A DNA stretch of 64,000 nucleotides from Amphiura filiformis (lineage: Eukaryota; Echinodermata; Ophiuroidea; Amphilepidida; Amphiuridae), in NCBI RefSeq assembly GCF_039555335.1, contig NC_092647.1, positions 13,871,594 through 13,935,593 on the forward strand. Direction: 5' to 3'. Numbering within the stretch: the first letter of the stretch is position 1; each line of letters begins with the position of its first letter. The notes under the pieces were generated by a model. The model made no database searches. It was not told the DNA's origin and was given only the letters and a program-made list of their open reading frames with translations. Made by a program: the position numbers and the translations under genes. Of this stretch, positions 1-64,000 are shown piece after piece.

Positions 1-487
1 TATTTTTTGTTTGGCCTAATAATTCCAAGAACCCCTTGATACCCACCCCCCCCCGACATAACCAGCTCTATCAAAACTCCTGGCATAAAATTTATAGTAA
101 TTTAGATGTAGCAATGCTACAACAAATTATTTTGAAGCTTTATATAAAAATTTAAATGAATTTGTTTTAGTATAGGCCTAGTATTGTAATATTATGATAA
201 AATCACTATACATGGTCGTTCGTATACAGTGCTTGACAAGCCTCTATAATCTCTGAAAACTCGTGATGACATCAGAAAATTAATTATTCATACCTGCTTC
301 CGGGCATTGGAAATCAGCGCTTACCGCACTATAGCTTCTATACGATTATACCACTGACCCAGGGTCAGTCTGAGGTTTCTCCAACACATGAATAAAGTTT
401 TGTTTACGGGGCCTGTTTTTCAGTGATTATATGTCACATCACAGATATTGGAATACAGTGTTCAGGTCACAATAACATTTAGAAGGC
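1..487. other. Non-coding left edge and start of duplicated module M1
   Basis: No gene is visible. From about 340 onward the sequence (CACTGACCC, then AACACATGAATAAAG and a GTTTACGGGGCC stretch) is repeated at about 8,845, 22,810 and 34,100. This marks the left end of the first of four tandem modules. The first 330 bases have a run of Cs near 45-55 and otherwise nothing I recognise. Confidence 0.6.
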
Positions 488-491
488 TTAA

Positions 492-1104
492 GGGAAGGGG
501 TATGAACGTTTGAACAGTATTTATTGTGGGACATTAGAGCACATCAGACATATCGAATTGCATTCTGAATACGAAGAATGTCCTTCTGATATTTGAAATT
601 CGCAATGTAATACACATTTTATGGCAAATCATTAAAAATTGATATTTTTGATATTTAACAGTGCTTGATTGTAAACTTTCGAAATCTGATGATTTATACT
701 TAAAGTGTATGTAGGTGGGATGAAAAGCCGACGATCAATTGAACATTTTGACCTTTCGTATTGAAGATATGGATTTTTTTTCCCAAAACACCCAAAAAAG
801 GTCTTTTTGTGAAAAAAATCCATATCTTCAATATAAAAGGTCAACATTTTCAATTGATCGTCGGCTTTTCCTCCCAGCTACATACACTTTAAAATGTATT
901 TCGAGGACTGTTATATATCAAAATTTGAAAATATCAAATTTTAATAATTTGTCATAAAATTTGTATTATATCGTGAATTTCAAAAAATTAAAATTATTTG
1001 ATATCAGAAAGACATGCTTCGTATTCAGAATTCAATTCGATACGTCTGAGGTGCTCTCATGTCCCACAAGTGTCGAAACGCCATAAACGCTCATTCTAGA
1101 TCCC
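492..1104. mobile_element. TTAA-flanked inverted-repeat MITE, copy 1
   Basis: A 613-bp element begins GGGAAGGGG and ends TAGATCCC, with TTAA directly on each side (488-491 and 1105-1108). The terminal arms are imperfect inverted repeats of about 150 bp sharing GGGACATGAGAGCAC-type sequence. A second hairpin sits in the centre around the motif ATATGGATTTTTT. The equivalent site in module M3 (around 22,948) lacks the element and has a single TTAA, so this is a real insertion with a TTAA target duplication. TTAA targets are typical of piggyBac and Kolobok families; the superfamily is inferred. A sister copy lies at 61,719-62,381. There is no transposase, so it is non-autonomous. Confidence 0.85.
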
Positions 1105-1982
1105 TTAATGATTTTGTATGAAGCTGTATAAATTGGCTCGTGCTTGTACTTTCAAGGTAAATTTATATTTTGCATAATGATATTGGCTTAATTAATGCTA
1201 ATAACTTTAAGGTGGTATTGGGTGCATTTTCTAGAAATTAGAAAATGCTTTGTGCATGTTTTAAACAGATTAATTGAGTAGGGTAAAGTACACTGATCAA
1301 TATGCCTTTTGTTTGGAGCAAATTGGACATACGGTTTCCAAAATACATCAATTTATATTTTCTTTGTATCCTATTGTTTTTGTCAATAATCAATATAGTT
1401 AATGAGCTAATAGGACTGGAAAGGCTCATTAATATGTAATTTTTGCCAATATTTTGCTAAAAACCAATGCATAAATGTTCAGGGTACTTTTATTTTGCAT
1501 ACTTTTGCCCTGAAACTTGGTCAAAGTGTTTCTTAGCTTTGCTCCAAAGCCAACCTATTTTCCATCCAATTGAAAGAAAAAATGAAAAACCATGCCATAT
1601 GCCCTCTGACACTAATAGTAAAGACTCGGTGAGTGGACTTTCGCGGTTTGTGGGTTGATCACTTGAGGGAGACAGTGATCTTTACTGCATAGGTCCTACT
1701 GCATAGTGGTCCTACTTACTTGTTGGTGACTTTATGTAGCTTGCCAATAGTGAAGCTTGCCTTCGGCAAGCTCTGTACCATGTACATGTACATGTACATG
1801 TACTGCTGGGAGTGGTATTAATTTTTTACAGAATGGTCTAAACCAGACAGGGATGGCCTATATACATTTTCTTTAAAAATACCAGTCACTTGCTTGGGTT
1901 TATTTTACTTGGGGATCACTGGATCTTCTAAGGTACTGCGAGGGCTCTGATCAAGAGCTAAGTGTTTCTAATATGTACTAAT

Positions 1983-2101
1983 GTATTATATAGTGTAGCC
2001 GCCCTCTAATTTGCATATTTGCATAATAAATGAGCTAATTTGCATAAATGCTAATTAATTATGCAAATATGCAAATTAGGGGCGGCTTCACTATAATACG
2101 A
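1983..2101. mobile_element. Small palindromic MITE (about 120 bp)
   Basis: The arms read TATAGTGTAGCCGCC on the left and GGCGGCTTCACTATA on the right, followed inward by ATTTGCATATTTGCATA and its complement. Almost the whole unit is one inverted repeat with a short loop. It lies inside the larger foldback element. Confidence 0.7.
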
Positions 2102-2112
2102 TAAGATATATA

Positions 2113-2349
2113 TGACCATACAACACGAATGAGACGTAAATGTCCTCAATTGTATTCCGAATTACAGTGTAAAATGGGCATGAAGGTCATATTCATAGGT
2201 ATTTCAATTTGGTGCTACGTGTATCTCATTAAATGAGGTACACGTAGCACCAAATTGAGGTACCTATGAATACGACCTTCATGCCCATTTTACACTGTAA
2301 CTCAGAATACAATTGAGGACATTTACGGCTCATTCGTGCTGTACGGTCA
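2113..2349. mobile_element. Near-perfect palindromic MITE (about 237 bp)
   Basis: The left end TGACCATACAACACGAATG and the right end CATTCGTGCTGTACGGTCA are inverted repeats, and pairing continues to the centre at about 2,232 (AATGAG region). The unit should extrude as one long hairpin. It lies immediately beside the 1983-2101 palindrome and inside the 1255-2634 element. Confidence 0.8.
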
Positions 2350-3194
2350 CATATTAGAAACACTTTGACCAAGTTTCAGGGCAAAATTATGCAAAATAAA
2401 AGTACCCTGAACATTTATGCATGGATTTTTAGCAAAATATTGGCAAAAATTATATGTAAATGAGCTTCTCCAGTCATTTTAGCTCATTAACTTGATTGAT
2501 TATTGATAAACACAATAAGATACAAAGAAAATATAAATTGATATATTTTGATAACCGTATGTCCGATTGACTCCAAACAAAAGGCATATTGATCAGTGTA
2601 CTTTGCTCTACTCAATTAATCTGTTTAAAACATGTATCTTTAAAAAACACCACTAAACAGTAATTTTGTTTTTCTACAAGATATTTTCTTGGGCAATTTA
2701 AATAGGAATACAATTCAGTTATTCAGAAATTAATCTTGGATTTGCGGTTGAAAATCTTGGATTTGTGATTGAAAACCTTGGTTTCTCGGCGAAAAAGGAA
2801 TAATAATAATAATAGATGTGTCATAAACATCACCCATTTTTCCAAACTTCAGCTGAAACTTACCTAGCTGGGGGGGGGAGGGCTTACAATCCCCTGAGCT
2901 AGGTCCTGTTTTTCTATCCGTTCTTTCTGCTTCTTTCTTCTTTCTGGCAATCAACTTCAAAATGCTTCTCCTCCTACATGTTGACCCTACAGTTACGTAA
3001 CTTGCACATATGTATCGGCTATATCCAATTCCCATAAGGTGTAAACAGAAGGTCATTAAGGGGGCATTACCGGTATATAACCAAATACATTCAAAATGCT
3101 TCTTCTACCACAAATTTCATAGCACAATGACGTCACTTGCATCTATGCATCGGTTATATAGCCTACCCTGTGCCTATAACTTGTACACAGAATT

Positions 3195-3720
3195 AGGGTC
3201 AAAGGTCATTAAGGGGTAAAATTTTACAATTGCATTATCTGAACATCTGCAAAGAGTATGTGACTCAAATTTATTGACAACAAATCTCATGACCAGGGGA
3301 ATATTTTGCAGGGGTCGGTTCAAAGGTTATGCAGAGGTCAAATCTTAGAAATACATTTTCTGGATATCTGTAAGGGGTATGGGGCTCAAACTTGGTGACA
3401 ACAAACTTCAAGACCTGGGGTAAACTTTGAAACATTTGCCTCTGTCAGGTCAAAGGTCATCTTAGGTCAAGTTTTAGAATTTCATTATCTGTACATCTGT
3501 AAGGGGTACGGCTCAAACTCAGTGATAACAAACCTCGTGACCAGGGGAAAAATTTGGAACATTTTGAAGGGGTCAGGTCAAAGGTCATCTGGGTCTAAAT
3601 CTTAGAATTGCATTTTCTAGACATCTGTAAGGAGTATGTGACTCAAACTCATTGACAACAAACCCCATGACCAGGGGAATATTTTTTGAACATTTTGCAG
3701 GGCTGATACCTCCACAACAC
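3195..3720. repeat. Tandem repeat of about 123 bp with AGGTCAAAGGTCA motifs
   Basis: About four diverged units each contain GACATCTGTAAGGGGTATG, then CAAACTCATTGACAACAAAC, then GTCAGGTCAAAGGTCAT. The same array recurs in M3 (about 23,640-24,030) and M4 (about 34,858-35,234). Some units carry a perfect AGGTCA-A-AGGTCA direct repeat, the DR1 form bound by several nuclear receptors. Whether this matters in vivo cannot be told from sequence. Confidence 0.7.
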
Positions 3721-4145
3721 CAACACTTCGACTTTGGAAGTGACGGGATGTGCGGACAGCAGTTCGAAACTATAGGGTCTTTCGGTGAGAGCCTAGACAC
3801 CAAAAAAGGGTCTTTCGGTGAGAAGGCCCAAAAAACTGTGGAAAATCTTACCAAAAAGAGGGTCTTTCCGTAAGACTGGTAAAAAATTGGGTCAAAATAT
3901 AAAAATTGATACAAAATTTGAAAATTTATTAAATTTAAATAAAAATAATGAAAAAACGGAGTCATTCGGTGAGAGATCAGAAATTCTTGAAAAACTGGGT
4001 CTTTTGGCGACAGGAAAACAATAAGGGTGTCGAGGTGCGAGGGAGTTCATTAAAAAAAGGGGGTCATTGGATGAGAAGGAGCCTGTGGTCAATGTGGCCA
4101 CACGTCCCCGTCACCCATATGCAGATTTTGGTGTCAGGACTAAAA
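3712..4145. mobile_element. Probable MITE with GGTCTTTCGGTGAGA internal repeats
   Basis: The left end ACACCAACACTTCGAC...GTGACGGGATGTG and the right end CACACGTCCCCGTCAC...TTTGGTGTCAG form an imperfect terminal inverted repeat. The interior repeats GGTCTTTCGGTGAGA several times. Copies lie in M2 (about 9,620-9,985) and M3 (about 24,020-24,465). Small reading frames here are not conserved between copies, so I do not call a gene. Confidence 0.5.
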
Positions 4146-4388
4146 GTCACATTGTACTTTTACACTTGATTTGGTTGCTTGAGGACAATTTCTTAATAAT
4201 ATTTACAAAACGTGCGTGTTAATTTGACCTACATGTTTAATAAGTGTGCTGTGTGATTACACTATTTAACCTATCAATCATATATGCGATCGTCAACAAA
4301 TAACATTGAAGCTTGAAAAAAAATCAATTACTCAAGCCCTGTGTAGTTGTTTCAACTCTCATAAATATAATATAAATCTTAACTTTAG

Positions 4389-4669
4389 GTGACGAAAAAA
4401 GACAAAACTATTCTACGGGCCCGTCTGACCCAAATATTGCGTTTTGGGGAGTTTAGGAAATTAAAAACAGCGGGGTGTTTTTTGCCGAAGTGGATTGATT
4501 TTGAGAGAAATTTATCCCAAAAAAAATCTATTGTCTATTATGTTTACAAAAACTGTTCACATTTGTCAAGCTTTCAGTCATTTTTAGGTCATATTATAAT
4601 AGCATCTTCCAGAAAAAATCATTACCGATCTTCACCCTATTTGTTAAGTCCGTAAGAATAGGGTTTTTT
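4389..4669. mobile_element. Short element of the GGGCCCGTCTGACC family
   Basis: The block starts GACGAAAAAAGACAAAACTATTC and ends AAGAATAGGGTTTTTTT, which are weakly inverted. The diagnostic interior GGGCCCGTCTGACC recurs at about 10,288 and 24,736, and as a better-preserved copy at 41,800-42,152. No coding potential is seen. After it, 4,670-5,240 has no gene and is almost identical to M3 (about 24,990-25,540). Confidence 0.5.
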
Positions 4670-5239
4670 TAAAGTCATAATTAATTCAAACATAACTTTG
4701 GCTATACTCAATTGTTTTCGTTCGTTGAAACGGCAAAACATACTTTCTTTTTCTTACATATCAAATAGCAACACTTTAAAAAAATTTCACCACAAAAAGT
4801 AAAATAGAGTAATTCATATCAATAGAATTTTGTGTAATAATCTTTTGTGTACACAAATCTCATCTATGAAATAGATGCCAGCCCCTGTGGGCTGGCGAAA
4901 AGATGAATGGAAAGTGGACTGGTTAGGTGAAGGTGACGCCACACACTCTGGACTTGGTCTGCTAGAATTTTAGAAGAGTACTTTTAATATTGGCCGGTTA
5001 TTTTTCACACAGCGACGATAACTAGGCAAATCCCCATACTTCTAACATACGCTATTTGTAGAGGTTACGCGTCAATGGTAAGAGCACTGTGTATTGTGTA
5101 TAGGAAAACGGACAGTAACTGCAGTATGCCATTTTTTGTTATTGCAAAATGTAGGTTTTCAGCTAAATATCAAAGGTTTTACTGTTCTATAATTGGAAAA
5201 ACTTGGATTTTCAACCGATAACCCAAGATTTTTTCAAAT

Positions 5240-6008
5240 TTGAAAACCTTGCTTTCTTTTTTCAATACGCCGTTATTGCAGTATTGGCATATAGGCATGT
5301 AGGGTTCTCTTTGGTGTAGGTTCGTTCAAGTATTTGTAACTTTCTAAACACAGTGAAGCCTCTACACAGTGTCTGCTCATCTGTCTTTAAGCCTCCTGTG
5401 AATGATTGAGACTTTGCTGCAGTATATTTAGCAAGATTTTTATTTCGTATGATTAGACCTTGTAAAGATCTTAGAAATATATAGCCTTTATTAATGCTTC
5501 TTTATGTATTTGCCAGTTATTTGACACTTTGAAGCCTTTAATTAACATTTGTAAGGCTTCTCTTTGGTAAGGATTCGATCATGTGCGTTTAAGTCACCTG
5601 ACTATGTGAAGCCTTTATTACAGTGTTGGCATATATGCAAGGCTTCTCTTTGCTATGCATTCGTTAAAAGGGTTTTCAAGTTAAATGATACTGTGAAGCC
5701 TTTATTACAGTACTGGCATATGTAAGGGGTCTCTTTGAGCTTATTTGGTATATGTGTTTTCAAGTTACTTGACTATGTGAAGCCTTTGTTGGTCGCAGTA
5801 TGTAAGGTTTCTCTTTGGTATGATTTAGTTCATGATTCTTCAAACTACCTCAATGTGCAAGACCTAATATGGCAATACTGACATCTGTAACCGCCTATTT
5901 TGTACGAGTTCGTTCATGTGTTTTCACAAGTTACTTAATTGAGTGAAGCACTTGTGGCAGTATTAGCAAGACTTCTCTTTAGTATGTATACGTTCATGTG
6001 TTTTAAAG
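5240..6008 (-). pseudogene. Decayed C2H2 fingers downstream of array A
   Basis: The minus strand keeps repeated finger signatures (the complements of GCAGTATTGGCATATGTAAGG and TTCGTTCATGTGTTTTCAAG) at roughly 84-bp spacing. They are full of indels and stops, so no frame is open for long. This is the relic 3' part of the array, cut off from the coding part by the frameshift at about 6,040-6,060. The same tail is found in M2 (13,322-13,612 plus 15,012-15,383) and in M3 (25,540-26,301). Confidence 0.75.
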
Positions 6009-7522
6009 TCACAAGACTGTTTGAAGCCTTTGTTGCAGTATTGGTATAATGTGAGGCGTGTCTTTCGTATGAATTCGTTCATGAGTTTTCAAGTTACCTG
6101 ACTGTGTGAAGCCTTTATTGCAGTATTTGCATATGTAAGGCTTCTTTTTGGTATGGATTCTTTCATGTGTTTTCAAGCTACCCGACTCCGTGAATCCCTT
6201 GTTGCAGTATTGGCATATGTAAGGCTTTTCTTTGGTATGAATTCGTGCGTGTATTTTCAAGTCACTAGACTGTGTGAAGCCTTTATTGCAGTATTGACAA
6301 ATGTAAGGCTTCTCTTTCGTATGAATTCGTTCATGTGTTTTCAAGCTACCTGACTGTGTGAAGCCTTTATTGCAGTATTGACAAATGTAAGGCTTCTCAT
6401 TGGTATGAATTCGTTCATGTGTTTTCAAGCTACCTGACTGCGTGAAGCCTTTGTTGCAGTATTGGCATTTATAAGGCTTTGCATTGGTATGAATTCGTTC
6501 ATGTTTTTTCATGTTACTAGACAGTTTGAAGCCTTTGTTGCAATACGAACATTTGTAGGTGTGAATTCGTTCATGTTCTTTCAAGTGACTAGACAATGTG
6601 AAGCCTTTATTACAGTGTTGGCATATGTAAGGCTTCTCTTTGGTATGAATTCGTTCATGTGCTTTCAAGTTACCTGACCCTGTGAAGCCTTTGTTGCAGT
6701 ATTGGCATATAAAAGGCTTCTCTTTCGTATGAACTCGTTCATGTGTTTTCAAGTCACCTGACTGTGCGAAGCCTTTATTACAGTATTGACATATGTAAGG
6801 CTTCTCATTGGTATGAACTCGTTCATGTGTTTTCAAGTTACTTGACTGTGTGAAGCCTTTATAACAGTATTGACATTTATAAGGCTTTGCATTGGTATGG
6901 ATTCGTTCATGTTTTTTCATGCTACCAGACTGTGTGAAGCCTTTGTTGCAATATGAACATTTGTAAGGTGTCTTTTTGGTATGAATTCGTTCATGTGCGT
7001 TCAAGTTACAAGACTGCGTGAAGCCTTTGTTGCAGTGTTGGCATGTGTAAGGTTTCTCCTTGGTATGGGTACGTTCGTGTGTCTTCAAGTTACTTGAATA
7101 AGTGAAGCCTTTGTTACAGTATTTGCATTTGTAAAGCTTCTCTTTGGTAAGATTCCGTTCATGTACCTTTAGCTCACTCCTGATTGAAAACGTTTTCTCA
7201 CAGTTTTGACCTTGGTAAAATGCCTGTTTCGAATCGTTCTCATTTGTTTGTTTGATTGTTGACTCATTTCCACCCGTACATTGGTCAAGAAATGGTGATG
7301 TCAGAAAACCATCTCTCCTGATGTCATCGGCGATGTATTTCTTTCTGTTGTTTGGAATGTGTATCAACTTCTTCTTATAGTCATACCAGTATCTGCGAAT
7401 CCACAGCTCGTGATGACGCAGATGACACAGATATCGATGTGTATTATTAAAGAACCTTCTGCAATATTTACACACGTGAGGCATCAGGAACTCCCATTCT
7501 CGTGGTTTTCTTGGAGGCATTT
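6009..7522 (-). CDS. C2H2 zinc-finger array A, terminal coding exon
   Basis: This is a probable nuclear DNA-binding protein of about 503 residues, starting MPPRKPREW (ATG at 7520-7518). I prefer this start over an upstream in-frame ATG because TTTATTTCAG, a good splice acceptor, ends two bases before it, as in B and C. Residues 12-40 hold one C2H2 finger followed by a conserved WIRRYWYDYKKK stretch. A linker of about 75 residues and one degenerate finger come next, then 13 regular fingers of the form CxYCNKGF...H...H. Linkers are TKEKP type rather than TGEKP. One linker is deleted between the seventh and eighth fingers. No KRAB, BTB, ZAD, SCAN or SET domain is visible. A one-base insertion shifts the last finger into PHIIPILQQRLQTVL and a stop. 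An upstream exon and promoter are not identified. Confidence 0.85.
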
Positions 7523-8134
7523 CTGAAATAAAAGAATGTAGAGCAATCGATCTAATTGAGGCAACATTACGAATCCTGAAATACATGATTCATTAAGCTA
7601 CTTACATACTAGTACTCGAATTTCTCATCAATTTCATAAAATTTCTCATAATTCAACTTTCCAAATGTCTCATCCAAAGGGAAAAATACAATTAACAGAA
7701 AAAATAAAAGTTCGTTTTTGTTTTTGTTTACGAAAATTTTCAGTTTCATACTATTTGAAGTGAAAGTTGATATACGTTTAGAGAACTTTAATTAAGAAAG
7801 AATTAATTGGTCGCTCCTGATTTAATATTTAGTCGGCTTCGTCATGTGTATTTAGGTCTTGTTCACTTTCTTCAATCCTTCTACTTCCTTTTTTTTTTTT
7901 TTTCTGAATAATATTAATATAACTTACCAGTCATATACTGTGAATTGACAATAGCTATTAGGTCTAAACTGAATCTTACTATAATTTGCTATAACCATCG
8001 GCATAAATCAAGATGTCGACAAATATCAGTTGAAATGAAGGTTACATTCTGGGCGAAATTGTACTAAAAACTCCTCAAACATGTACGTTTCTTTATCAGG
8101 CCTCTTGACTGATCGCTAGTACTAATAATCTATA
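7523..8134. other. 5' flank or intron of array A
   Basis: On the minus strand this precedes the coding exon. It carries the splice acceptor at 7523-7532 and is shared with the 5' flanks of C (27,466-27,930) and, in part, B (20,306-20,510) and D (46,160-46,260). There is a T-rich run near 7,885-7,905. It probably contains intron sequence; no upstream exon is recognisable. Compared with M2 and M3, M1 lacks about 1.4 kb after position 8,000. Confidence 0.45.
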
Positions 8135-8522
8135 CCGGGGGGCACTCAACACAAATGACCATACGGCTATGCTCCCCTTTTTAGATTTCGCAGCTCCGAA
8201 AGACCCCCTATATTTGACCAAAATAGAGCTCCGAAAGACCCTTGATTTTGATAATTTCAGCTCTAAAAGACCTAAACATTGCTCATTCTTCATATTTCTG
8301 TGTTTTTTTCAGGCGATTTTCAACCAAAAAGCAAAGAAAGGCCCTTGATTTTGACTGTTCGCAGCTCCAAAAGCCCCCATTTTACTTGTTCACAGCCCGG
8401 TTCGCAGCTCCAAAAGACCCCCTTTAGTTTTACCGATACGCTGTCAGCTCCCAAAGACCCACCACCTCAAAATATCGGGGAGCGCATACCCACCAAATTT
8501 TTTTGATGTGCCCCCCCCCCGG
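8135..8522. mobile_element. MITE with CCGGGGGGCAC termini
   Basis: The left end CCGGGGGGCACTC and the right end GTGCCCCCCCCCCGG are inverted. Inside, the motif CAGCTCCGAAAGACCC is repeated several times. The flanks AATCTATA (8127-8134) and AATATATA (8523-8530) match at seven of eight bases, which suggests an 8-bp hAT-type target duplication. M2 and M3 have no such insert at the matching place. Confidence 0.65.
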
Positions 8523-8530
8523 AATATATA

Positions 8531-9290
8531 GGCCTATACATTGCACCAGCTGGTTTGAGTGTGTTCGTCACGACTCAAACAAACAAATATTGTTCAATGT
8601 AGGAAAACAACCGCGTAGTGTCAACAACGAGCATGAGCGATACAAGTTTCTTTATCCCAAAATGATGAAAATGACAAGAAATCAGATGAACTCTAAATCC
8701 AGCATCTGCGTAATGTTTCTAAACTACTCAAATAGTAATAATACATCAAAGTTTGGTTTATACACATACCTGAAAAACGTTAAATATTCAGCAAAATGTG
8801 AAGGAATCAGACATCTATCTTGCACCCTTGCACTAACTTCTATACCACTGACCCAGAGGTCACGTAAAAGGGTCAGTCTAAGGTTCCTCCAACACATGAA
8901 TAAAGTTTTGTTTACGGGGCCTGTTTTCAGTGATTATATGTCACATTAGCATTTCGAAGACTTATATTTTGTATGACGCTGTATAAATTGTGTACTTTCA
9001 AGGTAAATTTATATTTTGCATATGATATAGGCTTAATGCTAATAACTTTAAATACCCACAAAATATATACAGTGTAGTACTATCTTTAAAAAAACCCACC
9101 ACTAAACAGTAATTTTATTTTTCTACAAGATATTTTCTTGGGCAATTTAAATAGGAATACAATTCAGTTATTCAGATATTAATCTTGGATTTTCGGTTGA
9201 AAATCTTGGATTTGTGATTTAAAAACCTTTGTTTCTCGGCGAAAAAGGAATCATAGATGTGCCATAAACATCGCCTATTTTTCCAAACTT
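8531..9290. repeat. Inter-module block, M1 to M2 junction
   Basis: Repeated at about 22,130-23,290 (M3) and 33,640-34,550 (M4), with high similarity around GTTTGGTTTATACACATACC and AATCTTGGATTT. A frame of about 148 codons on the plus strand (8503-8949) is broken in the other copies, so it is not annotated as a gene. Confidence 0.6.
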
Positions 9291-9600
9291 AATTGTTTTT
9301 CAGGTGTGGTTCGCAGTCTAGCTCAGTCTGAAAACACTTGTTGTTTTCAGTCAGGTAGGATTGGACCCAATTTTGGGGTATGATACATGATTGCATCTTT
9401 GATATTGGCCGCGGTGTGGAAGGATCCACTTGCCTGGAACCCAGCTCCAGACTACATCTATTTTGAAAAAAGTGTTCAAATTTAAAAGCAGTGACAGTTT
9501 GGTACAAAATTAATGTACACTGAACATGCTGAAGGAAAATTCACAAGTAAATTGATTAAAATGAGATTAAAAGACTTAAAAAGTGCTTAACCAGATGTGG
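9291..9600. other. M2-specific non-coding insert
   Basis: This sequence replaces the 2,860-3,790 part of M1. I recognise no family, no terminal repeats and no convincing reading frame. Confidence 0.35.
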
Positions 9601-10587
9601 CAGCCTCATCGTCCCTCCACTTAGACACCATAAAAAGGGTCTTCCGGTGAGAAGGCCCCAAAAACTGGGGGAAATCTGACCAATAAGGGGGTCTTTCCGT
9701 AAGACTGGAAAAAAATTGGGTCAAAATATAAAAATTTTCAAAAAGTCGTCAAAATTAGAAAATTTATGAAATTTGAAATTTAAATAAAAATAATGAAAAA
9801 AACGGAGTCATTCGGTGAGAGATTATCAGAAAGTTGTCTAAAATTATTGAAAAATGGGATCTTTTGGCGACAGGAAAACAAAAAGGGGTCATTGGATGAG
9901 AAGGAGCCTGTGGTCAATATGGCCGCACGTCCCCGTCACCCATTTTTATGCAGATTTTGGTATCAGACTAAATTCACATTGTACTTTTATACTTGATTTG
10001 GTTGCTTGAGGACAATTTCTTAATAATATTTACAAAACGTGCGTGTTAATTTTACCTATAATTTAAGCACGATTCATAGTGTATATTCGAAGGCGAATAT
10101 TCGGCTTCGAATATTTTTGGTCGTCAAAATATAAGTGGGCTGTGTGATTACACCATTAATAACATATCAATCAATTAGCGATCAACAAATAACGTGAAAA
10201 AAATTACTCAAGCCCTGTCTACTTGTTTCAACTCTCATAAATATAATGAAAATCTTAACTTTAGGTGACGAAATAAGACTAACTACGGGCCCGTCTGACC
10301 CAAATATTGCGTTTTGGGGAGTTTAGGAAATTAAAAACAGCGGGTTTTTTTTGCCGAAGTGGATTGATTTTGAGAGAAATTTATCCCCAAAAAATCAGAA
10401 AAGAAAATGTCTGTTATGTTTACAAAAACTGTTCAGATTTGTCAATTAAGCTTTCAGTCATTTTTAGGTCATTAAGCCTCTTCCAGAAAAATATCCTGAC
10501 CGATCTACCCTACTTGGTAAGTCCGAATAGAACAGAGTTTTTTCGTCGCCTAATCGTAAATAGACTGCATTAAAATGGTCATTAAAA

Positions 10588-10983
10588 ACGCTCTCCACGC
10601 GGGTGTCAACGGTGGATGAACGATAAGTTCAGAATTGTACATTTTCATGGAATCAGCATGAAACAGGCATTAAAATAAGTACCAATAAGCCCAGTATTGG
10701 TTCAGTGTCCGGTGCAAGCTCATAGTCGACATCGGGTTTTTCGCCAGCCCATACGCGGGCTGGTATCTATTTCTGAGATTGGGTTTGTATGCTCAAGAGA
10801 TTAACTTTATTGGTATTGATAAGAATTATTTTATTTTACTTTTTGAGGTGAAATGTTTTAAAATTATTGTTATTCGATTTGTAAGGAAAAGAAAGTATGT
10901 TTTGCCGTTTCAACGAATAAAAACAAGTGAGTATTACCAAAGTTACGTTTGAACTAATTATGACTTTAAAAGTTCTAGGTATA
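10588..10983. repeat. Repeat fragment followed by an inverted copy of M1 sequence
   Basis: 10,588-10,740 resembles one arm of the element at 60,217-61,175 (ACGCGGGTGTC and GGAATCAGCATGAAA). 10,745-10,975 is the reverse complement of the M1 segment at about 4,665-4,890, including the AAACGGCAAAACATAC stretch and the GGGCTGG hairpin. M2 has therefore suffered an inversion or a foldback insertion here. Confidence 0.55.
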
Positions 10984-13050
10984 GGCCTAAATGTAACAAT
11001 AATAGTTAATATACAGCATCATATGGTCAGCAGAAGAAAATTACATCCATCACCTATGATGTCATATCAGTGTCCTTGACCGGGGTCCTTACTCCTTGAC
11101 CACTGAACAGCGTGATATCATGTTGATAACAGATCTATAGAATCAAAATCTTCATCATATCAACAATCTGTGATCATATGGACCATATTGATGTGAAAGT
11201 AGTTATCTGTCATATCCTGTGTCGTTTTATGGATAAAATGACTCAAAATGTTATTGATGAAATGGTTGCTATCATAAACATCAGTTTTGTCTTTTCAACG
11301 GGAAAAATCCGATGCAAAATAAAGTTTTTAGGGCCTAGCTATAATATGGGCATAATTAATGCATGTAGGCCTATAGTACTGAGCAATGTACCCCATTTGA
11401 CATGCACTTATAGATAAATAAATTGTCTTACTTTATTAATTTAATAACTTCTTTATTATAAATAAAATGACACATAACTTATGTGAAGTCACTTTTTATC
11501 TTTTTTTATTTGATTCATAAAATTACATTCAACAAAATGATTGAAGAGAAAACACACAAGGCACTAGCAGACTGTTATACTTATAGAATGGAGTAGGTAA
11601 GATGCCATGCCCATAGCTTCGCAGGAGTTCTGACTAGCAATCAACATGATCATCACATTCAGAAAAACACAGTTTAAGAGTGAAGATTGTAGTGAGTAAT
11701 CAGTCCTTTATAAATGTGCTGGCCATTATCTATTATAATAGGCCTATAGTAGGCTTAAACTATACATTGCGAATTAATATCAAGTTATTTTAAAATAAAA
11801 TGTACATGTAAGTTAACTCAAACAGGCAGTGTATTTGTGACGTGGTAGGCCTATATCGAAAGCAGTGAAATCGGACATTCCTAAGCGAAGATATTGAGTT
11901 CGTAAGTTCTGGTATTACAAAATTGGAAATTGAGATATCGTGGGTAAAAAGCTGAAAAGACAAAAAAAAAAAAAAAAAAAAAAAACAGACCAGAACAATT
12001 TGGAGTAATGAATTAAAGAGTTGACATGAGATTAGAAATTAATGTTTTCTGCTGTTTCCGTGTTCTCATCGTTGATGGTTTGGTGGACTGGCATGTAACA
12101 ATCCCATGGATGTAAGCGTGATCCTAAAAATGCCTTTCACACTGACCAAAACTAATTACAAGACCTTTTCTACATTGAGGCTGGCTTTCCCTTTTAAAAG
12201 GAATTTTTATTCTTAGTTTTATTTAAACTTTATTTTCTATTTCGCCTTTTACTTTTTCCTTTCCTTCCTTTATTAGCTTTCAATTCATCATAATCAATGA
12301 TATGCCTAGCCTATGGTTCGCTCGATTCCAATCATTCTATATCCAAAATTTTGCTGAACCATGAAATGGAATCAGCCTATATTAGTGTATGTTACTAATG
12401 TGGTATCTTACCCACTCCATTCTATAATAGTCTGCATTGTGTGTTTTCTCAGTCTTCAATCATCAAGTTGTTGAATGTAATTTTATAAATCAAATAAAAA
12501 AGATAGAAAGTGGCTTCACTTTAGTTACGTGTCATTTTTGGCACACTAATTTATTTATTTTTTGGCACTATAATTTATTTATTTTCTGTAAGTGCATGTC
12601 AAAATATGGGGTACATTGTTCAATACTATAGGCCTACGTAAATAAATTATGCCCGTATTATAGCTAGCCCCTAAAAACGTTATTTTCCATCGGATTTTCC
12701 CTTTGAAAAAACCAAACCGATGTTTAAGATAGCAATGATTTCATCAATATCATTTTGAGTAATTTTTATCCATAAAACGATACAGGATAGGATAGATAAT
12801 TACTTTGACTTCAATGTGGTCCATATAATGAAGATTTTGATTCTACAACATTATTAGATCTCCGGGTTAGATCTGTTATCAACATATCAATTATGCACTC
12901 ACAGGCAACCAAACATCATGTTATCATGCTCGATGTCAAAGATACTGTACATGACCATGAAAATGCCACTGATATGACCTCATTGGTGATATAATTTTCT
13001 TGTAAACCATGTTGATATGCTGTAGAACAAGTTATTGTTATATGTAGGCC
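10984..13050. mobile_element. 2 kb foldback element with about 640-bp arms
   Basis: The left arm begins GGCCTAAATGTAACAATAA and the right arm ends TTATTGTTATATGTAGGCC. Pairing continues inward through TGTTGATAACAGATCT, TTTTATGGATAAAA, GGGGTACATTG and GAATGGAGTAGGTAAGAT and their complements, to about 11,620 and 12,380. Identity looks roughly 80-85 percent. The centre includes a run of about 23 As at 11,965. No transposase or long frame is present. M1 and M3 have ordinary module sequence at the equivalent position. Confidence 0.75.
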
Positions 13051-13321
13051 AGAGGATGATTTAAGGAAGCCCTATATCATGCACTGCAAACGTGTTATCA
13101 CTAGGGTTTCAACTGCCACTTTACTTTTCAAATCCCATTGAACTCTGTGCAAAAGATGTTGTTTAAGAATTGTGCGTGTGTCATTATTACTTGGTCGATT
13201 TCAGAACAAAAGTGATGTATGCATATTGCATAAAGGATAATTCACACCTTCTGTAGGTAACATAAAATGTGAAATCGACTAGCATTTTGAATGCGTTTTT
13301 ATTGTAAATAAATTTGAAAAC

Positions 13322-13612
13322 TTTGTTTTATTTTTTTTCAATACGCCGTTATTGCAGTATTGGCATATAGGCATGTAGGGTTCTCTTTGGTGTAGGTTCG
13401 TTCAAGTATTTGTAACTTTCTAAACACAGTGAAGCCTCTACACGGTGTCTGCTCATCTGTCCTGAATGATTGAGACTTTGCTGCAGTATATTTAGCAAGA
13501 TTTTTTATTTCGTATGACTAGACCTTATAAAGATCTTGGAAAGATATAGCCTTCATTAATGCTTCTTTATGTGTTTGCAGGTTATTTGACACTTTGAAGC
13601 CTTTAATTAACA
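13322..13612 (-). pseudogene. Decayed zinc-finger tail, left part (M2)
   Basis: Near-identical to M1 5,250-5,547 and M3 25,540-25,822. It is degenerate finger sequence on the minus strand and ends at ...AATTAACA, where a LINE has been inserted. The other half resumes at 15,012. Confidence 0.75.
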
Positions 13613-14869
13613 ATCTTGGTGAAGAATACCAGTCGGCCTATCGCTCTCTGCATAGTACAGAGACAGCGCTTCTCCACGTCAAGACTAACATCATGCAGTA
13701 CCTTTACAACCAGCAAGCTGTGTTTTTGGTTTTACTACATCTGTCAGCTGCATTTGACATGGTAGAGCATAGTGTTTTGGTTCATCGTATGGCTAACGAA
13801 ATCGGCCTAAGCGGAACTGCACTAGACTGGTACAAGTCATATTTTACCAACAGAACCACCAAAATTTGTATCAATGGTACTTTTTCTGATCCTCATCAGA
13901 TGTACTATGGCCTTCCACAGGGTTCCATCGTTGGTCCAGCATCTTTCAGAATTTACATCATCCCGGTTGGTCGTATTATCAGGAAGCATCAAATCCATTA
14001 CCATATGTATGCCGACGACATTCAGCTCTTTTTAAATTTCAATCCTTCTGATTCGACTTCCATTCAATGTGCTCTGTCAAGACTCTCAAACTGCATTAGC
14101 GAAATAAAACTGTGGATGACTAACAACATGTTGATGCTGAACGATAACAAAACGGAGTTTTTTTATCGCTGTTTCACCACACAATAGGCGCAAGTTACCA
14201 TCAAATATCCATCTTCAAATTGATAACAATGTTATCATTCCCTCTGACACTGTTCGCAATCTGGGTGTCCTCTTTGATGGTCAGCTTTCCATGTCAACCC
14301 ACATTACAAGCTTGTGTAGCAATGTCACTTACTATCTTCGTAACATAACACGTATACGCCGGTTCTTAGACAGAGACACATGCCACCACATCGTTAGGTC
14401 ATTAATTCTTTCTCGTCTCGACTATGCAAATGCAGTTCTACTTGGAGCAAACGCAACTTACATCGCGAGACTTCAGAGACTGCAAAATTGGGCAGCAAAA
14501 CTAATTTTCTGTGCAAAGAAGCGTGATCATGCAACACCGTTCATCAAAGAGCTCCACTGGCTTACTATCAAGAATAGAATAACATTCAAAATCCTTGTCA
14601 TTGTTTTCAAGTGCCTAAATGGCTTTGCTCCATCATACCTTGCCTGCAACTTGTCTCTGTACTCACCTACACGAACTGGCTTACGATCTTCAACTGACAC
14701 TACCAGACTCAAAATTTACACACCTCGCACTCTTCAATCTGATGCCGACAGATCATTCGCATATGTTGCTCTTCGGTTGTGGAACACTTTACCACCTGCT
14801 CTGCGTTCTGTGCCATCACTTCAAATGTTTAAGAAAGGACTTAAAACACACCTTTTCACGCAATGATTT
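13613..14869 (+). pseudogene. Reverse transcriptase fragment, frameshifted and catalytically altered
   Basis: The first frame (to 14,187) holds RT motif A as LLHLSAAFD, motif B as LPQGSIVGP and motif C as YADD at 14,008-14,019. The second frame (about 14,190-14,869) holds the LINE C-terminal region, with RRFLDRDTCHHIVRSLILSR and the ending FKKGLKTHLF. The frames are separated by one extra T in a 7-T run at about 14,158-14,164. Motif A normally has an invariant Asp before LSAAFD; here it is His (codon 13,738-13,740), so the enzyme would be dead even without the frameshift. There is no genuine start: the frame enters from flanking finger sequence. The parent protein would copy LINE RNA at a nicked target. 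Confidence 0.88.
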
Positions 14870-15011
14870 TCTTTTGTTTCATATTATTTGCTTGCTTTTA
14901 TTTTTGTTTGTTTTTTATTATAGTGTATCATCACACACGCTGTGATCTCTATGAAACAGCGTGTCATAAATACTTTGAATGTATGTATGTATGTATGTAT
15001 GTATGTATGTA
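13613..15011 (+). mobile_element. 5'-truncated CR1/L2-like non-LTR retrotransposon
   Basis: It carries the 3' half of a LINE reverse transcriptase, a short 3' UTR and an (ATGT)n tail of about eight units (14,979-15,011). Both junctions are exact against the empty sites in M1 (after 5,547) and M3 (after 25,822), where AATTAACA runs straight into TTTGTAAGG. No obvious target-site duplication is present. A simple-repeat 3' tail instead of poly(A) is usual for the CR1/L2 group. Confidence 0.85.
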
Positions 15012-15383
15012 TTTGTAAGGCTTTTCTTTGGTAAGGGTTCGTTCGTGTGCGTTCAAGTCACCAGACTGTGTGAAGCCTTTATTACAGTATTGGCATATGC
15101 AAGGCTTCTCTTTGCTATATGAATTCGTTAATGGGTTTTTAAGTTAGATGATACTGTGAAGCCTTTATTACAAGCTATTACAGTACTGACATATGTAAGG
15201 GGACTCTTTGAGCTTCTTTAGTATGGGTTCGTTCATGAAGCCTTTGTTGGTCGCAGTATGTAAGGTTTCTCTTTGGTATGATTTAGTTCATGATTCTTCA
15301 AACTACCTGAATGTGCAAGGCCTTTATTGCAATACTGACTATTTTGTATGAGTACTTAATTGAGTGAAGCACTTGTGGCAGTA
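15012..15383 (-). pseudogene. Decayed zinc-finger tail, right part (M2)
   Basis: Continues the relic fingers interrupted by the LINE, with finger signatures on the minus strand and multiple indels. It corresponds to M1 5,548-6,008. Confidence 0.7.
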
Positions 15384-17003
15384 TTAGCAAGACTTCTCTT
15401 TAGTATGTATACGTTCGTGTGTTTTAAAGTCACAAGACTGTGTGAAGCCTTTGTTGCAGTATTGGCATATGTAAGGCGTGTCTTTGGTATGGATTCGTTC
15501 ATGTCTTTTCATGTCACCTGACTGTGCGAAGCCTTTTTTACAGTATTGGCATATGTAAGGCTTCTTTTTGGTATGGATTCTTTCATGTTTTTTCAAGTTA
15601 CCCGACCCAGTGAATCCTTTGTTGCAGTATTGGCATATGTAAGGCGTTTCTTTGGTATGAATTCGTGCGTGTATTTTCAAGTCACTAGACTGTGTGAAGC
15701 CTTTTTTGCAGTATTGACAAATGTAAGGCTTCTCTTTCGTATGAATTCGTTCATGTGTTTTCAAGCTACCTGACTGTGTGAAACATTTGTTGCAATGTTG
15801 GCATATGTAAGGCTTTTCTTTGGTATGGATTCGTTCATGTCTTTTTAAGTTCCAAGACGTGGTGAAGCCTTTGTTGCAGTATTGACATATTAAAGGCTTC
15901 TCATTTGTATGATTTAGTTCATGATTATTCAAACTACCTGACTGTGCTGTGGTATGGGTTCGTTCGTGTCTTTTCGAGCTACCTGAATGTGTGAAGCCTT
16001 TGTTACAGTATTGGCATTTATAAGGCGTCTCTTTGGTATGAATTCGTTCATGTGTTTTCATGCTACTAGACTTTGTGAAGCCTTTGTTGCAATATGAACA
16101 TTTGTAAGGTGTGTTTTTGGTGTGAATTGCTTCATGTTCTTTCAAGCAACTAGACCGTGTGAAGCTTTTATTGCAGTATTGACATTTATAAGGCGTCTCT
16201 TTGGTATGGGTTCGTTCATGTCTTTTCAAGTTACTTGAGTCTGTGAATCCTTTATTACAGTATTGACATATGTAAGGCTTCTCTTTTGTATGAATGCGTT
16301 CATGTGTTTTCAAGTGACTTGAATGTGTGAAGCCTTTGTTGCAGTATTGGCATTTATAAGGCGTCTCTTTGGTATGAATTCGTTCATGTGTTTTCATGCT
16401 ACTAGACTGTGTGAAGCCTTTGTTGCAATATGAACATTTGTAAGGTGTGTTTTTGGTGTGAATTGCTTCATGTTCTTTCCAGCAACTAGACCGTGTGAAG
16501 CTTTTATTGCAGTATTGACATTTATAAGGCGTCTCTTTGGTATGGGTTCGTTCATGTCTTTTCAAGTTACTTGAGTCTGTGAATCCTTTATTACAGTATT
16601 GACATGTGTAAGGCTTCTCTTTTGTATGAATTCGTTCATGTGTTTTCAAGTCACCTGACTGCGTGAAGCGTTTGTTGCAGTATTGGCATATGTGAAGCTT
16701 CTCTTTGGTATGATTCCGGTCATGTAACTTTAGCTCACTCCTGATTGGAAACGAGTTTTGACAATGTTGACCTTGGTAAAATGCCTGTTTCGAATCGTTC
16801 TCATTTGTTTGCTTTCTTGTTGACTTCTTTCTGCTTGGAATGGGTATCAACTTCTTCTTATAGTCATACCAGTATCTACGAATCCACAGCTCATGATAAC
16901 GTAGATGACACAGATATCGATGTGTATTATTAAAGAACCTTTTGCAATATTTACACACGTGAGGTATCAGGTACTCCCATTCTCGTGGCCTTCTTGGAGG
17001 CAT
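15384..17003 (-). CDS. C2H2 zinc-finger array B, terminal coding exon
   Basis: A protein of 539 residues starting MPPRRPREW, with the same splice acceptor (TTTATTTCAG) two bases before the ATG. It has one N-terminal finger, the WIRRYWYDYKKK stretch and a linker shorter than in A (the ADDIRRDGF segment is missing). One degenerate finger follows, then 15 regular fingers and one half-finger (about residue 350) that lost its two cysteines. Fingers 2-5 and 6-9 are a recent tandem duplication of 336 bp (exactly four fingers). The last finger is in frame and the protein ends TKEKSC, unlike A and C, which are frameshifted there. It is probably a nuclear DNA-binding protein and the best-preserved family member here. 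Its 5' flank was replaced by a mobile element at 17,097. Confidence 0.87.
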   Translation of the reverse strand: MPPRRPREWEYLIPHVCKYCKRFFNNTHRYLCHLRYHELWIRRYWYDYKKKLIPIPSRKKSTRKQTNENDSKQAFYQGQHCQNSFPIRSELKLHDRNHTKEKLHICQYCNKRFTQSGDLKTHERIHTKEKPYTCQYCNKGFTDSSNLKRHERTHTKETPYKCQYCNKSFTRSSCWKEHEAIHTKNTPYKCSYCNKGFTQSSSMKTHERIHTKETPYKCQYCNKGFTHSSHLKTHERIHTKEKPYICQYCNKGFTDSSNLKRHERTHTKETPYKCQYCNKSFTRSSCLKEHEAIHTKNTPYKCSYCNKGFTKSSSMKTHERIHTKETPYKCQYCNKGFTHSGSSKRHERTHTTAQSGSLNNHELNHTNEKPLICQYCNKGFTTSWNLKRHERIHTKEKPYICQHCNKCFTQSGSLKTHERIHTKEKPYICQYCKKGFTQSSDLKIHARIHTKETPYICQYCNKGFTGSGNLKKHERIHTKKKPYICQYCKKGFAQSGDMKRHERIHTKDTPYICQYCNKGFTQSCDFKTHERIHTKEKSC

Positions 17004-17096
17004 TTCTGAAATAAAAGAATGATAAATGGCATTCTATCTAATTGAGGCAACATTGTGAATCCTGATACACGATTCATTATCAGGCTACTTTACTTC

Positions 17097-19400
17097 TAAA
17101 ATAACGCGTCGTATCCGCCGTGTTAGGGAAGATATCGGCGTCAAATTCGATATATACGGTAAGGGTCGAATTACAAACTACCCGAGGGGGTCGATAGGTC
17201 ACTGCTCTTAAAGAATTAATTTTGTCTAGGGAAATATCGTATTTTTCGTTCTATAGCACGTATCGAGGAAAAAATTCGGGTTTTGACCTCGTGATCCCTC
17301 GACCTGGAAGTGATGCTTGACCCGGAGCGATCCTTTGACGAACTTTGATCCCTACGTGTCCATGTACTCGTATAAAATGACTTATTATCGGTGTGACATA
17401 AACCAGTTAGAATCCACCACCATCACATACAACAAAATACACCAATGCGTAATGAAATGCGTCAAAGCGTAACGAAATGCGTCGATTGCGAAATGAAATG
17501 CGTCAAAGCGTAACGAAATGCGTCGATCGCGTAACTGAATGCGTCAAAGCGTAACGAATTGCGTCAAAATGCGTCATTGCGTCCTAATATGCGTCAAAGC
17601 GTAACAAATTGCTTAAAAATGCATCATTGCGGCGTGAAATGCGTTGAGGCGTAACGAATTATTTCAAAATGTGTCAAAAATAACGTGATTCTTTACGCAA
17701 TTTAACTATGACATCGTTTCCGGTACAAAGTGGCGCACTTCCGATACAAAACTTCACTTTCAAAATGCACTTCCGGTTGACCTTTGACCCAGAAGTGACA
17801 CTTGATCCCTTAATTGCATCAAAACGTAACAAATTGCGTAACGAAATGTATCAAAATGTAACATATTGCGTCAAATTGCATCGATCGCGCGACGAAATGC
17901 GTAACGCGAAAGTGAGGTTTAACATTGGGTTAATAACGAGTAAAAGAGTTGATTGTATTTTGTTTCTCTACTTTATTATCTTTAATTCGCGGGTTCATAT
18001 TCGTCATCCTCTCCCATGGCAGTGACATTATCATCTTCATCGTACTGGAACAGCCCGTAAAATTTAGAGCGATGTTTAGCCATCGTTCTCTTCACGGCTT
18101 TGTCCACCTCGACGCCATTCTCCATTTTCTCCTCGAGATCGTCCGCGATCTCCGTGTAAACTCCGTCGTCTTTGAGAAGCGCGTGGCTTCGTAGAAACGT
18201 GCTGTACCGCTCGAAAAAGTCGCGTTTTACGGCCCATGCAGTTTTCATATGGGCATTTTCCCTCGCCATCTCCGGATCCATGCCGTCGCCGACGTACTTT
18301 TCGTATTTTTGCCTCCTCATATCTTCCGTGGCTCCCTCGTACCATTCCCGATAAGCCTCGTTGTCTTCCAGTTCGTCGCCGGATTCTCGGTCCGAGACAA
18401 CCTCAGAATCGTTATCGTCGGACTCCTCCTCTTCCTCCTCCTCTTCGTCTTGTTCTTCAAGGTGTACGTGTCGCTTGTGTCTCTCAAGATCGTACTTGCG
18501 CGAGAACGCCCTGCCGCACACGGAGCAAGGATAAGTTTTAAAGGTATTCATGTCGACTTTTCGGAAGTTAGGATCGAAATGATCGATAGGTTTAAATTAA
18601 CGAACTTATATTAAGCTTTTGCGTTACGCTAATCATTACGCAATTGACGCATTAAATTGCGCAATCGACGCAGTTTTACACATTTCATTACGCTTTGACG
18701 CACATTGCAGCGTAATTGACGCAATTTGCTACGCTTTGACGCAATTCGTTACGCTTTGACAATGCAATGACGCATTTTGACGCAATTCGTTACGCTTTGA
18801 TGCATCTCGTTACGCAATTGACGAAATTCGTTACGCTTTGACGCATTTCATTACGCAATTGACCCGATTCATTACGCTTTGACGCATTTCGTTACGCGAT
18901 CGACGCATTTTGACGCATTGGAGCATTTTGTCGTATATGTGATGGTGGTGGGAGGAGGGGATGGGAGAATTTGTTCTCTAGTTTTATCCAGTTCTTTATC
19001 GCAATGCTCCGCTCATCGACATTCCTTATTCATTTATGCGCTCATTGACTCATTTACTCGCTCATTGACTCATTCCACCGCTCATTTGCCCGCTCCTTAG
19101 CTCATTCCACCACTCATTCGCTCATTTACACGCTCATCGGCTCATTCCTCGCTCATCGACTCGTTCCGGTACGAGTTCGACGCGGTTCGAGGTGTTTTGT
19201 TCAAAAACCGAATTTTGTTACCTCGATACGTAGTATAGAACGAAAAATATGATATTTCCCTAGACAAAATCAATTTTTTAAGCGCATTGACCTTTCGACC
19301 CCTAGACCCCCGCGGGTAGTTTGTAATTCGACCCTTACCGTATATACCGAATTTGACGCCAATACCTTCCGTAATACGGCCGATACGACGCGTTATTTTA
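17097..19400. mobile_element. 2.3 kb terminal-inverted-repeat element carrying its own zinc-finger gene
   Basis: Both ends are TAAAATAACGCGTCGTAT (inverted), and the arms pair over about 190 bp (17,097-17,283 and 19,210-19,400). Further inward a second pair lies at 17,415-17,455 and 18,912-18,953 (CCACCACCATCACATA and complement). Then come dense copies of a short motif, GCGTCAAAGCGTAACGAAAT, pointing one way on the left (17,443-17,910) and the opposite way on the right (18,620-18,925). Between them is one gene (17,982-18,551). The right side also has tandem GCTCATTGACTCATT repeats (19,000-19,160). No target duplication is visible and about 175 bp of array B's flank is missing. I do not recognise the family. 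Confidence 0.75.
17982..18551 (-). CDS. Single-finger C2H2 acidic protein inside the TIR element
   Basis: 189 residues, ATG at 18,551-18,549. Residues 7-30 form one C2H2 finger (CSVCGRAFSRKYDLERH, then KRHVH: C-x2-C-x12-H-x4-H). Residues about 32-50 are an almost pure Glu/Asp tract. The remaining 130 residues are charged and look helical, with motifs EWYEGATEDMRRQKYEKYV, GMDPEMARENAHMKTAW and KRTMAKHRSKFYGLFQYDED. A poly(A) signal AATAAA lies just after the stop (complement at 17,972-17,977), so it may be a complete one-exon gene. Codon use is more GC-rich than the surroundings, suggesting separate origin. I do not recognise the family. It could bind the flanking iterated motif, regulate it or help mobilise the element; that is inference. 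It is unrelated to arrays A-G beyond the finger fold. Confidence 0.7.
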   Translation of the reverse strand: MNTFKTYPCSVCGRAFSRKYDLERHKRHVHLEEQDEEEEEEEESDDNDSEVVSDRESGDELEDNEAYREWYEGATEDMRRQKYEKYVGDGMDPEMARENAHMKTAWAVKRDFFERYSTFLRSHALLKDDGVYTEIADDLEEKMENGVEVDKAVKRTMAKHRSKFYGLFQYDEDDNVTAMGEDDEYEPAN

Positions 19401-19650
19401 GGCAAATTTTTTCCCTTATTTTTAATATTTTAAAAAATTTTTGAAATTTGTTTTTTTTAATTTTTTGTTGGAATTTTTTTTTTTTTTTGAAATTGTTTTG
19501 AAATTTTGTTTGGGAAATTTGATTTTGAAATTTTTCTCATTTTTTTCAACTTTTTTCTTTTCAAATTTTATTCAAATATGCTAATTAGCCACGCCCACCT
19601 CATGAATATTCATATATGCTAATTAGCCACGTCCATCTCATGAATATGCA
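19401..19650. repeat. T-rich tract and 46-bp tandem duplication
   Basis: 19,401-19,570 is low-complexity A/T sequence. 19,577-19,650 contains two copies of ATGCTAATTAGCCACG(C/T)CC followed by CTCATGAATAT. There is no gene. Confidence 0.6.
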
Positions 19651-19654
19651 AACC

Positions 19655-19862
19655 GACCTTTGACCCACCTTGGTGACCTTTGATCCGAAAGGGACGTCAT
19701 CGTGACCTTTGACACGTGATGACCTTTGAACAACGGTGACCTTTGACCCGGAAGTGACCTTTCACGTGACGTCATCGTGACCTTTGACCCGTGATGACCT
19801 TTCACCTTTGACCTCGGATGACCTTGACCCGGAAGTGACGTCAACGTGACCTTTGACCTAGC
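19655..19862. repeat. Array of TGACCTTTGACC (DR1) and TGACGTCA motifs
   Basis: About ten TGACCTTTGA-type units lie in 208 bp. Three are perfect TGACCTTTGACC (19,737-19,748; 19,778-19,789; 19,847-19,858), the reverse of AGGTCAAAGGTCA. Two perfect TGACGTCA octamers (19,768-19,775; 19,836-19,843) lie between them. These match DR1 nuclear-receptor and CREB/ATF consensus sites; they may simply be a satellite. Confidence 0.7.
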
Positions 19863-19880
19863 GTACAAAAAAGCCACCCG

Positions 19881-20305
19881 TAACTATAATGAAAGATAAA
19901 GATAAAGACAATTTATCGCGTCTGACGTCACCTGTCAATCAAACTCGAGCACGGTTTGTTTACAAGTGTCGTGATGATGACTTGCTGAACGCGGATTTAT
20001 AACCGGGCGCCTTATTGTTGATTTTGCACCTTTCGACATGCAAACCATCTCAAAAGTTAGGTCTTATAGTAGGAAACTTTCTTTGGTGAAGGCACCATGT
20101 CCACAATGCCTGGAAAAGCTGCTTTTTGCCTTGTAAAAGTACGAACTTTTTCGCCATTTGCTGCTATTCCTTTTCTCCGATCAGCACCAGATAGATCGGT
20201 CTTCCTTTTACGCGCTGAATACCTGTGTAAACCAATCAAGGATCGTAATTGACAGTGACATCAGACGCGATAAATTGCTTTTATCTCTGTCTTTAATTAT
20301 ACTAA
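19881..20305. mobile_element. MITE with ATTTATCGCGTCTGA subterminal motif
   Basis: The left arm (19,881-19,942, AATTTATCGCGTCTGACGTCA) and the right arm (20,243-20,305, TGACATCAGACGCGATAAATT) are inverted repeats of about 60 bp. A 60-codon minus-strand frame in the interior (20,057-20,239) is basic (RKRKTDLSGADRRKG) but too short and isolated to call. After it, module M2 sequence resumes. Confidence 0.7.
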
Positions 20306-22364
20306 CTTTAATAAGGAATTTTGGTCGCTGCTGATTTAATATTTCGTCATGTGTATTTGCGTCTTGTTCACTTTTTTTCAATCTTTCTACTTCCGCCTTT
20401 TTCCTCAGTCTCCTGAATAAAATTGATACAACTGTAGCAATCATATACTTCGAATCGACAATAGCTATTGGTCGAAACTGAATTTTACTTAGTATAATTT
20501 GCCTTGTTTATGCAAGTGTTATGTATGTATGTGTGTGTAGAAGGCTCTGTCAGTTTTGATCCAAATTCACACGGAAGATCGAGAAAATACGAAGAGTGTT
20601 TTAAGCTACGTTCGGATGAAATCGGAGGTCGAAGGTCAAAGGTCAACTTGGTGCGATTGGGCTTAAATTTGATGAGTGGAATCCTTGATATGAGGGTAAT
20701 GCGGAGGTCAAAGGTCAAATGTTAAAACTTTGTCTGATTGGGCAAAAACTTGGTGAGTGGAATTATTCGAGGTAAAAAGGCCATGATGGGGACAACATAT
20801 CAAAGCATGCCTGATTGGGCACAAACTTGGTAAACTAATTATAGCAAGTTTAAATTGAAATAAATACCAATTGTTCAATGAATGTGTGCTGTCATGATAC
20901 AGGCAAATGGCGCTAGTAAGTCAATAGAGGTCAATGTGCATTTGCCCACTGTTTCGGCAGACATAAGGCTTAAAGGCAGGCCGAGAGGGGGAGGGCAAGA
21001 ATTTTGGCACGCCATTTGGAAATTTTACCCCCCCCCCTTCAGGGGAGCTAATATATTGCACAGCCACTTATTCTTAGTCTCAAAGCCGTTTACCGTTTTT
21101 CGGCAAAAAATAAAATTTAAACTGAAAAAAGCTGACTTATTTCTTTATTTTTTCGTTTGCAATTTAGACCAAAATATAATGCAAGAGAAGGTTTTTTTAG
21201 TTTACATTCTAAGCAAAAAATAAAAGAATAATATAAATTGAGTAGTCTTTACTGTAAATAAAATACAGATATAAATTCCTGAATTACTTATAATTATAAT
21301 CTACGTGTATTTCACACACCAATTTAGATATGCAATACCAATAAGTATTTTTACTTTATCAGCAACATAACATAGTTTCCATAATGGCCTAAGTAAGGAC
21401 CTAGTTGCTATGGTTACTCTACTTCTACTCCCAAGTGCAAATTCAGGGTGACCCAAATTTTACACTGCTGGGAGTCCAGACGCAGTTTGCTGCAAGCCAA
21501 ATATACAAATTCTTTGGTTTGGGGCCCAAATGAGGTGTATGGGTCATAGGACACTCACACTATGTTATTCTACATTTAGGTGCTTATTTTAAAAACCAGT
21601 CTGGAGGTATCGAGAGTGAACTCAATATTCACTATAAACTATACGTATAGGATACCATAGGCCTGTTTTTGAACATGGACTTATGAGGATACATGTCTAG
21701 AAGTTAAAAGCGCCCAAGAAGAAGAAGTCCAAGACATCAGCTTCTATTTTACGGTTTATTGTATTTCAAGTTCTATATCACCCGCGTATACCTGGCGTAT
21801 AAAAAAAAACTATATATAAAAAAAACCAAGTAAAAATGGTCTTTTTTATGGTCGAACGCGACTGCACGAGTATCGGAATATATAGGTATCAAAAATCAGC
21901 AAAATGGGGTAAAAAGGAGTACAGTGATCCGGGCCTTAACTTTAATAGCACATACTCGAAAAGGGTAGAACAATCGGCATAAATCAAGATGTCGACAAAT
22001 ATCAGTTGAAATGAAGGTTACAATTACATGCTGGGCGAAATTGTATATACTAAAAACTCCTCAAAACATGTACTTTTTCTTTATCAGGCCCCAGATAGCT
22101 AGTACATGTACTAATCATGCTAATAATACATTGCATAGCTGATTGGGGTGTGTTCGCCACGACTCAAACATCTACTTGTTCATGGTAGGAAACAACCGCG
22201 TTGTACATGTATACTTGTTTTAGGTCCATTTTGAAAAATACTTCTTTTGGCTACTTTCCCGGGGTACTTTTTTAAAGTCCTTGCGCTGTACAGCTTGACT
22301 ACGCGGGTGACAGCTTGAAATACATATGCCCCGGCCCCCAGCGCTAATACACACATTCTGTACA
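20306..22364. repeat. M2 5' block, paralogous to M3 27,730-33,840
   Basis: Non-coding. It contains AGGTCAAAGGTCAA motifs (20,633-20,720), a C-rich run near 21,030 and CAATTTAGATATGCAATACC at 21,320-21,340. That last sequence is the empty site of the 4 kb nested insertion in M3. Small frames here are not conserved with M3. Confidence 0.65.
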
Positions 22365-22628
22365 CAGGGCCGGATTTACCACAGGGCCAGATGGGCCCGG
22401 GCCCAGGGCCCCCAAATTTTACTAAGACCACTACCGGAAGTGACGTAACAGTAACTTCCCGCCAGTCATCAGCTGTTGGATCACAACATCAACAAGCTTC
22501 GATAAAGTCAGTGGTGCACTGACGAAACTGTCAGCAAGAAATAGTAAGTTTCTTCACTGGTTTTGACAAATTAAAAACCTGTTTATTTCGTTATTACCAA
22601 ACCTGATGAACCTGTTTCAAGAACAAAG
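22365..22628. mobile_element. hAT-like terminal fragment (CAGGGCCGGATTTACC)
   Basis: It starts CAGGGCCGGATTTACC, a terminus I associate with hAT-type elements, then GGGCCCGGGCCCAGGGCC. It interrupts module sequence that is continuous in M1 and M4. The opposite terminus is not found, so it is a fragment. It has no transposase. Confidence 0.5.
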
Positions 22629-25539
22629 AAATCAGATGAACTCTAAATCCAGCATTTGTCTAATGTTTCTTAACTACTCAAATAGTAATAATACATCAAA
22701 GTTTGGTTTATACACATACCTGAATAACGTTAAATATCCGGCAAAATATGAAGGAATCCCAGACATCTATCTAGCACCCTTGCTCTATAGCTTCTATAAA
22801 ATGGCTTAATACCACTGACCCAGGGTCATTCTGAGGTTTCTCCAACACATGAATAAAGTTTTGTTTACGGGGCCTGTTTTTCAGTGTATGTCACATCACA
22901 AATATTGGAATATAGTGTTCCAATATCTGTGGTCACAATAACATTTAGAAGGCTTAATGATTTTGTATAAAGCTGTATAAATTGGCTCGTGCTTGTACTT
23001 TCAAGGTAAATTTATATTTTGCATATATGATATATAGGCTTAATGCTAATAACTTTAAATGCCCACAAAACCTACTATCTTTTAAAAAAACACACCACTA
23101 AACAGTAATTTTGTTTTTCTACAAGATATTTTCTTGGGAAATTTAAATAAGAATACAATTCAGTTATTCAGAAATTAATCTTGGATTTCCGGTTGAAAAT
23201 CTTGGATTTGTGATTGAAAACCTTGTTTCTCGGCGAAAAAGGAATAATAATAATAATAGATGTGCCATAAACATCACACATTTGTCCAAACTTCAGCTGA
23301 AACTTAATTACCTAGCTGGGGGGGGGGGTTACAACCCCCTGAGCTAGGTCCTGTTTTTCTATCCGTTCTTTCTGCTTCTTTCTTCTTTCTGGCAATCAAC
23401 TTCAAAATGCTTCTCCTCCTACATGTTACACCCTACAGTTACGTAACTTGTACATTATGTATCGGCTATATCCAATTCCCATAAGGTGTAAACAGAAGGT
23501 CATTAAGGGGGCATTACCGGTATATAACCAAATACATTCAAAATGCTTCTTCTACCACAAATTACATAGCACAATATGACGTCACCTGCATATATGCATA
23601 TCGGTTATAGCCTACCCTGTGCCTACTTGTACACAGAATTAGGGTCAAAGGTCATTAAGAGGTAAAATCTTAGAAATACATTTTCTGGACATCTGTAAGG
23701 GGTATGGGGCTCAAACTTGGTGACAACAAACTTCATGACCTGGGGTAAACTTTGCAGGTCAAAGGTCATCTTAGGTCAAGTTTTAGAATTTCATTATCTG
23801 TACATCTGTAAGTGTACGGCTCAAACAACAGTGATAACAAACCTCGTGGCCAGGTGAACAATTTGGAACATTTTGAAGGGGTCAGGTCAAAGGTCATCTG
23901 GGTCTAAATCTTAGAATTGCATTTTCTGGACATCTGTAAGGAGTATGTGACTCAAACTCATCGACAACAAACCCCATGGCCAGGGGAATATTTTTTGAAC
24001 ATTTTGCAGGGATCAGATACCTCCACAACACCAACACTTCGACTTTGGAAGTGACGGGATGTGCGTCTTTCGGTGAGAACCTAGACACCAAAAAAGGGTC
24101 TTTCGGTGAGAAGGCCCAAAAAACTGGAAAATCTTACCAAAAAGGGGGTCTTTCCGTATATAAGACTGGAAAAAATTGGGTCAAAATATAAAAATTGATA
24201 CAAAATTTTCAAAAAGTCATCAAAATTTGAAAATTTATGATACTTGAAATTTAAATAAAAATAGTCATTCGGTGAGAGATCAGCAATTTGTCTAAAATTC
24301 TTGAAAAATGGGGTCTTTTGGAAAACAATAAGGGGGTCATTGGGTGCGAGGGAGTTCAGTAAAGCAAAAAAGGGGATCCTTGGGTGAGAAGGAGCCTGTG
24401 GTCAATGTGGCCGCACGTCCCCGTCGCCCATTTTTTATGCAGATTTTGGTGTCAGGACTAGAAGTCACATTGTACTTTTACACTTGATTTGGTTGCTTGA
24501 GGACAATTTCTTAATAATATTTACAAAACGTGCGTGTTAATTTTACCTACATGTTTAATAAGTGGACTGTATGATTACACTATTTAACCTATCAATCATA
24601 TATGCGATCGTCAACAAATAACATTGAAGCTTGAAAAAAAATCAATTACTCAAGCCCTGTGTAGTTGTTTCAACTCTCATAAATATAATATAAATCTTAA
24701 CTTTAGGTGACGATAAAAAGACAAAACTATTCTACGGGCCCGTCTGACCCAAATATTGCGTTTTGGGGAGTGTAGGAAATTAAAAACAGCGGGTTTTTTT
24801 TGCCGAAGTGGATTGATTTTGAGAGAAATTTATCCCAAAAAAAATCTATTGTCTATTATGTTTACAAAAACTGTTCAGATTTGTCAAGCTTTCCGTCATT
24901 TTTAGGTCATATTATAATAGCATCTTCCAGAAAAAATCATTACCGATCTTCACCCTATTTGTTAAGTCCGTAAGAATAGGGTTTTTTTAAAGTCATAATT
25001 AATTCAAACATAACTTTGGCTATACTCAATTTCTTACATATCAAATAGCAACACTTTAAAAAATGTTCATCACAAAAAGTAAAATAGAGTAATTCATATC
25101 AATAGAATTTTGTGTAATAATCTTTTGTGTACACAAATCTCATCTATGAATAGACGCCAGCCCCTATGGGCTGGCGAAAAGATGAATGGAAAGTGGACTG
25201 GTTAGGTGAAGGTGACGCCACACACTCTGGACTTGGTCTGCTAGAATTTTAGAAGAGTACTTTTAATATTGGCCGGTTATTTTTCACACAGCGACGTTAA
25301 CTAGACAAATCCCCATACTTCTAACATACGCTATTTGTAGAGGTTACGCGTCAATGGTAAGAGCACTGTGTATTGTGTTTAGGAAAACGGACAGTAACTG
25401 CAGTATGCCATTTTTTGTTATTGCAAAATGTAGGTTTTCAGCTAAATATCAAAGGTTTTACTGTTCTATAATTGGAAAAACTTGGATTTTCAACCGATAA
25501 CCCAAGATTTTTTCAAATTTGAAAACTTTGCTTTCTTTT
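22629..25539. repeat. M3 left blocks, paralogous to M1 340-5,240
   Basis: A long, closely matching copy of M1: nuclear-receptor-like tandem repeat (23,640-24,030), GGTCTTTCGGTGAG MITE (24,020-24,465), GGGCCCGTCTGACC element (about 24,712-24,985) and the ATGGGCTGGC hairpin (about 25,155). It lacks the M1 insertions at 492-1104 and 1255-2634. There are no genes. Confidence 0.7.
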
Positions 25540-26301
25540 TTCAATACGCCGTTATTGCAGTATTGGCATAGGCATGTAGGGTTCTCTTTGGTGTAGGTTC
25601 GTTCAAGTATTTGTAACTTTCGAAACACAGTGAAGCCTCTACACAGTGTCTGCTCATCTGTCTTTAAGCCTCTTGAATGATTGAGACTTTGCTGCAGTAT
25701 ATTTAGCAAGATTTTTATTTCGTATGACTAGACCTTGTAAAGATCTTAAAAATATATAGCCTTTATTAATGCTTCTTTATGTGTTTGCAAGTTATTTGAC
25801 ACTTTGAAGCCTCTCATTAACATTTGTAAGGGTTCTCTTTGGTAAGGGTTCGCTCATGTGCGTTCAAGTCACCATAATGTGTGAAGCCTTTATTAGAGTA
25901 TTGGCATATGCAAGGCTTCTCTTTGCTATGAATTCGTTAATGGTTTTTTTAATTAAATGATACTGTGAAGCCTTTATTACAGTACTGGTATGTGTAAGGG
26001 GTCTCTTTGAGCTTATTTGGTATAGGTTCGTTCATGTGTTTTCAAGTTACCTGACTATGTGAAGACTTTGTTGGTCGCAGAATGTAAGGTTTCTCTTTGG
26101 TATGATTTAGTTCATGATTCTTCAAACTACCTCAATGTGCAAGGCCTTTATTGCAATACTGACATGTAAGCCGTTTATTTTGTATGAGTTCGTTCATGTG
26201 TTTTCAAGTTTTCATTACTTAATTGAGTGAAGCACTTGTGGCGGCAGTATTAGCATATTTAAGACCTCTCTTTAGTATGTATACGTTCATGTGTTTTCAA
26301 G
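25540..26301 (-). pseudogene. Decayed C2H2 fingers downstream of array C
   Basis: Relic fingers on the minus strand matching the tail of array A, with stops and indels throughout. It includes the empty LINE site at 25,815-25,830. Confidence 0.75.
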
Positions 26302-27465
26302 TCACAAGACTGTGTGAAGCCTTTGTTGCAGTATTGGCATAATGTGAGGCGTGTCTTTGGTATGGATTTGTTCATGTGTTTTCAAGTTACCTGACTGTGC
26401 GAAGCCTTTGTTGCAGTATTGGCATACATAAGGCTTTTCTTTGGTATGAATTCGTGCGTGTGTTTTCAAGTGACTTGACACTGTGAAGCCTTTATTACAG
26501 TATTGACAAATGTAAGGCTTCTCTTTCGTATGAATTCGTTCATGTGTTTTCAAGCTACCTGACTGTGTGAAGCTTTTGTTGCAGTATTGGCATATGTGAG
26601 GCTTCTCTTTGGTATGGATTCGTTCATGTCTTTTTAAGTTCGTGGTGAAGCCTTTGTTGCAGTATTGACATTTATAAGGCGTCTCTTTGGTATGAGTTCG
26701 TTCATGTGTTTTCATGCTACTAGACTGTGTGAAGCCTTTGTTGCAATATGAACATTTGTAAGGTGTGTTTTTGGTGTGAATTCCTTCATGTTCTTTCAAG
26801 CAACTAGACCGTGTGAAGCTTTTATTGCAATATTGACATTTATAAGGCGTCTCTTTGGTATGAATTCGTTCATGTATTTTCAACTTACTAGACTGTGTGT
26901 AGCCTTTATTGCAGTATTGGCATATGTAAGGCTTCTCTTTGGTATGGATTCGTTCATGTCTTTTCAAATTACTTGAGTCTGTGAATCCTTTATTACAATA
27001 CTGACATTTGTAAGGCTTCTCTTTTGTATGAATTCGTTCATGTGTTTTCCAGTGACAAGAGTGTGCGAAGCCTTTGTTGCAGTATTTGCATATGTGAGGC
27101 TTCTCTTTGGTATGATTACGGTTATGTAACTTTAGCTCACTCCTGCTTGGAAACGATTTTTGACAATGTTGACCTTGGTAAAATAACAATTCCGAATCGT
27201 TCTCATTTGTTTGCTTTCTTGTTGACTCATTTCCAAGATATGACGATGTCAGAAAACCATCTCTTCTGATGTCATCGGCGATGTACTTCATTCTGCTTGG
27301 AATGCGTATCAACTTTTTCTTATAGTCATACCAGTATCTGCGAATCCACCGCTCATGATGACGTAGATGACACAGATATCGATGCGTATTATTAAAGAAC
27401 CTTCTGCAATATTTACACACGTGAGGCATCATGTACTCCCATTCTCGTGGTTTTCTTGGAGGCAT
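26302..27465 (-). CDS. C2H2 zinc-finger array C, terminal coding exon
   Basis: 387 residues starting MPPRKPREW (ATG at 27,465-27,463), with the acceptor TCTATTTCAG two bases upstream. It has one N-terminal finger, the WIRRYWYDYKKK segment and a linker with ADDIRRDGF. A degenerate finger follows, then nine regular fingers. The sixth is two residues short (FTTNLKRH), which would distort its helix. The last finger is frameshifted at the same place as in A and ends PHIMPILQQRLHTVL. It shares the NKSFTRSSCLKEHE and [17 protein letters not shown] fingers with B, so fingers have been exchanged or inherited in blocks. It is probably a nuclear DNA-binding protein with fewer fingers than A or B. Confidence 0.85.
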   Translation of the reverse strand: MPPRKPREWEYMMPHVCKYCRRFFNNTHRYLCHLRHHERWIRRYWYDYKKKLIRIPSRMKYIADDIRRDGFLTSSYLGNESTRKQTNENDSELLFYQGQHCQKSFPSRSELKLHNRNHTKEKPHICKYCNKGFAHSCHWKTHERIHTKEKPYKCQYCNKGFTDSSNLKRHERIHTKEKPYICQYCNKGYTQSSKLKIHERIHTKETPYKCQYCNKSFTRSSCLKEHEGIHTKNTPYKCSYCNKGFTQSSSMKTHERTHTKETPYKCQYCNKGFTTNLKRHERIHTKEKPHICQYCNKSFTQSGSLKTHERIHTKEKPYICQYCNKGFTVSSHLKTHARIHTKEKPYVCQYCNKGFAQSGNLKTHEQIHTKDTPHIMPILQQRLHTVL

Positions 27466-28748
27466 TTCTGAAATAGAAGAATGATAAATAGCATTCTATC
27501 TAATTGAGGCAACATTGTGAATCCTGATACACGATTCATTATCAGGCTACTTTACTTCAATCGAATTTATCTTCAATTTCATAAAAGTTCTCATAATTCA
27601 ACTTTCCAAATGTCTCATCCAACGGAAAAATAAAATCAACAGAAATGATAAAAGTTCGTTTTGTTTACGAAATTTTTCAGTTTTATACTATTTGAAGTGA
27701 AAGTTGATACACGTTTAGAGAAAGAACTTTAAGAAGGAATTTTGGTCGCTGCTGATTTAATATTTCGTCATGTGTATTTGCGTCTTGTTCACTTTTTTTT
27801 TTTTTTTTCTACTTCCGCCTTTTTCCTCAGTCTCGATCTCCTGAATAAAATTGATATAACTGTAGCAATCATATACTTCGAATTGACAATAGCTATTGGT
27901 CGAAACTGAATCTTACTATAATTTGCCTTGTTTATGCAAGTGTTTATGTATGTATGTGTGTGTGTAGAAGGCTCTGTCAGTTTGATCCAAATCTCTCCAA
28001 ATTCACACGGAAGATCGAGAAAATACGAAGAGTGTTTTAAGCTACGTTCGGATGAAATCGGAGGTCGAAGGTCAAAGGTCAAATTTTTAAAACTTGGTGC
28101 GATTGGGCTTAAATTTGATGAGTGGAATCCTTGATATGAGGGTAATACAGAGGTCAAAGGTCAAATTTTAAAACTTAGTCTGATTGGGCAAAAACTTGGT
28201 GAGTGCAATTATTTGAGGTAAAAAGGCCATGATGGGGACAACATATCAAAGCATGCCTGATTGGGCACAAACTTGGTAAACTAATTAGAGCAAGTTTAAA
28301 TTGAAATAAGATACGGGCATATGGCGCTAGTAAGTCAATAGAGGTCAATGTGCATTTGTCCACTGTTTCGGCAGACATAAGGCTTAAAGGCAGGCCGAGC
28401 GGGGAGGGGAGGGCAAGCAATTTTTGCACGCCATTTAAAATTTTACCCCCCTCCAGGGCAGGGGAGCTAATGTATTGCACAGCCACTTATTCTAAGTCTC
28501 AAAGCCGTTTACCGTTTTTCGGCAAAAAATAATAAAATTTAAACTGAAAAAGCTGACTTCTTTATTTTTTCGTTTGCAATTTAGACCAAAATATAATGCA
28601 AGAGAAGGTTTTTTTAGTTTACATTCTAGGCAAAAAATAAAAGAATAATATAAATTGAGTAGTCTTTACTGGAAATAAAATACAGATATAAATTCCTGAA
28701 TTACTTATAATTATAATCTACGTGCATTTCACACACCAATTTAGATAT
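27466..28748. other. 5' flank of array C and M3 block
   Basis: It matches the 5' flank of A and the M2 block from 20,306. It includes AGGTCAAAGGTCAA repeats at 28,065-28,165 and a T run at 27,797-27,810. No upstream exon is recognised. Confidence 0.5.
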
Positions 28749-30566
28749 GGTCATGTGTCATATGGTGGGACACATTTGCGTTACAAGCACTGATTTCGAT
28801 CATTTGTCCTCCTTTTCACTTAAATTGTTACATGTCTAAAACTATACATCTCACACCAACAAAACTATACATTTTTGGAAAGCTTATGTTCCAAGGAATC
28901 CAACTATGCAAAAATGAAGTTGGTATACAGGGTGCGTAAGAAGCTGTAAGAAAATATATAGGGTGATATCATGAAAATAAATTAATTTTACTAGTAAATT
29001 CATAATTTATTGCATTTGCTACTGATATGGAATACCTCAAATGTAATCTAATTTTGTGGCAGGCAACACTATGAGCTTGAATAAAATTTATACTTTTGCT
29101 ATGTTTCGAATGACCAAAGTGGTGATACAGGGTGCCAAAATATACGTAACTTCACACACAAAATGTTGATTACATTTTTGAAGATATTTTCTTTGAGTTT
29201 GAGTGTATCCTACATTTATTTTAACTGCATATTTGGATTCCTGGGGTAAAAAGCTTTCCAAAAATGTATACATTTCCTGTCTTAGGGTGTATAATTCTCA
29301 AGATACAACAACTGAAAGCCAAAATGCATGTTGTGACTGAAAATCTTGACATTTGTGTGTAAGTGAATAGGAAAAATTGAGGTTCTTGTGACTTGCGGTT
29401 CTCAGTGAATACTTATAAACACGATTAGATCAAATTAATAGCTGAATAAGAATAATGAATGATCAAGCTTTCATTTGAGGTATGATTTGCAAGTATAGCA
29501 CACAATTTGGCAATGATAGGCCTATAATTTAAAATTCAAAAAGATGCCAAGTCTCCCACAGAGAATGCACATACTCCTCCACTGCTTATCCTCCACCACT
29601 TATCCACCAGGTTTTTTTTCGTTAACATTTTGGTATTTTTCACTAATTAAACAAATTGGCATTCCAAATTGAGAAACATATTTGAAAATTAGAATAATCA
29701 GGCTGTATAATAGGGCGGGTCATAAATAGGGAAGGTTTTTATTTCAAATCGGCCATGGCCAAAAGGTGTTCCACTTGACCCCACTTGAAAAAATATGCAC
29801 TTTAAAAAATAATTGAAGTGGGTCTTCAGACCCCACCACCACCCTTATTCCCCTATATACTGAAATATGCACATTTTGTCAGATATTCAAAGAACAGATA
29901 CATAATGAGAGGACATGTTGCTTCAAAACGTACATTTTATCCACCCAGAAGCACTTTTCAAACACAAATTAATCATCTACTATAGAAAATAGTCTATATA
30001 CAATACTTTTCTCTGAATTTCATAACACTTTGTATGCTAAGATGTCCAATATTCACCAATATCGCATAGGCCTAAATATTACACATACAAAACTGGGTAA
30101 CTTCTAATAACATAGCCATGACAAAATTAGGTTGATGTATTATTACCGGACTTGCTTAAAAGGAATTAAATGAATCTGTAGCTGTTCAAGTTATATGTGA
30201 CCCATCATGAACAAATTATATTAAGGGCTTTTATTACAGATGATCCCTTGATTTAGACTATGAAGATCATCTTTAGTTATTGGGGACCCCCCACAATTTT
30301 TTCTGTATCTTATTTTGTTCACAATATTTGAATTTCAGCTCATTGGGCTATCTAATAGCAGGGGCCGGGGAAAGGGCTTTTAAAGACCCCCTACCCCATA
30401 TAGGTTTACGAGCTACGAGCCGTACAACATTCGATATACTCGGCTTTTATATTGAAGATGACCCCTTGATTTAGACCATAAAGATCATTTTTCTATATCT
30501 ATTTCTGTTCACAATATTTGAATTTCAGCTCATCGGGCTGTATAATAACGACGGAAAGGACTTTCG

Positions 30567-31012
30567 CACTATGAAATTTTTACACTGAAAATCACACTGA
30601 AAATGACAGGGTAACACTGAAAATCATCAAAACAAAAGAAATTGTTAGACTGAAAATGTTTTCAGTGTTATTTCAGTGTATTTTTCAGTGGTATATCAAG
30701 TAGCTATTGTCTGCTATAATGAGCAATGATCCAGGGCACTAATTTCCATAAGAATAGAACAGGTCAGATCATTTCAGTGTGATTGAATCCATTTCAGTGG
30801 GATTAAATCAATTTCAGTGGGATTAATGACTGGCCAATGATTTCCAGAGGAGTTTCAGTCCATTTTTCAGTGTGGTTGGACAATGGTTATTTGCATACAG
30901 AATAACAAAAGAACTATTTCAGTGTTATTTTCAGTGGTGCTGTTCATTGAGTTAAATTTTCAGTGTTCATTACAGATATCAGTGTGATTTTCAGTGTAAA
31001 AATTTCATAGTG
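30567..31012. mobile_element. MITE with CACTATGAAATTTTTACACTG ends (third level)
   Basis: CACTATGAAATTTTTACAC and its exact complement end a 446-bp unit rich in CAGTG and TTTCAGTG motifs throughout. The host half-unit reads through as GGACTTTCAAAGACTC in the uninterrupted copies. The short shared sequence TTC suggests a 3-bp target duplication, though it is ambiguous. Confidence 0.8.
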
Positions 31013-31702
31013 ATTCAAAGACTCCCCCATAGGTTTATGTGCTATGAACAACTATATTAAGGGCTTTTATTACAAATGATCCCTTGATTTAAACCATGAA
31101 GATCATCTTCAGGTATTGGGGACCCCAATTTTTGTCTTTTACTAATTCTGTCCACAATATTTGAATTTCAGCTCATTGGGCTATCTAATAGCGGGGGAAA
31201 GGGCTTTTAAAGACCCCCTACCCCATATAGGTTTACGTGCTACGAGCCGTACAACATTCGATATATTCGGCTTTTATATTGAAGATGATCCCTTGATTTA
31301 GACCATGAAGATCATCTCCAGTTATTGGGGACCCCCCCGCAATTGTTTGCTATATCTTATTCTGTTACAATATTTGAATTTCAGCTCATCGGGCTGTATA
31401 ATAACGACGGAAAGGACTTTCAAAGACTCCCCCATAGGTTTACGTGCTATGAACAAACTATTTTAAGGGCTTTTATTACAGATGATCCCTTGATTTAGAC
31501 CATGAAGATCATCTTCAGTTATTGGGGGACCCCCAATTTTTTCTTTATCTTATTCTGTTCACAATATTTGAATTTCAGCTCATCGGGCTATCTAATAGCG
31601 GGGAAAGGGCTTTTAAAGACCCCCTACCCCATATAGGTTTACGTGCTATACTACGAGCCGTACAACATTCGATACATTCGGCTTTTATATTGAAGATGAT
31701 CC

Positions 31703-31948
31703 CAGGTGGTGGCCGCATTGCATTCTCTAAATTCAGTAAATTTTCATCGTCAACCGTGTAATTGAATGGGATTATTTTGAAATATCACAAACAAATAGGC
31801 CCATGTTGATAAATAATATAAATACAAGTTAAAACCGTTGGGGTTCGATAATGAACCCCACAAAACTAACCGACTATATTGTAAAATGCCATACGGCCGG
31901 CCGGGCGGTTTCACAAGTTTCCGGCTCGATCATGTCATCCGCCGCCTG
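31703..31948. mobile_element. 246-bp hAT-type MITE (third level)
   Basis: The termini CAGGTGGTGG and CCGCCGCCTG are flanked by perfect 8-bp direct repeats GATGATCC (31,695-31,702 and 31,949-31,956). Uninterrupted copies of the host repeat show a single GATGATCC. Confidence 0.88.
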
Positions 31949-32818
31949 GATGATCCCTTGATTTAGACTATGAAGATCATCTCCAGTTATTGAGGGGACC
32001 CCCCAATTTTTTTTCTATATCTTATTCTGTTCACAGTATTTGAATTTCAGCTCATCGGGCTGTATAATAACGACGGAAAGGACTTTCAAAGACTCCCCCC
32101 CCCCCCCATAGGTTTACGTGCTATGAACAAACTATATTAAGGGCTTTTATTATATTAGTATAATATTATTATATATTAGTAAAAGCCCTTAATATAGTTT
32201 GTTCATGATGGGTCATATAATATAAACAGCTACAGATTCATTTAATTCCTTTTAAGCAAGTCCGGTAATAATACATCAACCTAATTTTTTCATTGCTATG
32301 TTATTTGAAGTTACCCAGTTTTGTATGTGTAATATTTATGCGATATTGGACATCTTAGCATATAAAGTGTTATGAAATTCAGAGAAAAGTATTGTATATA
32401 GACTATTTTCTATAGTAGATGATTAATTTGTGTTTGAAAAGTGCTTCTGGGTGGATAAAATGTACGTTTTGAAGCAACATGTCCTCTCATTATGTATCTG
32501 TTCTTTGAATATCTGACAAAATGTGCATATTTCAGTATATAGGGGAATAAGGGTGGTGGTGGGGTCTGAAGACCCACTTCAATTATTTTTTAAAGTGCAT
32601 ATTTCTTCAAGTGGGGTCAAGTGGAACACCTTTTGGCCATGGCCGATTTGAAATAAAAACCTTCCCTATTTATGACCCGCCCTACTGTATAATGAGCCCA
32701 CACTTGATGCAATTGGACCAAGAATAGCCCTGTGACAACAAGTTAAATGAGAAAGAGGAGAGAAAAATGTAACGTCACCAGGTATTTTGGGGTCCCACCA
32801 TAAGACACATGACCATAT

Positions 32819-35234
32819 GCAATACCAATAAGTATTTTTACTTTATCAGCAACATAACATAGTTTCCATAATGACCTAAGTAAGGACCTAGTTGCTATGG
32901 TTAAACTCTACTTCTACTCCCAAGTGCAAATTCAGGGTGACCCAAATTTTACACTGCTGGGAGTCCAGACGCAGCTTGCTGCAAGCCAAATGTACAAATT
33001 CTTTGGTTTTGGGCCCAAATGAGGTGTATTAGGTCATGGACACTCACACTATGTTATTCTACATTGAGGTGCTTATTTTAAAAACCAGTCTGGAGGTATC
33101 GAGAGTGAACTCAATATTCACTTACTATACGTATAGGATACCATAGGCCTGTGTTTGAACATGGACATGGTTTGAAGGCCTACATGAGGATACTAAAAAA
33201 GTACATGTATAGAAGTTAAAAGCGCCCAAGAAGAAGAAGTCTAAGACATCAGCTTCTATTTAACTATTTATTAAGTTCTATATCACTCGCGTACCTGGCG
33301 TATAAAAAAAACCCTATATATATAAAAAAAAAATATAAAAAAAAATAAACAAGTAAAAAGGGTCTTTTTTATGGTGGAACGCGACTGCACGAGTATCGGA
33401 ATATATAGGTATCAAAAATCAGCAAAAATGGGGTAAAAAAACTTTAATAGCACATACTCGAAAAGGGTAGAACAATCAGCATAAATCAAGATGTCGACAA
33501 ATATCAGTTGAAATGAAGGTTACATGCTGGGCGAAATTCTATATACTAAAAACTCCTCAAAACATGTACATTTTCTTTATCAGGCCCCATGACTGATAGC
33601 TACAATGTAGTCCTAATAACATTGTACTATAGCTGATTGGGGTGTGTTCGTCACGACTCAAACATCTACTGGTAGGAAACAACCGCGTTGTACATGTATA
33701 CTTGTTTTAGGTCCATTTTGAAAAATACTTCTTTTGGCTACTTTCCCGGGGGTACTTTTTTAAAGTCCTTGCGCTGTTCAGCTCGACTACGCGGGTGACA
33801 GCTTGAAATACGTATGCCCCCCCAGCGCTAAATACACACATTCTGTACATTAGCAATAAGAACGGTATACGGAATTCAACAACGACCATTAGTGATACAA
33901 GTTTCTTTCCTTATCCCAAAATGACAAGAAATCAGATGAACTCTAAATCCAGCATTTGTGTAATGTTTCTAAACTACTCAAATAGTAATAATACATCAAA
34001 GTTTGGTTTATACACATACCTGAAAAACGTTAAATATCCGGCAAAATGTGAAGGAATCAGACATCTATCTCGCACCCTTGCACCACTGCTTCTATACCAC
34101 TGACCCAGAGGTCACGTAAAAGGGTCAGTCTAAGGTTCCTCCAACACATGAATAAAGTTTTGTTTACGGGGCCTGTTTTCAGTGATTATATGTCACATTA
34201 GCATTTCGAAGACTTATATTTTGTATGACGCTGTATAAATTGTGTACTTTCAAGGTAAATTTATATTTTGCATATGATATAGGCTTAATGCTAATAATTT
34301 TAAATGCCCACAAAATATATAGTACTATCTTTAAAAAAAAACACCACTATAAAACAGTAATTTTGTTTTTCTACAAGATATTTTCTTGGGCAATTTAAAT
34401 AGGAATACAATCAGTTATTCAGATATTAATCTTGGATTTTCGGTTGAAAATCTTGGATTTGTGATTGAAAACCTTGGTTTCTCGGCGAAAAAGGAATAAT
34501 AATAATAGATGTGCCATAAACATCACCCATTTTTCCAAACTTCAGCTGAAACTTAATTACATAGCTGGGGGGTTTACAACCCCGTGAGCTAGGTCCTGTT
34601 TTTCTATCCGTTCTTTCTGCTTCTTTCTTCTTTCTGGCAATCATGTTACACCCTACAGTTACGTAACTTGCACATATGTATCGGCTATATCCAATTCCCA
34701 TAAGGTGTAAACAGAAGGTCATTAGAGTGAATTACCGGTATATAACCAAATACATTCTGCTTCTTCTACCACAAATTACATAGCACAATGACGTCACTTG
34801 CATATATGCATCGGTGATAGCCTACCCTGTGCCTATAACTTGTACACAGAATTAGGGTCAAAGGTCATTAAGGGGTAAAATTCTACAATTGCATTATCTG
34901 GACATCTGCAAAGAGTATGTGGCTCAAATTTATTGACAACAAATCTCATGACCAGGGGAATATTTTGCAGGGGTCGGGTCAAAAGTCATGCAGAGGTCAA
35001 ATCTTAGAAATACGTTTTCTGGACATCTGTAAGGGGTATGGGGCTCAAACTTGGTGACAACAAACTTCATGACCTGGGGTAAACTTTGAAACATTTGCCG
35101 CTGTCAGGTCAAAGATCATCTTAGGTCAAGTTTTAAAATTTCATTATCTGTACATCTGTAAGGGGTACGCCTCAAACTCAGTGATAACAAACCTTGTGAC
35201 CAGGGGAACAATTTGGAACATTTTGAAGGGGTCA
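32819..35234. repeat. End of M3 and truncated module M4
   Basis: 32,819-33,860 continues the M3 block. 33,870-35,234 copies the M1 left blocks, including the 123-bp receptor-motif array at 34,858-35,234. It breaks off at TTTTGAAGGGGTCA, where M1 continues GGTCAAAGG. No zinc-finger array of its own follows directly. No genes. Confidence 0.65.
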
Positions 35235-35744
35235 TGCAATTTTCAAGGGGGGGGGGGCTTTGATGAAACTGGTCAAAAATGGGTCAAAAAGTACAAAAAA
35301 GGCCTAAAAATCTTAAATATGAGGACGACCAGCCAGAAGACTTTTCACAAAGGGAAGGGGTAGTGAGAGGATTGTGCAGTGGTGGTGTGATGTAGAAGAA
35401 CGAGAACGTTCTGAGTAAATAAAGCCTTTGTTTGAAAATTGCATACTTATAGTATAATAAATACTAATCCAGATACGCCCCAGATCCTTCCAATTTCAAC
35501 ACCATGTCATACATCTCATGATCCTTTGAAACAATAATTATTACCAATGTTTTCTCTGGCATAAACCGTGACGATTATAGTTGGGAATGTAAGTATAAGA
35601 GGTATAATTTGCAACCCTGTGGGATTTAATGGCACCTGTTTTTTGTTTTTAAAGTGCTAAGAGTGCTAAGGGTGTCTATTACCAAATTGAAAGATTCCTG
35701 AGTGGCTCAAAGCCGCGTAGGGTCAAATAAAGGTCAACACATGG
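35235..35744. other. Unassigned sequence between M4 and satellite
   Basis: A G run at 35,247-35,258 is followed by AT-rich single-copy-looking DNA. I see no gene, RNA or repeat structure here. Confidence 0.3.
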
Positions 35745-37830
35745 GTCAAACCTAGATAGTAAATTGAACTCATCAATACTATCTACACTAGATAGCAAAT
35801 TGAACTCATCGATACTATCTACAGTAGATAGAAAATTGAACTCATCAATACTATCTACAGTAGAAAGCAAATTGAACTCACCAATACTATCTACAGTAGA
35901 TAGCAAATGGAACTCATCAATACTATCTACAGTAGATAGCACATTGGATTCATCAATGCTATCTACAGTAGATAGAAAATTGAACTCATCAATGCTAACT
36001 ATAGTAGATAATAAATCGGAATTCACCAATGCTATCTATATTAGATAGCAAATGGAACTCATCAATACTATCTTAATTTGATTTATCATTGCTACCTACA
36101 GTAGGCATATATAGTAAATTGAACACATCAATACTATCTACAGTAGATAGCAAATTGAACTCATCAATACTATCTACAGTAGATAGCAAATTAAACTCAT
36201 CAATGCTATCTACAGTAGATAGCAAATTAAACTCATCAATGTTATCTACAGTAGATAGCAAATTGAACTCATCAATGTTATCTACAGTAGAGAGCAAATT
36301 GAACTCATCAATACTATCTACAGTAGATAGCAAATTGAACTCATCAATGTTATCTACAGTAAATAGCAAATTGAATTCATCAATACTATCTACAGTAGAT
36401 AGCAAATTGAACTCACCAAAACTATCTACAGTAGATAGCAAATTAAACTCATCAATGCTATCTACAGTAGATAGCAAATTAAACTCATCAATGTTATCTA
36501 CAGTAGATAGCAAATTGAACTCATCAATGTTATCTACAGTAGATAGCAAATTGAACTCATCAATACTATCTACAGTAGATAGCAAATTGAACTCATCAAT
36601 GTTATCTACAGTAGATAGCAAATTGAACTCATCAATACTATCTACAGTAGATAGCAAATTGAACTCATCAATACTATCTGCAGTAGATAGCAAATGGAAC
36701 TCATCAATACTATATACAGTAGATAGCACATTGGATTCATCAATGCTATCCACAGTAGATAGCGAATTGGACTCATCAATGCTTTCTACAGTAGAGAGCA
36801 AATTGAATTCATCAATGGAATCATTAATGCTATCTACAGTAGATAGCGAATTGGACTCGTCAATGCTTTCTACAATAGAGAGCAAAATGAATTCATCAAT
36901 ACTATCTACAGTAGATAGCACATTGGATTCATCAATGCTATCTACAGTAGATAGCGAATTGGACTCATCAATACTATCTACAGTAGATAGCAAATTGGGC
37001 TCAACAGTGCTTAGTAGAGAGCAAACTGAATTCATCAATGGGAATCATTAATGCTATCTACAGTATATAGTAAATTGGTATCTGAATGCTATCTACAGTA
37101 GATAGCGAATGGGAATCATCTATGCTATCTGCAGTACATATAGAATATTGAAATCATTAATTTCATCTAGATCGCATATCGGTCTCATGCTATGTACCGC
37201 AGATAGCAAATTGGAACTCATCAATACTATTTACAGTAGATAGCAAATTGAACTCATCAATGCTACAGTAGATTGCAAATCGAACTTATCAATGCTTTCT
37301 ACAGTAGATAGCAAATCGAACTTATCAATGCTTTCTACAGTAGATAACAAATTGGAGCTCATCAATGCTATCTACAGTAGAGAACAAATCGGAACTCATC
37401 AGACATCATTGCTATCTACAGTAGATAGCAAATTGGACTTATCAATGCTATCTACAGAAGATAGCAAATTAAACACATCAATGCTATCTACAGTAGATAG
37501 CAAATTGGAACTCATCAATGCTATCTACAGTAGAGAGCAAACTGGAACTTATCAATACTATCTACAGTAGATAGTAAATTGAACTCATCAATGCTTTCTA
37601 CTGTAGATAGCAAATTGGAACTCATCAATGCTATCTACAGTAGATAGCAAATTGGAACTCATCAACGCTATCTACTGTAGATAGCAAATTGGAACTCATC
37701 AATGCTATCTACAGTAGATAGCAAATTGAACTCATCAATGCTATCTACAGTAGATAGCAAATTGAACTCATTAATACTCTCTACAGTAGATAGCAAATTG
37801 GAACTCATCAATGCTATCTACAGCATTAAA
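35745..37830. repeat. 36-bp satellite with internal palindrome, main block
   Basis: More than 50 copies of a 36- or 37-bp unit, each with CTATCTACAGTAGATAG (8-bp arms around one A) followed by CAAATTGAACTCATCAATG. The unit length is a multiple of three, so both strands appear open for over 300 codons (LSTVDSKLNSSM on plus, LSTVDSIDEFNL on minus). I read that as an arithmetic artefact, not a protein. The right half (after 37,050) is more irregular, with 37-bp units that break the frame. Confidence 0.9.
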
Positions 37831-38400
37831 CTGTTGTTATGAAAAGACATGTTAAGAAGTTCTTGGTTATCATTTATAAACACATTGCAAACACTTCCTT
37901 CAAGCTAGGGGTATGGCTTTGGGGAAATAACAAAAATATTGGGGGGGGGGGGGCTTCTCTTCGTTCGTTCATGCTTCTCCAAACTATCTGACTGTGCAAA
38001 ACCTTTATTTCAAATAAGCAGTCTCTTTTGTATGAATTATTTCATGTGACTGCGCTAAAGTTATATGACTGTATACGTGTAAAGCCTTTATTGCAATACT
38101 ACTTACATTTGTAAAGCTTCTATTTGGTATGAGTTCGTTCATGTATTTTCAAGTGACCAGACTGTGTGAAGCCTTTGTTACAGTATTGGAATATGTAAGG
38201 TTTCTCTTTGGTATGGATTTGTTCGTGTGTTTTCAAGTTACTTGACTTTACGAAGCCTTTGTTACAGTATTGACATTTGTAAGGCTTCTCTTTGGTATGG
38301 GTTCGTTCGTGTGCTTTCAAGTTACCTGACGCTGTGAAGCCTTTGTTGCAGTATTGACATATGTAAGGCTTCTCTTTCGTATGAATCCGTTCATGTGTAT
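37826..38400. repeat. Segmental duplicate of 39,588-40,150
   Basis: AAACTGTTGTTATGAAAAGAC through the G run and the first three fingers is almost identical at 39,588-40,150. The satellite and the E/F arrays were therefore duplicated as a block. Confidence 0.75.
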
Positions 38401-38790
38401 TCAACTGACTTGACCATGTGAAGCCTTTGTTGCAGTATTGACATTTATAAGGCTTTGCATTGGTATGGATTCGTTCATGTTTTTTTCATATTACTAGACA
38501 GTGTGAAGCCTTTGTTGCAATACGAACATTTGTAAGGTGTCTTTTTGGTATGAATTCGTTCATGTGCATTCAAGTTACTTGAATAAGTGAAGCCTTTGTT
38601 ACAGTATTGGCATATGTAAGGCTTCTCTTTGGTATGATTCCGGTCATGTAACTTTACCTCACTTCTAATTGGAAACGTTTTCTCACAATGTTGACCTTGG
38701 TAAAATGTCCGTTTCGCATCGTTCTCATTTGTTTGTTTTCTTGTTGACTCATTCCCACCCGCACATTGGTCAAAAGATGGTGATGCCAGA
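37960..38790 (-). pseudogene. C2H2 array E, truncated and frameshifted
   Basis: Finger sequence on the minus strand in two open parts (38,475-38,790 and 38,120-38,404). They are separated by a one-base insertion in an A run (NMKK then stop; the plus strand has seven Ts at 38,480-38,486 where A has six). The 5' part reads NESTRKQTNEN and the degenerate finger, as in the intact genes, then passes directly into 36-bp satellite at about 38,790. The first exon codons (MPPRKPREW to the WIRRYWYDYKKK stretch) are missing. One remaining finger has Phe in place of its second Cys (YIFQYC). It cannot encode a full protein. Confidence 0.8.
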
Positions 38791-38799
38791 AAGCACTGA

Positions 38800-39240
38800 C
38801 AGTATATAGCAATTTGGAACTCATCAGACATCATTGCTATCTACAGTAGATAGCAAATTGGACTTATCAATGCTATCTACAGTAGATAGCAATTTGAACT
38901 CATCAATGCTTTCTACAGTACATAGCAAATTGGAACTCATCATGCTATCTACAGTAGAGAACAAATCGGAACTTATCAGACATCATTGCTATCTACAGTA
39001 GATAGCAAATTAAACACATCAATGCTTTCTACAGTAGATAGCAAATCGAACTTATCAATGCTTTCTATTGTAGATAGAAAATTGGAACTCATCAATGCTA
39101 TCTACAGTAGATAGCAAATTGGAACTCATCAATGCTATCTACAGTAGATAGCAAATTGGAACTCATCAATGCTATCTACAGTAGATAGCAAATTGGAACT
39201 CATTATTGCTATCTATACTTTAGATAGCAAACTGTGGCCA
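38800..39240. repeat. 36-bp satellite, second block
   Basis: About 12 units of the CTATCTACAGTAGATAG satellite, abutting and replacing the 5' end of array E. The first units are degenerate (CAGTATATAGCAATTTGG). Confidence 0.85.
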
Positions 39241-39587
39241 ATGCCAATTTCAACAGTTTTAGTGATAATTTTGTTATAAAAATAGCAAATATCAGGGGAT
39301 TTAATTCTCGTGTATGACACCCCTTGAGCACTACCTGCCGATCTAACATTGCCTCTGATTGGTCAATTACACGATATCTTCACTTCAATCACCAATCATA
39401 ATCATGACAATGAAGCTTTGCAAAATTCACCCCAATTTTTTTATGTGGTGAAATTATTCTAACAATGTTGCTGATTGGTCTAATTGATAATGAAAACTTC
39501 ATTTGGACCAATCGGCCGGTAGTTCACATGGGTAAATGCGTATCACTTGCTCGAGAATTCCAGTATTGCTTCCTTACTTTGTTTCTT
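39241..39587. other. Spacer with a weak inverted repeat
   Basis: Contains ACTACCTGCCGAT and, inverted, ATCGGCCGGTAGT about 190 bp apart, with two CTGATTGGTC copies between. It may be a small MITE. No coding sequence. Confidence 0.35.
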
Positions 39588-39711
39588 AAACTGTTGTTAT
39601 GAAAAGACATGTTAAGTAGTTCTTTGTTATCATTTATAAACACATTGCAAACACTTCCTTCAAGCTATGGGTATGGCTTTGGGGAAATAACAAAAATATT
39701 GGGGGAGGGGG

Positions 39712-41272
39712 CTTCTCTTCGTTCGTTCATGCTTCTCCAAACTACCTGACTGTGCAAAACCTTTATTACAAATTAGCAGTCTCTTTTGTATGAATTCTTT
39801 CATGTGACTGCGCTAAAGTTATATAACTGTGTACGTGTGAAGCCTTTATTGCAATACTACTTACATTTGTAAAGCTTTTATTTGGTATGAGTTCGTTCAT
39901 GTATTTTCAAGTGACCAGACTGTGTGAAGCCTTTGTTACAGTATTAGAAGATGTAAGACTTCTCTTTCGTATGGATTTGTTCGTGTGTTTTCAAGTTACT
40001 TGACTTTGCGAAGCCTTTGTTACAGTATTGACATTTGTAAGGCTTCTCTTTGGTATGGGTTCGTTCGTGTGCTTTCAAGTTACCTGGCGCTGTGAAGCCT
40101 TTGTTGCAGTATTGACATATGTAAGGCTTCTCTTTCGTATGAATTCGTTCGTGTTTTTTTAAGTCACCTGACATTGTAAAGCCTTTGTTGCAGTATTGAC
40201 ATTTATAAAGCTTCTCATAGGTATGGATTCGTTCATGTCTTTTCAAGTTACTTGACTCCGTGAAGCCTTTAGTGCAGTATTGGCATATGAAAGGCTTCTC
40301 ATTTGTATGGGTTCGTTCGTGTGTTAAATTACCTGACTGTGTGAAGCCTTTATTACAATATTGACATTTATAAGGCGTCTCTTTTGTATGAATTCGTTCA
40401 TGTGTTTTCAACTTACATGACTGTGTGAAGCCTTTGTTGCAATATGAACATTGTATTGTCTTTTTGGTGTGAATTCGTTCATGTGCGTTCAAGTAACTTG
40501 ACCATGTGAAGCATTTATTACAGTATTGGCATATGTAAGGTTTCTCTTTGGTATGGATTCGTTCGTGTGTTTTCAAGTTACTTGACTTTGCGAAGCCTTT
40601 GTTACAGTATTGACATATGTAAGGCTTCTCTTTCGTATGAATTCGTTCGTGTTTTTTCAAGTCACCTGACATTGTAAAGCCTTTGTTGCAGTATTGACAT
40701 TTATAAAGATTCTCATAGGTATGGATTCGTTCATGTCTTTTCAAGTTACTTGACTCCGTGAAGCCTTTAGTGCAGTATTGGCATATGAAAGGCTTCTCAT
40801 TTGTATGGGTTCGTTCGTGTGTTAAATTACCTGACTGTGTGAAGCCTTTATTACAATATTGACATTTATAAGGCGTCTCTTTTGTATGAATTTGTTCATG
40901 TGTTTTCAAGTTACTAGACTGTGTGAAGCCTTTGTTGCAATATGAACATTTGTAAGATGTATTTTTGGTGTGAATTCGTTCATGTGCGTTCAAGTTACAT
41001 GACTGTGTGAAGCCTTTATTACAGTATCGACATTTATAAGGCGTCTCTTTGGTATGAATTCGTTCATGTTTTTTCATGTTACCAGATTGCGTGAAGCCTT
41101 TGTTGCAGTATTGGCATTTATAAGGCTTTGCATTGGTATGAATTCGTTCATGTGCGTTCAATTTACTTGACCATGTGAAGCCTTTATTACAGTATTGGCA
41201 TTTGTAAAGCTTCTCTTTCGTAAGCATTCGTTCATGTTCCTTCAAGTTACTTGACTTTGTGAAGCCTTTATT
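39712..41272 (-). pseudogene. C2H2 array F, 15 fingers without a first exon
   Basis: The open part (39,944-41,245) encodes 15 regular fingers in 433 residues. Upstream, the expected CAG before YC is TAG, and finger similarity ends at about 41,272. There is no MPPRKPREW exon, so the frame has no normal start. Downstream, CAA-to-TAA (YIF stop) ends the frame where E still reads through. Two three-finger blocks (SGNLTHERTH, TESSNLKRH, TMSGDLKKH) are near-identical, a recent internal duplication; each keeps a one-residue deletion in SGNLTH. It is probably a pseudogene or a donor array, unless an upstream exon supplies a start. Confidence 0.72.
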
Positions 41273-41799
41273 ACAATACTATTTTAAAAAAATATTCCAA
41301 TATGGTTCAGTTTTGAAATTGTGATTATTTTTCTAAGTGTAAGGATACTTTTTTGGCGCAGCATGTTAAAGCATGGTAGTATATGGCGCGCTAAATGTAC
41401 CTCCATGCATTACTGAGAGGTTAACTTTCGCGCCATCACAAACGGTGCCGCAACTTCCATAGATTGTTGTGTACGATGTAGTTAATGGTAATGGCACGTG
41501 CCTGGAGGATTTAAACAATAGCGAGATCTGGGCGACCAATCACACGCCAGATCCGTTTAATGATGCATTACATCATGGCCAATTTTAGTTAGCCCAGAAA
41601 TTGGCCTAACTCTACATAGAGCCCCGTGTAAAGAATCTTAACCGCAACCCAAACTAAGTAGTCCACTTGGGAAGCTAACAAACAGAGGGAGTATGGTGAC
41701 TGAAAATATCAGATGTGCACACAAATTAATGCAAATCGGCGTTAAATGCTTAAATGTAATAGCCAGAGTATGCAAAATGGGCAAGTGGACTACGGAGAA
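41273..41799. other. Non-coding single-copy-looking stretch
   Basis: No gene or repeat recognised. It contains a few short CG-rich words (GGCGCGC, GCGCCA) that are rare elsewhere in the window. Confidence 0.3.
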
Positions 41800-42152
41800 G
41801 TCGAAAAAACCCTGTTCTACTGGCCCGTCAGACCCCAGATATTTGGTTTTGCTGATATTTTAGCGTATGAAATTAAAAAACAGACGGTTTTTTTGTTTTG
41901 TTTTTTTTTTGTTTGTTGTTGTTTTTGGTTTTGGTTTGTTTTTTTTGGTTGTTTTTTGGTTTGTTTTTTTTCGGCTGAAATGGATTGATTCAGAGACACA
42001 TTTATAAAAAAAATTCAGAAAATTGTCTATTAAAGTTATGTTCGGATATTGCAAGCTTTCTGCCATTTTTAGGGTCAAAATCTTTCAGAAAAAAATAATC
42101 ACAACCGAACTACTCTACTTTGTTAGTCGATATAGAACAGGGTTTTTAGTCG
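41800..42152. mobile_element. MITE with AAACCCTGTTCTA termini
   Basis: The left end GTCGAAAAAACCCTGTTCTA and the right end TAGAACAGGGTTTTTAGTCG are inverted. The interior contains GGCCCGTCAGACCCC and a G/T-rich low-complexity run (41,880-41,970). It is the best-preserved member of the family seen at 4,389, about 10,265 and about 24,712. Frames across the G/T run are not genes. Confidence 0.65.
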
Positions 42153-42399
42153 CCTTATCATAAATAGACCTGCAGCATGCATGCTTCAAAATATTTTAAT
42201 ATCATGAGGAAACTTTCAACTTCTCTTATTTCAGCAAATTTGTATTGTATATTTTGCAAATTAAAAACAAAATACAGAATTTTGCTGCAGTTTTGGAAAA
42301 TGTTCTACCCGATGACCCATTTTTCCAAATGTTATACCAAATGACTCACTTCTTTCAATATTTATACCCAATTAGTCCTTTTTCATTTTGTTCTACCAA

Positions 42400-43187
42400 C
42401 CCAGCAAACACAAAACGTTTTCGACATCATTCGCAAAAGGTTATAAAAGGTTGTCAGAAAACGTTTAAATGTCGGGTTATATAAAGGGTATATTAAGAGT
42501 ATAAAACGATTTCATAAACTTAAAAAACATTTTCGACATCATTCGCAAAAGGTTATAAAAGGTTGTCAGAAAACGTTTAAATGTCGGGTTATATAAAGGG
42601 TATATTAAGAGTATAAAACGATTTCATAAACTTAAAAAACATTTTTTGATAATCTACTGCTCAGCAAACCAAAATGTTTTACAGAAAACGTTTAAATGTC
42701 GGGTTATATAAAGGGTATAAAACGTTTTAATAACATTCCAAAAACATTCTTGAAAAATCTTGATACAAAACATTCTAAACAGAATGTTATTTTGGGGTTG
42801 AAAAATATTTTGCGAAAAATGTTTGCCCAAAATATTTTCAATAACGTTTTAAAAACGTTTTCATGACCTTTATATAACCCGACATTTAAATGTTATTAAA
42901 AGGTTTTGAAAAAACATTTTAAAAACATTTCTGTGTTTGCTGGGTTCAAATATTTTAACATAATATTATTTAAGTATTGACACAATATTTGGCAAAAATG
43001 TTTGTAAAAATAGTTTACAATAACATTTTTTGAAAACATTTTAAAATATTGTTGTAGTGTGTTTTCATACAAAACGTTTTAAAACGTTATCATGACCTTT
43101 ATATAACCCGACATTTTAATTTTAATGTTATTAAAACGTTTTTACCTAAACCAAAATATAACTTAAAACGTTTTTGTGTTTGCTGGG
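42400..43187. mobile_element. MITE family CCCAGCAAACACAAA, compound copy
   Basis: Starts CCCAGCAAACACAAAACG. TGTTTGCTGGG appears at 42,934-42,944 and again at 43,177-43,187, so two right ends are present. The interior is made of AAACGTTTT and ATGTCGGGTTATATAAAGG motifs and their complements. A 113-bp segment is exactly duplicated in tandem (42,418 and 42,531). Relatives lie at 48,197-48,335 and 49,722-50,260. Confidence 0.75.
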
Positions 43188-44119
43188 AAGTGACCCATTT
43201 TTAAAGCATCATTTTAATTCCTGCGACCATTTTTGTTTTATGCAAATTAGCATTTATCCCCTACTTCCTTTTTCCTCCCTTTTTGATATTTTGTTGAGGA
43301 AGGTGCTTAGAGTTACTAGCAAGCAAAACCATTGTTCTAGTTTTTACCAGGTTTATTCATTATTTTCCCTTGACTAATCTAATATTTTATGGGTTTGTTC
43401 ATCTGTCTGAATAAAGCCTTCTTAGCATTTATAAGATATATATTTGGTATGAATTTGTTCATGTGATTTAAGATACAGTCTTTATTAATATTGGTTTATT
43501 ACCATATAGGTCACAGAATCAAGATATACAGTCTCCCCACAGACCTCTGGCTCACACTTAGTATTTGTTCATTTTCTTGGTAAAGTTTTCATAAAACATA
43601 CTAGTGCGTGGGATACTCCGCACAGCCAGTTCTGATGACGTCACAGATTTGAGCTCAACACAGAGGCTAAGTTCGACTGGAACAGTTTTTCAAGCTGAAA
43701 AAAAACCATACTTCTGCTTATTCAATAGGAATGAGGTTTATATGATAAGCTGGAGAATTTCAATGGCATATCAATGCAATTTACCCCAAATGTGTACGAC
43801 CTTTGGTTTTCATATACCAAATTGAGATAACTGTCCGACCCAGATATTTTGAGGCCAAAGGGCAAATTCTCCATTGAGAAGTTGTCAGACATGAACTTTT
43901 TTAGTTAAAAAAAACATATATTTTGTGAAGCTATGTAAATCACTTGAAGTTCATTGACTAGATGAAAAAAAGTTCTTTTCAATGGCGTTCACCCCAGGTT
44001 GATACTATGAGTAGATCCAAAGATATGAGCGATGGAAGTAAAACAGAGAGGGTTTGACACATGCTTTAGTGGCCGTGTAGTAGTGTGCAGAGCAGATGTC
44101 GCGAAGTTTTCATTATGGT
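43188..44119. other. Mostly non-coding, with one finger relic
   Basis: 43,390-43,480 keeps a decayed finger signature on the minus strand (TTTGTTCATCTGTCTGAATAAAGCC). The rest, including 43,500-44,110, shows no gene, repeat or RNA that I recognise. Confidence 0.35.
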
Positions 44120-46065
44120 ATAAAAATTGTATGTGTTTTGAAGTTACTTGACACTTTGAAGCCTTTATTGTAACACAAAGTTTCTCTTTGGTATGGATTC
44201 GTTTATGTCTTTTCAAACTACATAACACTGTGAAGCCTTTATTACAGTATCGACTAGTAAGGTTTATCTAGTGGTATGGGTTCGTTCATGCTTTTTCAAG
44301 GTACTTGACTGTGTGAAGCTTTTATTACAATGCTGACATTTGTAAGGCTTCTCTTTGGTATGGGTTCGTGTATGTGTTTTTAAGTCACCTGACACTGTGA
44401 AGCGTTTTTTACAGTATTGTCATTATGTAAGACTTCTTTTTCGTATGAATTCGTTTGTCTTTCCAAGCGACCTGACTCTGCGAAGCATTTGTAGCAAGAT
44501 TGCAATATGAAAGGCTTCTCTTTGGTATGGGTTCGTGTATGTCTTTTTAAGTGCCAAGACCGTGTGAAGCCTTTATTACAGTATTGGCATATGTACGGTT
44601 TCTCTTTGGTATGAATTCGTTTATGTTTTTTCAAGTAGTCCGATTCTGCGTTTGGTGCAGTATTGGCATATCTAAGGCTTCACTTTCGTATGAATTCGTT
44701 CATGTTTTTTCAAGTTAAAAGACTTTGTGAAGCCTTTGTTGCAATACTGGCATATGTAAGGCTTCTCTTTGGTATGAATTCGTTCATGTGTTTTCAAGTT
44801 ACTAGAAGATGTGAAGCTTTTATTACAATACTGACATTTGTAAGGCTTTCTTATGAATTTGTTCATGTTTTTTCAAATGACTAGACTGTGTAAAGCCTTT
44901 ATTGCAGTATTGGCATATGTAAGGCTTCTCTTTGGTATGAATTCGTTCATGTGTTTTCAAGTAACATGACTGTGTGAAGCCTTTATTGCAATACTGACAT
45001 ATGTAAGGTTTCTCTTTGTATGAATTCGTTCATGTCTTTTCAAGTTACCTGACACTGTGAAGCCTTTATTACAGTATTGACATATGTAAGGCTTTTCTTT
45101 GGTATGGGTTCGTTCATGTACTTTCAAGCTACTAGACTGTGTGAAGCCTTTATTACAGTATTGGCATATGTAAGGCTTGTCATTGGTACTGATTGCTTCA
45201 TGTCTTTTCAAGTGACCAAACGTTGTGAAGCCTTTATTACAGTATTGACATTTGTAAGGCTTTTCTTTGGTATGTAGTCGTTCATGTGTTTTCAATTCAC
45301 AAGACTGTGTGAAGCCTATATTGCAGAATTGGCATATGAAAGACTTCTCTTTGGTATGGGTTCGTTCATGTGTTTTCAAGTGACTAGACGTTGTGAAGCC
45401 TTTATTACAGTATTGACATATGTAAGGCTTCTCTTTATTACGTATTCGTTCATGTGTTTTCAATTCATTAAGACTGTGTGAAGCCTTTATTACAGTATTG
45501 GCATATGTAAGGCTTCTCTTTGGTATGAATTCGTTCATGTGTTTTCAAGTGACTTGACTGTGTGAAGCCTTTATTGCAATACTGACATATGTAAGGCTTC
45601 TCTTTGGTATGGGTTCGTTCATGTCTTTTCAAGTGACTAGACGTTGTGAAGCCTTTATTACAGTATTGGCATATGTAAGGCTTCTCTTTGGTATTCTGTT
45701 CTTGTACATTTACCTCACTCCTGATTGGAAACATTGAATTATAATGTTGACCTTGGTCAAATACCAATTGCGAATCGTTCTCATTCGTTTGTTTGTTTGT
45801 TGAGTCATTTACACGTGCCCATTGGTCAGGAGATGGTGACGTCAGAAAACCATGCCTTCTACTATATTGGCTATTGTTGGAGGTGTTTTTTTTTCTTCTT
45901 GGTATCGGTATCATCTTCTTATAGTCATACCAGTATGTACGAATCCACTGCTCATGATGACGTAGATGACGCAGATATCCAGGATTATTATTAAAGAACC
46001 TTCTGCAATATTTACACACGTGAGGCATCAGGTACCCCCTACTCGTGGCCTTCTTGGAAGCATTC
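44120..46065 (-). pseudogene. C2H2 array D, broken by several frameshifts
   Basis: A former family member with the acceptor CGTTTCAG then GA-ATG at 46,063. Relative to B, one base is missing around 46,041-46,045, so the original start reads only [11 protein letters not shown] before a stop. The downstream frame ([14 protein letters not shown] onward) is open in another phase. Frame changes occur again at about 45,480, 44,960, 44,870 and 44,640, cutting about 20 finger units into pieces (45,468-46,050; 44,957-45,538; 44,672-44,866; 44,380-44,634; 43,989-44,228). The N-terminal finger and the [11 protein letters not shown] stretch are still recognisable. It is probably non-functional; assembly error could explain some breaks, but not all. 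Confidence 0.8.
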
Positions 46066-46302
46066 CTGAAACGAATAATAAACATCAATCCATCTAATTA
46101 TCTAATTGAGGCAAACATTGGCGAATCTTAGCGACCAGTGTCATTATTGGCCTAATCACTAATTCTACTTCATTTGACATTTTCAATCAATTTCATAAAA
46201 TTTCTCAATTTTCCATATGTCACATCGTTCGGACAAAATACAATCAATAGAAACAGTACAAGTTTGTTTTCGTTTCCTTCCAAGTCATTTCGGGTATTTC
46301 AG

Positions 46303-46505
46303 GGAAAGCGTGACCAAATGTTTAGCGTACTCGCCTTTAGCATGTTTGGTGCACCAGGTCCCGGGTTCAATTCCCAGCGGTGGCAAAAAAGTCTGATCTG
46401 TTAATTGAATTGGCAACATATTTCCGCTCTCCCTATGTTTTATTTAGAATTAGACATTGTGCCATGAGAGTATTCCGTTCTTCGGATGAAACATTAAGTC
46501 GACGG
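46303..46505 (+). mobile_element. tRNA-derived SINE head
   Basis: 46,303-46,382 resembles a tRNA: an A-box-like stretch near 46,310-46,326 (TGACCAAATGTTTAGCG) and a clear B box GGTTCAATTCC at 46,364-46,374. A body with TTCCGTTCTTCGGATGAAAC follows, a motif I recall from deuterostome SINEs. It does not fold as a proper tRNA 5' half and has no CCA-compatible end, so it is not a tRNA gene. It passes without a break into the 122-bp tandem array. Confidence 0.65.
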
Positions 46506-48047
46506 TCTCGCGTACAGAAACCCATACCAATACATGTGTCTCGCAGTCAGATTCAAAAAGAGCAGGGTGTTAGCATCGGACCGTCCCAATCCGTATGACA
46601 TGACCCAATGGAATATGCCGCCATTTCATTCTCGCGTACAGAGACCCATACCAATACAAGTGTCTTGCAGTCAGATTCAAAAAGAATATGGTGTTAACAT
46701 CGGACTGTCCCAATCCGTATGTCGTGACCCAATGGAATATGCCGCCATTTCATTCTCGCGTACAGAGACCCTTACCAATACATGTGTCGCAATCAGATCC
46801 AAAAAGAGTAGGGCGTTAACATCGGACTGTCCCAATCCGTATGTCGTGACCCAATGGAATATGCCGCCATTTCATTCTCGCGTACAGAGACCCTTACCAA
46901 TACATGTGTCGCAATCAGATCCAAAAAGAGTAGGGCGTTAACATCGGACTGTCCCAATCCGTATGACTTGACCCAATGGAATATGCCGCCATTTCATTCT
47001 CGCGTACAGAGACCCATACCAATACATGTGTCGCAATCAGATCCAAAAAGAGTAGGGCGTTAACATCGGACTGTCCCAATCCGTATGACTTGACCCAATG
47101 GAATATGCCGCCATTTCATTCTCGCGTACAGAGACCCATACCAATACATGTGTCGCAATCAGATTCAAAAAGAGTAGGGTATTAACATCGGACTGTCCCA
47201 ATCCGTATGTCGTGACCCAATGGAATATGCCGCCATTTCATTCTCGCGTACAGAGACCCTTACCAATACATGTGTCGCAATCAGATCCAAAAAGAGTAGG
47301 GTGTTAACATCGGACTGTCCCAATCCGTATGACTTGACCCAATGGAATATGCTGCCATTTCATTCTCGCGTACAGAGGCCCATACCAATACATGTGTCGC
47401 AATCAGATTCAAAAAGAGTAGGGTATTAACATCGGACATGACCCAATGGAATATGCCGCCATTTTAGTCTCGTGTACAGAGACCCATACCAATACAAGTG
47501 TCTCGCAGTCAGATTCAAAAAGAATATGGTGTTAACATCGGACTGTCCCAGCCGTATGTCGTGACCCAATGGAATATGCCGCCATTTCATTCTCGCGTAC
47601 AGAGACCCATACCAATACATGTGTCGCAATCAGATTCAAAAGAGTAGGGTATTAACATCGGACTGTCCCAATCCGTATGACATGACCCAATGGAATATGC
47701 CGCCATTTCAGTCTCGTGTACAGAGACCCATACCAATACATGTGTCTCGCAGTCAGATTCAAAAAGAGTAGGGTGCTAACATCGGACTGTCCCAATCCGT
47801 ATGTCGTGACCCAATGGTATATGCCGCCATTTCAGTATCGTATATACAGAGACCCATACCAATACAAGTGTCTCGCAGTCAGATTCAAAAAGAGTTCGGT
47901 GTTAACATCGGACTGTCCCAATCCGTATGACTTGACCCAATGGAATATGCCGCCATTTCAGTCTCGCGTACAGAGATCCATAGCAATACATGTGTCTCGC
48001 AGTCAGATTCAAAAAGAGTAGGGTGTTAACATCGGACTGTCCCAATC
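46506..48047. repeat. 122-bp satellite, 13 copies, derived from the SINE tail
   Basis: Each unit begins TCTCGCGTACAGAGACCC and includes CAATACATGTGTCGCAATCAG, AAAAAGAGTAGGG and CATCGGACTGTCCCAATCC. Unit starts are at 46,506, 46,631, 46,753, 46,875, 46,997, 47,119, 47,241, 47,363, 47,466, 47,594, 47,713, 47,838 and 47,963. The fourth to seventh are exactly 122 bp apart; the ninth is short. The first unit is the continuation of the SINE body. Confidence 0.9.
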
Positions 48048-48196
48048 TGGATCCAGAGGAGTCAGAGGGGGTGGGGCCAATTTGGGGGAAACATGAAATA
48101 TGCTGGAGCGTTTGCGCTACGCAGGGGATGTCTGAAAAAAAGTTATAAACTTTTGGAAAATGAAGACCCAATTGAAGCCATTTGGTGGATCATTTT

Positions 48197-48335
48197 CCCA
48201 GCAAACACAAAACGTTTTCGACATCATTCGCAAAAGGTTATAAAAGGTTGTCAGAAAACGTTTAGATGTCGGGTTATATAAAGGGTACACTAATGGTGTA
48301 AAACGTTTTCATAACATTAAATAACATTTTTTTAG
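48197..48335. mobile_element. Fragment of the CCCAGCAAACACAAA MITE
   Basis: The left end CCCAGCAAACACAAAACG plus the TCGACATCATTCGC segment, near-identical to 42,400-42,500. The right end is missing. Confidence 0.7.
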
Positions 48336-48439
48336 TCCAGGCAAAATAATAGTTGACCTCAAACAAATTGCAACAGAATTTTTTTTACCACAATGCATTT
48401 CTACAATGTCTCTAGAATGACATACTAAAAGTCCCTAAA

Positions 48440-49130
48440 TATCCAAGTGGTGGAAATATGCCTAATTTGCATAAATCCAAAATGGCCGCCAATTCACAGA
48501 TTTTTCACTTTATTTTGAATGTACCACTCATCTTTTACAACTTTTAAGGTACTTAGATACCTAAAATGCTTATTCCAGAATGGATAATCAATTCATGTTT
48601 CACAGGTTTGCCAAATGTCTCAATATGGGTGCCTTAATTTGCATAAATCCAATTTTATATTGATTTGGTCATCATTCCCAGTCTACACAACGTTTGTGGT
48701 AATTTAAATGTCTAAAATGCACATTTTAGGATCGGTAATATCTATGTATGTTTCGCAAGTGTGCAACGTGCCTTGATATATGTGCCCTAATTTGCATAAA
48801 TCCAAAATGGCCTACAATTTTGGGACATTTTATATTGATTTGGTCACACTACAATGTTTGTGGTAATTTAAATACCTAAAATGTACATTGGGATGGGTAA
48901 TGTCTATGTATGTTTCACAAGTGTGCAACATGTTTTTATATGTACGCCCTAATTTGCATAAATCCATAATTTTTGAACTGATTTTTTCATAATTTTCATA
49001 TTACGTATCTTTTTTTTGTGTGTGTCTAAAATGCATGTTTCAGGACGGGTAATCTTAAAATATGTACCCCAAATGTTTCATATGCCATAATCTGTGTGCC
49101 TAATTACAAAGAGTGGCCAGTTACGGACTT
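48440..49130. repeat. Diverged tandem repeat with AATTTGCATAAATCCA
   Basis: The motif CTAATTTGCATAAATCCAAAA recurs at about 48,462, 48,640, 48,784 and 48,946, each in a unit of about 145-180 bp that also contains ATGTTTCACAAGTGTGCAA and ACCTAAAATG. There is no gene. Confidence 0.6.
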
Positions 49131-49247
49131 TTCATATTGATTATAAAAAAAGTATAATACAAAATATCACACAGAACCCTCAGCTTTCATCCAGATTGGA
49201 GTACAGTTTGGTTGCAATCCTCAATATTACAATCTTGTAATAAGCAC

Positions 49248-49568
49248 TTATGTGGCAAAGTCATCTTCAGTAGCATCAATTTCAATGTCTGGTGGTGGCG
49301 AGTTAGTGCACAAAGTGTCACGGCACTGAACAAGGGAGGCCATACTTTTAGCATGTTCAGTTTTTGTTTGCGCAATCTTTCTTATATCCACATCTGATGA
49401 CCTTAGATTGTGGTGTTGGTGGTTACTCGGTATGTAATGCAAGATTTTTGCAATCAACAAGGTGCCAACCCCAATCTTCTGGAAGTTAATTGTTTGCCAA
49501 GTCCTTCCACTCGAGTATTTGACAGTAGACACGCAGGAACTTCTTAAAATAGTCACGTGACAGACCAT
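49248..49568 (-). CDS. Hypothetical protein or exon, 106 codons
   Basis: An open frame ending in PPPDIEIDATEDDFAT, preceded by SGRTWQTINFQKIGVGTLLIAK and KIAQTKTEHAKSMASLVQC. Composition is protein-like and the frame lies in sequence not otherwise repeated in this window. There is no clear start context; it could be a last exon or a fragment captured between two MITEs. No known domain is recognised. I give it low confidence because chance frames of this size occur. Confidence 0.25.
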   Translation of the reverse strand: MVCHVTILRSSCVSTVKYSSGRTWQTINFQKIGVGTLLIAKILHYIPSNHQHHNLRSSDVDIRKIAQTKTEHAKSMASLVQCRDTLCTNSPPPDIEIDATEDDFAT

Positions 49569-49721
49569 TAATTAGCGATAAAGTGTCAAAGGCAACGAAC
49601 TTTATGTTCTTCTATCATCACAGAGCACAACAGAGCGCACAGCACACCTGCTTATGTAGGGGAGAATGGAATGTCAGTGGTGTGTCATTGTATGTGCATA
49701 TCTGCTTATGTAATTTACTGC

Positions 49722-50260
49722 ACAGCAAACACAAATGTTTTACAGATAACATTTAAATGTCGGGTTATATAAAGGGTATAATAACGTTTTTTAAAACGTT
49801 ATTAAAATAACATTCAAAAACATTTTTGAAAACTTGGTACAAATCATTCTAAACAGAATATGTTATTTTGGGGTTGAAAATATATTTTGCAAAAAAAATG
49901 TTTGCCCAAAATATTTACAATAACGTTTTTAGAATGTTTTCACGACCTTTATACAACCCGACATTTAAATGTTATTAAAACGTTTTGTAAAAAACATTTT
50001 AAGAACGTTTCTGTGTTTGCTGGGTGCAAATATTTTAACATAATGTTATTTAAGTGTTGACAAAATATATGGCCAAAAATGTTTGCAAAAATAGTTTACA
50101 ATGACATTTCGAAAACATTTTAAAAATATTGTTGTAGTGTGTTTTCATACAAAACGTTTATATAACCCGACATTTTAATGTTATTAAAACGTTTTACCTA
50201 AACCAAAACCCAAAATATAACTTATTTAAAACGTTTTAAAAACGTTTTTGTGTTTGCTGG
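49722..50260. mobile_element. CCAGCAAACACAAA MITE, third copy
   Basis: Starts ACAGCAAACACAAATG and has right ends TGTTTGCTGGG at about 50,024-50,034 and TGTTTGCTGG at 50,251-50,260. It has the same two-right-end structure as the 42,400 copy, with ATGTCGGGTTATATAAAGG inside. Confidence 0.75.
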
Positions 50261-51545
50261 TTGTCACTATTATTGTGTAAAATTTTAGTTTGAAAAAGCC
50301 TAAAATTTGCGAAAAGACAGCGCAATTGAAGCCATTTGTGGACAAGTTTTGACTTTTATTGTCTGAATTATAAATATGTACCCATAACAGAAGGGGTGTC
50401 CTATAGTGAGAAAAGTTTGAAAATGAAGACCTCATTGAAGCCATTTGGTGGACTATTTTTGCACTATTATTGTGTAATCAAGATCAATCTCATCGACCGG
50501 AAAGTTTCAAAGTGAAAATTTCATAAACTTCCCTCTGATATTGCTGTACCTGCTGTGGTTCAGCAACAGTTTAAACTCCAAATATCATTATGTTTGGAGC
50601 TAGCAGTTTAATGAAGAAGATAATATTACTTACTTGGAAATAAAAGAAATCTTCTTGGCTACAACTGTATGCAATCCACGCTTCTTTATTCTGATGCCCA
50701 AGTCGTTAGTTCTATATTGGTTCCAGGTTACGGTGTTAATTAACCTTCTGATGTTGACGTTAATGAAGTAAACAATTTTACCAGTGCCTTCTTGCTGCTG
50801 CAACTAAACAGTAGTTAGGTTGAAAATGCAGTAAGTACTGTTCGGTGAATAGCCGAAGTAGAATCTCTCAATAAGCCTAATGAATGCTGTAACGCTACTG
50901 TCTATGCTCAACTCTTCGATATCCAAATATGACCAAAGGTCGGGATCAAAGGTCGAATGCTTTGCAAAGAAATAAACTGTTTACGCATACACGATTATCA
51001 GTTACGTAATTATTGATTTAAGTAATGATTGTTTTATTATTGTTAGTGTTACGATAATTATGGGAACCAACGTGAGTTAATGAGATGAGAATATGATGTC
51101 AGGAATTGGAATTTAAGATTGTTATTATCTTGACAACAATAACGACTCAATTAAAGGGGTATTTCGTGATCCTAGCATCCTCTTTTTATGACATTTTTCA
51201 GTCGATATCCATGCAAAACGCTTATTTCCAAAATTTCAGCTGATTCCGATTTTGCGTTTGCGAGTTAAGGGTACAGACTATAGGAATAAAGACCAATCGA
51301 ACATATTCTTGTTTATGCCATAATATTGTAGTCTTTCAACCCTTTCATAACTTCAGCTGTGTAACTTACGAAAATTCCCGCTAAAAAGTGGTTCTTTTAA
51401 TTTTTGAAAATCTGGATTTTTCGTACTGATCATACTATAATGATCACCAGACAATAATGTTCTAATCACACTATAGACTGTGTTGACATGAGACGTCAAT
51501 TGCCAGGCAATTTCGGTCATATGCCCACGGATATGTTATGTTCAG
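50261..51545. other. No recognisable gene
   Basis: Apparently single-copy sequence. A GAAGCCATTTGGTGGA motif at about 50,440 also occurs at about 48,174. I see no coding sequence, RNA or repeat array. Confidence 0.35.
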
Positions 51546-51733
51546 TACGGTGTACCATGAGGCACATGCTAACTTAAAATAATTTTTGCAAACTTTGATA
51601 TTTTTTACAAACTCAAATGATTTTTTACAAACTCAAATAATTATTACAAACTATTTTTTTTGCAAACTTTAATATAATGTATTGTGCATGTAGAGGCCCA
51701 TTTATTGTCGGATTTCTGTATTTAGATCACGCA

Positions 51734-51954
51734 AGGGACGCACCATTAGATTCTCAGGGGTGCATGGGAGTTTGGGTCAGGCAGAATTTTTTTTTTTTTT
51801 TGGCGGGGAATTTTGTATTTTTTTATCGCCTCCAAAGGGAGGATTTATTTTCCATCTCACTAGTAGGCGAAGTTGTTTTTTCGTCTCACTAGTGGGCGAA
51901 GTTCTTTTTTCAAAAAACTCCCATGCCCCCTGGAAATCAAATGGTGCGCCTCTT
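51734..51954. mobile_element. Nested MITE with GCACCATT(A/T)GATT ends
   Basis: The left end AGGGACGCACCATTAGATT and the right end AATCAAATGGTGCGCCTCTT are inverted, followed inward by GCATGGGAG and its complement. Inside, TCTCACTAGTGGGCGAAG is repeated twice. It sits inside the 51,546-52,426 element. Confidence 0.7.
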
Positions 51955-52104
51955 AACAACAATTGAGCGCTATTAATACACAGTAATGGTTTTAAGCAAA
52001 TAAGATTCCAAAGTATGGTACGTTTTCTGTCTTTGCTTGCCACGTGGTAAGCCTATGTTGAGGTTGCGATTATATGTACAAAAAAATTCAAGATGGATAC
52101 CAAC

Positions 52105-52132
52105 AAGTCGTGTGGCCGAGCGGTCTAAGACC
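52105..52132 (+). other. 5' half of a tRNA-Leu/Ser-like sequence
   Basis: GTCGTGTGGCCGAGCGGTCTAAGA matches the D-arm half of class II tRNAs, including the A box TGGCCGAGCGG (52,113-52,123). It then runs into about 20 Ts. No anticodon arm or B box follows, so it is a truncated SINE head or tRNA fragment, not a gene. Confidence 0.6.
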
Positions 52133-52432
52133 CTTCTTTTTTTTTTTTTTTTTAAATCATATTATCGCATCGCGCATATACTCAATCTCGATAGCCTGAG
52201 TCTCGCTGGGAGTCTTGCTCTCTCGTGAAAGTCGAAAGTTTGCAAAAAATATTTCAAGTTTGTAAAAAATTATTTGAGTTTGTAGAAAGTTATTTGAGAT
52301 TGTAAAAAAATTAGTAGAGTTTGTAAAAAAACTATTTGAGTTGTAGAAAATCATTTCAGTTTGTAAAAAAATATTTGAGTTTGTGAAAATTATTTTAAGT
52401 TTGCATGTCCCTCATGGTACACCGTAGTTCAG

Positions 52433-54594
52433 GGACCGTGCTTTTAAAAAACCCGCCAGATCGCAATCAGGCCATTGACCTGTGTAGTGGTCATACGTTG
52501 CTCGCTCAACCATAACAGCATGACTGTCCCTAATAGCTACTCATTAATAATGCGTTGCATCAGGTCATGGACTCTATTCAATAATTTTAATCCTTTCTTT
52601 GACGTCAGAAAGATGAAAGGGAGACCTTGAAAAACAGATGTGTGGTTCTAGATAATATTTTATTCATCCAAGCTGGTTACAGAGAGTAGTTATTCTTGAG
52701 AGGGCACTCACCTCATTTGCATGGCAAAATTACCCGTCTCCTCTGCAGCCAATTTGGTTTCGCTCCATCGAAATCAAGCTGGTCACGGAGGAGACTACTT
52801 TCCTTTGTGTTTGTTCATTTGTGTATGGAGAGCCCTTCTTGGAGTCCGTTTGGACTCAGGCTACGCTCTCAGCTAGAGTCCGACGCTGCATTGTACTAGA
52901 AACACCTTCTCTGTGAACTCGCTAGAGCAAGGAAAATAAAAACTGGTTTCATTACTATCTGTTTTTGAGCTTTTTTGCAGGTATGCGACCATGGTGTTAC
53001 CACAACTGTCTTTGCGTCATTAACATGTGCTGGAGTCTAGCACAGGTCAACCAAAGTCCCGGATTTTAATAAGACAATAATGATTGACACACACACCAGG
53101 AAGTTTCTCATCCAAAAGAATGAGAAAATTTAAATTCTCACCATTTTGGCTGTTTCTCATCAAAATGTCCGTTTTCTCATCCAAAACTTTCTTTAGTGTA
53201 TTAAGTTAGCTTAGGCCTATTGATCCTAAATTTGCTGGCGGGTAAAACTCGTTTTAGGGGGGTGTTTAAAAAGGTTGGCCACACATGCGTATAGGCCTAC
53301 ATTATCATACTTGAGTGCCCCTCCCCCCTCCCCGGTGAAATTTGAGACTCATTTGGTCACCTTCCTAAGCGTCCTTGCCCACACGAGTCGCCCAGGAGTA
53401 GGCCCTACCCGGCATTATTAATTATTAGTGGTTAGCCTCCCTAAATACAGTCGCGTATCGTGTTGTCAATTATCGTTACTTGTGTCCATGGATATGACCC
53501 CATGTATAAGTAGTCTTCATAGAATTCACACAGTCTATGCCATGTCATTTACGGATACAAAGAGGATAATAATGTTGAGGGCGCCCACAAAATCTTACAC
53601 CGTCTTACACAATGTTCCAAGGCAAAGTTCAGTTTAATATTTACTCATCGTACAAATACAGACGTTTTATTATGTGATGATGTTGTCTGGATGGGTGGAC
53701 AGTTGTCACACTGTGGAAAAACAACAACCGGGAATCCGCATTCATTTACAAATAGCATTAAATTAGTATCACATAGTGGCCTCCGTGCAGTGGAAAACCT
53801 TAATTCTTTCATCAAAAAGAAATGAAAATGACAAAAACAACCGGATCCACCTGTACGCCTATAAAATGGGCACAGAAATTTGTCTCAAATATGAATGAAT
53901 TTTAAGAAACATACGGGATATGATGAACCAATGACCTGACGCCATGATAGTAGGATCTATTAGTCGTTTTATATACAATGTATATACCGTGTTGTCATAA
54001 TACCAATATTTGACATAATATATAACGAGTAATATTTAGTATTGTAAATATGCAGTTCATATGCACAAACGAACACTGATCTTTATGATATTCAGGTTGT
54101 TGTACATCTCATATAACATGTCATATAGGAGGTCATATGTGTTGACCTTCTCCTATTGTATTTGTTCATCTGTGTATGGAGAAGATTAGCGCCATTAAAA
54201 CTCCATCAGTATTTGGGCGTAGTTCAGTGAACTCACCAGATTGCTATTCCAAGTACTTTGATAAATACAGATAATATGTATTAATGGGTCGAGGCGATTG
54301 CATTGAAAAACTAATAAATTATTCATAACAGTTACGTAATCAATCGATAGTGCGGACACTTTTCATTTACAAACCACCAAAATTCGTAATCTCTTACCGT
54401 TGGAAAAGAAACCACGTGAATAGAGTGTCATAGCCCTGCTGGTTATCTAGGATATTTCTAGGAGGCGACACTTATTAATTCATAACGCTCACATCTTTCT
54501 TCATCCAATGGACTTTGGAGAACTGCTGAGATAATAAGTGGATGTTACAATCTAATCGGCTACAATCGGCATAGTTGATGATATCTGATTCTGA
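52433..54594. other. No recognisable gene
   Basis: About 2.1 kb without a convincing frame, RNA gene or array. The tripled word TTTCTCATC at about 53,105-53,175 is the only local repetition seen. Confidence 0.3.
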
Positions 54595-54675
54595 TAATTC
54601 ACTAGTAGCAGCAAAATTACAGCGCTTTGTATCCTCTGGTGCGCTATATAAATCTTATATGGATTAATGTTATTT
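54595..54675 (+). mobile_element. Remnant of a LINE 3' end
   Basis: AGCGCTTTGTATCC followed by GCGCTATATAAATC and TTATTTATTTATT resembles the 3' tail of CR1-like elements. It is short and has no coding part. Confidence 0.4.
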
Positions 54676-54748
54676 ATTTATTTTATAAATATTTCTTTTA
54701 AACACAATCTAATGTGATGCTCACTACATGTAGAAGGCCTGGTCTGCA

Positions 54749-55700
54749 AACGTTTATGGCAAGCCAAGGGATCCAAAAGCTACGCGTAGCTTCTTTCTCG
54801 TTACGAGCAGCTGTTTGACCAATCAAAATAGTCAAATTTAATCACGTGGTTGGGTCGTTAGCTGCGCGTAGTATAGTTATAGGTATCCTCTTTCACAATT
54901 ATTATCTTGTAATTAATTTACGGAATTAGCATAGATAACGAACGGGTAAAGGAGGCCATGTCACAGCACGTGTCAAGAGAACATGTTGCTAATGCCTGGC
55001 TATGACACAAAGCATATTTATTTAGTGTTTCCAAGTTTACTCTGTGTTCTGTATTAGCCGTGCAGGGGATATGAAGGTCAAACAACAACTACTACTGATG
55101 TAAAGCGCTGTGTAAAGATATTGCAGGGAAAGCGATATCACATGCCACTGTGTAAATATGGAGAGAGTAATGGGTCATCATTTTCTTCGGAAGGGGGGTC
55201 CTAAATTTACAAAAAGTCGGCGTCAATAAAATTGCGGCCCTCACTATTTTGGCATCAAAAATGTTATGACCCCGGCTCCCACCACCGATACACCTTACCC
55301 CCTATAGACAGGCTAAAATTGTATTGAAATCAGTCTTTTTGAATACAATAAACACATCTTATGACTCCCTACATTTTGTTATTATGAATTTATGACCCCC
55401 TCCAAAAAATATGACCCCTATATTTGGGACCCCCTTCCGAAGAAAATGATAGCCCCCTAAATATAGAACAATCATCATTCTGTTCAGATATTACTTTAAT
55501 AGCACCTATACCATTTTTTGCTGATACAGATATTTTCATTTACAAAAATTAACAACGTAATATTTGTGAGAGAGGATGTTTACATCAGCTCCACGTGTTT
55601 AAAACCGCGAATCTGATTTGTTAATAAGCTGCACGTAACGAGAAAGAAGCTGCGCGTAGCTAGTCCCACGTTCTGAGCCGCTTAGCTTGCCATACACGTT
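54749..55700. mobile_element. Inverted-repeat element with GCTACGCGTAGCTTC arms
   Basis: The left arm (54,749-54,820: TATGGCAAGCCAAGG, then AGCTTCTTTCTCGTTACG) and the right arm (55,633-55,700) are inverted with moderate divergence. The terminal sequence is AACGT(T/G)TATGGCAAGC. No target duplication is evident and there is no gene. It carries another MITE. Confidence 0.6.
55176..55452. mobile_element. Nested MITE with ATCATTTTCTTCGGAAGG ends
   Basis: ATCATTTTCTTCGGAAGGGG on the left and CCCCTTCCGAAGAAAATGAT on the right form a near-perfect terminal inverted repeat of about 25 bp. The interior contains TATGACCCC words. It is inside the 54,749-55,700 element. Confidence 0.75.
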
Positions 55701-57213
55701 CATTTCATAAATCTAGTAAAGATAAAGCTTCATGTTTAGTGAAAATGAATACCAAAGCTGGATATTATACAATCGTGATGCATTCCTTCTTGTTATGGAC
55801 GACAAGTATTAACTTTGATATTATTATGGCAATATCCATTCCCTTCTCAATTGATTATGCTTTCTTTTCGAATCGAAAAATAAACCATGAGGCCTAGAGG
55901 CCATGATATAAACCTATATTCGGTATGCGGAAACCTTCCACGGTTAGGGCGGCGCTTGCACTCGCATATTCACTAAACTGCCGCCTCCTTCATTTGCCAA
56001 CCTTTATCGAGGGGCGAGTTTGAGGTTTTATAGTCATACATGTAGGCCTACCATTTTTCACCCTTATGGCAGTCAACGTCAGCGCGTTGAAGCAGCTGTT
56101 TCGCTCGCGCATCTATGTGGCGTCATAAGCGTGTGCATGTGTACACCAGCGCGCTGCAGCGCTTTGACCGAACGCTAGTAATTATTTGGCTGTGCCCAAT
56201 TAAATGCTCACTGTACTGACATCACTACCACATCAGGATGAAAAATCGCATATCGCAAACCAGCCAAATTTGTCATAGGTTTGAATGCTAGTAGGAAAAC
56301 CGTGAATATAGGGTCTCAAACTCTGAAACATCTGAGCAGAAACGTGTCCTTTTTACTGGTTTAAAGTGAGTCTGTAGCTGTCGCCATCTTTGGAATATAA
56401 TACAACATTCTCTGGCCAAACATCGGGTTAAATGTAAGTAAATAGTTAAAATCGTCTAAATTCAATAATATCAAACAGCCACGGACATTAAGTCAAGGCT
56501 ACATGAGAAGTTTGGTGTAGGTCACGCATTTCCTTGGTATAAAAAAGCCAAAAGGATGTCCAAAATTCCCTCTTTTTATCACAACGCGATTTATTACGAA
56601 ACAGCATTTTCATAGGGCCTACGCTGGTTCTGTCAATTCTAGTTTAAAATCTGTTCGTCACATGCAGTCTGATTTGGTATCTATGTTATCATCAAAGTCT
56701 TGGGAACTAATGTGGACAGTTGTTTTGTTTAAAAAACGGATACTGTTTAAAATATCAGTATTTACGCGAGCGACATTTTGAGTGTGTAAAATGCATTGAA
56801 AATTGTCGGCTAAAGAGTGCATAAATTAAAATCGCGAACAGTAATAGCAACAATAACTATCTACATTCCAAGCGGAAACGCTTTTCATAAGCATATCCCA
56901 CTTTTTTCAGCAATCGCTGAAACCTAAATATGCAATTCCAGGCGATTTGTAAAAAATAGCGTCAGCATATTTTACTATGAATTTGGGACACCGAAACAAA
57001 TGCTTGCATTGGTGCCAGACCTATTATAATGATACGATAATTAGGCCCCCAATAATGGCTTTCATTTTAACCGTTATTTATTAAACTGAGATTTTTACTT
57101 TTTGAGAAATTAATGAATTTATCGAAAAACTTTTCGGAGAACGCTACTTTAATGAACCCATGCCTTAAGCATGATTTTGTGTATTACACTGCTCCATAGA
57201 CAATGTGTTGACA

Positions 57214-57251
57214 TTTCGTTCTGGTATACCAGCACGTATACCAGAACGAAA
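57214..57251. repeat. Perfect 16-bp hairpin with 6-base loop
   Basis: TTTCGTTCTGGTATAC (57,214-57,229), loop CAGCAC, then GTATACCAGAACGAAA (57,236-57,251). There are no mismatches. No flanking element is recognised. Confidence 0.85.
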
Positions 57252-57617
57252 TTCAAATTTCACGATATCTTTGCTAAACGAATTAATCTGCAAGAATTTT
57301 TTTTTTGCACATAAACATTATGTAGCCAGAGGTTTCCAGTGATATAAAAATCTAAACTTTTTTGAGAAAAGTGGGGGATGATGCTGTGGATCACAAAATG
57401 CCCTTTTAATTGTCTATTCCAATGTTTACTAAACTTGAAAATGTGAAAGTAAATCTCGCGAAAATAAAATGTCGTTTCGATCAATTTTTAAGTTAGGCAT
57501 TATAATAATACATTTGAAAAATTATTTTCTGATATAAGCATGGTGTATGTTTTCAACATATAAAAATAAAATCTTGCTGGTAAAATAAAACGAAATAGAT
57601 AAAAAAAATAACATTAA

Positions 57618-57655
57618 TCCAATTCAATTCAATTCAATTCAATTCAATTCAATTT
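57618..57655. repeat. (AATTC)n microsatellite
   Basis: About seven perfect copies of AATTC, followed by AATTTTATTAAAAATTGAATTGG. A tail of this kind can mark a LINE 3' end, but no coding part is attached. Confidence 0.85.
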
Positions 57656-58084
57656 TATTAAAAATTGAATTGGCCGTTGAAATTAAAGAAGACCTAAGTG
57701 TAATTCAAACTTTTGAAATCTAAGAAATTGCTTAAAATGGTGAAAAAGTATCAATTTTTGGCCAAAATCACTAAAAACGTGCATTTTTTGCCTACTTATG
57801 GATTTCAGGAGGTCATAAGTCAAAAACCATGGCTCACAGAAATATATTGTGATTGACCCTTTTTGATCCAAACACCCACCTTAATAGATTTATACACTTT
57901 TAATGAATAAAGCATAAGTCATTTTTCAAACAAATTCCCCTGTGAGTTGTTTTTTGGTCAAAACTGCACAAAGTCACCAAGAAATGGCATTTACACCCCG
58001 TCAAATACATTGAATTAAGTGATGAATTTGTTCAACGATATTAAAATAATATCTATGTGGCATGTGTTCTACACACTCCATTTA

Positions 58085-58903
58085 GGGGCCGTCCATAATT
58101 TTCGCCATTTTCACTTACGTACAAAGCGTACGTAACTTTTTACCCCCCCTCCCTCCCTCGAGTTACGTACAAATAAAATGGCGAAGGATTTCCATGACTA
58201 CTAATAGCAAAATTGAGATGTTGGCTTGGGGTTGTGGTTAGAGTTTAGGTTAGGGTTATATTACGGTGTTCCAGGAGGACAGTTAGTTCTGGATTAACAT
58301 GATTAATATTTTTACAGATAAGTTGAGAAATGCTTAAAAAAACTTCCTTTTTAAACCATATATTCATGAAAACGAAAGCCATCAATAAATTAAAACATAG
58401 CTTAAAATGCAGCCTGAATCTAAACTAAATGACTAATGCACTTTAAAATCTGCTGAACATCCTATACTCTCTTTTCCACTTAGAACTCCTGGGATCAAAT
58501 CATAGGTGGAACCAAGGGACATCCCTTTGACATGTTTGGTGTATGTTCTTGCAATTAAACTATGGGTTCCAAGATAGAAAATACTTTTTTTAAAGTATTT
58601 TGGTATGAAATAAATTGAGCATAATGTAAAATAGGACCATTGCTTCTGCATAGACTCAACATTAAAGCGAAAATCATTTTTGCATGCATGTTAAAGAAAT
58701 TGTTAAAACGAATTGAAAAATTTTAGGTCAATTGGTTATGTAAAATATTGGAAAATACCATAATAATTTTCACATTCATTTTTTTATTGCTCAAACAAAT
58801 CGCCATTTTTCTTACGTACACATGCCCAGGATTTTTACCCCCTCCCTCCCTCTTACGTACGCTTTGTACGTAAGTAAAAATGGCGAAAATTATGGACGGC
58901 CCC
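58085..58903. mobile_element. Harbinger-like MITE with GGGGCCGTCCATAATT ends
   Basis: GGGGCCGTCCATAATTTTCG and its complement bound 819 bp, and TTA flanks directly (58,082-58,084 and 58,904-58,906). The subterminal CTTACGTACAAAGCGTACG and TTTACCCCC stretches are also inverted. A TTA target with a GG-start end is the PIF/Harbinger pattern; the assignment is inferred. No transposase: the interior frames are short. Confidence 0.8.
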
Positions 58904-59159
58904 TTAGTTTTAAAGATATAACCAGTTAAAAAGTGAAATTTTGGGGTAAAAATTACAAAAATTCTTAATGCTTTCGTAACCGTTGCCATGGAAAGGAATA
59001 GAACGCGCGTTATAAATTTGCCATCATGTCAGAAAAGATTCTGCAGACTCTTCTGAACAATTTGATATATGATTTGTCCATTTTATGTTGAAACATCTGT
59101 CCTATGAAACCATTAAATAGAGCGCTTTTTGCTTCATGGCCTCTATACCCTACAGAGGA

Positions 59160-59505
59160 TAGCAAATTGGAATAATCAATGCTATCTACAGTAGATATCA
59201 AATGAAACTCATCAATGCTATCTACAGTAGATATCAAATGAAACTCATCAATGCTATCTACAGTAGATATCAAATGAAACTCATAAATGCTATCTACAGT
59301 AGATATCAAATGAAACTCATCAATGCTATCTACAGTAGATATCAAATGAAACTCATCAATGCTATCTACAGTAGATATCAAATGAAACTCATCAATGATA
59401 TCTTCAGTAGATATCAAATTAAAATCATCAATGTTATGATTGTTATCTACAGTAGATATCAAATTAAACTCATAAATGTTATCTACAGTAGATAGCAAAT
59501 TGTAC
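59160..59505. repeat. 36-bp satellite, distant variant block
   Basis: About nine units of the satellite seen at 35.7 kb, but with CTATCTACAGTAGATATC in place of GATAGC and CAAATGAAACTCATCAATG in the spacer. The change homogenised across most units of this block, as satellites do. Confidence 0.88.
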
Positions 59506-59840
59506 ATACAATATTGTACGTACAATAAAAAGTCTGTATACTGCTTTAAAGCAGTATACAGACTTTTTATTGTACACATTAATAATGTATACAATATATA
59601 CGTTATTTAATCTATTGCCATTCTATTTCCAGTAATGTTTAAGTTCTAACGAATGTTTGATGACGTAAAATCGATAATATATTTCTGCTAGATATTGTAT
59701 GTAACATATTATCGATTTTTCGTCATCAAACATTCGTTAGAACTTAAACATTACTGGAAATAGAATGGCAATAGATTAAATAACGTACATATTGTACATA
59801 CAATATTGTACGTACAATAAAAAGTCTGTATACTGCTTTA
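59502..59840. mobile_element. Long palindromic element with duplicated end
   Basis: An 81-bp arm (59,600-59,680) pairs with 59,706-59,786 with one mismatch and a 25-base loop. Pairing extends outward to 59,548 and 59,840 through CAGTATACAGACTTTTTATT. The right terminal 47 bp (59,794-59,840) is repeated directly at 59,502-59,548. This makes an additional perfect 28+28 bp palindrome centred at 59,547/59,548. It is probably a MITE with a partial second copy. It abuts the satellite. Confidence 0.8.
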
Positions 59841-60216
59841 TAGTTGTACACCAAGGCTCTAACGATTACCCATTTGTTCAATGCCTTCTTTGGTGACAGC
59901 GCCATCATTAAAACCACGAATTACTATTTTACAAGCATCAAAGTGATAAAAGCTTTGTCGTTCCCTTTTGTATATCGTAAATATAAAACTGTATCATGCA
60001 AAGTTCAAATTATTTTAATATAAGCACTGCATGTAACAAAATCAATTTATCCATCGTTTGATGTATGTTAATTATTTTTAATCATAATTGTTGTTTTAAT
60101 GACGGTAGCGATGAATTGTAATTATGAATAAGTTATGGATGAGTGATCACATTCGCTAGGATAAAATTATGATAAATATTGAATGAAAGAAAGGTTTTGT
60201 AATAAGATCATTAAAA
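59841..60216. other. No recognisable gene
   Basis: AT-rich sequence without repeats or frames worth calling. Confidence 0.3.
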
Positions 60217-61175
60217 ACTCTGTCCACATGGCTGTCGTTTACAGACAACAAGTTCTAAATTTTCCATAAAAATGTCAGAATTGTGCATTTCAATGACCAT
60301 TATTTGGAATCAGCATGAGACGTGCATTGGTTCAGTGGTTTTTGAGATAGCTCTTGATATCTTAAAACTTGGACTGCAATATCCTCACTACAATAGGTCC
60401 CAAAAACAGAAATCTCCCACCCCGCATAATCGCAAATTGACACGAAAGCTTCATTCCCATTTATTTCATCCAAAACGGTCCTGTCATACACCTTCCCCAA
60501 TCAAACACATTTCTCTTGCATTTGATCATCTTCTACTCTTCCCTAGAAAAATCATTAAAATACCAAATCTACACACCATGGAATTTACCATCACGTCCAA
60601 GCTCACATTGGGCGCCCCATTCCTTTTTTAAAGGAATTTTTATTATATTGAAGCTATGGCCAGCACGCAGAACAGTAAACTCGTTTTTTGATGCCTGGGC
60701 AGGGTTTGCCTATTCCTGACTTGATCTTCAAGTGCGAGTTTGAAAAAAATAACAATAATTAAAAATACAAATATCGTATCAAAGAAGTGATTAGCTTTAT
60801 TTTTGGTAATTTTCAAAATATTTTAGTTTCACAAGTAAAAAAATACTTAAAACAAAAGTAGTTTTGAAACTTTCAACAGAAACTAATGGAGGAAAAATGT
60901 GCATTCACCATGCAAATATTTTATCTGTTAAAGCTCTGCGTGCTAGCCATGCGCTTTAACGGAAAAAGTGGAAGTTTTGAAATATTTTCTCAAAATATCA
61001 AGAGCTATCTTAAGAACTACTGAACCAATACTAGGCTTGTTTGTACTCATTTTAATGCATTTTTCATGCTGATTCCAAATATGGTCATAAAAATTTACAT
61101 TTCTGAAATATTTGAACTTTTGAAAAAAAAAAATGAAACATGTCGTCTGCAGTCGACACCCGCGTGAAGAGAGTT
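60217..61175. mobile_element. Inverted-repeat element with GGAATCAGCATGA subterminal motif
   Basis: The left arm (60,217-60,370) and the right arm (about 60,985-61,175) are diverged inverted repeats: ACTCTGTCCACATGGCTGTCG, GGAATCAGCATGA, GGTTCAGT and AGATAGCTCTTGATAT are shared. A fragment of the same family is in M2 at 10,588-10,740. The interior (60,390-60,720) is not repeated here and contains short frames of unknown meaning. Confidence 0.65.
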
Positions 61176-61718
61176 CACGATCTGTTACCATCCTCAGGCA
61201 GTAGTGACTGGCTGCTTGTCTTCTTCACACCTGCATGGTTTTGGTATTTCTAGAAGATCTTCGTAAATTTTTGGAAGATCCCCCGTTTCTGTTTAATTTG
61301 ACTTGTTGTTCCTTCTTTATGTTTTCTTCCAAAAATTTACGAAAGTCTTAATGTATAAACAACAGTTGAATTTAAATATTTAGCTACTATTTGGAGAAAA
61401 AAATAGGCAATCCAGCACCTTTAATTTCAATATGGGGGCAACTGTTTGAAAAAGGAGGAAACAAGTTTATTTTCTTGCATTAATAATCATAGTCTTGCCA
61501 CAAGTCTGGATGACAAAATAGGCATACAATACAACTGAAATTATTTTGAAACAGGTCTGCATTCACTGTATTTCTTATAGGCCCTAATTTTAGGTAATAG
61601 TGCAGCAGAATGGTGACACTATTGTGCACTTGACCAGAAAAGCACATGATTTGGCGCAGATGTAGTGATCATGTTGGTATGCTTACCAAAATTTTGGAGT
61701 AAGGGCAAACGACGTTAA
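61176..61718. other. No recognisable gene
   Basis: Contains AGAAGATCTTCGTAAATTTTTGG and, inverted, CCAAAAATTTACGAA about 70 bp apart, a weak hairpin. Otherwise nothing is seen. Confidence 0.3.
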
Positions 61719-62381
61719 GGGCTGGGGTATGAACGTTTGGACAGTATTTATTGTGGGACATTAGAGCACATCAGACATATCGAATCGCATTCTGAATATG
61801 AAGAATGTCCTTCTGATATCAAATAATTTTGATTTTTTGAAATTCGCAATTTAATACACATTTTATGGCAAATCATTAAAATTGATATTTTTGATATTTA
61901 ACAGTACTCGAAGTAAACTTTATAAATCTGATGATTTATACTTAAAGTGTATGTAGGTGGGATGAAAAGCCGACGATCAATTAAAAATTTTGACCTTTCG
62001 TATTGAAGATATGGATTTTTTTCCCCAAAACACCAAAAAAAAAAATTAGGTCTTTTTGGAAAAAAATCCATATCTTCAATATGAAAGGTCAAAATTTTCA
62101 ATTGACTGTCGGCTTTTCCTCCCAGCTACATACACTTTAAGAATATTTCATTAGATTTATATAATTTACTTCGAGGACTGTTATATATCAAAAATTTGAA
62201 AAATATCAAATTTTTATAACTTGTCATAAAATTTGTATTATATTGTGATTTTCAAAAATGAAAATTATTTGATATCAGAAAGACATGCTTCGTATTCAGA
62301 ATGCAATTCGATAGGTCTGAGGTGCTCTCATGTCGCACAAAAAATACTGTCGAAACGCAATAAACGCTCATTCTAGATCCC
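61719..62381. mobile_element. TTAA-flanked MITE, copy 2
   Basis: Same family as 492-1104: starts GGGCTGGGGTATGAACG, ends TTCTAGATCCC, with TTAA on both sides (61,715-61,718 and 62,382-62,385). It is 50 bp longer than copy 1 and keeps the complete AAATACTGTCGAAACGC segment missing from copy 1. Confidence 0.85.
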
Positions 62382-62450
62382 TTAAACTACTCCTCATGTC
62401 ATAAGGATTCGGAAAAGGTATAAAATTCAAAGGTATATATTTTGAGAGAT

Positions 62451-62658
62451 GGGAAACCCCCCTGAGAAGAGTTTGTAAAGACATTTTGGGATTTCCCCAA
62501 GTCACTGTAAACAAAGGGCGGGAAACAAAGTCAGGATTTGTTATGGATTGGGTATTCCCCTGAGAATGCAAAGTGGATATGACATCATATTGGAATTCCC
62601 CAAAGGAAGTGATGTAATGTGAAAGCTTAATGTTTATAAATTATTCTTGGGAATTCCC
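62451..62658. promoter_or_regulatory. Cluster of four NF-kB-like sites
   Basis: GGGAAACCCC (62,451), GGGATTTCCC (62,488), GGAATTCCCC (62,592) and GGGAATTCCC (62,649) all fit GGGRNNYYCC on one strand. Four such sites in 208 bp is more than expected in AT-rich sequence. Function is unproven. Confidence 0.4.
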
Positions 62659-63050
62659 ATATATATATTCCCATATGTTTGGTCCATAAACAAAATAATG
62701 TATACAAAATTCTTCACAGTGTTATTGTGTTGTTGTGGGCCAGCTAATGTGCTAACAGTTCATATGCCTTATATCATAAATATTGCAGTCAATATACTAC
62801 TATTCAGTTATATCGGAGAAGATCTAGAATACGTCAAAGTGCGTACCTCTTCCAGGAAAGGAATATATATATGCTTCTGTCTACTTACTGAAGTCTGATT
62901 TATAAAACAACATATTCTGTCAATGTAAGTGGAAACAAGGGGACAACTGCAATGCAATGCAGGCCAATTATCCATTAGAAATTGTGTGAAAGGTGAAAAT
63001 AGCACCATTTTTGGAGATAGTCAACTGTGAGAGGACTTTTATGCAGAGGA

Positions 63051-63058
63051 TATAAAAG
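63051..63058 (+). promoter_or_regulatory. Possible TATA box (TATAAAAG)
   Basis: TATAAAAG lies 400 bp after the kB-like cluster, and an ATTAAA poly(A)-like signal follows at 63,276. No long frame starts between them (the ATG at 63,116 opens only ten codons). This spacing would suit a solo LTR or a short non-coding transcript as well as a gene promoter. Confidence 0.3.
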
Positions 63059-63389
63059 TCTTCAGTGGACTTCGCTGAACGTTGATCTTCGCAGGACAAG
63101 TGAACATGGAGAATCAGGATATACATCAAGAACATTGAGAACTTTACAAGACTTTTACAATCAACAACAACAAGAAGGCTGCTGGATAAGTAACTTTGCT
63201 AAAGAGTGTACTAGTATATGTATGATTTATTTTATGTGTTTCACACAATTATTGTTAAAACATACTTTTCGTTTGATTAAAAGACTCAGATATTGTTAAC
63301 TTAATTAATCAGTGTGTTTTATTTTGCATTCGGAAGCGAATTTGGGAAAAGGGTGTTTTTGGCCTTGAGGTATTATTAACGACTCCTAA

Positions 63390-64000
63390 TAATGACAGTG
63401 TGAAGCCTTTATTACAATACTAACATTTCTAAGGCTTCTCTTTGGTATGAATTCGTTCACGTGCTTTCAAGTTACCTGACACTGAGCACCGAAAATGCTC
63501 ATGATTTACAATGTTTATCTAAATATGTTTTTTATGCAATGAAAATTAGAGATTCGATTTAATTAGATTATGTTATTGATGTTTTGTTTGTATTATGTAC
63601 TAAATATATTGTATTGTGGGCCTGTGGCCTTGAATTATATGATAATAATGAACTGAACTGAACTGAACTGAACTGACACTGTGAAGATTTTTATAACTAC
63701 CTGACTGTGCAAAGCCAGACATATGTAAAGCGTCTCTTTTGTTTCGTTCATGTCTTTTCAAGTTACTTGACTGTGCGAAGCCTTTATTACAGTATTGGCA
63801 TATGTAAGACTTCTCTTTGGTATGGATTAGTTCATGCGCTTTCAAGCGACCTAAGTGTTTGTAAACTTTGTTGCAATACTGACATTTGTAAGGCGTCTTT
63901 TTTTTTTGGATTCGTTCATGTCTTTTCATGTTATTGAACTGTATGAAGCCTTTGTTACAGTATTGACATATGTAAGGCTTCTCTTTCGTATGAATTCGTT
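63390..64000 (-). pseudogene. C2H2 array G, partial at window edge
   Basis: Minus-strand finger signatures at 63,395-63,480 and 63,673-64,000, split by the LINE fragment. The best open part (63,600-63,929) contains fingers [20 protein letters not shown] and [20 protein letters not shown], then breaks up. In the 63,700-63,740 finger the CxxC half is partly deleted. The array continues beyond 64,000, so its start and total size are unknown. The right part may belong to an intact gene with a decayed 3' tail, as A-C have. Confidence 0.65.
63485..63672 (+). mobile_element. Short LINE 3' fragment with (AACTG)n tail
   Basis: Inserted into finger sequence of array G. Direct repeats CTGACACTG flank it (63,476-63,484 and 63,673-63,681). 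The fragment ends GCCTGTGGCCTTGAATTATA then about five AACTG units, a typical CR1-type tail. No coding part remains. Confidence 0.75.

Follow-up and report, generated by a model that had tools for sequence, protein, structure and literature searches.

The window analysed here, one stretch of DNA of 64 kb with a GC content of 36%, contains an element bounded by terminal inverted repeats (TIRs), whose sole recognisable gene lies between two arrays of short repeats (iterons) and encodes a protein with one C2H2 zinc finger. A new observation is that the contact residues of this finger predict the reading of the triplet GCG; no other trinucleotide is as strongly enriched in the arrays over the rest of the window. 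Tentatively, the element can be understood as a DNA transposon that is not autonomous, has composite arms of the foldback-like type and encodes its own putative end-binding protein, a reading that we hold with slightly less than even confidence. An earlier note on this DNA had described a gene-bearing TIR element. That observation is confirmed, and it is supported by a left boundary that is exact when compared with an empty paralogous site.

Anatomy of the element and its gene

The features to which the text refers are the following (positions are those of the window).

17097..19400, no strand assigned: whole element, delimited by its TIR ends; the left end is also the break of homology with the empty paralogous site
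17097..17286, plus strand: left outer TIR; GCGTCG lies at a distance of 9 bp from the end, GCGTCAAA at 41 bp
17447..17910, plus strand: left iteron array, dense to about 17658 and then sparse
17972..17977, minus strand: AATAAA, possible poly(A) signal
17982..18551, minus strand: gene of 189 codons, with a C2H2 finger (residues 7-30), an acidic tract (33-66) and a predicted helical C-terminal domain
18606..18610, minus strand: TATAA, 59 bp upstream of the start codon, putative core promoter
18621..18920, minus strand: right iteron array, in the opposite orientation, ending 10 bp from the TATA-like box
19030..19167, no strand assigned: right-only repeat array (CGCTCATTGACTCATT) with a period of about 20 bp
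19201..19400, minus strand: right outer TIR, with GCGTC sites placed as in the left TIR
27466..27558, no strand assigned: empty paralogous site, which agrees with 17004-17096 at all but 2 of 93 bp and diverges thereafter

The element begins with TAAAATAACGCGTCGTATC at 17097 and closes with its complement, which ends at 19400. The decamer TAAAATAACG occurs once per strand in the 64 kb, at the two element ends. The TIRs of about 190 bp that had been reported are borne out by alignment, with 17 substitutions in 190 aligned bases (8.9%) and 10 gap columns, 8 of which form a single gap on the left side; BLAST gives 87% over 201 columns. The GCGTC sites are symmetric and lie 9 and 41 bp from each element end. 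No second copy of the element was found in the 64-kb window. The longest direct repeat at the ends is TA, the target duplication of Tc1/mariner elements, obtained when the element is set at 17099-19398 and with a right flank that is not ancestral; the paralogous site has no TA at 27558. Mutator/Phantom elements duplicate 8-10 bp of target; here, with the ends shifted symmetrically by as much as 6 bp, direct repeats did not exceed 2 bp, again with this non-ancestral right flank.

Each arm is composed of the outer TIR and of 20/41-bp repeats, and this arrangement is inverted between the two sides. Long composite TIRs with tandem repeats, by which the foldback-like class is recognised, are thus present. 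In their best register (17447-17580 versus 18764-18897), the two arrays are 9.0% apart, which is similar to the divergence of the outer TIRs, and 119 of 134 bases agree in the ungapped comparison. Since the outer TIRs and the arrays are equally diverged between the sides, each array looks like the internal segment of a single long inverted-repeat arm of the type known from foldback elements. Such a position inside the arms would account for the opposite orientation of the iterons. For this reason, the inverted orientation, which had been put forward as a sign of function, stands as an observation and loses part of its significance. The idea that the arrays resemble each other more than the copies within one array do was dropped. 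Shifted by 41 bp against itself without gaps, the left array agrees in 91% of 79 bp and the right array in 77% of 93 bp, so that this within-array comparison does not decide whether the arrays are inner arm parts. The spacing of GCG sites in steps of 8 and 12 bp was not counted as helical phasing because the 20/41-bp duplication produces it. The right-only array is not claimed as a set of diverged iterons, as 32 of 300 shuffles reach its local score. It contains TGACTCA, which we take to be an AP-1-like word.

The gene content given earlier, with one finger and a Glu/Asp tract, was recovered. The finger CSVCGRAFSRKYDLERHKRHVH follows the pattern CX2CX12HX3-5H and matches Pfam zf-C2H2 (E 5.2e-6; 27.1 bits, with a cut-off of 25.2), and the net charge of the acidic tract is about -20 at pH 7. 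The stop-free run of 204 codons is by itself not remarkable, being reached in 15 of 1000 shuffles of the element and in 3 of 1000 shuffles of 17926-18630. It is the finger, together with the GC content by codon position (0.605/0.316/0.605), for which 17982-18551 is counted as a gene. Residues 68-189 are predicted to form mostly helices, with a mean pLDDT of 66 when folded alone; the mean for the whole protein is 55, both models having been made without an alignment. The possible poly(A) signal reported after the stop is also in place. AATAAA begins 5 bases past the stop codon, and its chance occurrence within 25 nt at the density of the window is about 3%.

The finger and the array core

Repeats of the form GCGT[A/C]A run in one direction to the left of the gene and in the opposite direction to the right of it. 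The left array contains 27 GCG and 6 CGC (counted over 17441-17910), and the right array, read in its own orientation, contains 23 GCG and 4 CGC (counted over 18621-18940). With both arrays brought into the left orientation, this amounts to 50 GCG versus 10 CGC. The word GCGTMA is found 39 times in the element (16.9/kb) versus 21 times in the rest of the window (0.34/kb), and it is therefore 50-fold denser in the element. The full 20-mer is rarer. With at most 2 mismatches, it occurs 4 times on the plus strand left of the gene, 3 times on the minus strand right of it and nowhere else in the window; with at most 4 mismatches, there are 6 matches on each side of the gene and still none elsewhere; with at most 6, 3 of 16 matches lie elsewhere. 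Consequently, the "many copies" of an inverted motif described in the earlier note hold with respect to orientation and density, and copies close to the exact 20-mer are few. The half-site AWWGCGTMAA is a better repeat unit. Among the 48 GCG sites with enough flanking sequence, A is present at position -3 in 42, T at +3 in 42 and A at +5 in 38.

The recognition helix of the finger is RKYDLER, with R at position -1, D at 3 and R at 6. In the usual recognition code, this combination reads 5'-GCG-3'. The helix RSDDLVR, which has identical residues at these three positions, is listed by Zinc Finger Tools for GCG triplets in several rows of the accessible part of a published table, one row of which assigns it to TGG also (PMC5260015). 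A literature search for the helix RSDELTR together with GCG gave no result.

Among all trinucleotides, GCG shows the strongest enrichment in the arrays relative to the rest of the window (14.9-fold), followed by CGT (7.9) and TGC (4.2), in a measure that favours CpG words because the window is CpG-poor. When the values of the CpG trinucleotides are scaled to their pooled enrichment, GCG keeps the first place among them (3.2-fold; the next is CGT with 1.7). A first-order model of the arrays places GCG 1.5-fold over expectation and seventh by ratio among the trinucleotides counted at least 10 times, behind GTA, TCA, AGC, GTC, TGC and CGT, so this control does not single GCG out from the longer core. 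By our own estimate, the code triplet would agree with the top-ranked triplet by chance in a few per cent of cases, and the agreement was looked for when the arrays were already known. The agreement between the finger code and the array core lends support to the predicted binding and is not a proof of it.

The same agreement bears on a different origin of the gene, in which a foldback-like element took up an unrelated host zinc-finger gene, the protein does not bind the iterons, and these serve a transposase alone, as in Galileo. The agreement would then be a coincidence, as would the distance of only 10 bp between the last iteron and the TATA-like box. The CpG observed/expected ratio of the gene (1.52) is high like that of the arms, compared with 0.63 and 0.92 in the flanks. 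RKYDLER is also unlike all 16 pattern-found fingers of the neighbouring host gene, which counts against that gene alone as the source. Such a capture is nevertheless consistent with the GC content of the gene, 0.51 versus 0.40-0.42 in the arms, and with the accessible text on the nematode element Tm1, according to which foldback-like arms with tandem repeats are known with several transposase classes, and both non-autonomous members and members that carry host sequence have been described (PMC3169594). We consider it unlikely, though by no means negligible.

The insertion site and the age of the element

Several C2H2 finger-array genes are clustered in the window, which also contains a fragment of a LINE reverse transcriptase. 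The finger-array genes, all on the minus strand, are the following.

6009-7589, minus strand: C2H2 array gene, paralogue frame
15384-17003, minus strand: C2H2 array gene, the host gene adjoining the element
26302-27495, minus strand: C2H2 array gene, paralogue frame
39944-41278, minus strand: C2H2 array gene
44957-46097, minus strand: C2H2 array gene, paralogue frame

An N-terminal module of 24 residues, in variant forms, is common to four of these five genes. The LINE-like remnant (13531-14866) consists of two overlapping frames, the first of which matches RVT_1 (E 5.4e-23) and the second of which has no Pfam match. Other repeats in the window include a minisatellite at 35753-37823, with a shift of about 36 bp and more than 320 codons open on both strands, and a tandem array at 46506-48047, with a period of about 124 bp and about 90% likeness between copies.

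The upstream flank of the host gene matches the paralogue at 27312-27558 through position 17096, the base before the element, and no further. Within the noncoding 93 bp directly before the element, 91 bases match the empty paralogue. On the right side, homology to the paralogue resumes at 20304 (equivalent to 27725). Between these points, the element and 903 bp of other sequence take the place of 166 bp of the paralogue, so the right junction is not ancestral. No convincing remnant of the missing 166 bp was found in 19401-20320 (the best match, E 0.003, is in reverse orientation). With regard to mobility, the empty paralogous site is exact at the left end, the right junction is rearranged and one copy is seen in 64 kb.

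The additional 903 bp include an AT-rich stretch, two 38-bp repeats, a satellite of the TGACCTTTGAC type and a MITE-like inverted-repeat element. The MITE-like element (19885-20301) has inverted ends of about 55 bp that are 87% alike, and it ends where the homology to the paralogue resumes. The TGACCTTTGAC repeats occupy 19655-19860, with minus-strand copies at 3198-3577, 20635-20707, 23644-23886, 28071-28153 and 34857, partly near GGAAGTGAC; the word resembles a nuclear-receptor DR1 site. A copy inside the element (17778) was rejected as part of the element's design and is treated as a host repeat because the motif is scattered across the window.

The near flanks differ little from the empty paralogue. 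To the 2 differences in 93 bp on the left can be added 8 in 292 aligned bases on the right, where the alignment also contains 25 gap columns. The CpG observed/expected ratio is 1.84 in the element and 0.63 and 0.92 in the flanks, a comparison in which the CpG contained in the repeats themselves has to be considered. Together, the small divergence of the near flanks and the CpG richness suggest a rather recent arrival of the element; on the other side, the coding flank further left is 13% apart (125 of 944 positions differ), and gene conversion between the paralogues could mislead this dating. If the empty paralogue is ancestral and the near flanks were not reset by gene conversion, the divergence of the arms predates the arrival. 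In that case, the open frame says little on selection at this site, and it suggests that the source copy was intact.

These observations also bear on the idea of an old element, fixed at this site, that the host has retained as a zinc-finger gene driven by an iteron promoter. In its favour, the frame is open over 189 codons in an element with arms that are 9% apart. Against it stand the little-changed near flanks and the CpG richness of the element, and if the arrival was rather recent, no selection at this site is required to explain the open frame. Such a domesticated locus is improbable.

Known systems and the proposed mechanism

A search of the protein, which the earlier note had proposed, returned no known relative beyond the finger in Pfam, PHROGs, NCBIfam or PDB, and the part behind the finger is represented by the helical model mentioned above (pLDDT 66). 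Residues 68-189 have no match in Pfam, and the whole protein has, beyond zf-C2H2, only matches below the cut-off, mostly to other finger families. The lowest E value in PHROGs is 0.07, with no match of the C-terminal domain, and NCBIfam gives nothing up to E 1. Among PDB sequences, the whole protein has 160 matches, the best 60 of which are all zinc-finger proteins aligned in or near the finger; residues 75-178 have none. The sequence collections searched for relatives are prokaryotic and viral, and the pattern search detects close relatives only. Within this scope, tblastn confirmed none of 21 pattern stretches in viral_contigs and none of 125 in genome_contigs for the whole protein, and none of 8 in viral_contigs for residues 75-178. 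A single tblastn match of residues 68-189 in phages (E 10) was discarded. The iteron 18-mer and the TIR 20-mer are absent from viral_contigs; the TIR 18-mer occurs in two bacterial MAG contigs of genome_contigs, where about 7 occurrences are expected by chance (257 Gb, both strands). Scans for tRNA genes and Rfam families found nothing.

Besides the gene, 37 other ORFs of at least 45 aa overlap 17097-20303. No transposase was recognised among these unspliced frames, and none reaches a Pfam cut-off. Weak matches in small ORFs (WD40_4, E 0.024; DUF2293, E 0.037; SOR_N, E 0.075) are below the cut-offs and were discarded. More specifically, no DDE/D transposase such as autonomous Tc1/mariner members encode, no MULE transposase with a FLYWCH finger and no THAP-domain transposase was found in the gene and the 37 other ORFs of this element copy. 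One explanation would be that an autonomous element encodes both the protein and a transposase, and that the present copy has lost the latter, so that its one-gene layout is accidental. In its favour, the non-autonomous Tm1 elements are regarded as derivatives of an autonomous one (PMC3169594), En/Spm encodes TnpA together with TnpD (PMC2613891), and only a single copy is visible in the 64-kb window. On the other hand, the gene is flanked by the two arrays and has a TATA-like box and a possible poly(A) signal of its own, and the 37 further ORFs show no remnant of another coding domain. Such a deletion derivative is quite possible, although we do not regard it as probable, and it is compatible with the protein being an end-binder.

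TnpA of En/Spm is said to pair the element ends. In the accessible part of the source, TnpA recognises subterminal repeats, is required for transposition and regulates its own activity; the present element resembles En/Spm in having an element-encoded DNA-binding protein, apart from a transposase, and repeated motifs near the ends, the binding here being predicted (PMC2613891). Repeated subterminal motifs and a finger protein are both present, with binding as a prediction. In contrast to En/Spm, which belongs to the CACTA superfamily of plants, the element has long TIRs, an animal-like host, ends that read TAAAATAACG rather than CACTA or CACTG, a C2H2 finger protein that is not TnpA and no transposase gene among the ORFs scanned.

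Galileo, a P-superfamily element of Drosophila, shares the long, internally repetitive TIRs and a zinc-binding recognition domain, with binding again predicted in the present case. The accessible text reports that the THAP zinc domain of its transposase binds sites inside the TIRs and that its authors suggest a complex synapse with transposase multimers (PMC3688188). The difference is that THAP is a part of the transposase, whereas the one-finger protein encoded here stands alone and has no recognised catalytic domain. Tm1 (Mutator/Phantom, nematodes) has composite foldback-like TIRs with tandem repeats (of about 14 bp), unequal TIRs (on average 93.15% identical) and non-autonomous members, as far as the accessible text describes them (PMC3169594). 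In comparison with Tm1, no 9-bp target duplication was seen in the element (next to a right flank that is not ancestral), no MULE or FLYWCH domain was found, and the repeat unit is different. A host protein, the Drosophila GAGA factor, offers a comparison for the finger itself. According to the accessible part of the source, its single C2H2 finger contacts three bases, and the protein multimerises and prefers clustered motifs; here, the reading of a triplet is a prediction (PMC12618267). The GAGA factor is not a transposon protein, forms multimers through a POZ domain and has basic regions ahead of its finger, of which there is hardly any sign in the protein of the element. In the partly accessible literature, no one-gene C2H2 element of such a kind was recognised, which is no proof of absence in print.

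For the element as a non-autonomous transposon with its own end-binding protein, in a role similar to that of TnpA in En/Spm, the following mechanism can be proposed. The single finger would read GCG within the half-site AWWGCGTMAA. A single zinc finger binds weakly. The helical C-terminal domain, whose model reaches a mean pLDDT of 66, may multimerise, which is a guess, and many weak contacts along an array could then add up. Such a multimer could coat or pair the arms through the 27 and 23 GCG words of the arrays, so that the arrays near both ends would be marked and brought together for a transposase that, as we infer, is made elsewhere in the genome. Binding to the right array might also control transcription of the gene itself. 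This autoregulation is suggested by position only, the right array lying next to the TATA-like box of the gene. A self-regulating unit, or one that uses a transposase in trans, had been put forward earlier. Both proposals fit the lack of a recognised transposase in the 37 ORFs and the match between the triplet predicted for the finger and the core of the iterons, and both stay at the level of prediction.

In a wider sense, the element might represent a half-autonomous class of animal transposons, in which the sole gene is a minimal one-finger, end-binding regulator that coevolves with its own iterons and claims a shared transposase, a TnpA-like function that would have arisen independently out of a C2H2 finger. 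We see this as conceivable and rather doubtful. If the finger does read GCG, a unit of 2.3 kb would hold a regulator together with about 50 of its own sites and would be a compact natural case of a transposon in which end recognition is separated from catalysis. If true, this would bear on the role of long repetitive TIRs in foldback-like elements, and one finger and one repeated core would provide a testable pair for studying the coevolution of a protein and its sites.
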